A program made the translations under genes and the position numbers. The notes beneath the pieces are model-generated. The model was given only the letters and a program-made list of their open reading frames with translations, ran no database searches and was not told the DNA's origin. Below are positions 1 through 38,915 of a stretch of 38,915 bases of DNA, piece after piece (the stretch's first letter is position 1; every line of letters starts with the position of its first letter). Origin of the DNA: an uncultured Spartobacteria bacterium (GTDB lineage Bacteria > Verrucomicrobiota > Verrucomicrobiia > Chthoniobacterales > Chthoniobacteraceae). The stretch is from assembly GCA_903929475.1 (NCBI GenBank), contig CAIYUV010000288.1:1-38915 (forward strand), given 5' to 3'.

Positions 1-1
1 C

Positions 2-667
2 AACGTGTCGCTCTACAACCAGAGCCCCGCGGGCCCCATCGATCCCACGCCGACCGTCGGCATGGTCGGCATCATTGACGACGCGAAGCACATCACCACG
101 CAGGCGTTCAAGTCCGCGGGCGACGTCATCATCCTCGCCGGCCCCGTGCTCGATCCCGCCGCAGGCGATCTCTCACTCGGCGCGTCGCACTACATGAAAG
201 TCGTGCATGGCCAGAAGGCCGGACGCACGCCGCGGCTGTCGTTCGATTTGGAAAAGCGCGTGCAAGCCGCCGTGCTCGGCCTCATCCGCGACGGACTCGT
301 GAAGAGCGCACACGATTGCAGCGAAGGCGGCCTCGCCGTCGCGCTCGCGGAGAGCTGCATCGGCGGAAAACTCGGCGCGACCGTCGAACTGCCGAGCGGC
401 CCCGCGCTCGACAAATATCCCGCCCACGCCGCCCGCGCCGCGCTGCTCTTCGGCGAAAGCCAGAGCCGCATCATTCTCGGCGTCGCTCCCGAAAACGCCG
501 ACCGCGTCCTCGCCGACCTCGCAAACGCCAAGATCCCGCACAGCCGCCTCGGCACCGTCGGCGGTGACAAGCTGAGCATCACCGCCCACGGCGCGACGCT
601 CTCTGCGACGCTCGCGGAAGTGAGAGACCCATTCGAGCACAGCATCGAGCGGGCGATGGAGGGGTGA
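2..667 (+). CDS. purL: Phosphoribosylformylglycinamidine synthase II, C-terminal part (5' end outside window)
   Basis: This is the C-terminal ~221 residues of the ATP-dependent synthase that converts FGAR and glutamine-derived ammonia to FGAM in purine synthesis, in the cytoplasm. The reading frame is already open at base 2, so the gene begins upstream of the window; the GTG at 5 is internal. Family features visible are the NVSLYNQS segment followed by PTPTVGMVGIIDD, and the DCSEGGLAVALAESC segment, both typical of the AIRS-type C-terminal fold of PurL. Complete bacterial PurL is usually about 730-760 residues, so roughly the first two thirds are missing. The stop is TGA at 665-667. The family call is firm; only the extent of the gene is unknown. 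Confidence 0.93.
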   Translation, partial: NVSLYNQSPAGPIDPTPTVGMVGIIDDAKHITTQAFKSAGDVIILAGPVLDPAAGDLSLGASHYMKVVHGQKAGRTPRLSFDLEKRVQAAVLGLIRDGLVKSAHDCSEGGLAVALAESCIGGKLGATVELPSGPALDKYPAHAARAALLFGESQSRIILGVAPENADRVLADLANAKIPHSRLGTVGGDKLSITAHGATLSATLAEVRDPFEHSIERAMEG

Positions 668-697
668 GGGGAGACGGAGTGAAGAAGTGTGCTGCGC

Positions 698-1255
698 ATG
701 AATGAATCTTTCACGAGCGCATTCCCGGTCAGGCAGCTTGCGGAAGTCAGTCGCCTCGGTCCACTCGTTGATCCGCCGACTGGTCGAGATGCCTCGCATA
801 CCTTCCATGTATTCTGCGATGGTGAGAGCCTTCAAATTCCGCAGCGCATCTACCGGCCGGTTATCTCATACAGACAGTTCGCGTCGCTGAATTCCGTCGA
901 GCAGGCAATTGCCTGCTGTTGGTTCACGCGCCATTACGATGGATACGTCCGCGAGAGATTCCTCCGTGCGTTGCCGGTTTACGACACGCCTTGGGTTATT
1001 GCCTACATTGTCACGTTGTGCGGCGAATATGTCGTCGAGTTGCTCCAATACATTTGGGATCACCGCGAATTGTTTGAGACCGCCGTCTTGGGTCGCTGGC
1101 TCCGCGACAACAAAGATTTTTATTCGCGGACGCGCGATCGGATCGTGAGTTACTGGCACTGCTATCAGCGTTCGTCGTGCGCGCGGTTCGATGCATACGT
1201 AGGAAGCGCACTCATCACGTATTTTGATGAGTGCTCTTCTAAAACTGCAACGTAA
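698..1255 (+). CDS. Unrecognised protein, ~185 aa
   Basis: I do not recognise the family. The ATG at 698 is chosen because a GAAGAAG purine run lies about 11 bases upstream; an in-frame GTG at 689 would add three residues. The protein has no signal peptide and no clear membrane segment. It is rich in aromatic residues, and the middle and end (for example RHYDGYVRERFLRAL and GEYVVELLQYIWDHR) look like amphipathic helices of a soluble all-alpha protein. The reading frame has protein-like composition over its full length and the opposite strand does not, which supports a real gene. It lies 30 bp after purL on the same strand, so it may be read through from it. No function is inferred. Confidence 0.6.
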   Translation: MNESFTSAFPVRQLAEVSRLGPLVDPPTGRDASHTFHVFCDGESLQIPQRIYRPVISYRQFASLNSVEQAIACCWFTRHYDGYVRERFLRALPVYDTPWVIAYIVTLCGEYVVELLQYIWDHRELFETAVLGRWLRDNKDFYSRTRDRIVSYWHCYQRSSCARFDAYVGSALITYFDECSSKTAT

Positions 1256-1264
1256 CTCAGCGCC

Positions 1265-1710
1265 CTACCCGAGCACCTTGTTCCACTTGCCGAGGTTCGC
1301 CTTTTGCGCGACGAGCTAGGCCAGCAGCGAGATGAGCGCGAGGGGGAGGATTTGGTAATCCGCTTCCTGCGATCCTGATGCGTCCGCTGCTTCGTTTGAT
1401 TCGGGTGCTGCCTCGGACTCTTCGCCTTCAGCGGTGATTTCCTCTTTTTCGTCCGGCTACTGCTGCGCTTGTTGCTGGGCTTCCTTTTTCGTGGGCGGGA
1501 GTTCGAGGGCGCCGTTTTGGAATTCCACGCCGTAGCCGATTTGGATGAGATAGTGCAGGTAGGCTGCGAGGGCATCCATCTTTGCGGTGGCCTCGGGGCT
1601 TTCCGGGGCGATGCCGAGGAGCAGGACGTGGCGAGTGCGGGGCGCTTGATGCCGGGGTTTTCGCCGACGGTGGTGAGGATGGCGCTGATGCCGTCTCCAA
1701 AGTTTTCACG
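1265..1710 (-). pseudogene. Decayed gene with a frameshift and in-frame stops
   Basis: No intact frame covers this stretch, yet protein-like sequence is visible on the minus strand. An upstream part reads FGDGISAILTTVGENPGIKR in one frame. Near 1625-1635 it moves to another frame reading VLLLGIAPESPEATAKMDAL, then AAYLHYLIQIGYGVEFQNGA, followed by an acidic linker. That frame has TAG stops at 1457-1459, 1316-1318 and 1265-1267, with sensible sequence between them. The final segment, KANLGKWNKVLG plus stop, closely matches the last codons of the cyclophilin gene ending at 33679. The parent family is not recognised. The 5' limit is uncertain and may reach the start region of the acyltransferase gene. 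Confidence 0.6.
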
Positions 1711-1775
1711 CTCGGGGCTTGCAGTTAAGCGTGGCATTGTCCCTATTGGCGGGCTCCCTTTCCCACTTACCTGAA

Positions 1776-2924
1776 ATGCCTTCATCCGATGCGCCCAGCC
1801 ATAATGCGCCGCCTTTAGCGCGCGTGCTGCCTACTGCCAGGCTGGATCGTTTCAAGGCCATAGACATTCTGCGCGCGGTGGCGATTTTACTTGTGATGGG
1901 AAGACACATGCCTGTGTGTCCGATCGAAACAAGTGCGGTGGCACATGTGATTTCGAAAATTTGGTGTATGGGCGGATGGATCGGAGTTGATTTGTTTTTT
2001 GTGCTCAGCGGCTTTTTGGTGTCGCGGTTGTTGTTTCGTGAGCACGAGAAGTTCGGGACGATTTCGCTGAAGAATTTTTTGTTTCGTCGTGGTTTCAAAA
2101 TCTACCCGCTTTTCTGGTTGTTGATTGGGGTGACGATTTTGGTGACATTCGTGAGCGTCGGGAAGATTCGGCCTTGGGACATCATGTGCGAACTTCTCTT
2201 TGTGCAGAATTACGGAGGTGCGTTGTGGAGTCACACATGGTCGCTGGCTGTGGAGGAGCATTTTTACATTCTGCTGGTATGCCTGCTATGGCTCCTCACT
2301 CGGAATCGTGGAGAGAATGTGTTTGGGAGATTGCCGATGATTTGCGCCGTGGTTTGCATATCGTGTTTCTTGATGCGCCTGACGACTGGGTTGGTTTTTC
2401 CGTTCAGCAGCAAAACGCACATTTTTCCTTCGCATCTGAGGCTGGATTCTTTGTTTTTCGGGGTCTTGATCGCACATTGGTATTCTCGAAATCCCATGCG
2501 ATTTTTGCAAATCGGGGAGCGCTATTGGAAGAAGGCTGTAGTGGCTGGAGTGCTATGTCTTGTGCCTGCATTTATTTATCCGATTGATGCACCGCTGGTC
2601 TCCAGCGTCGGTATAGCTTCCTTTTGCCTTGGGGCGGGACTGATTTTGTTTGCGATGCTTTCGATAAAAAGTCCGCAGGGGAGAGTTTCTGACGCGCTGG
2701 CATTTATTGGCAAGCGTTCATACTCGATCTATTTGTGGCACTATCCGGTGTTGAAATGGCTGGCACCACGCGTGGGGATTTGGCTGGGCACGAACAATTG
2801 GTTTGTTTTTATCGCGGCTTATTTTGTGGGATCGGTTGTGGTGGGGAGTGTAATTTCCAGACTGGTGGAAGTGCCCGTTTTGAAATTAAGGGATCGGTGG
2901 TTCCCATCACTATTGAAGCAATAA
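1776..2924 (+). CDS. Membrane acyltransferase, acyltransferase-3 (OafA/YrhL) family
   Basis: A ~382-residue integral membrane protein that probably transfers acetyl or another acyl group to a sugar of an exported glycan at the inner membrane. Family marks seen are the N-terminal RFKAIDILRAVAILLVMGRH with the conserved Arg-His, GGWIGVDLFFVLSGFLVSRL, and WSLAVEEHFYIL, followed by about ten hydrophobic segments to the C-terminus. The ATG at 1776 is preferred over a TTG at 1719 because homology-like sequence begins just after it and the extra N-terminus overlaps the decayed gene. It is convergent with the methyltransferase gene, with 25 bp between stops. Its codons look T-rich compared with purL, which could mean acquisition or relaxed selection. 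The substrate is unknown; decoration of the adjacent exopolysaccharide is plausible. Confidence 0.9.
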   Translation: MPSSDAPSHNAPPLARVLPTARLDRFKAIDILRAVAILLVMGRHMPVCPIETSAVAHVISKIWCMGGWIGVDLFFVLSGFLVSRLLFREHEKFGTISLKNFLFRRGFKIYPLFWLLIGVTILVTFVSVGKIRPWDIMCELLFVQNYGGALWSHTWSLAVEEHFYILLVCLLWLLTRNRGENVFGRLPMICAVVCISCFLMRLTTGLVFPFSSKTHIFPSHLRLDSLFFGVLIAHWYSRNPMRFLQIGERYWKKAVVAGVLCLVPAFIYPIDAPLVSSVGIASFCLGAGLILFAMLSIKSPQGRVSDALAFIGKRSYSIYLWHYPVLKWLAPRVGIWLGTNNWFVFIAAYFVGSVVVGSVISRLVEVPVLKLRDRWFPSLLKQ

Positions 2925-2949
2925 AGCGGCTGTGAAAAGTGCTGCCGAT

Positions 2950-3723
2950 TTAGGCTGGTCGTTCGGCGAAGAGGACGGTGACTGCCGCGAAATGACTCAT
3001 GCCGGGGATGGCAAGGAGCAGAGCGTCCAGTTTGAGGAGCAGCGGGTTGAGGAAGCGGGGCAGGACGCGGTCGAGGCGGCCAAAGAGGCGGAAGTGTTTG
3101 CGGGAGTGGATGGTGAAGTATTCGCCGATGATTTTCAGATCGGCATGGGTCAACTGACGTTCGTTGGGGCTGATGTCTTTTTCGACTGGCGTGCGGTCGC
3201 GGAGCCAGCGGAGGGTTGCTGAGTAGGCGACGGGTTCGATGATGATGACGCGGCCGCCGGGCTTGACGTGTTTGCGGATGTTTTCGAGGCACGGGCGCAG
3301 ATCCACGTGGTGGAGGACGAGTTGAACGAGGACGAGATCGAAGGTCTGTTCTTCGATGGAGACGTTGGAGCCGTCGGCTACGAAAAATTTCACCTTGTCC
3401 TCGACGCCGTCAACTCGGGCGCGCTCCTTGGCGAGTTGGATGTATTCCGGGGAAACATCGAAGCCGGTCGTCTGATAGCCGAGGAGGGCGAGCTGGACAC
3501 AGATCTCGCCATCGCCGCAGCCGAAATCGAGGACGGTGTCGGGCTTGAGCTGATGGATGAGGCGAAAAGTGTATTCCTTTCTGTCAGCGCGGTGGTTTCT
3601 GCATTCGCGATAGCGCGCGATTTTCTCCGGAGAGTTTTTTTGGATCGGGCTCGCGGCCGCGGCGTGGCGCGCTTGATATTCAAGCTCTGCGGAAATGTCT
3701 TTGGTAGGCTGCTGTGAGGACAT
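2950..3723 (-). CDS. SAM-dependent methyltransferase (class I, Methyltransf_11/25-like)
   Basis: A 257-residue soluble protein with a Rossmann-like methyltransferase core. Motif I VLDFGCGDGEI is at about residues 64-74, followed by an acidic motif II around GFDVSPEYIQLAKERA, a motif near FVADGSNV, and FDLVLVQLVLHHVD as motif IV/post-IV, then GGRVIIIEP. The start is placed at ATG 3721-3723 because upstream in-frame codons lie inside the preceding gene; this leaves an 8-bp gap after that gene's stop, as expected for an operon. It is the last gene of the minus-strand polysaccharide block and may methylate a sugar or a biosynthetic intermediate. Small-molecule or quinone methylation cannot be excluded from sequence alone. 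Confidence 0.85.
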   Translation of the reverse strand: MSSQQPTKDISAELEYQARHAAAASPIQKNSPEKIARYRECRNHRADRKEYTFRLIHQLKPDTVLDFGCGDGEICVQLALLGYQTTGFDVSPEYIQLAKERARVDGVEDKVKFFVADGSNVSIEEQTFDLVLVQLVLHHVDLRPCLENIRKHVKPGGRVIIIEPVAYSATLRWLRDRTPVEKDISPNERQLTHADLKIIGEYFTIHSRKHFRLFGRLDRVLPRFLNPLLLKLDALLLAIPGMSHFAAVTVLFAERPA

Positions 3724-3731
3724 GGGAGTGA

Positions 3732-4901
3732 TTAGCTGGCGGCGAGGGATTGCTCGCACTGTGAAACGAAATATCTCGCGAAGGCTCGCGGCGACCATTT
3801 CCTTTCGTATGCGTCCGCTCTTGCGCGGGCATCGTGCGGGGTGGTGCGTGTGGTGGCGTAGATTTCTCCGAGTGCGGAGGTGATGCCGGGCCAGTTCACA
3901 TCTTCGTCCAACTCGTAACCCATGTCGCCAATCTCTCGGACCTCAAAAGGCTCAAAAGGCTCATGCCATCGAATCGCGAGCGTGTCGGTGGCCATCATGC
4001 CGCCGGTGAGTAAAGTGTCGCATAGGCGGTAGGGAATGCTTCGGCGGAGTCCGGAAATGTTGACCACCGTCGAGGAGATGGCGCAGTGCCGGACGTATTC
4101 GGTTTCCGAAAGCGGAGGCGCGTAGAGTGTCGGATCCTTGGTGCGCCAAAGTCGTGCGTCTATGTCGGGCTTGTTCATGTTGCGCAGAATTTTCACCATC
4201 CGTGCGCGTTTTTGATTTGGATGGTGAATTTTTCCCGGGTAACGCGCGAGAAGCGTGGGCTCGCTGAAGTAATTGTATTGCGCGGGCAGCGGAGTGCGCG
4301 TGGTTCGCGGCGCGGGGTGGTCTATCGTTCCAAATGACGCAAAGATGCTGCACGTCTTCGGTGTCTGCGCTAGCGCCTCCCATTGGCGCAGGACGCGGAG
4401 ATTGCGCCTGAGATTCAAACCGTGGCCGAGCGGGCGTCCGAGCATTCCCGGACGGATCTTGTTTTGAAATGTGAAGACATCCGGATGATAGGGAGCGCGG
4501 ACGTGTTTGTTGATGGGAAAGCCGGCAGGCTCAAAGGTTTTTGGGCACTGATATTTGAAATAGAGATCCACCGATTCCAGCAGCGCAGTCGCAAACACAA
4601 AGGGGGAGTCCGTGATGTCCACGGCAAAATTCATGACTGCGTCCTTGTATTCAAAACGACCTGTGATGCAGATCGCATCCACCGGCGAACAGAAATCCAC
4701 GAATGCCGGCGACAGACGGTGAGCGATGCGCATCGCCCTGGGATGGCAGCGGAGCAATCGATCCCACCAATGCCCGCTGTATTCGATTTCGATGGCACCG
4801 GATTCCTTCAGCAACTCCAGTCCGGTAATCAGCCAATCATAGTAGGCAAGCGTTCTTGGCGGGAGACTGAAGATGGTGATTTTTGGGACGCTGGACGGCA
4901 T
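3732..4901 (-). CDS. Unassigned protein of the polysaccharide locus, possible glycosyltransferase
   Basis: A 389-residue soluble protein with no signal peptide. I cannot place it in a family with confidence. Its N-terminus (KITIFSLPPRTLAYYDWLIT) and its C-terminal part (VVNISGLRRSIPYRLCDTLL, then TGGMMATDTLAI and an acidic stretch near the end) resemble the arrangement of GT-B or exostosin-like transferases, where a C-terminal domain binds the nucleotide sugar. A short tandem repeat of about 9 bp near 3949-3965 encodes the FEPFE segment. It sits between the STELLO-like gene (23 bp gap) and the methyltransferase gene (8 bp gap), so co-transcription is likely. A role in building the exopolysaccharide is inferred from position; a processing or modifying role is equally possible. 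Confidence 0.6.
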   Translation of the reverse strand: MPSSVPKITIFSLPPRTLAYYDWLITGLELLKESGAIEIEYSGHWWDRLLRCHPRAMRIAHRLSPAFVDFCSPVDAICITGRFEYKDAVMNFAVDITDSPFVFATALLESVDLYFKYQCPKTFEPAGFPINKHVRAPYHPDVFTFQNKIRPGMLGRPLGHGLNLRRNLRVLRQWEALAQTPKTCSIFASFGTIDHPAPRTTRTPLPAQYNYFSEPTLLARYPGKIHHPNQKRARMVKILRNMNKPDIDARLWRTKDPTLYAPPLSETEYVRHCAISSTVVNISGLRRSIPYRLCDTLLTGGMMATDTLAIRWHEPFEPFEVREIGDMGYELDEDVNWPGITSALGEIYATTRTTPHDARARADAYERKWSPRAFARYFVSQCEQSLAAS

Positions 4902-4924
4902 ATTTCAGGACGGGCAAACATCAT

Positions 4925-5932
4925 TTAATCGGACAAGTCGGCAAGCCAGGATCGAACCAGTTGCAATTCCTGCGACGGAAAAATTTCGTTGGCAACGAGA
5001 CATTCGTAGCACGCCAAAAGATTCGCACCCATGGCGTCCGGGCTTTTGTCCAAATCCAATTTTGTGAGCAACGTGGCTATTTTGTCGTTCTGTAAATAGC
5101 CGGGGACTTCGTCCTTAAAATCACGCATCAGGTCATGCACATTGCGCTCTTGAAACACTTCGGCGTTGTGAAATGCGACGTTCGAACCAAAGGCCCATAG
5201 GCAGCGTTGGGCTATAAAGCTGCGCCAGATGTCCGTCATCCGAAATGAACAAAAACTTGGCAGATAAAGCAGCGGAAAAGCAGAACTGCACCACCACGTG
5301 CTCTGGCTGTTGAATGGGCACCATTGCCCGGCGGAAAGAATCACGCTGCCGGGATTTTGAAACGTGATGTTTGAATCAAGGATCAGTCTCCAGATCGCAT
5401 CCACGTCCGGCGAACCGTTGGCGAGGCCTTGCTGGATTGGGGAGACAACTGTGCGCACGGGACCGCCGGGTTCAAGTTGGGGTGTGGTCCGTGTGTGGGG
5501 AAGGGGGAGTCCGCGCGGCCAGATGATTTCGGATGAAAAGAGGTTGTAAACGTTCATCCATCCGGAGCCTGCGAGAAGCCGTGCTTCGATTTGTGGCTTG
5601 CGCCACGACCATGAATCCAATGGCGCATTATCGTCGTCGGTTTCGTAAAGCATCTCCGCTTTGCGACTGTTTGCGATGAGATATCCCAGATTTTTCCGGC
5701 TGTAGTGCCCGGTTGGCAGTTGTGTCGCGAGGCGATAGGGGAGTTTCAATTGTGCTTCGTAGGAAAAAAATTCCGATCCGGACAGCGGATAATATTGCGG
5801 CCCTTTTTTGTCGCCGACGACCAATAGTGGACAGTTTGCCTCCGCAAGTTTTTCAACCAGCCGCACCATGGATGGCGTGGGCTGCTGGATAGTTGTGATG
5901 ACGGTAAAACGTTGGGACTGGAAATCGGGCAT
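4925..5932 (-). CDS. STELLO/DUF288-type glycosyltransferase-like protein
   Basis: A 335-residue protein with the pattern of the STELLO (DUF288) family, best known from plant Golgi proteins that influence cellulose synthase. Visible marks are an N-terminal beta-strand FTVITTIQQPTPSMVRLVEK, LLVVGDKKGPQYYPL at about 36-50, SYEAQLKLPYRLATQLP, HYSRKNLGYLIANS near 76-89, and a TDDDN acidic motif at about 98-102. The family is thought to be GT-A-like, and the DDD(N) cluster could bind metal and nucleotide sugar. There is no signal peptide or membrane segment. It lies between a membrane GT2 gene and the unassigned gene in a tightly packed operon, so a transferase in polymer assembly is the best guess. 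The family name is from memory of the motifs; an HMM search should confirm it. Confidence 0.7.
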   Translation of the reverse strand: MPDFQSQRFTVITTIQQPTPSMVRLVEKLAEANCPLLVVGDKKGPQYYPLSGSEFFSYEAQLKLPYRLATQLPTGHYSRKNLGYLIANSRKAEMLYETDDDNAPLDSWSWRKPQIEARLLAGSGWMNVYNLFSSEIIWPRGLPLPHTRTTPQLEPGGPVRTVVSPIQQGLANGSPDVDAIWRLILDSNITFQNPGSVILSAGQWCPFNSQSTWWCSSAFPLLYLPSFCSFRMTDIWRSFIAQRCLWAFGSNVAFHNAEVFQERNVHDLMRDFKDEVPGYLQNDKIATLLTKLDLDKSPDAMGANLLACYECLVANEIFPSQELQLVRSWLADLSD

Positions 5933-5989
5933 TACAGAAGGTGGTGGTTAAAGGGTGACGGGATTTTGGGATAAAATGGGCCGAGGTCG

Positions 5990-7192
5990 CTAGCCCCGGC
6001 GATTCAATGAGTCGAAAACCGAGTTATCCAGCGAGGACTTAGATCCAGCGTTTTTCTGCATGGCCCATTTCTGGGAGGCACGACCGGTAAGGAAATCAAA
6101 AAAAGCAAGGACGACCATCGTATTCAGGAAAAGGAAACCAGCCGGCCAACTAAATATTTTCGCGCGGCTCCTGCTGATGAGTCCCGCCACCGCAAGCAGG
6201 CTGCACAGCACTTGCAAGCCAAAGACGATGCGGAAAAATGGCGATGGCCAGAGCGCGATGGTGCTTGCAGCAGCACCGAGGAGCATGAACGGCGCGAAGA
6301 TCCGCAGGTATTTGTGTGCGATGATTCGCCACCACAGACGATGGCCGATTGGCAGGAGCCACGCGGGGTAACGAAAGAGCATCTGGAAATTGCCCGCGAG
6401 AGTGCGGCGTTTTCGACGGCTTTCAAATTTAGGATCCTGAGGCTGCAGATCGTAGGCACGTGCGGTTCTGTCGTGCAAAATGCGATATCCTTTTGCGGCA
6501 ATCCTCAGGGGAATCACTACGTCATCAAGCAAAGTGTTTTCGGGCACACTAGAAAACAGGCTGCGGCGGATCGCGTAGCAGGCCCCGGTGCAGCCTATGC
6601 AGGAATCACGAGTCGCCTCATCACTCCTCAACTGTCTTTCGTGCTCCCAATACGATCCGATGCCCGCTCCGACGGTTGAGGAACTCGATGCGATTTCCAG
6701 TTCACCGCTGACAGCGCCCACCTTGGGATCTGAAAATGCGCTGGCGAGCCGTCGGATGGTATCGTTGGCGAAAGACTGTCGCGCGTCGCCCAAAATACAA
6801 ATCTCGCTTGTGCTGGCGGAAATCCCGGCATTGAGCGCCGCCGGTTTGCCTTTGCGCTCGGCAAGGTGAATACAGCGCACGCGGGAATTTTTTAACGAAT
6901 CGAGCACGGATTGCGTGGCGTCCGTGGAGCCGTCGTCCATAATCAAAATGTGCATCTTTTCCGATGGATAATCGGAACCTAGGAGATTTTCGACGCGTCT
7001 GGGCAACCGGGTCGATTCGTTGTGTGCTACAATGATGACGGTGACAGATGGAAGTGGTGTATCATCGCACTGTATGGATGGCCGCGGAAAACGGCTGGCG
7101 ACCCACCGGCAGACCAAAGGATAGAGCACATAGGCGCTGGCGAGGCCGGCAGAACTTGCCCAAAAAATGATGTGAAGCCACACGGTGGACAT
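5990..7192 (-). CDS. Membrane-bound family 2 glycosyltransferase
   Basis: A 400-residue GT2 enzyme of the processive or membrane-anchored type. It has an N-terminal membrane helix at about residues 4-26, a GT-A catalytic core starting VTVIIVAHNES near 51, the nucleotide-binding MDDGSTD at 85-91, GDARQ near 135 in the usual metal-binding position, LLDDVV near 221-226 as the probable base motif, and RRKRRTLAGN near 259-268 in the place of the Q/RxxRW region. Several hydrophobic helices follow at about 298-367. Such enzymes add sugars to lipid carriers or make simple polymers at the inner membrane. The gene lies 8 bp from the stop side of the Wzy-like gene and 57 bp before the STELLO-like gene, within the polysaccharide block. 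Confidence 0.88.
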   Translation of the reverse strand: MSTVWLHIIFWASSAGLASAYVLYPLVCRWVASRFPRPSIQCDDTPLPSVTVIIVAHNESTRLPRRVENLLGSDYPSEKMHILIMDDGSTDATQSVLDSLKNSRVRCIHLAERKGKPAALNAGISASTSEICILGDARQSFANDTIRRLASAFSDPKVGAVSGELEIASSSSTVGAGIGSYWEHERQLRSDEATRDSCIGCTGACYAIRRSLFSSVPENTLLDDVVIPLRIAAKGYRILHDRTARAYDLQPQDPKFESRRKRRTLAGNFQMLFRYPAWLLPIGHRLWWRIIAHKYLRIFAPFMLLGAAASTIALWPSPFFRIVFGLQVLCSLLAVAGLISRSRAKIFSWPAGFLFLNTMVVLAFFDFLTGRASQKWAMQKNAGSKSSLDNSVFDSLNRRG

Positions 7193-7200
7193 CTGTGCGG

Positions 7201-8658
7201 TTACATATGGTGGATGGAATAGACCCAGACCATTTCGACAGCTTTCTGGAGCGCCAGCACGATGACTATATCAATCCAGCCAATGCCCTGACTGGTTTTC
7301 TTGTTTTCGTCATTCACGGTCTCCTCATTTTCACCGCGGAGCGGGGTCGGGCTTTTGACCTGCATGAATGCAAGATGAGGAATCCCGGCGATGGCGGGAG
7401 TTGAGGCGAGTTGCAGGGGCGGGCCAGGCATGGCGAGGACGGGGGCCGCAGGCGCATGTTTCCATTTCAATGGTTCGGACTCGGCATCTGTCTCGTCTCT
7501 TTCCTTGAGTAGGAAGAGGCGATGCATCACGGCGATTGCCGCAGTGAAAAGGAAGAAACTTGGGCGGTAGGCAAAATCCACCATCCAGCCCGAGAGCGCG
7601 TAGCTGAGCACGAGGGCGAACAATATTCGTCGCGCTCGCTCCTGCTCGGCATTCTGCGTCTTCATAAAAATCAACGTGCGGAAATTTGACCACATGATCA
7701 GCAGGAATAGAAACATGCCCGGCTTTCCCTGCTGCGCGCCGATGGCGTTATAGACGGAGTGCGGTGCCTTCATCAGTTTGAAGTCGGCATACTGTTGTCG
7801 CATGAAATTCCCAATGCCCACACCGGCACGAGTGTGCTGGTAATAATTGTAGCCGTGTGTGAACGACAACACGCGTCCTTGAATCGCTGGATCGGATTTT
7901 GCGCGGTTGAGTTCATTCATGCGTGGCAACGAATAAAGGAGTGCCGAGCCGCCCATGATCAGAACTGCACCAATCACGATCTGCGCGGATTTCGGCCGTC
8001 CAAAAGTGAACATTGCGAAGATCGTGATACCAGTGGCCAAAAAGCCGCCTTTAGACTGTGTAAGAAAGATCGTAATGGTGATGAGAACGAGCCCTAGAAT
8101 GCCAAGGGCCTTCAGGAAGACGGAGCGCTTCCATATTGTGCAATAGTAAAGCATGGCGAGGCCCGGCGCGAGCGCATGGGCGAGCGCATTTGGGTTGTTC
8201 ACCATCGAGAGATTCAACACCAGGCGGCCCTTCATACGGCCATTCGTAATTTCATGACTGCCCAATGGGTCCCAAAAAAATTCACCGGCGATGGCTAGGA
8301 ATGCAGTAATGACGAGAAATGCAGTCCACCACCCGAGGAATTTATTTAATCTGGTGAGCGAAAAAAGTGTCTGGACAGTGACGATGTAGAAAATGGCGCG
8401 ATTGATGACTTCGTCCTTGAGAGTCTCCAAAGGCGTGGGGCTTGTGATGAATATCCAGATGAGAAATCCAATAACCGCCCAGTCGTGCGGAGTGCGGAAA
8501 AAGTCTTTCGCCTTGAGGCTGCGCTCGCGGAAAAAGAGCGTGCCGAGCGCGCTCATCATCGTGAGTTGGACGAAGTGAATCGCCGCGAAGATGGGCGTCC
8601 ACTCCTGCGGCTTGATATAGTAGAGGGCCAGAAACAGAACGATGCACGTGAAGTCCAT
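7201..8658 (-). CDS. O-antigen polymerase/ligase family membrane protein (Wzy-like)
   Basis: A 485-residue polytopic inner-membrane protein with about ten or eleven hydrophobic segments. A periplasmic loop carries the Wzy_C-type signature AGVGIGNFMRQQY followed by KAPHSVYNAIGAQQGKPGMF, where the conserved His lies ahead of a Gly-rich helix. The two ligases at 19152 and 24306 share this plan but have TPR tails that this protein lacks; its C-terminus is a short cytoplasmic-looking extension rich in Ala, Pro and charged residues. In this position, between a GT4 gene (6 bp gap) and a GT2 gene (8 bp gap), the most likely job is to polymerise the lipid-linked repeat unit of the exopolysaccharide. 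A ligase function cannot be excluded. Confidence 0.85.
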   Translation of the reverse strand: MDFTCIVLFLALYYIKPQEWTPIFAAIHFVQLTMMSALGTLFFRERSLKAKDFFRTPHDWAVIGFLIWIFITSPTPLETLKDEVINRAIFYIVTVQTLFSLTRLNKFLGWWTAFLVITAFLAIAGEFFWDPLGSHEITNGRMKGRLVLNLSMVNNPNALAHALAPGLAMLYYCTIWKRSVFLKALGILGLVLITITIFLTQSKGGFLATGITIFAMFTFGRPKSAQIVIGAVLIMGGSALLYSLPRMNELNRAKSDPAIQGRVLSFTHGYNYYQHTRAGVGIGNFMRQQYADFKLMKAPHSVYNAIGAQQGKPGMFLFLLIMWSNFRTLIFMKTQNAEQERARRILFALVLSYALSGWMVDFAYRPSFFLFTAAIAVMHRLFLLKERDETDAESEPLKWKHAPAAPVLAMPGPPLQLASTPAIAGIPHLAFMQVKSPTPLRGENEETVNDENKKTSQGIGWIDIVIVLALQKAVEMVWVYSIHHM

Positions 8659-8664
8659 GCTGGT

Positions 8665-9777
8665 TCAGTCGGTGCGCACATGGGCGCGGTAAAGTTGTGC
8701 GTAGGCTTCTAGCATCGCGTTGAGCGAAAAACGTTGCTCAAGAGTTGTGCGTGCACGGCGCCCCATGTCAACGAGGGCTTGGGGGTATGCTAGTAATTCG
8801 CTGATTGCTGAGCATAGAAATGGTGCGGTAGTGAGGTCGGCTAGGACGCCCTCTTCCCCTGTTGTGAGTAACTGTTCGTGACCGCATCCCAAGTTCCCAA
8901 GAACAGGCACAGCGCAGGCCATTGCTTCGAGGGCGGCGTTTGACATGCCCTCGTTCACCGAAGGGATGACGAGCAAATCAAGTGCGTTGTAGAACGGTGC
9001 GGGGTCGCGCTGAAATCCGGTGAGGTGGATGCGAACGCTGTGAGGACTGGCGGCGGAGAGTTTTCGGATGCGTTCCTCTTCACTGCCTCCGCCGCCAATG
9101 AAAAGAAGATGAACCTCCGGATGGCGTGGTGCGATTTCCTCGAACGCCGCGAGGAGAACATCGTGTCTTTTGAACGGCCCGAAACGACCGACAAGTCCAA
9201 GCACTGTCGCATTCGCAGGCAGACCGAGCGTGCTGCGCGTAGCGATGCGGTCGGTCGGGGCGAAGCGTGTGATGTCCACGCCATTCGCGATGGCGTTAAG
9301 TTTTTCGCGCGGAAAATCGAGTTGGATCAACTCATCAAGCTGGCTCTGCGAGACGGTGTGAATTGCGCGGCAGGCCCGATAGAGTTTGTGGCGTTGGCGG
9401 AGGCGTCGCGGAGCAAGCTCCCACGGGGCGAGGCGGCTGTGTTCGCCATGAAGAATGGGGTAGGTGCGACCGCCAAACGTAGCGATTGCTGTGTATATAA
9501 GCGGGCCGAGATTGTGTGAGTGGACGATATGCGGTCGCAGACGCCGAAGTGTTCGCATGAGTGCCCACACGGCACGCAGGCTGAAGCCGCCACGTTTGCC
9601 GAGAACATGGACATTCGCCGGCGTGAGCAGTCTGTCTGCAAACGCGCCGCGTCTTTCCAGACAGGCGACGTGTGTTTCAAATCCGAAAGAAGAAAGGCCG
9701 TTGGCAAGATTGCATACACCGTTTTCCATCCCGCCCGGTTCGAGCGACGTGACGACATGGAGGACGCGCGTGTTCAC
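8665..9777 (-). CDS. Family 4 glycosyltransferase
   Basis: A 370-residue GT-B-fold retaining glycosyltransferase of the cytoplasm. The N-terminal acceptor domain opens VLHVVTSLEPGGMENGV with the usual Gly-Gly loop near residue 15, and HIVHSHN lies near 83-89. The C-terminal donor domain shows VGRFGPFKRHDVLLAAF at about 196-212 and the E-x7-E motif as E276 and E284 in NEGMSNAALEAMACAVPVL. It looks like the glycosyltransferases often found in exosortase/EPS-linked sugar loci, but that is only a resemblance. It overlaps the upstream GT2 gene by 4 bp (ATGA), so translation is probably coupled. Donor and acceptor are unknown. Confidence 0.9.
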   Translation of the reverse strand: MNTRVLHVVTSLEPGGMENGVCNLANGLSSFGFETHVACLERRGAFADRLLTPANVHVLGKRGGFSLRAVWALMRTLRRLRPHIVHSHNLGPLIYTAIATFGGRTYPILHGEHSRLAPWELAPRRLRQRHKLYRACRAIHTVSQSQLDELIQLDFPREKLNAIANGVDITRFAPTDRIATRSTLGLPANATVLGLVGRFGPFKRHDVLLAAFEEIAPRHPEVHLLFIGGGGSEEERIRKLSAASPHSVRIHLTGFQRDPAPFYNALDLLVIPSVNEGMSNAALEAMACAVPVLGNLGCGHEQLLTTGEEGVLADLTTAPFLCSAISELLAYPQALVDMGRRARTTLEQRFSLNAMLEAYAQLYRAHVRTD

Positions 9778-10811
9778 GCTTGATGAGCGTTCACCGGGGT
9801 GAGCTTTGGCGAGGAGGCGACGCGAAGCAGGAAGTGTCGTAGAGCACGAAGGCGAAAAAGGGGAATCTCACCTACATTTGCCGGGCGCAGAAAAAAAGGA
9901 TGCAGCAAAAACGAAATGGCGAGGAAGCGCAGCGCCGTAGCGCGGTGACCGGCGGAAAAGTGTGTCCATGCGCTTTGATATTCAAAATAAGCACGTGCTC
10001 TGGACCAGAACAGCAGACGCCAGCGGCTGACAGCGCGTGCATGCCACGCCTTGCCCAGAACACACAGGGTATTGCTGCGCATCCGTGCCGCATTTTTGCT
10101 CATGTTTTCGCCGTGGCGACGAATGTGCGCGAACGTTTGCGGGATGTGCGCAGCCCGATGGTGTGTGGTGATGCGTATCCACATGTCGCGATCCTCGGAA
10201 CTGCGCAGTTGGGTGTCGAAGCCGCCGCATTCGAGGAGAACGGAGCGCCGCGCGACAACGGCTGAGGGAAACATTCTGTTGAGCAGGATGAAGTCGCTTG
10301 CGCAGAGAATTGGAGGGGGGTTCACGAGTGTATGCGGCTGCTCCACGAGGCGTCCGTCCACGGTCATTCGCTGGGAACCGGTGGCGACGATTGCAAAATC
10401 ATCCGGCAACTCGCGGAAGCGCGACATTGTCACCGATAGAAAACCGTCCGCCCATCTGTCATCGGCATCCAAAAAAGCGATGAACGGATACGTTGCTTCG
10501 CGGATGCCCGTGTTGCGCGCCGCAGACAGGCCGGCATTTTGCTGCCGGATAACGCGGAGTCGTGAATCGGTAATTTTGGCAAGGACGGATGGTGTTTCAT
10601 CCGTGGAGCCGTCGTCCACGATGATGACTTCCAGCGGGGAATAAGACTGCGCCAGTGCGGAGGCAATCGCCTCCGGGAGAAAGCGGGCGTAGTTGTATGC
10701 AGGGATCACGACTGAGACGCCGTATGCTGTGGAATTGAACTCGTTCAGTTCAGAGGCAGCCATTTTTACCGGAAAAGTGCGGGCCGTAATGCGCCCGCAT
10801 CGTTTGTTCAC
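9774..10811 (-). CDS. Family 2 glycosyltransferase
   Basis: A 345-residue GT-A enzyme that adds one sugar to a growing lipid-linked oligosaccharide at the cytoplasmic face. Visible are VSVVIPAYNYARFLPEAI at about 32-49, VDDGSTDET at about 65-73 for nucleotide binding, the metal-binding DADD at 115-118, and a later SSEDRDMWIRI segment with the ED that usually carries the catalytic base. The start shown is a GTG 11 bp after the kinase gene stop; an in-frame ATG at 10763 would remove 16 residues that look non-conserved and may be the true start. The stop overlaps the start of the GT4 gene by 4 bp. It is soluble or peripherally membrane-bound. Confidence 0.87.
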   Translation of the reverse strand: MNKRCGRITARTFPVKMAASELNEFNSTAYGVSVVIPAYNYARFLPEAIASALAQSYSPLEVIIVDDGSTDETPSVLAKITDSRLRVIRQQNAGLSAARNTGIREATYPFIAFLDADDRWADGFLSVTMSRFRELPDDFAIVATGSQRMTVDGRLVEQPHTLVNPPPILCASDFILLNRMFPSAVVARRSVLLECGGFDTQLRSSEDRDMWIRITTHHRAAHIPQTFAHIRRHGENMSKNAARMRSNTLCVLGKAWHARAVSRWRLLFWSRARAYFEYQSAWTHFSAGHRATALRFLAISFLLHPFFLRPANVGEIPLFRLRALRHFLLRVASSPKLTPVNAHQA

Positions 10812-10822
10812 GAAAGATCAGA

Positions 10823-13036
10823 TCAGGAATTTTCCAACTGAGTCGCTGGCTGATACTGATAATAGTAGTCGTGGGAGTAGTAATAGTATTGGTAGTAATT
10901 TGCCGTGGTGCTGAGATCCAAGCGATTCAGAACGAAACCGTAGAAGTTTGCACCGTTACTCTGAAGCATTTCGATGGAAGCCTTGACGGCTTTGATTGCA
11001 GTATGACCACTCCAGATGACGAATAAAACGCCGTCTACCTGACTCTGTAGAACGGAAGTCTCGGAGAGACCGAGCACGGGAGGCGTATCCATAACTACGC
11101 GATCGAAGCGTTTCCGCAATTCGTTCATGATATCTGTGAATCTCTGCGAACCCAGAAGCTCTGTCCCAGCGTCCACATGCTGACCTGCGGAAATGATGGA
11201 AAGGTTTTCGTGCGGGGTCGGGCGGATTGCCTCCTCAAGATTATGTTGCCCCAGGAGAACGCCGCTGAGACCTGGTTGCTTGCGATAACCAAACAGACGA
11301 TGCAGTCGTCCACGGCGCAGGTCGGTGTCAACCAGGATGGTTTTCGCACCCGATTGAGCGAAAGATAGCGCAAGATTTGTCGAGACGACAGTCTTGCCTT
11401 CCTTGGGCATCGCACTTGTGACCATGAGCACGCGGGGAGGTTTCGAGAGTGAGCCCATGCTCAAAAGGTTTGTGCGGATGACCCGGAAATTTTCCAGCAG
11501 GCTGTTTTTATTTACCTGCGGATGCAGAAGGAGCGATATGGAAGCTTCGGCCAACTCCATTTTGGGAATGATGCCAAGACCCCGGAGACGAAAGGTGGAT
11601 TCGACCTCTTCGAGATTGGAAAGTGTGTCATCCAGATATTCCGTGAGGAAAGGAATGCCGATGGCCATGACAAACCCGAGCAAGGTGGTGTATATGAACA
11701 GTGAAAGGCGATTCGGTGAAATAGGCAGGTCTTTGAATTCGATCAAACCGGCATAGGTGAGGTTGATTTTTTCGCGATCAAATGCGTAGTCGTCCTTCTC
11801 CCTTTGTCGCATTCGTGCGGCGAGGAGTCTCTCCCATTGCATCTGTGAACTCCTTGCCACTTGCTCCTTATGCTGTGCCGTCTTCAGTTCATTTTGCCTC
11901 TTGAGATAGTCGGGGAACTTGCTCACGAGATCTTTTTCGCGGTCGAGCATGTATTTAAACTCTATTTCGATCCGATTGGTTGAATTCCGAAGTTCACCAT
12001 CCAACTGAGTGTTGACTTCGTCTATTTGCTTTTGCAAAGCGCGTATTTTGGGATGGGCGGGCAAAAAATTCGTGCCGAGCTGGTCTCGTTGTGTTTCCAG
12101 CTTTTGGAGTTTGTCTGCGACATCACGCCATGACGAAACGGATTTAGAGATTCCCGGCGTTACAATTTGGACACTGACAGAGTCGTTGTGGGAAGCCGGG
12201 GCTGGAGTAGTTGGATCAACTGGGGCATTCGCATTTTCATCGCGAGGGGTCGAAGAAGGAGTGATGTTGGTTGTTGTGGTGCCGACGGGAAGATTTTCAG
12301 TGACTGCGGAAATGCGGGAGAGTTTCTCTATGGTCGTCAGTTCCGGGTTGAGAATTTGCAGACGCGCGAGGCCAAGTTCATCCAGCCGTCGCCTGATCCG
12401 GACAAGCTCAACGGGGACGTCCGCCAGCTGATCGAATTTCAGCTTGGCCTGATCAGTGTCGAGCTGGCTTCGTATTTCGGTGACGCTCACTTTGTCTTCA
12501 TCAATAAGTTTCTGCATCTCATCAATGTCGCGCTGCATATTTGTGCGGCGCTGCTCCCATTCCTCCGCACGGCGCTGTTCGCGGTAGTCCAAATACTCTT
12601 TTACCATCGTCTCACACCAGCGTTTGGACCAATCCAGATTGTAAGGATAAATTTCAATCTCGATGTGATTTTCAGAGTTTTTTACCGCGACTATTTTCTT
12701 GATGTATTTCCGCAGCAACTCGCGGTATTCGCACACGACACCGAGCCTTGCAGCAGTGCGTTCGACGATGTGGGGCGCAATCAACTGAGCCTTGATGCTG
12801 TTGAAACGAACCGGCTCAGAAAATTCTTTTTCCGCCGAGAGTTGCTGATCAACCAGATCAACTTTAATTAGAGATCTGGAAAAATATACGGGGCGCGCAT
12901 AAACGTAAAAAACAACGCCCGCGAGCCAGGAAAAACAGACGAGGAGCGCCATCAATCGAAGATGTTTTCGAAAGATGGCGACATACATGACCACGTCATG
13001 AAAATTGACGACGCGTTTTTTTAGGCCTGGTAGCAT
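10823..13036 (-). CDS. Wzc-like polysaccharide co-polymerase / bacterial tyrosine kinase
   Basis: A 737-residue inner-membrane protein that controls chain length and export of capsule or exopolysaccharide. The N-terminal Wzz-like part has a membrane helix at about 27-46 and a second near 443-463. Between them is a long periplasmic region with coiled-coil stretches (about 150-220 and 300-420) and a Pro/Thr-rich insert near 250-285. The C-terminal BY-kinase domain has Walker A SAMPKEGKTVV (541-551), Walker A' ILVDTDLRRGRLH (567-579) and Walker B VVMDTPP (647-653). The tail holds ten tyrosines between 714 and 728, the usual autophosphorylation cluster. Kinase and polymerase parts are fused, as in proteobacterial Wzc. 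The gene lies between the export gene and the glycosyltransferases. Confidence 0.94.
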   Translation of the reverse strand: MLPGLKKRVVNFHDVVMYVAIFRKHLRLMALLVCFSWLAGVVFYVYARPVYFSRSLIKVDLVDQQLSAEKEFSEPVRFNSIKAQLIAPHIVERTAARLGVVCEYRELLRKYIKKIVAVKNSENHIEIEIYPYNLDWSKRWCETMVKEYLDYREQRRAEEWEQRRTNMQRDIDEMQKLIDEDKVSVTEIRSQLDTDQAKLKFDQLADVPVELVRIRRRLDELGLARLQILNPELTTIEKLSRISAVTENLPVGTTTTNITPSSTPRDENANAPVDPTTPAPASHNDSVSVQIVTPGISKSVSSWRDVADKLQKLETQRDQLGTNFLPAHPKIRALQKQIDEVNTQLDGELRNSTNRIEIEFKYMLDREKDLVSKFPDYLKRQNELKTAQHKEQVARSSQMQWERLLAARMRQREKDDYAFDREKINLTYAGLIEFKDLPISPNRLSLFIYTTLLGFVMAIGIPFLTEYLDDTLSNLEEVESTFRLRGLGIIPKMELAEASISLLLHPQVNKNSLLENFRVIRTNLLSMGSLSKPPRVLMVTSAMPKEGKTVVSTNLALSFAQSGAKTILVDTDLRRGRLHRLFGYRKQPGLSGVLLGQHNLEEAIRPTPHENLSIISAGQHVDAGTELLGSQRFTDIMNELRKRFDRVVMDTPPVLGLSETSVLQSQVDGVLFVIWSGHTAIKAVKASIEMLQSNGANFYGFVLNRLDLSTTANYYQYYYYSHDYYYQYQPATQLENS

Positions 13037-13180
13037 GATATCACGAGCTTGAGCAGATAGCGCGGAAGTAGGTAGGTCAGGGTCGGCAGTTTTTCAAGTT
13101 CCGCTATGAAAATTTAGCAACCATGCGGTCATTCCACGCATCGGTCGCAAAATTCTTGTGACGGCAAGTTCAGAGAGCGA

Positions 13181-14482
13181 CTACAAACTAAACCATTTTT
13201 CCGGCACTACAACGATGTCGTTGGCCTGAAGAACAATGTCTGGGCGGCGTCCTTTCTCGACGTCTTTAATACTGCAAGGGAGCTTTGCTTTTGTTCCGTC
13301 GGGCATGCTTCGAAGAATGTGAACCCCGGATTTATCCGCAAAATGATCAAAGCCGCCGCTTTGGAGGATTGCTCCATAGGCTGTGAGTTTTTCCCCTTCA
13401 TTTACCCGATAGCTGCCGGATTTTTTGACCCGACCAGTGACATAGATAAGGTTCATTGTGCCGCTGGGTATGACGATGACATCACCCTCGGTGAGCGTGA
13501 TATCCTGACCGAGACCACCGGCAGAAGGATTGCCTTCTAATATCTTTTTGACGTTCACTTCCTCGACCACACTCCTGTTTGCGGCCATCCGCATGACTTT
13601 GACATGGGTTAGATCCGCACGGTCTGACCATCCGCCGCTGCTTAGCAGGACGGATATGAGCGTTGGTGACGTCCCGGCAGGAACGCGAAATGGGCGTGGA
13701 TTTTTGAATTCTCCCGAGAGGTAAATCAGCGGACCGGGTTCATCGGAGATTCCCTCAAAGCGCTCCACCATCACGCTGGCATGTTTAAGTTGTGTGGCTT
13801 GAAGGGCCTTGCGAACAGCATTCTCCACTTGGGAAATAGTTTTTCCGGCAACAATCACACGTCCTATTTGCGGGAGGATGATGTAGCCGCCGCGGCGCAC
13901 TTGATAACGTCCGTTGAAAGAAGTGTCTTCGTTGACCCAGACTTCAAGATTGTTTCCCGGAAGGATGACCTCCTCACCGTTTTGCAACTGCGGGGAAGAT
14001 TCTGTCTCGTTCCCCTTTTTAGATTTTCCAATTTCATCTTCAACTTGAGCAAGCTGCTCGCGATTGTTGTTTATGCGCGCCTGCCACTCTTTGATTTCGT
14101 TATTCATCCGCTCCGCCTCTTCGGATTTGCCCAGTGATTTAAGAACCTCGGCACGCTTCTTCGCGGTTTCAATTTTATTTTTTCCGTATTTGATTTCCCC
14201 CTCGAGGGAATCGCGGCGATCCATCAATTCCTCCATGAGGTTTGCGCTTTTGGCGCCGCTTGAGTTTTCAGGCTGAAGAGTGGATTCGCCAGTATTCAAT
14301 TCAGCGGAGGGCACACGGAAATTCACAGATTTTCCTGTCTCGACTGCTGCAGTGTTTCCTTTTGGAATCGTGTCTTTTTCAGACGCGACATTTTCTTGCG
14401 CAAACGAAGGTAGAACAGCTGCAAAAAATGCGGAGAACCATGATGCTTTGGCGCGAAATTTTATTGTGTTAAAGATGGGCAT
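13181..14482 (-). CDS. Polysaccharide export protein with SLBB domains (Wza-like)
   Basis: A 433-residue exported protein that should form or feed the outer-membrane or periplasmic channel for the polymer. A signal peptide is visible with likely cleavage after SFA near residue 28. A helical, charged coiled-coil region follows at about 82-155. The polysaccharide-export domain runs about 171-240 (LEVWVNEDTSFNGRYQVRRG, then GGYIILPQIGRV), and two SLBB domains follow at about 253-338 and 345-428, each with a Gly-rich SGGW or SGGF turn. There is no lipobox cysteine; the only Cys is near 403. It is therefore not a typical Wza lipoprotein, and the coiled coil is an unusual addition. The gene pairs with the barrel gene 120 bp upstream and the kinase gene downstream. 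Confidence 0.92.
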   Translation of the reverse strand: MPIFNTIKFRAKASWFSAFFAAVLPSFAQENVASEKDTIPKGNTAAVETGKSVNFRVPSAELNTGESTLQPENSSGAKSANLMEELMDRRDSLEGEIKYGKNKIETAKKRAEVLKSLGKSEEAERMNNEIKEWQARINNNREQLAQVEDEIGKSKKGNETESSPQLQNGEEVILPGNNLEVWVNEDTSFNGRYQVRRGGYIILPQIGRVIVAGKTISQVENAVRKALQATQLKHASVMVERFEGISDEPGPLIYLSGEFKNPRPFRVPAGTSPTLISVLLSSGGWSDRADLTHVKVMRMAANRSVVEEVNVKKILEGNPSAGGLGQDITLTEGDVIVIPSGTMNLIYVTGRVKKSGSYRVNEGEKLTAYGAILQSGGFDHFADKSGVHILRSMPDGTKAKLPCSIKDVEKGRRPDIVLQANDIVVVPEKWFSL

Positions 14483-14536
14483 GGAAGAGTTTCGAGTCAG
14501 GAGGCTCGATGTATTTGAGGATTTTTTGGAACATCT

Positions 14537-14564
14537 ACACTAAAAGTCTAATTTTATCAGTCAA
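14537..14564 (-). promoter_or_regulatory. Possible sigma-70-type promoter before the export gene
   Basis: On the minus strand TTGACT (14559-14564) and TAGTGT (14537-14542) are separated by 16 bases in an AT-rich stretch, about 55 bases before the export-protein ATG at 14482. The -10 box is a weak match (T, A and final T), so this is tentative. If real, it would let the export, kinase and downstream glycosyltransferase genes be made apart from the barrel gene. Confidence 0.3.
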
Positions 14565-14602
14565 TTGCAGAGTGAAAAATGTTTTTTGGAGACGGGAAGT
14601 TG

Positions 14603-16261
14603 TCATTGAAAAAGCCAAGAGAGGCTGAGATAGGCGAGATTTTCGTCGTATGCGTTGGAATTTATTTTGGCGTTGCGTCGCTCGTATTGGTAAATGAATT
14701 TGGCCGTGAGGCGCTCGATGAAGCGATGCTCACAATCGAAACGGGTCAGCCATGATGATGTGGATCCCGAATTGTCATTGTAATTCACATCCGCATATTG
14801 CGTCCGCAGGCTGAGGTGCGTGCGCGGGCTCACGAGATATGAGAGTTGCAGACCAGTGCGCCATTCTTTTCGATTTGAGCCCACCCCATCAATGTTTTCA
14901 ATTTTGTTGTAGTGCAAGTAGGCGGAACTTGTGAGATCCGGCCCAAGGGTCTTGGTGATTTGGTATCTTGCTCCCTGGGAAATTTCGTCGTGAAAATCAG
15001 AAACCTCCCGGAGGTATTCCAAAGTATGTTTCGTGTAGGGATTGGGCGTGTGGTGCAGCCCCAATCTCCAAAGGAGCTTGTTGCCTCTGCTCTTCAATAA
15101 ATAGCCAAGCTCGCCTCGAAAATTGAGCAAATCCGTAATCGGACCTTTGGCGCCCATTCGTATTGTTTGATCCGTGCGTTCGGGATTGTCGCGGCGGTGA
15201 TAGTCATAGGTGACAAAGGGCTTGAAGCGGAGGTCTTCGCGCACGGATTCGATACCGAGAATGGCGCGATCCCGCTGACTTGGAAGGCCCTGTTGATTAG
15301 AGCGATTATCCAGATACCAGAGATTTTCGTGGGATGCTCGAAAATGGAGAACGTTCTGGCCGGGCAGATTGGCACTCGTGGAAAGGCTGACTTCGTTGCT
15401 GTAATAGAGGTGGTCGTTGCCAGTTTGATTATTATTATTTGCAGTTCGACCGCTTGTGCTGGGGCTTCGGGCACTAAGTGTGTAGAGGCCCTCACGAGTT
15501 GTTGCGTCAAAATCCGAATTGTCGAACAAGACAAAATCGTTTCGCACTGAATTTGAGAAGCGGAGCAAGCCCGTTTTAAATTCGTCAGCAATCACGAATG
15601 GAAGTCCAAACGCTGTTGGCTCCCATGCGATCTGGGTCTGTGCCGTGGGCGCGCCCGAGATCCCAAATGAATATGGCGCTTGAAGTTCGAAACCTGAAAA
15701 TCCAGACCGACCCTCAAATGGAAAATAAACAAAATTGCCCGCGACCGCTATGTGAAAGCCTTCGCTCAGTTGCGCCATGATTTGACCGCCAATGCTGAAA
15801 ATACTGAGCGATCCAGACTCGCGGTTGTCAGTGGTCCGATTGATATTGTCGCTCAAAAGAACCGCTGTCGAAATATGCCGAAGTTTAAAGTAGAAGGGTC
15901 CGGCTTTTAAATCTGCGTTCTCAGGTGCAAAACCTCGCTGCAACAATGGAAAGCGGCCCCGAAAATCCGGTAAATCCACTTGGGCACCTCCGCCTACGGT
16001 CTCGGCTGGAGCGAGCGTCGGCGTAAGACGGACATCTCGCAGGTTGTTCAAATAGGGTGCTTTCGTATCTCGAAAAAGGCTGCTATACGGGACTCCGAGT
16101 GCCGGAGGAGTGCTGTAGGCATCACGAGGTATTCTTTGAAGATTGTCCGTGGGTGTAGGTGTGCCGTTTTCGTTGGACGGTGCCTCGCCGATGTATTCAG
16201 CCGCATTGGCACGAAGTCCGCAGAAACAAGCAATTGCAAAGGCAGACAGGCGGACAGTCAT
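14603..16261 (-). CDS. Outer-membrane beta-barrel protein of the polysaccharide locus
   Basis: A 552-residue secreted protein. The signal peptide has likely cleavage after ANA near residue 20. After a low-complexity N-terminal region come repeated alternating hydrophobic/polar strands with frequent Tyr, Arg and Asn, as in GYLLKSRGNKLLWRLGLHHT and TSAYLHYNKIENID. It ends in a strand finishing LSLSWLFQ, and an aromatic near the C-terminus is typical of barrels that are inserted by BamA. This matches the outer-membrane barrel (BBP2-like) proteins found beside Wza-type export genes in several phyla. The likely role is an outer-membrane route for the polymer or a linked surface protein. It overlaps the small membrane-protein gene by 4 bp (ATGA). 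Confidence 0.85.
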   Translation of the reverse strand: MTVRLSAFAIACFCGLRANAAEYIGEAPSNENGTPTPTDNLQRIPRDAYSTPPALGVPYSSLFRDTKAPYLNNLRDVRLTPTLAPAETVGGGAQVDLPDFRGRFPLLQRGFAPENADLKAGPFYFKLRHISTAVLLSDNINRTTDNRESGSLSIFSIGGQIMAQLSEGFHIAVAGNFVYFPFEGRSGFSGFELQAPYSFGISGAPTAQTQIAWEPTAFGLPFVIADEFKTGLLRFSNSVRNDFVLFDNSDFDATTREGLYTLSARSPSTSGRTANNNNQTGNDHLYYSNEVSLSTSANLPGQNVLHFRASHENLWYLDNRSNQQGLPSQRDRAILGIESVREDLRFKPFVTYDYHRRDNPERTDQTIRMGAKGPITDLLNFRGELGYLLKSRGNKLLWRLGLHHTPNPYTKHTLEYLREVSDFHDEISQGARYQITKTLGPDLTSSAYLHYNKIENIDGVGSNRKEWRTGLQLSYLVSPRTHLSLRTQYADVNYNDNSGSTSSWLTRFDCEHRFIERLTAKFIYQYERRNAKINSNAYDENLAYLSLSWLFQ

Positions 16262-16569
16262 AGTGAGCTTTTTGGGGGAAGGGAGCGTTGGGTGTTTTTC
16301 TTCCGCTGTTTCGAAGAGCCCCGGATGAGGAAAGCCGTAGGCAATTCATCGCTGCGGATTGAAAAAGGCAGGTAGGCAAGCAGGCCAAGGATTGGAATGC
16401 ACACTACGATGGCGATCCATGCGAAGCGTTGTCGTTTGTTAAACGGCTGGGCGCATACGCTGGCAATGGCACAAGACAAAACTACAAGCCACAACAGAAC
16501 GGCAAAAAGCCAGATTTGCGTGGTGAGTTTTGATTCTTGAAAAGTGAAGCGGCTAAAAAGTTCGCGCAT
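16258..16569 (-). CDS. Small two-helix membrane protein, PLDc_N-like
   Basis: A 103-residue inner-membrane protein with two hydrophobic helices at about residues 19-42 and 48-70, joined by a short loop. The pattern RQRFAWIAIVVCIPILGLLAYLPF is close to the phospholipase D-like N-terminal domain (PLDc_N) found in many small membrane proteins of unknown role. The C-terminus is basic and probably cytoplasmic. Its stop TGA overlaps the start ATG of the barrel gene, so the two are translationally coupled; it is the first gene of the export operon, just downstream of a terminator that ends the alanine-rich protein gene. A role in sensing or assembly is only a guess. Confidence 0.7.
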   Translation of the reverse strand: MRELFSRFTFQESKLTTQIWLFAVLLWLVVLSCAIASVCAQPFNKRQRFAWIAIVVCIPILGLLAYLPFSIRSDELPTAFLIRGSSKQRKKNTQRSLPPKSSL

Positions 16570-16687
16570 TGGATTATGCCAATTTTCGTTGGTAGTATTG
16601 TGTTCTTGGGTGCGATTGGGAACTGTGTTAAGCAGAGAGTTTTCACCCCTGCAATCACTTTTGCGTAACGATTGTGCGGTTAATGTT

Positions 16688-16721
16688 AAAAAGCCGGACT
16701 CCTGTGGAGTCCGGCTTTTTT
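16688..16721. terminator. Bidirectional intrinsic terminator
   Basis: A perfect 11-bp stem (AGCCGGACTCC, 16692-16702, with GGAGTCCGGCT, 16706-16716) has a 3-base loop. It is flanked by an A run on the left and a T run on the right, so either strand gives a T tract. On the minus strand it ends the alanine-rich protein gene, whose stop is 22 bases upstream, and separates it from the polysaccharide export operon. Confidence 0.9.
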
Positions 16722-16742
16722 ATGAATGTGAGACCTGGCGAA

Positions 16743-19061
16743 TTATCCGTTCTTAGTGTCGGTTTCCTTGTCGTTCACCGAGCCGGTTTCAAATTTCGCC
16801 GCGCCTGCTCCGGTGAGCACATCCTGAAATGCTTGAATTACGTTGTTGTAGTCTGTCGTGTTCTTCTTACCTGCAAGTTTGAGGAAGGCTTTTTCCAACG
16901 CTCCCTGTGTGTGTGTTCCACCATTAAGAACGCCAAGCAGTGTATTTTTTTGTGCAGCTGGAACCAGGGTGTTGCTGGCGGCGAAAATGGTTTGGGCGAT
17001 GCTGCCGGCAATATCGCGTGCCTCGCTCTGATCGGCGAGAGCGGTTCTGGTTTCGTTCACCGGAATTTCAGAAAGCGTCTTGAGAACGGCGTTTCCCACC
17101 GCTGTAATTAAACTGGACTCTTTTTTCAATCCCGCTGTGTCACTTCCATTTTTTCCGAGTATCCCGGAAACGATGGCGGCTGTCACTTCGCCAAGTTCGT
17201 CCATACGATTTGTTGTCTTTACGCCGGGCTTGTTTTGAATCGCCTTTGACAGAGCGGTTGCGAGTGTTGCTGCGGTGGAAAGTTTGATGGGCTTTCCCGC
17301 TGTTGTTCCGTTGTTGCTCATCGCGTTTGCGAGGGTGGCGCCGATGTCCGCAGCTTTTTCTTCATCAACTGCCGAGGCGACTGCTCCTGCGATTACGGGT
17401 GCATTTGCAAGTGCCGCAACATCGCCAACCAATTTGGTTCCAACGAGTGTCACATCATGTGTGATGGCGCGATAAGTGATGGTTTCGGAGTTTGTCGGGT
17501 CGGTGATCGAAATTCCCACCGCTGCATTTTGGACGAACTTTTTATTCTTGTCCGAAATCAATTCCGCAAATGCAGCGCGGTCGGTGATGGTGCTGAGTGC
17601 GGAAATTTGTTGTGCAATATCAGTGGCCGCCTTGGATCCTTTTGCCATGAGCGCAACGGCGATGTCTGCAGCGTCGTTCGCCTTGTTTGCGCTGTCAGCG
17701 ATGTTACGTTCGGCAATGGCTGATGCCATGTAGCCTGCAGCTGCGAAGCTCTTCACTTTCGCTACATTGTCTGTTCCGAATTTTGTGCGACTGGCGTCAT
17801 CGGTGAATCCGCCTCCAGCGCTATCAAAAATGGCTTTTGTTGCCGTATTGGCTGCGCTTGGCGTGGGTGTGCCGATGGCCCCAATCACGGCGGCACCTAT
17901 TTTGGTCTTGGCGGTGACATCCTGATTATCAGAAATCTTTTTTACGATTGCATCCAACTTCGTTGCGTCACCTCCATTGCCGACGGAAACGATTCCTGCG
18001 AAGCCTGCACGGTCAGCTACGCCGCCAATGACCGCGTTGATGATTCCGCTGACATCCGTCGAGGTGCCTGCACGGAGAATTCCCTGCACGATGAGTGATT
18101 TTGTCGGGAGTTTCTGCGCGGGGGCAAGGTTGGTAAGCGTGTTTGCGAGGGATGCCTTGTTTGTATGGGCGCCCATTGTGGTGGCTAGAATTTCGCCGTA
18201 TGCCTTTGCGAGTTTGGCATCGCTGAGAAAGTCTTGAGCTAGGGTTTGCAGGCCCGTGTCGCCGGTGTATTGGCTGTTGGGGTTATTCAGCACGAGCCCG
18301 CCATACAGGGAGCCTGCAGCAGAAGGATTGGTTGCGGCGATTTTTTCCGCCACCAGTCTGGTGAAGGCCTGACGGTTTCCTGCAACGACTGCTCCTTGAT
18401 CAAAAAGCCCATCCACAGCGTTTTGAAGCGCTCCCGAGGCTGCGGCGCTGCTGGTTCCTAGCGCTTTTGTAGTGTTGGTGAGAAGGGTGGCTAAATCGCC
18501 GCTGTAGACTGTTGCGACGGCCTTTCCTATGTCGTTGCCTGCGCTGTCGGTTCCGGTGGATTTGATCGCAGCAGCAAAAGCGATGGCTTTTCCCGCGTCT
18601 GTGAGTCGGAGCTTTGTATTTAAGTTTGCTCCGTTGACGTTGAAAACGGCTGCGGTCACTGAGGCCAGTTGCGCAGCATTGCTGGCGAGGTTGCGCGATG
18701 AAATTGCTGTGGCGATGATTTGTCCTGCGACTTTGTCTTTGTCCGAGCGTGTTTTTAGCGATGCGCTGGGCTCAAGTGCTCCTTCGGCGATCTCGGCTGC
18801 GGTGAGGCCTGAATTGGCGGGATCTTCCAGTGCGAGCGCGAGCGCGAGTAGAAGGTCTGGCTGCTTGGCGGTTGCCGCGTCGTAGATTACCCCGACGTTT
18901 AATGTGGGGATATTGGCAGGGGTGAGTTTGGCGTTGATGGCTGCGCGGCCGGCGACGGAGGCCAGCGCGTTTCCGCCTGTGAGTGCGAGTGTGAGCACGG
19001 CAAGGGCTGGAAGTATGCGCGATACGCAGGGTGAATGGGCGGATTTTAGTGTGGTCGTCAT
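16743..19061 (-). CDS. Secreted alanine-rich helical-repeat protein A, unrecognised
   Basis: A 772-residue protein of unknown family. The signal peptide spans about residues 13-34 with likely cleavage after NALA. The rest is very rich in Ala, Thr, Asn, Asp and Lys, with one Cys (in the signal region), and looks like a succession of short amphipathic helices. Related segments recur at about 229-238 (NRQAFTRLVA), 350-359 (DRAGFAGIVS) and 494-503 (DRAAFAELIS), each followed by Ala-rich helices, which suggests a divergent solenoid. No C-terminal sorting motif, lipobox or enzymatic motif is visible. It lies 90 bp after the ligase/TPR gene 19152-21047 on the same strand, and its product is most simply a surface or matrix protein handled with that ligase. 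A strong terminator follows. It resembles the protein at 21329 in composition, not in alignable sequence over long stretches. Confidence 0.8.
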   Translation of the reverse strand: MTTTLKSAHSPCVSRILPALAVLTLALTGGNALASVAGRAAINAKLTPANIPTLNVGVIYDAATAKQPDLLLALALALEDPANSGLTAAEIAEGALEPSASLKTRSDKDKVAGQIIATAISSRNLASNAAQLASVTAAVFNVNGANLNTKLRLTDAGKAIAFAAAIKSTGTDSAGNDIGKAVATVYSGDLATLLTNTTKALGTSSAAASGALQNAVDGLFDQGAVVAGNRQAFTRLVAEKIAATNPSAAGSLYGGLVLNNPNSQYTGDTGLQTLAQDFLSDAKLAKAYGEILATTMGAHTNKASLANTLTNLAPAQKLPTKSLIVQGILRAGTSTDVSGIINAVIGGVADRAGFAGIVSVGNGGDATKLDAIVKKISDNQDVTAKTKIGAAVIGAIGTPTPSAANTATKAIFDSAGGGFTDDASRTKFGTDNVAKVKSFAAAGYMASAIAERNIADSANKANDAADIAVALMAKGSKAATDIAQQISALSTITDRAAFAELISDKNKKFVQNAAVGISITDPTNSETITYRAITHDVTLVGTKLVGDVAALANAPVIAGAVASAVDEEKAADIGATLANAMSNNGTTAGKPIKLSTAATLATALSKAIQNKPGVKTTNRMDELGEVTAAIVSGILGKNGSDTAGLKKESSLITAVGNAVLKTLSEIPVNETRTALADQSEARDIAGSIAQTIFAASNTLVPAAQKNTLLGVLNGGTHTQGALEKAFLKLAGKKNTTDYNNVIQAFQDVLTGAGAAKFETGSVNDKETDTKNG

Positions 19062-19151
19062 GGCTTTGGAAAAGTGGCTTTGCTGGAGTTGGGGTATTTT
19101 GTTTTTTGAAAGTTGCCGAATGTGTCGCGGAACGCAATCCGTTTTTTTTAT

Positions 19152-21047
19152 TTATCTCGGCTGCTCGGCCGGGGCATTCGGCGCTTGCAGCGGGCCGTTG
19201 AGAAAGGTGGAGAGATTTTGCGAGGTCAACTGCTGGCCTTTCGCAAGGATTTCTTCGGCTTCGCTCTCGCGGCCAGCCGAAATGAGATGCTTTGCGTAGT
19301 AGGCGTAGAGGATGCCCAAATTGGGATCCAATTCCAGGGCGCATTCGTAGGCATCTCTCGCGTTTTTGTAGTCACCGAGTGCATCGAGCGTCTGCCCGAG
19401 GCGGATCCAAAGGTCTTCATCCTGCGGGAAAAGGACGAGTCCTTCGTGGAAGGCTTTTTCCGCCTGCTCAAGACGCGTTTTGCGCGCGCTCCTCGGTGCT
19501 TTCATCGCATCCAGCCGGTGCGCCTGGCCGAGGTGGTAGTATAGAAAGGGGTTTTTCTTTTCCGTCTGCAATCCACGTTGCGCGAAATCAACTGCTTCGC
19601 TGTAAAGGCCATCGCGCAAAGCCACCCGGGATTTTTCACAGAAAATCTCGCCGCGTAATTTTGGCAGGCCTGCGACCGCCAGCCAGAGCCCGAGCGATGG
19701 CAGCAGGAGGCGCGGAAGTAATTTGATGGGTCGCTTTGTTTCCGTCTCCCCGGAAGTGTCGTGAGTTGGGCTGGGATTGACGAGGATGCCGAAGATAAAC
19801 CCGAAAAGAAGCGCGTTGCCGGGCAGGTGCAGATTGAAATCCACCACGGAGTGCGCGAGGTAGGAACTCACCGCAGACAGCGCGCCCACTTGCAGCGCGA
19901 GATGGATGGCAGGGCTGTGGGGTTCTTGCGCGTGCTGAGTCACAAATTCGTTATAGCTCCGAAGGCCGCGGCGTAGATGTGCAAACAAAAAAGCAGCCAT
20001 GCCGACAGCGCCGATGATTCCATACTCCGCCAGCAATTCGAGATAATCGCCGTGTGCGTGCTCAGGATCCGCCTGCAACGGTGGACGCCGGTAGAGGCGC
20101 CCATAATAGAGATGTGTTCCCGAGCCCGTCCCCGCCCATTTTGCCGCCCTCCATTGATCAAGCGCCGCCTGCCAATTATAGATGCGAACATCATAGACCC
20201 CCTTTTTGCGCACCTCGACAATGCGACCCATCAGTTCCATTCGCTCGCTGATCATTTTGCTGCGTGCTCCCAATAAAAGTGCACCAGTCATCAACAGCGG
20301 AGCAATGAGCAGGGTGAGATAAACTGCCATCGGGAAGAACGCCCGGTTTGTTCGCCGTAATACGCCGAGGGCAAGCACTGTGAAAACGCCGAGCGAGAAA
20401 ATCGTGCTCAGCCAGCCACCGCGACTCCCGGTGATTCCCACACCGAAATAACACAAGAGCGCTGCGTAGCCCGTCATGATTCGCAACCACATTTTTTTCG
20501 AGCCCCACAGCGCCAGCGCCAGCGCAAAAGGCCCCATCGCTTCCAGAAAACCCGCCAAATGGATCGAGCTGATAAACATCCCGCTCGCCCGCTCGCCGCT
20601 CGGCGGGCGGACGAGGCCAAAAGGCATCCACTCGTTTCCGTAGGCAAATTGCTGTGCGCCGATCACCACCTCCGCCACCACCAGCCCAAACAGCACGATA
20701 AAAATCGCCACCCGCAAGCGCCCGTCTGTCAGATATCGCGCCGTCAGCAAATAAACAATCAAGCACGCGAGCACCATGAGCATGTCCGTGCGCGCCAAAT
20801 ATTCCACCGGCGACATCGTCGTGCGCACGAGGATGTAGGTAAAAAAAACCGCCGTAACGGCCAAGCACGAACCAGCGCGTGAAATCAGGCGTTCCGGACG
20901 CCCCCAAAAGGCCATGATGCCAGCCAATGCCAGCAGGCCATAAGCAGGAAGGCTGAACGCCATCCGTGTTCCGCTGATATAACACTGAATAAAAACAAGT
21001 GCGGAAACAAATACTGCGGCGATCAAGGAATTCACAAGTGCCGTCAC
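19152..21047 (-). CDS. O-antigen ligase/polymerase family protein with TPR tail, copy A
   Basis: A 631-residue polytopic inner-membrane protein. About ten or more hydrophobic helices fill residues 1-460. The Wzy_C/O-antigen-ligase signature includes GITGSRGGW near 203-213, GTGSGTHLYYGR near 306-317 and HAHGDYLELLAEYG at 330-343 with the conserved His. A C-terminal segment of about three or four TPR-like repeats covers about 474-605 (for example KAFHEGLVLFPQDEDLWIRL, then ALGDYKNARDAYECALELDP) and probably faces the periplasm. Enzymes of this fold move undecaprenyl-linked glycans to lipid A core, to other glycans, or to proteins. The TPR tail suggests protein partners. The gene is a clear paralogue of 24306-26429 (shared LARTD, SRGG, GTGSGT, HSVVDFN). 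It is upstream of alanine-rich protein A on the same strand. Confidence 0.85.
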   Translation of the reverse strand: MTALVNSLIAAVFVSALVFIQCYISGTRMAFSLPAYGLLALAGIMAFWGRPERLISRAGSCLAVTAVFFTYILVRTTMSPVEYLARTDMLMVLACLIVYLLTARYLTDGRLRVAIFIVLFGLVVAEVVIGAQQFAYGNEWMPFGLVRPPSGERASGMFISSIHLAGFLEAMGPFALALALWGSKKMWLRIMTGYAALLCYFGVGITGSRGGWLSTIFSLGVFTVLALGVLRRTNRAFFPMAVYLTLLIAPLLMTGALLLGARSKMISERMELMGRIVEVRKKGVYDVRIYNWQAALDQWRAAKWAGTGSGTHLYYGRLYRRPPLQADPEHAHGDYLELLAEYGIIGAVGMAAFLFAHLRRGLRSYNEFVTQHAQEPHSPAIHLALQVGALSAVSSYLAHSVVDFNLHLPGNALLFGFIFGILVNPSPTHDTSGETETKRPIKLLPRLLLPSLGLWLAVAGLPKLRGEIFCEKSRVALRDGLYSEAVDFAQRGLQTEKKNPFLYYHLGQAHRLDAMKAPRSARKTRLEQAEKAFHEGLVLFPQDEDLWIRLGQTLDALGDYKNARDAYECALELDPNLGILYAYYAKHLISAGRESEAEEILAKGQQLTSQNLSTFLNGPLQAPNAPAEQPR

Positions 21048-21196
21048 AGTATTTCAAAGCCGTCTCGTGACAATCACGGAAAAGCTGTAGAAGAAAAAAA
21101 TCGTGCATACCCTCGCGTAGCTTTCATGTTGCAATACCGTGCTGCATGACGTCAAAGCCGCCCGCCCTGAATTTCGCCGAGATCAAACTGCCTGCT

Positions 21197-21247
21197 CAAA
21201 AAAAAATAAAAAAAATTGACACCACAGACATTTTGATAAAAGTGTCA
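21197..21247 (+). promoter_or_regulatory. Possible promoter and inverted repeat before alanine-rich protein B
   Basis: An A-rich tract (about 21198-21215) runs into a perfect -35 box TTGACA at 21216-21221. Suitable -10 boxes at the usual 16-18 base spacing are poor, and the best AT-rich hexamer (GATAAA, 21235-21240) is too close. A 6-bp inverted repeat, TGACAC (21217-21222) and GTGTCA (21242-21247), surrounds this element and could be an operator. A TATAAC sequence at 21288-21293 lies nearer the start but has no -35 partner. The 281-bp region between the divergent genes would also need a promoter for the minus-strand ligase, which I could not assign. Confidence 0.35.
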
Positions 21248-21328
21248 CGAGTCTGCACACAGCAGGTCCCAGAAATCGAAATCACCCTATAACAATCTCC
21301 TCAAATTAACCATCACCCTAAAAACCCA

Positions 21329-24079
21329 ATGAAACCACTCAGTAACCTACGCATCACCAAGTTCGTCGCAGCAGCCGCACTCGCAGGCATCAGTTTCGTC
21401 AGCGCATACGCTGCTCCAAATTACTTTACTCCGCTCTACGGTCCAATTGACACCACATCGCTAGTGTCCGTTTCCACTCCGCTGAATAATTTCAATGGAT
21501 ATCTTCAAGCGATTGATGCTCAGTTAGCGGGCTCTGGAACGCTTCGCACTCCGGATCTAGGTGGCGGCACTGTTCCGTCTGATGCAGACTTCGTGGCTGC
21601 CGTTGCCTCTGCAGTCGCGGCGGATACGGCGCACGCTTCTGAGATAGTGTCGGCTGGTGTGCAATATAAACCAGAAAAAGCCAAAGATATCCTCATTGCT
21701 GTCGCGACTGGCTCGCCGACTGCATCGTCGGCTGCAGTTGCAGCTGCATCCATAGTCGCTCCTGCCAAGGCGGCGGATATTGCGCTGGGAGCAATCAAAG
21801 GTTTGATTGTTAATGGTGCCAATAACGGCCAGATGGGTGACGCGGCTGCGGCTGCTCTGAATGCAGACACTCGGGAATTGATTGAAGGAGTTGCCAAAGC
21901 CGCAGTTTCTTCAACCAAGAAAAGCTCGACGCAAAACACATCGGCTAAAGAAGTTGCGAGCGCCTTGATGGCGGCGCTCTTGCTGGACGCAAACACAAGC
22001 AATGCTGAATTGTATCTTGATGACGTTGCTCGCGGTGCTGTTGCGGGAGTTGGCGGGTTCGCGAGCACCTCAGCCTCCGACATTGCAACTGCTATGGCAG
22101 CTAAATTCGCGACTGCTCCTTCCGGTGTGCAGACAGCAGCCAACAAGGCTTTGTTCGCTATGGGAGCTCTGAAGTCTTCCATTATTAATGACGCTGGCAC
22201 CAGTGGCTTTGTGGCAGTTCGCAATGCACTTACTGCTGCGCTGGCTTCATCCTCGGCAGACATTCTTGCTGGCGCAAAAGTGCAGCAATACCTTCGTCAA
22301 CAAGATTTGCTTGGTCATACGGATGCGCAGCTTATCACAGACTACCAGCTTCAGTTGACTGCTGGAGACTATGAAAATGCATATGCCTTTATCACTGGAG
22401 CGCTCCAAGTGAAGAAAGGACTTGCTGCGGCTCTAGTGACGGCCTCATTCACTGACGCTCAGGCTGCAACAGGATTCACTACGAATGCAGATGCTAAAAA
22501 ACAGGCATTTGTTGCCGGCGCAACCACAGCAAATATAGGTGCAGTGGGTGAAGTTGTGTCTAATGCTATTACTGCAGCGGGTGGACTGGCTCCTGACCTT
22601 GCTGTTGCTGCTGCAATTCCTGCTGCAACAGATTTGCAAAGTGGTCAGGCGGTTACTGCTGCGATTAAGAACGGCGGTAGAACTGCGTTATCAACCCCTG
22701 CTGCTCAAGGCGTTCTGAGCGCTGCTATCTCAGCTGCAAATAGCGCTGGTTATCAAAGAGCGCTGCCTGATATCGCGCTTGCTGCCGCAAAGGCACGCAA
22801 AGACATTGACGATGACCTCGTTGCAACGGCAATCGCATCTGTTCCATCTGGATGGGAGGAGGCTGTAGCCGCATTCATCGTTGCTCCAAACTCAAAAGAA
22901 GCAAGCGTTAAGGCTGCCGCTATCGCAGCTGCGACTACAAAGAACCCGGCCCTAACGGCTAGTGTGACTTTGGCGTTAAACATTGCCATCGCTGGGAAAG
23001 CCAACTCCAAGACCCTCTATGATGATGCTATCGCATCCCTGAACGGCGGCGGAAGCGCGCTGCCACGTGCTGTCATCTTCGGTGCAGGGGCGGTCAATAC
23101 TGAACTCGCAGTGCCACTGATGGCAGCAGCGATGCGCCTCAAGACTGGCGGAGATACAGACGCTGCCTTGTATAATTACGCTCTTTCTCTGAATAAAAAG
23201 AACGAAACTGCCATGAAAGCAGCATTTGAAACCGCGCAGGATGCAATTGCTCATCCAGATAATTTGTTTGACTTGGTTGACCACAAAGCTCTGACGAATC
23301 CGAAGTCTTCGGTTGAAATTGCCACGGCAGCAGCAGCAGCACGCCCTGAGTATGCCCACTACGTAGCGAGGGCGGCTTCATTCCGCTCGCCTGCTGATGT
23401 AGGCAAAATTGCCACGGCTATTATTCAGTTCGCACATATGCGCACAAATCACGCGGATGACCCAGCCGCAGTAGCTGCAATTTCAGCTGCAACGGTTCTT
23501 GGGCTTAAAGATGCGCATTCTTCAAAAGAAACCACTCTGATGGCTTCGGCTATTTCAGGATTAGTGAAAGGTTGCTTGCTCTTCACCAATGATTACAACG
23601 CAGGGAAAGATGACAAAAATGGTCTGCAAGGAGACACTGCAACTTTTGACGAAGCAACTGGTGCTGGTAACACAATTGCAGATGTAGTCTCCAAACGCTC
23701 CAAAGGCACTGCCGGCGTAATTACAGGTGCAGTAGCCCAGTTGCAGGCTACAGGAGCAACTAGTCTGGATGCTCTCTCGAAAATTGCTCTCACAGCGGCC
23801 GCTAAAGCAATTAAGGATCATGGTCTTGCTTTCGCACAAGCCGCAGGTGCGGCTGCTCAAGCAGCAGCAGCGGCTGGTTCAGCTATGTTCACTGACTTCG
23901 CCGGTATCGCCGCAGCACTTGTTGCAGGTGGCGCCACTGATACAGGGTTTGCTAACGCGGCACAGGTTGGAGCTGCTCAATACACGGCTCACTACTACGG
24001 AGCAGGTGCCGCTGGTATTATGAATTACGCTCACCACAGTGGCTTGAATTCACCGGTGACAAGCTTGTCCGACTTTTAA
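21329..24079 (+). CDS. Secreted alanine-rich helical-repeat protein B, unrecognised
   Basis: A 916-residue protein of unknown family. The ATG at 21329 gives a good signal peptide (basic MKPLSNLRITK, then a hydrophobic core, cleavage near AYA at about 27-28). No Shine-Dalgarno sequence is seen. The mature protein is extremely rich in Ala with Thr, Ser, Asp and Lys, almost without Cys, and reads as repeated short helices such as DFVAAVASAVAADT, AKAADIALGAIKGLI and SVEIATAAAAARPEYA. The spacing of the Ala-rich helix pairs looks like about 35-45 residues but is irregular. There is no recognisable catalytic, anchor or PEP-CTERM-type C-terminal motif; it ends SLSDF. A terminator follows and the ligase/TPR paralogue starts 226 bp downstream. 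A structural, perhaps glycosylated, surface protein is the most likely kind of product. Confidence 0.8.
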   Translation: MKPLSNLRITKFVAAAALAGISFVSAYAAPNYFTPLYGPIDTTSLVSVSTPLNNFNGYLQAIDAQLAGSGTLRTPDLGGGTVPSDADFVAAVASAVAADTAHASEIVSAGVQYKPEKAKDILIAVATGSPTASSAAVAAASIVAPAKAADIALGAIKGLIVNGANNGQMGDAAAAALNADTRELIEGVAKAAVSSTKKSSTQNTSAKEVASALMAALLLDANTSNAELYLDDVARGAVAGVGGFASTSASDIATAMAAKFATAPSGVQTAANKALFAMGALKSSIINDAGTSGFVAVRNALTAALASSSADILAGAKVQQYLRQQDLLGHTDAQLITDYQLQLTAGDYENAYAFITGALQVKKGLAAALVTASFTDAQAATGFTTNADAKKQAFVAGATTANIGAVGEVVSNAITAAGGLAPDLAVAAAIPAATDLQSGQAVTAAIKNGGRTALSTPAAQGVLSAAISAANSAGYQRALPDIALAAAKARKDIDDDLVATAIASVPSGWEEAVAAFIVAPNSKEASVKAAAIAAATTKNPALTASVTLALNIAIAGKANSKTLYDDAIASLNGGGSALPRAVIFGAGAVNTELAVPLMAAAMRLKTGGDTDAALYNYALSLNKKNETAMKAAFETAQDAIAHPDNLFDLVDHKALTNPKSSVEIATAAAAARPEYAHYVARAASFRSPADVGKIATAIIQFAHMRTNHADDPAAVAAISAATVLGLKDAHSSKETTLMASAISGLVKGCLLFTNDYNAGKDDKNGLQGDTATFDEATGAGNTIADVVSKRSKGTAGVITGAVAQLQATGATSLDALSKIALTAAAKAIKDHGLAFAQAAGAAAQAAAAAGSAMFTDFAGIAAALVAGGATDTGFANAAQVGAAQYTAHYYGAGAAGIMNYAHHSGLNSPVTSLSDF

Positions 24080-24100
24080 ACCTGATATATTTCAGCCAAA

Positions 24101-24140
24101 CGCCTCTGCGACCAATAGGTTCGCAGGGGCGTTTTGTTTT
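24101..24140 (+). terminator. Intrinsic terminator after alanine-rich protein B
   Basis: An 11-bp stem (CGCCTCTGCGA, 24101-24111, with TCGCAGGGGCG, 24121-24131; one G-U pair) has a 9-base loop and is followed by TTTTGTTTT. It lies 21 bases after the stop at 24079. The rest of the 226-bp gap to 24306 contains no gene I can support. Confidence 0.85.
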
Positions 24141-24305
24141 CCGTAGGTTCACTCAAGATATAAAAATTCATCGTCCTATTCCTGCCAAAGCCTGATCGTG
24201 CTTTAAGAGTTTTGGTTTGCATGCATAATTTTGACTGACGATTTGTCGCCAATGCACGAATAACATTTAAAACAAAGTTTTTCCATCTCTTCCCAATCGA
24301 ATTCC

Positions 24306-26429
24306 ATGCATCTCCTGATCGCCTCATTTCTTTTGCTTGGACTTTGCATCTCTCAAATACTAATAGGCGGGGTCAAATTGCTTTATGGCATTCCAGCATA
24401 CCTGGCCATTGCCGTAGCTTCGATAATTCCCCTCCTGATTTCCGCCCGCAAGCAGAGCACAGGTGCCCGTGTGTGGCCGGTGTGTATAACTCTGCTGCTC
24501 ACTGTCTATTTGCTCATACGCAGTCAGCTCTCGCCAGTGGACTATCTTGCTCGAACTGATTTTTTTATGATACTGGCAGCGTTCGCAGTTTACCTGCTCA
24601 CTGCATTTTATATTACGCGCCCGCGTCAGAGACTGGTTGTTCTCTACGTCTTGTTCACACTAGCGATCATCCACACGCTGTGTGGAATTCTGCAATTCAC
24701 GCGAAATGACAACTTCATGCTGCTCTCCCTGCTTCCGGACGGCTCGCCTGTGCCAAAGTTTATTCGGCCTGATTACGGATGGCGGGCTAGCGGTTTCTAT
24801 ATTTGTCCGAACCACCTTGCAGGCTTGTTTGAGACGCTCGGCTTGCTGGCCATCGGCGTATGCTGTTTTGGCGGTCATAAATTGTGGCGCCGCGTTGTCA
24901 TTGGATATGTCGCTCTGAGTTGTATCGTGGGCATCGCACTCACTGGAAGTCGTGGGGGCTATATCAGCACAGTATGCGGAGTGGGTGTCCTGCTATTGAT
25001 TACGTTGTGGGTGGCTAAAAAATTACGCCCGGACCGTTTCTCGATGACTTTGATCGCAGCAGGCTCTATCGGTGTGGTTTTGATTGGTTGCGCGATATTT
25101 GGTATGTCGCAAAGCACGGTTATCGAGGATCGGATGGGCAAGGTGGTTGATACAGGAAATATGCGTCCGCTGATGTGGCAGGCGGCACTCAAGCAGTATC
25201 AATTGAATCCTGCCTTCGGAACCGGGAGCGGCACCTATCTCTATTACGGCCGCCATTTCCGTGATCCGAATGTGCAGAATGACCCAATGCACGTGCACAA
25301 CGACTATTTAGAATTGCTTTGCGAATACGGGTTTGTTGGGGCGGGTCTGTTTGCGTATTTTTTAATACTGCACATTGGCTCTGGCTGGCGTGCGATCGTC
25401 CGTCTGGTGAACCGACGCCTACTGCCCGCCGGGCATACTGCGAACGACGAACTGGCGCTCCTCGCAGGGACCCTAGCTGCGCTTGCAGCCCTAGTGATTC
25501 ATTCGGTCGTGGACTTCAATTTTCACATTCCCGCGAACACACTTTTTTTCGCGTTTCTATTTGGAATACTGGCAAGCCCCACTGCGGACGCGGAACTGAC
25601 ACCGTCCCAGCCCACCCGCCATATGCGTCTGGCGAGGTTTGCGCTGCCGGTCTGCGGTGTTGCGCTTGCTGCGCTCTCTTTCCCGTTGCTTCCGGGCGAG
25701 TATTTTGCGGAATGGGCACGTATCAACCTGCGCAACATGATTTTTGTGGATCAGATTGCGAACACCAGCACGGCGGTGGCGATCAGTTTGCCGGGAACAG
25801 GCATTGGCCAACTGTTGCCGGCGGGAGGTGTTGAATCAAACTGGGCAAAGGGCTACGAACAGCAGCACCTGCTCGCAAACGCCCTTTCCTTCGCTGAGCG
25901 CGGCATAGAGAAGGAAAAGATGAATCCGGATCTCTACTACTATCTGGGCGAGGCTCATCATTTCTATGCTGTCTTCGAGGAAGCGTCTTTAAAGAAGCTT
26001 CTCGGTCACGCCGCCGCAGCTAGGGCATACGAGCAGGGGCTTGCGATATTTCCAAACGATGTCCGATTGCAGCTAAAGCTCGGGCGTGCCTACGACAATC
26101 AACGGCTCTACGATCAGGCAGGAGAGATTTTGATGAAAGCAATGCGCTTTGATCCGAACCTCGGAAATACATACGCCAGCTTTGGCTATCATCTTTGGTT
26201 GCAGCGGAAAATCAACCGCGCAGAGGCCTATTATCAGAAAGCGCTGGAGTTAGATTCTGGCAATGAACTCGCCAGAGCGGGGATGAATGATGTTCAGCAA
26301 ATCCGGGCGCTGGCGCTAAACACCCAGTATGTCGAAATCAACGACGATCCGCTAGAAGGGATGGATGCCGAGGCGGTAACATCCGCGGACGAGCAGTTCG
26401 GTGTGCATGGCGTGACGGCGAATGAGTGA
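24306..26429 (+). CDS. O-antigen ligase/polymerase family protein with TPR tail, copy B
   Basis: A 707-residue polytopic membrane protein, paralogous to the product of 19152-21047. Membrane helices fill about residues 1-465. Shared features are LSPVDYLARTDFFMIL near 76-90, ALTGSRGGY near 211-219, GTGSGTYLYYGR near 305-316, HVHNDYLELLCEYG at 329-342 with the conserved His and the more usual Asn after it, and HSVVDFNFHIPANTLFFAF near 399-417. A longer periplasmic insertion (about 475-530) precedes TPR-like repeats from about 530 to 670 (GIEKEKMNPDLYYYLGEAHH, then ALELDSGNELARAG). The likely reaction is transfer of a lipid-linked glycan to an acceptor. It overlaps the next gene by 8 bp, so it heads a plus-strand operon of glycan genes. 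Confidence 0.86.
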   Translation: MHLLIASFLLLGLCISQILIGGVKLLYGIPAYLAIAVASIIPLLISARKQSTGARVWPVCITLLLTVYLLIRSQLSPVDYLARTDFFMILAAFAVYLLTAFYITRPRQRLVVLYVLFTLAIIHTLCGILQFTRNDNFMLLSLLPDGSPVPKFIRPDYGWRASGFYICPNHLAGLFETLGLLAIGVCCFGGHKLWRRVVIGYVALSCIVGIALTGSRGGYISTVCGVGVLLLITLWVAKKLRPDRFSMTLIAAGSIGVVLIGCAIFGMSQSTVIEDRMGKVVDTGNMRPLMWQAALKQYQLNPAFGTGSGTYLYYGRHFRDPNVQNDPMHVHNDYLELLCEYGFVGAGLFAYFLILHIGSGWRAIVRLVNRRLLPAGHTANDELALLAGTLAALAALVIHSVVDFNFHIPANTLFFAFLFGILASPTADAELTPSQPTRHMRLARFALPVCGVALAALSFPLLPGEYFAEWARINLRNMIFVDQIANTSTAVAISLPGTGIGQLLPAGGVESNWAKGYEQQHLLANALSFAERGIEKEKMNPDLYYYLGEAHHFYAVFEEASLKKLLGHAAAARAYEQGLAIFPNDVRLQLKLGRAYDNQRLYDQAGEILMKAMRFDPNLGNTYASFGYHLWLQRKINRAEAYYQKALELDSGNELARAGMNDVQQIRALALNTQYVEINDDPLEGMDAEAVTSADEQFGVHGVTANE

Positions 26430-27480
26430 CACTGGTGCCGCCTGCGTCCCCCGCTTTCATCGTTTGTTGCGAGGTCTTACTATCGCCTGTGCAATCGTTC
26501 TTTCCCTGTTGATCGTCTCCATCGAGTGGAAAGCGGAGGCGTGGCTCCCTCTCGGGCTCCTTAGCTTTGCGCCACCTGTCCTTTTTGCCGTCCCGCTTGC
26601 GATTCTCGCGCCATTCTCTGTTTATGCGAGGTGTTGGCGTTTGTGCGTTGTTCAAGCTGCCTGCATGGCGCTGCTCGTTTTTGTTTTTATGACGTGTCGC
26701 CTTCACGGGCCGAAATCCAGTGCGGCACTCACAGTCATCACGCACAACGTGGGGCAGGGGAATCGTGCTGCTTTTGTGGATTCTTTTCCCGCAGAAAAAC
26801 CGGACGCCGTGCTCCTTCAGGATGTAGCCAATGCTGATTATCGAGAAACTGAATATCGCCGCCGCTATCCGTCCTACCGCAATCGCGGCGTGGCACAATT
26901 CATCCTTCTAACCCCGCATGAAATAGAAATTGCTGAGCCGGTGAGAGAGGCCTTGTGGCGCGGCAAACTCGTCGCGGCGCGCTTTGTGATCAAAGTCGGA
27001 GAGCGTTCGGTCGCGATCTACAGCGTCCACCTTCCCACGCCGCGTAGTTCGCTTAGTCATGTTTTCAGCCCGCGTGTTGCGCTCGAAATGTTCTGGCTAT
27101 CGAAGGCTCCTACCGATGGTTTTTCCAGCTACCGCGAATGGCTAGATGCGAGGATCGCACTTGCCCGCACGCTTGCCGGTGTTTTAGAAAAGGAACCGTT
27201 GCCATTCATCGTCGGCGGTGACTTCAACATGCCCGACCACGGCATCGTTTATCACACTTTCGCAAACCGGTTCACGGATGCATTTGCCGCCAGCGGACGC
27301 GGATGGGGAATGACGTTCCCCGGAACGCACGACGGGCGCATTCCCGTTCTTCTTGGCCGTTGGCTGCGGCTGGATTATTGGTTTGCCGGACACGGCTGGA
27401 AGCCTGTGGACTGCCGCGTCGGGAATGACACCTTTTCACAACATAGTGCCGTGCTAGCCCGCTTTGATCCCGTGCAATGA
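26422..27480 (+). CDS. Membrane-anchored endonuclease/exonuclease/phosphatase-fold protein
   Basis: A 352-residue protein. Three hydrophobic helices (about residues 18-33, 45-66 and 72-91) precede a domain of the EEP superfamily (DNase I/phosphodiesterase fold), like VanJ-type proteins. Motifs seen are THNVG with N109, PDAVLLQDV at about 127-135, SVHLP with H203, GGDFNMP with D267 and N269, RLDYWF with D318, and SQHSAV with H341. Two usual residues differ: the metal-binding Glu of the LQE motif is Asp (D134), and the Asp of the terminal SDH motif is Gln (Q340). It may be a membrane phosphodiesterase or phosphatase acting on a lipid carrier, or a changed/inactive member. It overlaps the ligase by 8 bp and the next gene by 4 bp. 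Confidence 0.8.
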   Translation: MSDTGAACVPRFHRLLRGLTIACAIVLSLLIVSIEWKAEAWLPLGLLSFAPPVLFAVPLAILAPFSVYARCWRLCVVQAACMALLVFVFMTCRLHGPKSSAALTVITHNVGQGNRAAFVDSFPAEKPDAVLLQDVANADYRETEYRRRYPSYRNRGVAQFILLTPHEIEIAEPVREALWRGKLVAARFVIKVGERSVAIYSVHLPTPRSSLSHVFSPRVALEMFWLSKAPTDGFSSYREWLDARIALARTLAGVLEKEPLPFIVGGDFNMPDHGIVYHTFANRFTDAFAASGRGWGMTFPGTHDGRIPVLLGRWLRLDYWFAGHGWKPVDCRVGNDTFSQHSAVLARFDPVQ

Positions 27481-29105
27481 AAACAAAACTCAACAACCTC
27501 ATCTTGTGGCTCATCGTTTTCGCGGCCGCATTTGACGTCGCATTTCTCCTGCAAAAATTTGGCGGTGCCTACGAAAGTGAGTTTGGCGCGCATCCCGACG
27601 AAGCTGCCCACTACGTCACGGGGCTTTTCGTGCGTGATGCAATGAAGACGCTGCCTTCGTGCGTCGCGCAGCGTTCCGCAACTCCGCTGAAAGCGTTTGG
27701 GCCCACGGCTCCGGGCGGATTTTACGAGCATTATCCCAAGGTCGCACTCGGCGTCTGGCCTCCGTCATTTTACCTTGTGCAGAGCGCATGGACGCTGCCC
27801 TTTGGTGTTTCGCGCACGAGCGTGTTGTTGCTCATGGCTTCGCTGGCGGCGGGAGTGGCCACGTTGATCTATGGCGCGCTGAGACGTGAATTCGGCGCCC
27901 TGCCCGCCGCCGCTGCCGCGCTGCTTTGGCTCTGCGGCCCGCTGGCGCGTGAATACTATGGCATGATCATGGCAGAGACCCTCGGCACGCTCACCATGCT
28001 CGGTGCCACACTCGTGTGGGGCCGTTTTCTTGATGACGGACGCAAACGGGATGCCATCTATTTTGCCCTTCTCGCATCTGCTGCGATCCTCACCAAAGGC
28101 AGCGGGCTCGCCCTCGTGCTCATGTGCGCGTTTTCGTTGCTCCTGATGCGCCGCTGGAAAATATTCGCAGAGCCCGCACTTTGGATCGCCGTGGTGATGG
28201 TTGCAGTGCTCGCTGGCCCGTGGACATGGTATTTCCGCAAGGAAGGAATGCGAGTCGGCGGCTGGGAGGACAACAGCGGCGGGGTTTCCTGGTCATTTAC
28301 TTCGCAGGCCGTGCCCTACTACCTGCAAAAAATGAGCAACGCCATCGGGATCGCTGTCGCGGCCTTTGCACTCATCGGTCTCGTTGCCCGCGCACGCAGC
28401 AACGGCAGGTGGGCGGCCATCAGCTCGCTGGTGATGGGAATCTTCATGTTTCAAAGTCTGATTCCAGTGGGACGCGAGGCGCGGCACATTCTCCCCGCCA
28501 CTGCCGGGATTGTATTGCTCGCCCTCGCGGGGCTTTTCACCATCGCTCGTGCGCGCATGTTGCGCGCGGAGGGTGCCGAGCAACATCGGCGCGAGCAATT
28601 ATGGGTCGTCCTGCTGCTTCTACTCACGCTGCCCTTCGCGTTCATGCACCATCAGCAGAAATGCTATTCGGGTTTCCGGCCCATCGCCAGCGACATACTG
28701 CAACGTGCACAGTCTGGCACTCACATCCTCGTTTCGTCCGATGCAAGGGGGGAGGGGATGCTTATTTCAGAAATCGCTATGCGCGATCATCGTCCAAACC
28801 TTTTCATCGAGCGTGCGAGCAAGGCACTCGTGGATCCGAATGGCCGCACTTGGGACGGGAAAAATCTCCGCGAGAAATTCAGCGACGACGAGCAACTCCT
28901 CGCTTTTTTCACAGGCGGAAAAATTGAATACATCGTCCTCGACGACGCACTCCCCGAGGACAAACGCGCCGGCTACCACGATCAACTCCGCCGCGTGATT
29001 AACGATCACATCGGCATATTCTTTTCCGTAGCAGAGACCACAGTCATCCGCGATGGCGAGTTGCAGTCCAAACCGTTGCGTCTCTACCGTGTTGTTCGCA
29101 GGTAG
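27477..29105 (+). CDS. GT39/ArnT-like membrane glycosyltransferase
   Basis: A 542-residue polytopic inner-membrane protein of the GT-C superfamily, with about ten to twelve hydrophobic segments to about residue 390. The first periplasmic loop carries GAHPDEAAHYVTGLFVRD, with the D41-E42 pair and His that mark the catalytic loop of PMT/ArnT-type enzymes. They use polyprenyl-phosphate sugars and work on the periplasmic side. The C-terminal ~150 residues are soluble and probably periplasmic. The start ATG overlaps the previous stop (ATGA). The following gene encodes a DPM1-like GT2 that could make its polyprenyl-phosphate donor, which makes the pair a plausible functional unit. Acceptor unknown. 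Confidence 0.87.
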   Translation: MKTKLNNLILWLIVFAAAFDVAFLLQKFGGAYESEFGAHPDEAAHYVTGLFVRDAMKTLPSCVAQRSATPLKAFGPTAPGGFYEHYPKVALGVWPPSFYLVQSAWTLPFGVSRTSVLLLMASLAAGVATLIYGALRREFGALPAAAAALLWLCGPLAREYYGMIMAETLGTLTMLGATLVWGRFLDDGRKRDAIYFALLASAAILTKGSGLALVLMCAFSLLLMRRWKIFAEPALWIAVVMVAVLAGPWTWYFRKEGMRVGGWEDNSGGVSWSFTSQAVPYYLQKMSNAIGIAVAAFALIGLVARARSNGRWAAISSLVMGIFMFQSLIPVGREARHILPATAGIVLLALAGLFTIARARMLRAEGAEQHRREQLWVVLLLLLTLPFAFMHHQQKCYSGFRPIASDILQRAQSGTHILVSSDARGEGMLISEIAMRDHRPNLFIERASKALVDPNGRTWDGKNLREKFSDDEQLLAFFTGGKIEYIVLDDALPEDKRAGYHDQLRRVINDHIGIFFSVAETTVIRDGELQSKPLRLYRVVRR

Positions 29106-29154
29106 TGACCCGCGCTTGCCAGACGCACATCTCTTAACAACATTCCGCGCTCCC

Positions 29155-30573
29155 ATGCCCGCACCTGTTTTCACCAAGCTCTCCATCCTCATGGCCGCCT
29201 ACAATGAGAAGGAAAGCCTGCGTGATTGTATCGCGGCAGTGCTCGCGGCGCCTTTGCCGGGTGGGCTGAAACGGGAAATCGTCATTGTCAATGACGGCAG
29301 CAAGGACGCGACATGGGAAGTTATGCAGGCGCTTGCAGCGGAGCACGCGGATACGATTCGCATTTTCTCACAGCCAAAAAACATGGGCAAAGGCGCAGCC
29401 ATTCGCCGTGCCATTTCAGAGATGACCGGCGACCTCGCGATTTTTCAGGACGCCGATCTCGAATACGACCCGAACGAATACCCAAAAATGCTCGGCCCGA
29501 TCCTTGATGGCCGCGCCGAAGTCGTCTTCGGCAGCCGCTTCGCGGGCGCAGAACGAAAGGTTCTGCTCTTCTGGCATCAGCAGGTGAACACACTTCTCAC
29601 CTTCCTCAGCAACATGCTGAACGACACGAACTGGACCGACATGGAGACGTGCTACAAGGCGTTCACCGCCGCCGCGCTGAAATCCATACCGTTGTTTTCC
29701 AATCGCTTTGGCATCGAACCCGAGATCACCGCGAAGGTCGCTCGCAATCGGTTCCGCATGTTTGAAGTGCCGATCAACTACAACGGACGCGGCTACGACG
29801 AAGGAAAGAAAATCAACTGGAAGGACGGCGTCGCCGCACTGTGGTTTATTTTCAAATACCGCTTCAGCTCGAAATATAGCGACCCGGGAAAAGTCACGCT
29901 CGACGCCATCGAGCAGGCTCCGAAATTCAACCGCTGGATGTATGAGCGCGTTAAGCCATTCCTCGGCAAGCGCGTCGCGGAACTCGGTTGCGGCCGCGGC
30001 AACATGAGCAACTTCTTCCGCCGCCATGATACGGTGATGCTCACCGACTACCGCGACGACTACCTCGACCCGCTGCGCGCCAAGTGGGGGCAGAAAAGGA
30101 ATCTCGCCTTCGCAAAACTCGATATGACGCAGCGCGATGACTACGCCGCGCTCACGAAGTTCGCGCCCGACAGCGTCGTTTTTCTCAATGTTCTCGAACA
30201 CATCGAGGATGACCGCGCGGTGTTGAAAAATCTTTTCGACCACGTCCCAGCAGGCTGTCGCATCATCATCCTCGTTCCATTCGGCATGAAGCTCTACAGC
30301 GACTTCGACAAAGAGCTGGGCCACTTCCGCCGCTACGAAAAAGGCGAACTCGAAACAAAAATGAAGGAGGCGGGTTTCGAGGTTGAGACGCAGTTCTATT
30401 TCAACAAGGCCGGAAAGGTCGCTTGGTATCTCGTCAATACCCTCGGCAAACAGCGCAAGATCACTGCGGCGAAAATGCGCATCTATAATTTCCTCACACC
30501 AGCCTTCCGTCTCTGGGATAAAATCATGCCCGGCACCGGTCTCTCCACCGTCGCCGTCTGCCGCAAGCCGTGA
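29155..30573 (+). CDS. Fusion: DPM1-like GT2 glycosyltransferase + SAM methyltransferase
   Basis: A 472-residue soluble, two-domain protein. The GT2 domain (about 1-235) resembles polyprenyl-phosphate mannose/glucose synthases: KLSILMAAYNEKESLRDC at the start, VNDGSKDATW at about 45-54, NMGKGAAIRRAI near 76-87, the metal-binding DADLEYDP at 99-106, and FGSRFAGAER near 125. The second domain (about 255-460) is a class I methyltransferase with VAELGCGRGN at about 273-282, an acidic DYRDDYLDPL segment, LNVLEHIEDD near 344-353 and IIILVPFGMKLY. The ATG at 29155 is preferred; a longer in-frame start at 29053 lies inside the preceding gene. It may make a polyprenyl-phosphate sugar for the GT39 enzyme; what the methyltransferase half modifies is unknown. 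It overlaps the next gene by one base (TGATG). Confidence 0.87.
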   Translation: MPAPVFTKLSILMAAYNEKESLRDCIAAVLAAPLPGGLKREIVIVNDGSKDATWEVMQALAAEHADTIRIFSQPKNMGKGAAIRRAISEMTGDLAIFQDADLEYDPNEYPKMLGPILDGRAEVVFGSRFAGAERKVLLFWHQQVNTLLTFLSNMLNDTNWTDMETCYKAFTAAALKSIPLFSNRFGIEPEITAKVARNRFRMFEVPINYNGRGYDEGKKINWKDGVAALWFIFKYRFSSKYSDPGKVTLDAIEQAPKFNRWMYERVKPFLGKRVAELGCGRGNMSNFFRRHDTVMLTDYRDDYLDPLRAKWGQKRNLAFAKLDMTQRDDYAALTKFAPDSVVFLNVLEHIEDDRAVLKNLFDHVPAGCRIIILVPFGMKLYSDFDKELGHFRRYEKGELETKMKEAGFEVETQFYFNKAGKVAWYLVNTLGKQRKITAAKMRIYNFLTPAFRLWDKIMPGTGLSTVAVCRKP

Positions 30574-31778
30574 TGCGGCTCCTGTGGCTCAAGTCCGGCC
30601 CGCTCCACCCGCTCGACACCGGCGGCAAGCTACGCACCTACAATATGCTCCGCGAGCTTTCGCGCAGGCACGAGGTGACATTCCTGGCGCTGTGTCCGCT
30701 GGGGACACAGCGAGAGATTTTGGAAAGCGCACGCGAATACTCGGCCCGGCAAATCTGGGTGCCGTGGAGTGAAACCAAAAATTTTTCACCCGGATTCTTC
30801 GCCGAACTGCTCGGCAACCTCTTTTCCCCGCTTCCATACGTCATTTCAAAATATCGCTCCCGCGAAATGACCGCGCGCCTCGCTGAACTCGAAGGCAAGT
30901 GCGACGTTGTAATCTGTGATTTTCTCACGCCCGCCGTGAACTGGCTGCCTTCACACGTTCCTTCGCTCCTGTTTCAGCACAACGTCGAGGCACGCATCTG
31001 GCAGCGCATTGCGGAGAACGAAACACGTCCACTGCACCGCTGGTTTTTTCGCAAGCAATGGCAGAAGCTCCGACGGTTCGAAGCGGAGTCGTGTGCACGT
31101 TTCGATGGCGTGGTGACGGTGAGCGAAGAGGACGCAGAGGCGCACCGCCACGAATACGCACTCACCAACGTCCTTGGCGCAGTGCCCACTGGCGTGGACA
31201 CCGAGCACTTTCACAACGACGCCCGCTCGCCGCGCCCGCGTTCGCTCGTCTTCCTCGGGAGCATGGATTGGATGGCGAATCAGGACAGCGTCCTGTGGTT
31301 TTCCGCCGAAATGTGGCCCGCGCTCCGTGCGCAATTTCCCGACCTCACGATCACCATCGTCGGACGCAACCCGCCCGCAAACATCCGCGCCCTCGCAGAG
31401 CAGCCCGGCTGGACCGTCACTGGAACTGTGCCGGACGTGCGTCCGCATCTGGCGGAATGCGAAATCCTCGTCGTCCCGCTCCGCATTGGTGGCGGCACAC
31501 GCATCAAAATCTACGAAGGCATTGCCGCCGGACTGCCCGTCCTGAGCACGCGCATCGGCGCCGAGGGCCTGCCGCTGCGCGACGGCGAGCACATTGCCAT
31601 AGCCGATACTCCCGCCGCTTTTGTCGAGGCCATCGCCTCCCTTCTCCGTGACGACAACCGCCGCAACGCTATCGCAGTGCAAGGCCGTGAATATGTCCGC
31701 GCCAATTTCGGATGGTCGGCAGTGACGGATGTATTCGATAAATACCTCACAGCCGTTACGGCAAAACGTGCCGCTTGA
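30573..31778 (+). CDS. Family 4 glycosyltransferase
   Basis: A 401-residue GT-B glycosyltransferase. The N-terminus RLLWLKSGPLHPLDTGGKLR holds the Gly-rich acceptor loop and is followed by TYNMLRELSRRHEVTFLAL; this resembles the sugar transferases commonly linked with exosortase/EPS loci. The donor half has VFLGSMDWMANQDSVLWF, GWTVTGTVPDVRPHLAECEI, and GGTRIKIYEGIAAGLPVLST with the conserved Glu ahead of the Gly-Pro turn. It is cytoplasmic. The ATG at 30573 overlaps the stop of the fusion gene; a GTG one codon upstream is also possible. Sugar specificity is unknown. Confidence 0.9.
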   Translation: MRLLWLKSGPLHPLDTGGKLRTYNMLRELSRRHEVTFLALCPLGTQREILESAREYSARQIWVPWSETKNFSPGFFAELLGNLFSPLPYVISKYRSREMTARLAELEGKCDVVICDFLTPAVNWLPSHVPSLLFQHNVEARIWQRIAENETRPLHRWFFRKQWQKLRRFEAESCARFDGVVTVSEEDAEAHRHEYALTNVLGAVPTGVDTEHFHNDARSPRPRSLVFLGSMDWMANQDSVLWFSAEMWPALRAQFPDLTITIVGRNPPANIRALAEQPGWTVTGTVPDVRPHLAECEILVVPLRIGGGTRIKIYEGIAAGLPVLSTRIGAEGLPLRDGEHIAIADTPAAFVEAIASLLRDDNRRNAIAVQGREYVRANFGWSAVTDVFDKYLTAVTAKRAA

Positions 31779-31813
31779 CTCTCCTCGACGAACTATTGAG
31801 CACTGAAAACTCC

Positions 31814-33127
31814 ATGAACCTCTCCATCTTTGGCCTCGGCTATGTCGGCACCGTTATTGCGGGTTGCTTCGCGAAAGCGGGGCATCGCGTGCTTGGCGTG
31901 GATACCGAGCAGACGAAAGTTGACCTCATCAACAGCGGGCGCTCGCCGATCATCGAGGCGGAGATCGAAGACGTCCTGCGCGACGCTGTGGCGAATGGCA
32001 GTTTGCGCGCGAGCACGGATGCGAAGGCGGCGGTGATGGAAACCGAACTTAGTCTTTTGTGTGTCGGCACTCCATCGCAGCCGAGCGGGGAACTCGAACT
32101 CACTTACGTCCGTCGTGTGTGCGAGGACATCGGCGCTGCGCTGCGCAAAAAAACGTCACGCCACGTGGTTGTCGTTCGTTCGACTGTGTTGCCGGGCACC
32201 ATCGAGAGCATCGTGATTCCCGCGCTGGAAAGTTCGTCCGGCAAAAAGTTTGACCGTGATTTCGGCGTGGTGATGAATCCGGAGTTCATGCGCGAAAGCA
32301 CAGCGGTGCGCGATTTTTACGCCCCGCCCAAGACTGTCATCGGCAGCACGAACGCCGCCGACGGCGCGCTGGTGGCGAAGCTCTACGACGGGCTGCCCGG
32401 TCCGATGATCCACACCGGAATCCGCGTCGCCGAGATGGTGAAATACTGCGACAATATTTTTCACGCGCTGAAGATCACCTTCGGCAACGAAGTGGGCATG
32501 CTCAGCAAGGCGCTTGGCGTGGATGCGCACGAAGTGATGCGCATTTTCTGTCAGGACACGAAGCTCAATCTCTCGCCCGCCTACTTGAAGCCCGGCTTTG
32601 CCTACGGCGGATCGTGTCTGCCGAAGGATTTGCGCGCGATGACCTGGGCGGCACGTTCGCGCGATGTGGAAATCCCGATGCTTGCCAACATCACCACAAG
32701 CAACGACGCACAGATCAAAAACGCCGTGCGCCTCATCACGGCGGATAGGCGCAAGCGCATCGGCGTGCTCGGATTCGCATTCAAGGGCGGCACTGATGAT
32801 TTACGTGAAAGCCCCGTCGTCACCGTCGTCGAGACGTTGCTCGGCAAAGGTTGCGAGCTTCGTCTTTTCGATCCACACGTGAACACCGCGCGCCTCGTCG
32901 GTGCAAACCGCCGCTACATCGAACAACACATCCCGCACCTCGCCCGTCTCATGGTGGAAAGCGCCGCCGCTGCCGTCCAAGACACCGACATCGTGCTCCT
33001 CGGTAACATCAACGACACCTACCTCCCCGCATTGAAAACGCTGACCGCCGAGCAGCGCGTAATCGATCTCACCAGTTCAGGCCGCACGCCCGAGACCGCT
33101 GCGCACTACGAGCGTCTTTGCGGATAG
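31814..33127 (+). CDS. algD: GDP-mannose 6-dehydrogenase-like, UDP-glucose/GDP-mannose dehydrogenase family
   Basis: A 437-residue cytoplasmic NAD-dependent enzyme that oxidises a nucleotide sugar twice, most likely GDP-mannose to GDP-mannuronate. The NAD fold begins MNLSIFGLGYVGTVIAGC. Matches to AlgD include VVVVRSTVLPGT at about 118-129, NPEFMRESTAV near 155-165, ICQD-like IFCQDTKLNLSPAYLKPGFA near 244-263 and GGSCLPKDLRA with the catalytic Cys at 268, the same number as in Pseudomonas AlgD, and TDDLRESPVV near 325. The length is within one residue of AlgD. ATG 31814 is chosen because the sequence before it is not conserved. UDP-glucose dehydrogenases have a different spacing, so AlgD is favoured, but donor specificity is inferred. 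Confidence 0.85.
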   Translation: MNLSIFGLGYVGTVIAGCFAKAGHRVLGVDTEQTKVDLINSGRSPIIEAEIEDVLRDAVANGSLRASTDAKAAVMETELSLLCVGTPSQPSGELELTYVRRVCEDIGAALRKKTSRHVVVVRSTVLPGTIESIVIPALESSSGKKFDRDFGVVMNPEFMRESTAVRDFYAPPKTVIGSTNAADGALVAKLYDGLPGPMIHTGIRVAEMVKYCDNIFHALKITFGNEVGMLSKALGVDAHEVMRIFCQDTKLNLSPAYLKPGFAYGGSCLPKDLRAMTWAARSRDVEIPMLANITTSNDAQIKNAVRLITADRRKRIGVLGFAFKGGTDDLRESPVVTVVETLLGKGCELRLFDPHVNTARLVGANRRYIEQHIPHLARLMVESAAAAVQDTDIVLLGNINDTYLPALKTLTAEQRVIDLTSSGRTPETAAHYERLCG

Positions 33128-33181
33128 GTTTAAGCAGTTCCATGTTGCCACGGGCGGGGCGGGGCGGCAGCTTCGGCGGCC

Positions 33182-33679
33182 ATGACTGATACCCGCATCA
33201 TCCTTCACACCGACAAAGGCAGCATCGAGGCCACGCTCTTTTCGAGCAAAGTGCCCATGACTTGCGCAAACTTCCTGAACCTCGCAAAGCGCGGTTACTA
33301 CAACGGCATCAAATTCCACCGCGTCATCCCGGATTTCATGATTCAGGGCGGCGACCCGACTGGCACTGGCTCCGGCGGCCCCGGCTACCGGTTTGCCGAC
33401 GAGATTGACAGGTCGCTCAGGCACTCAAAGCCCGGGATCTTCTCGATGGCCAACGCGGGTCCTGCCACGAATGGCAGCCAGTTCTTCATCACCCACGGCC
33501 CCACACCGCACCTTGATGGCAAGCACGCCGTCTTCGGTGAAGTGACGAAAGGCCAGGACGTGGTGAACGCCATTAAGCAGGGCGACAAAATCAAGACCAT
33601 TGATGTGCTCGATTCCACGGACGAGCTTTTCGCCGAGGAGAAGGCGAATCTCGACAAGTGGAACAAGGTGCTCGGCTAG
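33182..33679 (+). CDS. Cyclophilin-type peptidyl-prolyl cis-trans isomerase
   Basis: A 165-residue protein that catalyses proline isomerisation in folding proteins. Cyclophilin marks are [20 protein letters not shown], containing the catalytic Arg, then [31 protein letters not shown] with the substrate-binding Gln-Phe-Phe, and [12 protein letters not shown]. There is no signal peptide, so it is cytoplasmic. The length is that of the small bacterial family. The last codons (about [12 protein letters not shown]) recur at the end of the decayed gene near 1265. It is transcribed alone and ends at a terminator shared with the convergent gene. Confidence 0.95.
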
Positions 33680-33700
33680 TCGCGCACACTTTCACGATAG

Positions 33701-33745
33701 AAAAAAGGGCGGGCCTCCGATTTGGAAGCCCGCCCTCTTTCTTTT
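33701..33745. terminator. Terminator between the cyclophilin and sugar-isomerase genes
   Basis: Stem AGGGCGGGC (33706-33714) pairs with GCCCGCCCT (33728-33736) and can be extended partly inwards. There is an A run on the left and CTTTCTTTT on the right. It lies between convergent genes and can serve both strands. Confidence 0.85.
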
Positions 33746-33753
33746 AAAGGCGA

Positions 33754-34602
33754 CTATTTCTTCGCGTCGTAGCTGCGGACGTAGTCAATGCACAGCTTCA
33801 CGTCGTCGAGGTTGTTGTCCTGCTTGTATTCGTATTCGACGGAGATTGGTCCTGCGAAGCCCTGCGCTTTGTATTCATCGAGGATGCCTTTCACGTCGCT
33901 CACGCCGGTGCCGTAGGGAACGTCGTGGCCGCTCGGGAGCGGCGCGTGGAGATCCTTGAGGTGGCTGCTGACGATGTGGCCTTTGAGGATTTTGATGCAG
34001 TCCACGGGTTTCAATCCCGAGCGCACCCAGTGGCCGGTGTCGGCACATGAGCCGATGCGCACGTCGCGATCCTTCACGACGGAGAGGATGTATTCAGGGT
34101 CCCACATTTTGTAGTTGGGGTTGTTGGGCTGCTTCGGGTGATCGTGGAAGCCGACCTTGATGTCGTATTCCTTCACCAGCTTTTCAAACGTATCAATCGC
34201 GTCCACCGACTCGGTGTTGATGACGCGGATGCCGAGCGCCTTCGCAAATTCAAAAACTTTGCGGCAGCTTTCCTCGCTTTTGGAAAGAGGGACCACGCCG
34301 TAGGCCATGGGCGTGATGTTGTGCTGCTTCAGTTTGGCCTGCACCTTTTCCAAAACTTCCTTTGAGACGTTGTGGTCGAATTTCACATTCGGTTCTTCCT
34401 TCGAGAGGCGCTGGCCGGGAAAAAATTCGATGACTTTTCCGCCAGCCTGCTCGGTCTTTTCGATGGCTTCAAAGACGGTGAACTTGTTGAAGGTCCAGGC
34501 CTGACAGCCGATGGCGAAGCCACCTTGCTTGAGGTTTTCGGGAATGGGATCGGCGGCAAAGACGGGCAGTGCCAGCGCAGCGAGTGTAAGGAGTAGTTTC
34601 AT
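33754..34602 (-). CDS. Exported sugar phosphate isomerase/epimerase-like protein (AP endonuclease 2 fold)
   Basis: A 282-residue protein. The start is placed at ATG 34600-34602 because it opens a clean signal peptide, MKLLLTLAALALPVFA, with cleavage near residue 16, whereas upstream codons are not conserved-looking. The mature protein has the xylose-isomerase-like TIM-barrel pattern: FAIGCQAWTFNKFTVFEAIE, a strand KVIEFFPGQRL, IKVGFHDHPKQPN, RIGSCADTGHWVRSGLKPVD and ISVEYEYKQDNN, with His, Asp and Glu in the expected metal positions. Such exported members are common in Verrucomicrobiota and Planctomycetota and usually have no tested substrate. No operon partner is evident. Confidence 0.85.
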   Translation of the reverse strand: MKLLLTLAALALPVFAADPIPENLKQGGFAIGCQAWTFNKFTVFEAIEKTEQAGGKVIEFFPGQRLSKEEPNVKFDHNVSKEVLEKVQAKLKQHNITPMAYGVVPLSKSEESCRKVFEFAKALGIRVINTESVDAIDTFEKLVKEYDIKVGFHDHPKQPNNPNYKMWDPEYILSVVKDRDVRIGSCADTGHWVRSGLKPVDCIKILKGHIVSSHLKDLHAPLPSGHDVPYGTGVSDVKGILDEYKAQGFAGPISVEYEYKQDNNLDDVKLCIDYVRSYDAKK

Positions 34603-34698
34603 GCAGGCGCGGATTGGCATCTTGCGGCGCATGGAAGTCAAGCGCGGCACTTGTGAAAATGATGCGGCGAGTAAATCCACCACCCAGCCGACACGATG

Positions 34699-34807
34699 CA
34701 GATGAAACCACAAAGACACGAAGAACACGGAGGAGCGGGATAGCCTCATCGCCTCCAAATTCAAAGAGCACGAAATCCCTTCGAGGACTTCGTGCTCTTG
34801 TTGGTTT
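34699..34807. repeat. Imperfect inverted intergenic repeat with an inner hairpin
   Basis: The segment near 34704-34733 (AAACCACAAAGACACGAAGA and on) is matched in reverse by about 34788-34807. Inside, AAGAGCACGAA (34764-34774) pairs perfectly with TTCGTGCTCTT (34789-34799). The inner hairpin lies 26 bases after the clpP stop on the minus strand and may help end that transcript, although its T tract is weak. The outer sequence resembles the repeat at 36938-37067. Confidence 0.55.
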
Positions 34808-34824
34808 GAATGGTTCGTTCCGAT

Positions 34825-35490
34825 TTACGCGGGCTTTGTCAGCTCGGCGAAATTGGGCACATCTTTGCGCGAGCTTACCACTTCGTCCACGAGGCCGTAT
34901 TCCTTTGCCTCCGGGGCGGACATGAAGAAATCGCGGTCGCAATCGTGGTTCACCTTTTCCACCGTCTGCCCAGTGTGGCGGGCGATGATGCCTTTGGTGC
35001 GCTTGTTCAGTTTGTAAAGAAACTCGACCGTGCGCTCCACGTCCGAAGCAGTGCCGCGTGCTCCGCCGCTGGCCTGGTGGATCATGATGTCGCTGTTTGG
35101 CAGCGCGTAGCGTTTGCCCTTCGTGCCTGCGCACAAAAGCACTGCGCCCATGCTCGCGGCCATGCCGATGCAGTAGGTGTTAATGTCGCACGTGAGGAAT
35201 TGCATCGTGTCATAGATCGCGAGGCCCGCGGTGATGGAGCCGCCGGGGCTGTTGATATAAATATGGATGTCCTTTTTCCCGTCTTCCATTTGCAGGTAGA
35301 GCAGGTGGGCGATGATTGCGTTCGCCACGAGGTCATCAATTTCGGTGCCGATGAAAATGATCCGGTCTTTCAGCAGGCGCGAGTAAACGTCGAACTGGAA
35401 AACGCCGCGTCCGTCCTGCTCGTAAATCACCGGGCTGTAGATGCCGGCGCGTGGGGTCATGATGGTCTTGTCGTGTGGTGGTAAAAACAT
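34825..35490 (-). CDS. clpP: ATP-dependent Clp protease proteolytic subunit
   Basis: A 221-residue cytoplasmic serine peptidase that degrades proteins delivered by ClpX or ClpA. The catalytic triad is visible as S113 in GMAASMGA, H138 in IMIHQ and D187 in DRDFFMS. Other family marks are [29 protein letters not shown] and the YGLVDEV near the end. The ATG at 35490 gives a short N-terminal extension; a second ATG ten codons in is possible. It follows tig by 6 bp, the usual tig-clpP order; no clpX follows in this window. Length fits the family. Confidence 0.97.
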
Positions 35491-35496
35491 GGTGTG

Positions 35497-36825
35497 TTAC
35501 TTGGCTTCTTCGTTTGCCGCTGCGGTGACGGTTGCATGAGAGGTCACGAAATCGAGTGTTTTTGCAGTGAGCACTTCCTCGCTGATTTGATCAATCGCGC
35601 CGCGCTTCTGGAGTTCCTTGAGCATTTTGTCGAAGGTCATCTGGTATTTTCGGGCGAGCGAGCTGATGCGCTGGCGCAGTTCCATCTCGGTCACTTTGAT
35701 GCCTTCCTGCTCGGCGATGCGCAGCAGCACGAACGTTCCCTTGATGCGATCGCGCGCACTCTGCGCCGCGCTGCCCACCAGCTCACGCTCGTGCTCTTTC
35801 ATCACATCCTCGGTTACGCCGCGTGTCGTGTTTTCGCGGACGATTTCGGAAAGGATTGTCTGCGTCTGGCTGCGCACCATTTGCGTTGGCAGTTCGCATT
35901 CCACCTTCGAGATGAGGTGCGACATCACGCCGTTGCGCTTGGCCGCATCAATCTGCGCGTGCTTCTGCTTTTGCAATTCCTCGCGCGCCATGATGCGCAG
36001 TTCCGCGAGCGTCTTGCCCTTCGCCACCGTGTCGGCGAACGCATCGTTCAGATCAGGCAGGGTGCGCGCCTTCAGCCCCTTTAGCGTCACCTTGTAGTGA
36101 ATCTTCGAGCCGGGCATCCCTTCCACCGGGAAATCCGAAGGAACCTCGATGTCGAACTCGCGAGTCTCGCCGACATTCATCCCGACGACCTGCGCGCAGT
36201 AGCCGGGGAAAAACGCCTCGTCCGTCATCTTGATCCAGAAATCCGTATTGTGCGAAAGCGGCTTGCCCGCCTTCGGGAATTTCACGTGCGCAGGCTCGCC
36301 TTCGATGAGGCCGTCGTAGTCCACCACCACGAAATCGCCCATCGCCGCAGGGCGCGCAGGCTCCACATCCGGGAAGTCCGCCTGCTGGTCGCGCAGGTTT
36401 TCGAGCGCCTCGTCAATTTCGCTCTCCGCCACTTCCGCGCCCGGAGCCGTCACCGCGATGCCCTTGTAGTCCGGCAGATCAAAGTTCGGATGCAGCACCA
36501 GCGTCGCGCTAAATTTCAGCGACTTGTCATCGCCCCACACCACGTCCTGCACTTCGGAAAGCGAAAGCACGCGCAGGCCCTTGTCCTTGATGGCCTCGCG
36601 GCATGCATCCGTGAGCACCTGCTTGGTGACCTCCTCGCGAATCTCCTTCGTAAATTTCCTCTCAACGACCGAGCGCGGAGCCTTGCCGGCGCGGAAACCC
36701 GGCAGCTTGGCTTGTTTGAAATACTGGCCGGCCACGCCATCCCAGGTTTTCTTGACTGAATCCGGTTCCACTTCGATGCGAAGGGTGGCGAGACAGTTCG
36801 GTAGTGGTTCAAAAGCGACGTTCAT
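35497..36825 (-). CDS. tig: Trigger factor
   Basis: A 442-residue ribosome-associated chaperone and prolyl isomerase that binds nascent chains at the exit tunnel. The N-terminal ribosome-binding signature is GFRAGKAPRSVVERKF near residues 43-58. The FKBP-like middle domain includes AAMGDFVVVDYDGLIEGEPA, then FPGYCAQVVGMNVGETREFD and IEVPSDFP. A long helical C-terminal domain follows. The total length fits bacterial Tig. The start at 36825 gives MNVAFEPLPNCLATLRIEVE, a typical Tig N-terminus. It is the first gene of the tig-clpP pair. Confidence 0.95.
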   Translation of the reverse strand: MNVAFEPLPNCLATLRIEVEPDSVKKTWDGVAGQYFKQAKLPGFRAGKAPRSVVERKFTKEIREEVTKQVLTDACREAIKDKGLRVLSLSEVQDVVWGDDKSLKFSATLVLHPNFDLPDYKGIAVTAPGAEVAESEIDEALENLRDQQADFPDVEPARPAAMGDFVVVDYDGLIEGEPAHVKFPKAGKPLSHNTDFWIKMTDEAFFPGYCAQVVGMNVGETREFDIEVPSDFPVEGMPGSKIHYKVTLKGLKARTLPDLNDAFADTVAKGKTLAELRIMAREELQKQKHAQIDAAKRNGVMSHLISKVECELPTQMVRSQTQTILSEIVRENTTRGVTEDVMKEHERELVGSAAQSARDRIKGTFVLLRIAEQEGIKVTEMELRQRISSLARKYQMTFDKMLKELQKRGAIDQISEEVLTAKTLDFVTSHATVTAAANEEAK

Positions 36826-36870
36826 GATGTTGTTTGCGTGGTTGAAAAGGGGGGCGAAAATAGCGGGGAC

Positions 36871-37067
36871 TGGCCGCTTGCCAAGCGGTCAATTCGAGAA
36901 AATCACATTTCATCCCGGTCCGGAGCGCGGCAGATGAAACTACAGAGGGCGCAGAGAACACGGAGGAGAAGCGCGTGATTCGCAAAAACGTTAACAGCAA
37001 ACGAAAAGGCGAGGGCAGATCTTAAGCCGCATCCTCTTCTCCGTGCTCTCTGTGCCCTCTGTAGTTA
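36871..37067. repeat. Intergenic inverted repeat upstream of tig
   Basis: This 322-bp gap (36826-37147) has no gene. A small hairpin, CCGCTT (36874-36879) with AAGCGG (36883-36888), lies in the tig leader side. A larger pair of arms, 36938-36973 and 37033-37067, are inverted copies of an about 35-base sequence of the type ACTACAGAGGGC..CAGAGA, then CACGGAG, separated by about 60 bases. Similar AGAGGGCACAGAGA-type repeats are familiar from intergenic DNA of several phyla. No protein is associated. Confidence 0.7.
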
Positions 37068-37147
37068 AAAAACAACAGCATCACAGGACACCTCATCCTC
37101 GGCGAATTCCGTATTGCCATGCTATCTGGAGGTATTACCGTTCCCGC

Positions 37148-37402
37148 ATGAAGACGATCACCATCAAGCTGCCCGACTTCCTGAATGCCTCTTTGGACGC
37201 GACCGCGGCGAGCCGCAAACAGACGAAATCCGCGATTGTCCGCGATCTCCTTCTACAGGCGATGCCCGCGCATCCGGTGCCGCGAAAAAAGGCGCGCCCC
37301 TCTCTGCACGAACGCCTGCAAAAATATCAGGGTGCCGGTGCGACGGGCGTGAAGGATCTCGCCTCGAATCCCAAGCATCTCTCCGGCTATGGCCGCAAGT
37401 AG
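37148..37402 (+). CDS. Ribbon-helix-helix antitoxin-like protein
   Basis: An 84-residue protein that should bind the adjacent toxin and its own promoter. The ATG at 37148 is chosen because the RHH pattern begins at once: a strand KTITIKLPDFL, then helix NASLDATAASR and a second helix KSAIVRDLLLQAM, as in CopG/Arc-type regulators. The remaining basic and flexible tail probably covers the toxin. A GGAGG at 37128-37132 lies 15 bases upstream, a rather long spacing. It overlaps the toxin gene by 14 bp, so the two are translated together. Confidence 0.8.
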   Translation: MKTITIKLPDFLNASLDATAASRKQTKSAIVRDLLLQAMPAHPVPRKKARPSLHERLQKYQGAGATGVKDLASNPKHLSGYGRK

Positions 37403-37814
37403 AGGCATCCTCCTCGACACCGGCCCGCTCGTCGCGTGGCTCGCCGAGGACGAACAACTCCACGAATGGGCGGTGGAACAGTTCCGCCAGCACGACGGCA
37501 CGCTCATCACTTGCGAGGCCGTCGTCAGCGAGGCGTGGTTCCTCCTGCGCCGTCTTCCGCGACACCTCGCGCGACTGCGCGCGATGCTCGCGGATGGAGT
37601 CTTCGACCTGTCCTTCCACCTCGAAAACGAGGCGGCGGCGATCAGCGCGCTCATGGATCGCTACGTCAACGTGCCGATGTCCCTCGCCGACGCCTGTCTC
37701 GTGCGCCTCTCCGAACTGCACCCGAAGCTCCCGCTCGTGACGCTCGACGCCGACTTCAAAGTCTATCGCCGCCACGGCAGGCAGTTGATCCCCGTCATCT
37801 GCCCTGCGAAGTGA
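37389..37814 (+). CDS. PIN-domain toxin (VapC-like)
   Basis: A 141-residue PIN-domain ribonuclease. Acidic active-site residues are D10 in ILLDTGPLVAWL, E43 in TCEAVVSEAWFLL, D101 in MSLADACLVRLSE and D120/D122 in LVTLDADFKVYRRHG. These four positions are the usual metal-binding set. Its gene starts inside the end of the RHH-antitoxin gene, which is the standard VapBC arrangement. The likely activity is cleavage of RNA such as tRNA or mRNA, held in check by the antitoxin. No mobile-element sequence is visible beside it. Confidence 0.9.
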   Translation: MAASRGILLDTGPLVAWLAEDEQLHEWAVEQFRQHDGTLITCEAVVSEAWFLLRRLPRHLARLRAMLADGVFDLSFHLENEAAAISALMDRYVNVPMSLADACLVRLSELHPKLPLVTLDADFKVYRRHGRQLIPVICPAK

Positions 37815-37926
37815 GCGCCGCCCCTTGTGAGTAGCGAGTGTCGGGAGGCGGGAATGGAGCGGAGCGACATCGCCTGCCGCAGGCAGCCCGAAGGGCAGCG
37901 CTGGAGGGCGCTGGCAACCGTGTCGT

Positions 37927-38007
37927 CCCGACGGGTGGGAGTCTGCGTGTTTGCGCGGCGTGATGACGAAGAGACATGGCTTGCTCACTCACCTCCCACC
38001 CGTCGGG
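37927..38007. repeat. 14-bp perfect inverted repeat in the toxin-hypothetical gap
   Basis: CCCGACGGGTGGGA (37927-37940) pairs with TCCCACCCGTCGGG (37994-38007). Between them lie 53 bases, and outer flanks (GTAGCGAGTG near 37831 and CACTCG near 38038) are partly complementary as well. The convergent genes 37389-37814 and 38044-38742 flank it. It may be a non-coding repeat element or a terminator; there is no clear T tract. Confidence 0.6.
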
Positions 38008-38043
38008 CAAACACGCCACTCGCCACCCGTCTCTCGCCACTCG

Positions 38044-38742
38044 TTACGGGCTCACCGTCACCTTCGCCACATCCGTCCAGTCGCCGTTGGGCGTGCCTTT
38101 GTCCCAGAATGACATGCGGTATTCGCGCACTTCGGGCGCGGCGGGGTTGAGCAGGGGGCGCTCGTCCGTGTAGGGACTCTCCGTGTCAATGCCGAGGAAC
38201 TCCCACGCGCCGCCGTTGCGGCGACTTTCCATAAATACACCCTCGTGGGCGTATTTGAAGAACCCCAGTCGCACCACCTGCGAACCGCCGATTTGCTGCA
38301 CCACGGCGGTGAATTTCGGCACCGCATGGCCCGCATCCTCCGAGCCGATGATGCCCAAGTCCGTGCCCATCGCCTCCGTGTAGGCCGGATCCTTTTTGAT
38401 TCTCGCCACCATCGCAAAGATGCGCGTGAGCGCGCCCGGCTTGCGCGGCGCGGCACCGTTGGGCAGCGAGGGCGGGGTGAACGTCGGCAGCACCATCGGG
38501 GAATTGCCCTCGCCCGTGAGCATGGCATCCAGCGCATCCGTCGAGGCGGGTGAAAAGGCTCGCACCGTCGCGATCCAAGTGCCCACCCCGTAGGCGCACC
38601 ATCGCGCATCATCAATGCTCGCCCCCGTGTCCGTCGGCGAAATGGAAAGGTCTGGCGCGTGGATGGACAGGGCGTTTGCGTAGTTGGTCAGCCATGTCGG
38701 CTGTCCATCCATGCGGACGGGGAAGTAGTTTTGACGTTTCAT
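38044..38742 (-). CDS. Unrecognised protein, 232 aa
   Basis: The family is not recognised with confidence. The ATG at 38740-38742 is preceded by an AAGGAAAC ribosome-binding sequence about eight bases away on the minus strand. The N-terminus MKRQNYFPVRMDGQPTWLTN is polar, then comes an Ala/Thr/Pro-rich region (SPASTDALDAM; GEGNSPMVLPTFTPPSLPNG). The end looks like beta-rich sequence, RLGFFKYAHEGVFMESRRNG, then RPLLNPAAPEVREYRMSFWD. No signal peptide or membrane helix is present. Similar polar, beta-rich proteins are common as hypotheticals in this kind of genome, but no function can be assigned. It ends 230 bp from the toxin gene. Confidence 0.7.
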   Translation of the reverse strand: MKRQNYFPVRMDGQPTWLTNYANALSIHAPDLSISPTDTGASIDDARWCAYGVGTWIATVRAFSPASTDALDAMLTGEGNSPMVLPTFTPPSLPNGAAPRKPGALTRIFAMVARIKKDPAYTEAMGTDLGIIGSEDAGHAVPKFTAVVQQIGGSQVVRLGFFKYAHEGVFMESRRNGGAWEFLGIDTESPYTDERPLLNPAAPEVREYRMSFWDKGTPNGDWTDVAKVTVSP

Positions 38743-38875
38743 TTCTTTGTTTCCTTATTTGATTTGGTTTGTTTTTAGTTTGTTTGGTGACCGGGTGGAA
38801 AGGGAGCGACGCCGCAGCAGCGCCAGCGGCAAATCGGATGGTGCCAGCGGCAGGCAGCACAGCGCCCATGCGTGA

Positions 38876-38911
38876 AAAGGTAGCGCCCCCTCACGGAAAG
38901 GTAGCGCCCCC
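38876..38911. repeat. Two copies of a 15-bp direct repeat at the window edge
   Basis: AAAGGTAGCGCCCCC occurs at 38876-38890 and 38897-38911, a 21-base period. The array may continue beyond the window. The stretch 38743-38915 holds no gene. Confidence 0.7.
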
Positions 38912-38915
38912 GTGC

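Follow-up and report, generated by a model that had tools for sequence, protein, structure and literature searches.

We propose, with a probability that we put at roughly 60%, that the two membrane sugar-transfer enzymes LigA and LigB of a soil/freshwater Verrucomicrobium are WaaL/PglL-superfamily enzymes that act as protein O-oligosaccharyltransferases, each dedicated to a C-terminal acceptor tag on the exported protein encoded beside it. The window (the whole stretch of DNA analysed) is one 38.9-kb contig of a 4.5-Mb assembly, and the family is placed in the Chthoniobacterales by its named relatives, among them the cultured Chthoniobacter flavus Ellin428, which encodes an AlaB-type protein (L108).

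Translation recovered the four open reading frames that the first-pass annotation had listed without strands; two are encoded on the reverse and two on the forward strand (Table 1), in the order AlaA< LigA< >AlaB >LigB with intergenic gaps of 90, 281 and 226 nt. The ligase genes had been described as paralogous, and their products indeed share 35% identity over 665 columns (E 2e-116) together with the motifs LARTD, SRGG, GTGSGT and HSVVDFN. Each adjoins, as had also been noted, the gene for an alanine-rich exported protein (19% Ala in AlaA, 25% in AlaB) with a Sec-type signal peptide, the partner being located 3' of LigA and 5' of LigB. Since LigA and LigB fall into separate clades of the ligase tree, the arrangement did not arise by local inverted duplication, thereby substantiating the earlier view that no simple event of this kind is involved.

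Table 1. Features of the ligase locus and its surroundings, in window positions
Feature	Position	Strand	Basis
Exopolysaccharide cluster, downstream of AlaA, with AlaA at its end	2950..16569	-	domain matches
AlaA (772 aa), Ala-rich and exported, partner of LigA	16743..19061	-	AlphaFold model, homologues
AlaA C-terminal tag GSVNDKETDTKNG, residues 760-772	16746..16784	-	conservation
Candidate acceptor Thr767 of AlaA, codon	16761-16763	-	position -6, conserved
LigA (631 aa), membrane ligase (Wzy_C) with a TPR domain at the C-terminus	19152..21047	-	domain matches, ligase tree
LigA TPR region, approximately residues 476-610	19218..19622	-	Pfam TPR matches
AlaB (916 aa), Ala-rich and exported, partner of LigB	21329..24079	+	AlphaFold model, homologues
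AlaB C-terminal tag GLNSPVTSLSDF, residues 905-916	24041..24076	+	conservation
Candidate acceptor Thr911 of AlaB, codon	24059-24061	+	position -6, conserved
LigB (707 aa), membrane ligase (Wzy_C) with a TPR domain at the C-terminus	24306..26429	+	domains, hydropathy
LigB His331 codon, putative catalytic His in large periplasmic loop	25296..25298	+	invariant; motif order
LigB TPR region, approximately residues 520-655	25863..26270	+	Pfam TPR matches, LigA-LigB alignment
EEP-family protein, membrane-anchored, overlapping the LigB stop	26422..27480	+	Pfam PF03372 6e-9
PMT_2 glycosyltransferase, GT2-methyltransferase fusion, GT4 and UDP-glucose/GDP-mannose dehydrogenase, downstream of LigB	27477..33127	+	Pfam

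Both ligases were assigned to the WaaL/PglL superfamily by their Pfam matches to Wzy_C (PF04932; LigA 1e-17, LigB 3e-21), which score 64.7 and 76.3 bits against a curated cut-off of 31.7; several TPR models also matched both proteins, and PglL_A (PF15864) and Wzy_C_2 were not detected in either at E values up to 0.1. A profile of the ligase domain matched nothing in the PDB at E values up to 10. Residues R216, R276, R287, H331, G305, G307, H399, D403 and P409 are invariant across the ligase alignment. When equated with WaaL and PglL by motif order and not by direct alignment, R216, R276, R287 and H331 correspond to residues needed in both enzymes (His331 of LigB to H338 of WaaL and H349 of PglL), whereas the G-x-G and H-x3-[DE] motifs, the latter present as H-x3-D...P (H399, D403, P409), resemble residues reported to be PglL-specific (PMC3643930). 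Alignment-averaged hydropathy yielded 13 membrane segments, and a topology with the N-terminus inside, in which the basic residues favour the cytoplasmic side, places the SRGG, HSVVDFNFHIP and His331 loops and the TPR domain in the predicted periplasm; the invariant histidine and arginines (R216, R276/R287) are all located in predicted periplasmic loops. A generic Wzy_C match cannot tell WaaL, Wzy and PglL apart, which would suit the rather unlikely alternative that LigA and LigB are ordinary exopolysaccharide or O-antigen ligases or polymerases, the partner being co-inherited with a tail that serves another system, for example surface sorting.

The signal peptides of AlaA and AlaB (LALTGGNALA/SV and GISFVSAYA/AP) were assigned by inspection, partner signal peptides having been called with a crude rule and visual inspection. 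Neither protein matched a family in Pfam or NCBIfam, and no similarity between the two was detectable (BLASTP E 0.12; profile-profile probability 0.2%), so that homology of AlaA and AlaB was rejected on these two comparisons. AlphaFold models, computed from shallow alignments of six (AlaA) and seven (AlaB) sequences, depict all-helical solenoids with a mean pLDDT of 79 and 74, respectively, in which the final 11 aa of AlaA and residues 888-916 of AlaB are disordered. Foldseek searches against the PDB returned weak matches for both, mostly to large alpha solenoids (many of the importin, CAND1 and SF3B type); two of the AlaA matches were slightly below E 1e-3, yet with a TM of about 0.1, and none of those for AlaB was under that value. 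Despite their disorder, the tail windows rank 9th of 765 (AlaA) and 23rd of 909 (AlaB) in conservation, with E766, T767 and N771 of AlaA invariant among homologues down to 26% identity and P909, V910 and T911 of AlaB invariant in seven AlaB proteins.

A tagged secreted partner adjoins 38 of the 57 Chthoniobacterales ligases sampled, and likewise both ligases of the window, tagged partners having been called by regular expressions with evident antisense matches removed by hand; many of the genomes compared are MAGs. The partner bodies are very diverse, ranging from 71 to 1370 aa and differing in composition, and their ends are alike. Threonine or serine occupies exactly position -6 in 35 of the 38, under expressions that did not demand it for every class, and in 13.8% of 610 other proteins taken as background. 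Among 48 secreted ORFs, non-redundant and no more than 260 nt from a ligase (a set that includes spurious ORFs), T/S is found at -6 in 69% and at the flanking positions in 4% and 10%, while Asn at -2 reaches 48%, Pro at -8 35% and Pro at -5 33%. BLASTP sorts the partner bodies into 18 families, 16 of them from the Chthoniobacterales, and ten of these 16 have T/S at -6 (binomial p 9e-6); because the motif was discovered in the data also used for counting, these tag statistics are descriptive.

The tags could be divided into classes. Class A, with the partner 3' of the ligase, is exemplified by GSVNDKETDTKNG, GSVNDPETQYTNR and GSVTTPETKNQNG, with KETDTKNG as the typical end and, on AlaA, the pattern [PK]-E-[T/S]-x3-N-[G/R]-COOH. 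Class B, with the partner 5' of the ligase, includes LNSPVTSLSDF, NNSPVTDISNF and TGAPVTDIFNL, typically ends in PVTSLSDF and displays on AlaB the pattern P-V-[T/S]-x4-[F/L]-COOH. Class C partners, also 5' of the ligase, carry tags such as VFVPVTPTQNR, SCQPTPTTNR and TEVSPTGNR and typically end in VTPTQNR. A pattern search of 28 genomes retrieved no other convincing secreted carrier of the class-A or class-B patterns in the window's genome, which argues against a role of the tail in a system other than the ligase. In genome G014 a repeat-type ORF that is distant from the ligases (L179:5945-8518, reverse strand) ends NPVTSIFEL (GASNPVTSIFEL) and is possibly an extra substrate or a chance match. 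Certain small partners (L126:6566-6853, L114:6498-6863 and L154:5745-6386) possess a Cys-rich ICH...HxGDxxGxC-like module right before the C-terminal end, several copies of which are present in the L154 protein.

Diverse bodies with one short common C-terminal end, encoded near exopolysaccharide genes, are reminiscent of PEP-CTERM/exosortase proteins and their sorting signals, and some neighbouring exopolysaccharide proteins weakly match exosortase-associated families. It is nevertheless very improbable that an unseen sortase- or exosortase-like enzyme recognises the tail as a processing signal, by analogy with PEP-CTERM, since the gene that tracks the tail is the ligase and the motif is followed by neither a hydrophobic segment nor a basic end. 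The ligase partners lack the transmembrane segment and basic cluster of PEP-CTERM proteins, and their membership of that group was rejected, the tails stopping five residues past the Thr with the hydrophobic stretch absent. No exosortase was noticed in the window.

The class of tag follows the ligase. On a ligase tree of 63 rows only three changes are needed to account for the four states of tag class, and the side on which the partner is encoded follows the class; wherever both complete pairs are present (the window, G007, G001, G009 and G014) the E-T tag is found by LigA and the P-V-T tag by LigB, with no exception. Within the genus, AlaB homologues adjoin LigB in G001, G007, G008 and G009, and AlaA homologues adjoin LigA in G001, G006, G007 and G009; in other genera AlaB-LigB are adjacent in G014 and G024 and AlaA-LigA in G022. 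The two pairs are situated on different contigs in G001 and G009 with the partner unchanged, and together in G014, arranged as in the window. AlaA-LigA and AlaB-LigB are separate conserved modules. Co-occurrence across genomes, whose absence had been named beforehand as refuting the pairing, was thus borne out, AlaA keeping LigA and AlaB keeping LigB in congeneric genomes. As to the first-pass proposal that each ligase may glycosylate its own repeat protein, the dedicated relation is retained as the best reading, while the putative acceptor moves from the Ala-rich body to the short disordered tail with Thr/Ser at -6, which the first-pass annotation had not noticed. That tail class tracks ligase clade, and that the pairs are kept when apart in the genome, is difficult to reconcile with an ordinary polysaccharide ligase whose partner is co-inherited.

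In genome G031 the class-B ligase has no adjoining AlaB; a homologue of AlaB is encoded on a separate contig, and its end, RPVSNIFSL, has Ser in place of Thr at -6. Both contigs are short MAG fragments and the separation may therefore reflect assembly only. The exchange of Thr for Ser suggests that the hydroxyl group is what is conserved at this position. No tagged neighbour accompanies the remaining 19 of the 57 Chthoniobacterales ligases, in some cases because the contig stops there. None of 28 more distant ligases of the same order, from clades other than A-C, has a tagged neighbour, so that the trait is a property of certain ligase clades; several of the 28 are accompanied by an outer-membrane barrel gene, and such partnerless members in an exopolysaccharide-type context would be expected of ordinary ligases.

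In G008, a MAG, the AlaA homologue is interrupted and the position after LigA is taken by a different secreted protein (L082:2245-3015, forward strand), which has a weak carbohydrate-binding match and ends HETQKEKP. Distant ligases of the Limisphaerales type often adjoin exported proteins with a FecR domain, which come after the ligase in L152, L153, L159, L162, L168 and L169 and in which V-S-P occurs near the C-terminus in no fixed register.

C-terminal peptides are often bound by TPR domains, and Asn at -2 with a set distance to the C-terminus would suit a clamp. The tail might accordingly be a docking peptide for the ligase TPR, with an unglycosylated partner that scaffolds or regulates the ligation or polymerisation of polysaccharide. 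The exopolysaccharide clusters in which many of the ligases are encoded, with outer-membrane barrel, Wzc and Wza genes, are consistent with such a function and make a role as polymerase or exopolysaccharide ligase possible. We nonetheless consider docking without glycosylation unlikely, as the T/S exchange at the most constrained position points to a hydroxyl acceptor and the partner bodies are too diverse for a common structural role.

The gene for a dedicated O-oligosaccharyltransferase is often a neighbour of that for its substrate; for two such enzymes, TfpO and TfpM, the residue modified is the C-terminal one of a pilin (PMC12645811). LigA and LigB resemble TfpO/PilO and TfpM as membrane enzymes of the WaaL superfamily for which one C-terminal Ser/Thr is the target and the substrate is often encoded close by (PMC12645811), target and substrate being putative here, but differ in the TPR domain on the enzyme, in a candidate site at -6 instead of the last residue, and in candidate substrates that are not pilins. 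A type IV pilin substrate was rejected for AlaA and AlaB, which are modelled as all-helical solenoids and lack Pfam/NCBIfam matches, and no significant Pfam match to pilins was obtained for the other partners tested; the C-terminal residue itself was likewise rejected as candidate acceptor, the conserved Thr/Ser being at -6. With PglS-ComP and PglL the pairs have in common a Wzy_C ligase and, for PglS and pilin-associated PglL, an adjoining cognate substrate (here a candidate one), and with PglL also the His, Arg and GxG/H-x3-[DE] residues that correspond by motif order (PMC3643930); in contrast, PglL_A and Wzy_C_2 are not detected here and the candidate site is neither internal nor low-complexity. 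WsfB of Paenibacillus alvei (PMC2943079) is a predicted S-layer O-oligosaccharyltransferase that likewise combines Wzy_C with a C-terminal TPR motif and targets an abundant surface protein; it differs in that the S-layer protein is modified on Tyr, the organism is Gram-positive and no common C-terminal tag is mentioned in the passages on it. This union of TfpO/TfpM-like and WsfB-like features, with non-pilin candidate substrates, is what favours the dedicated O-oligosaccharyltransferase reading.

The genes surrounding the pairs are plausibly suited, 3' of LigB, to making and recycling a lipid-linked glycan. The EEP-family (endonuclease/exonuclease/phosphatase) protein has approximately three predicted membrane segments, recurs 3' of LigB in several relatives and might serve to recycle lipid carrier set free in the ligase reaction, and the genes beyond it probably supply the glycan. 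A GT2 domain resembling polyprenyl-phosphate glycosyltransferases is fused to a methyltransferase at 29053-30573 (forward strand), adjoining the PMT_2 protein. The exopolysaccharide cluster encodes a small membrane protein, an outer-membrane barrel, Wza-like and Wzc-like proteins, glycosyltransferases, a Wzy_C protein of a second type and a methyltransferase. This third Wzy_C protein of the window, without TPR, is encoded at 7201-8658 (reverse strand) and shows weak similarity, below the cut-off, to the TIGR03097 exosortase-associated O-glycosylation ligases. The protein encoded at 4925-5932 (reverse strand) matches the STELLO glycosyltransferases (PF03385, 2e-13), a family known from plants.

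Under the dedicated O-oligosaccharyltransferase reading, a polyprenyl-linked glycan would be transferred in the periplasm to the Thr/Ser at -6 of the partner's disordered tail, which would probably be held by the periplasmic TPR domain. Each enzyme would recognise one tag, class A on AlaA in the case of LigA and class B on AlaB in that of LigB, with cross-reaction between the pairs presumed absent. Two helical surface proteins would result, each bearing its own glycan. More tentatively, and at somewhat less than even odds, the ligases may represent an undescribed Verrucomicrobiota class of TPR-tailed O-oligosaccharyltransferases, with a portable -6 tag on many unrelated exported proteins and with E-T and P-V-T pairs that are orthogonal in one cell.

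A literature search found no dedicated study of O-glycosylation and oligosaccharyltransferases in the Verrucomicrobiota and, to our knowledge, the dedicated O-oligosaccharyltransferases known so far have pilins as substrates. The presence of two paralogous pairs in one genome makes the specificity of the tags open to testing, and the tag, if the proposal is correct, would be useful for putting glycans on a chosen protein end. Such a finding would mean that a tag of a few residues, borne by unrelated bodies, is read by the enzyme encoded next to it, which is testable in cultured Chthoniobacter flavus Ellin428, and would establish dedicated protein O-glycosylation with a short, sequence-defined acceptor in the Verrucomicrobiota.
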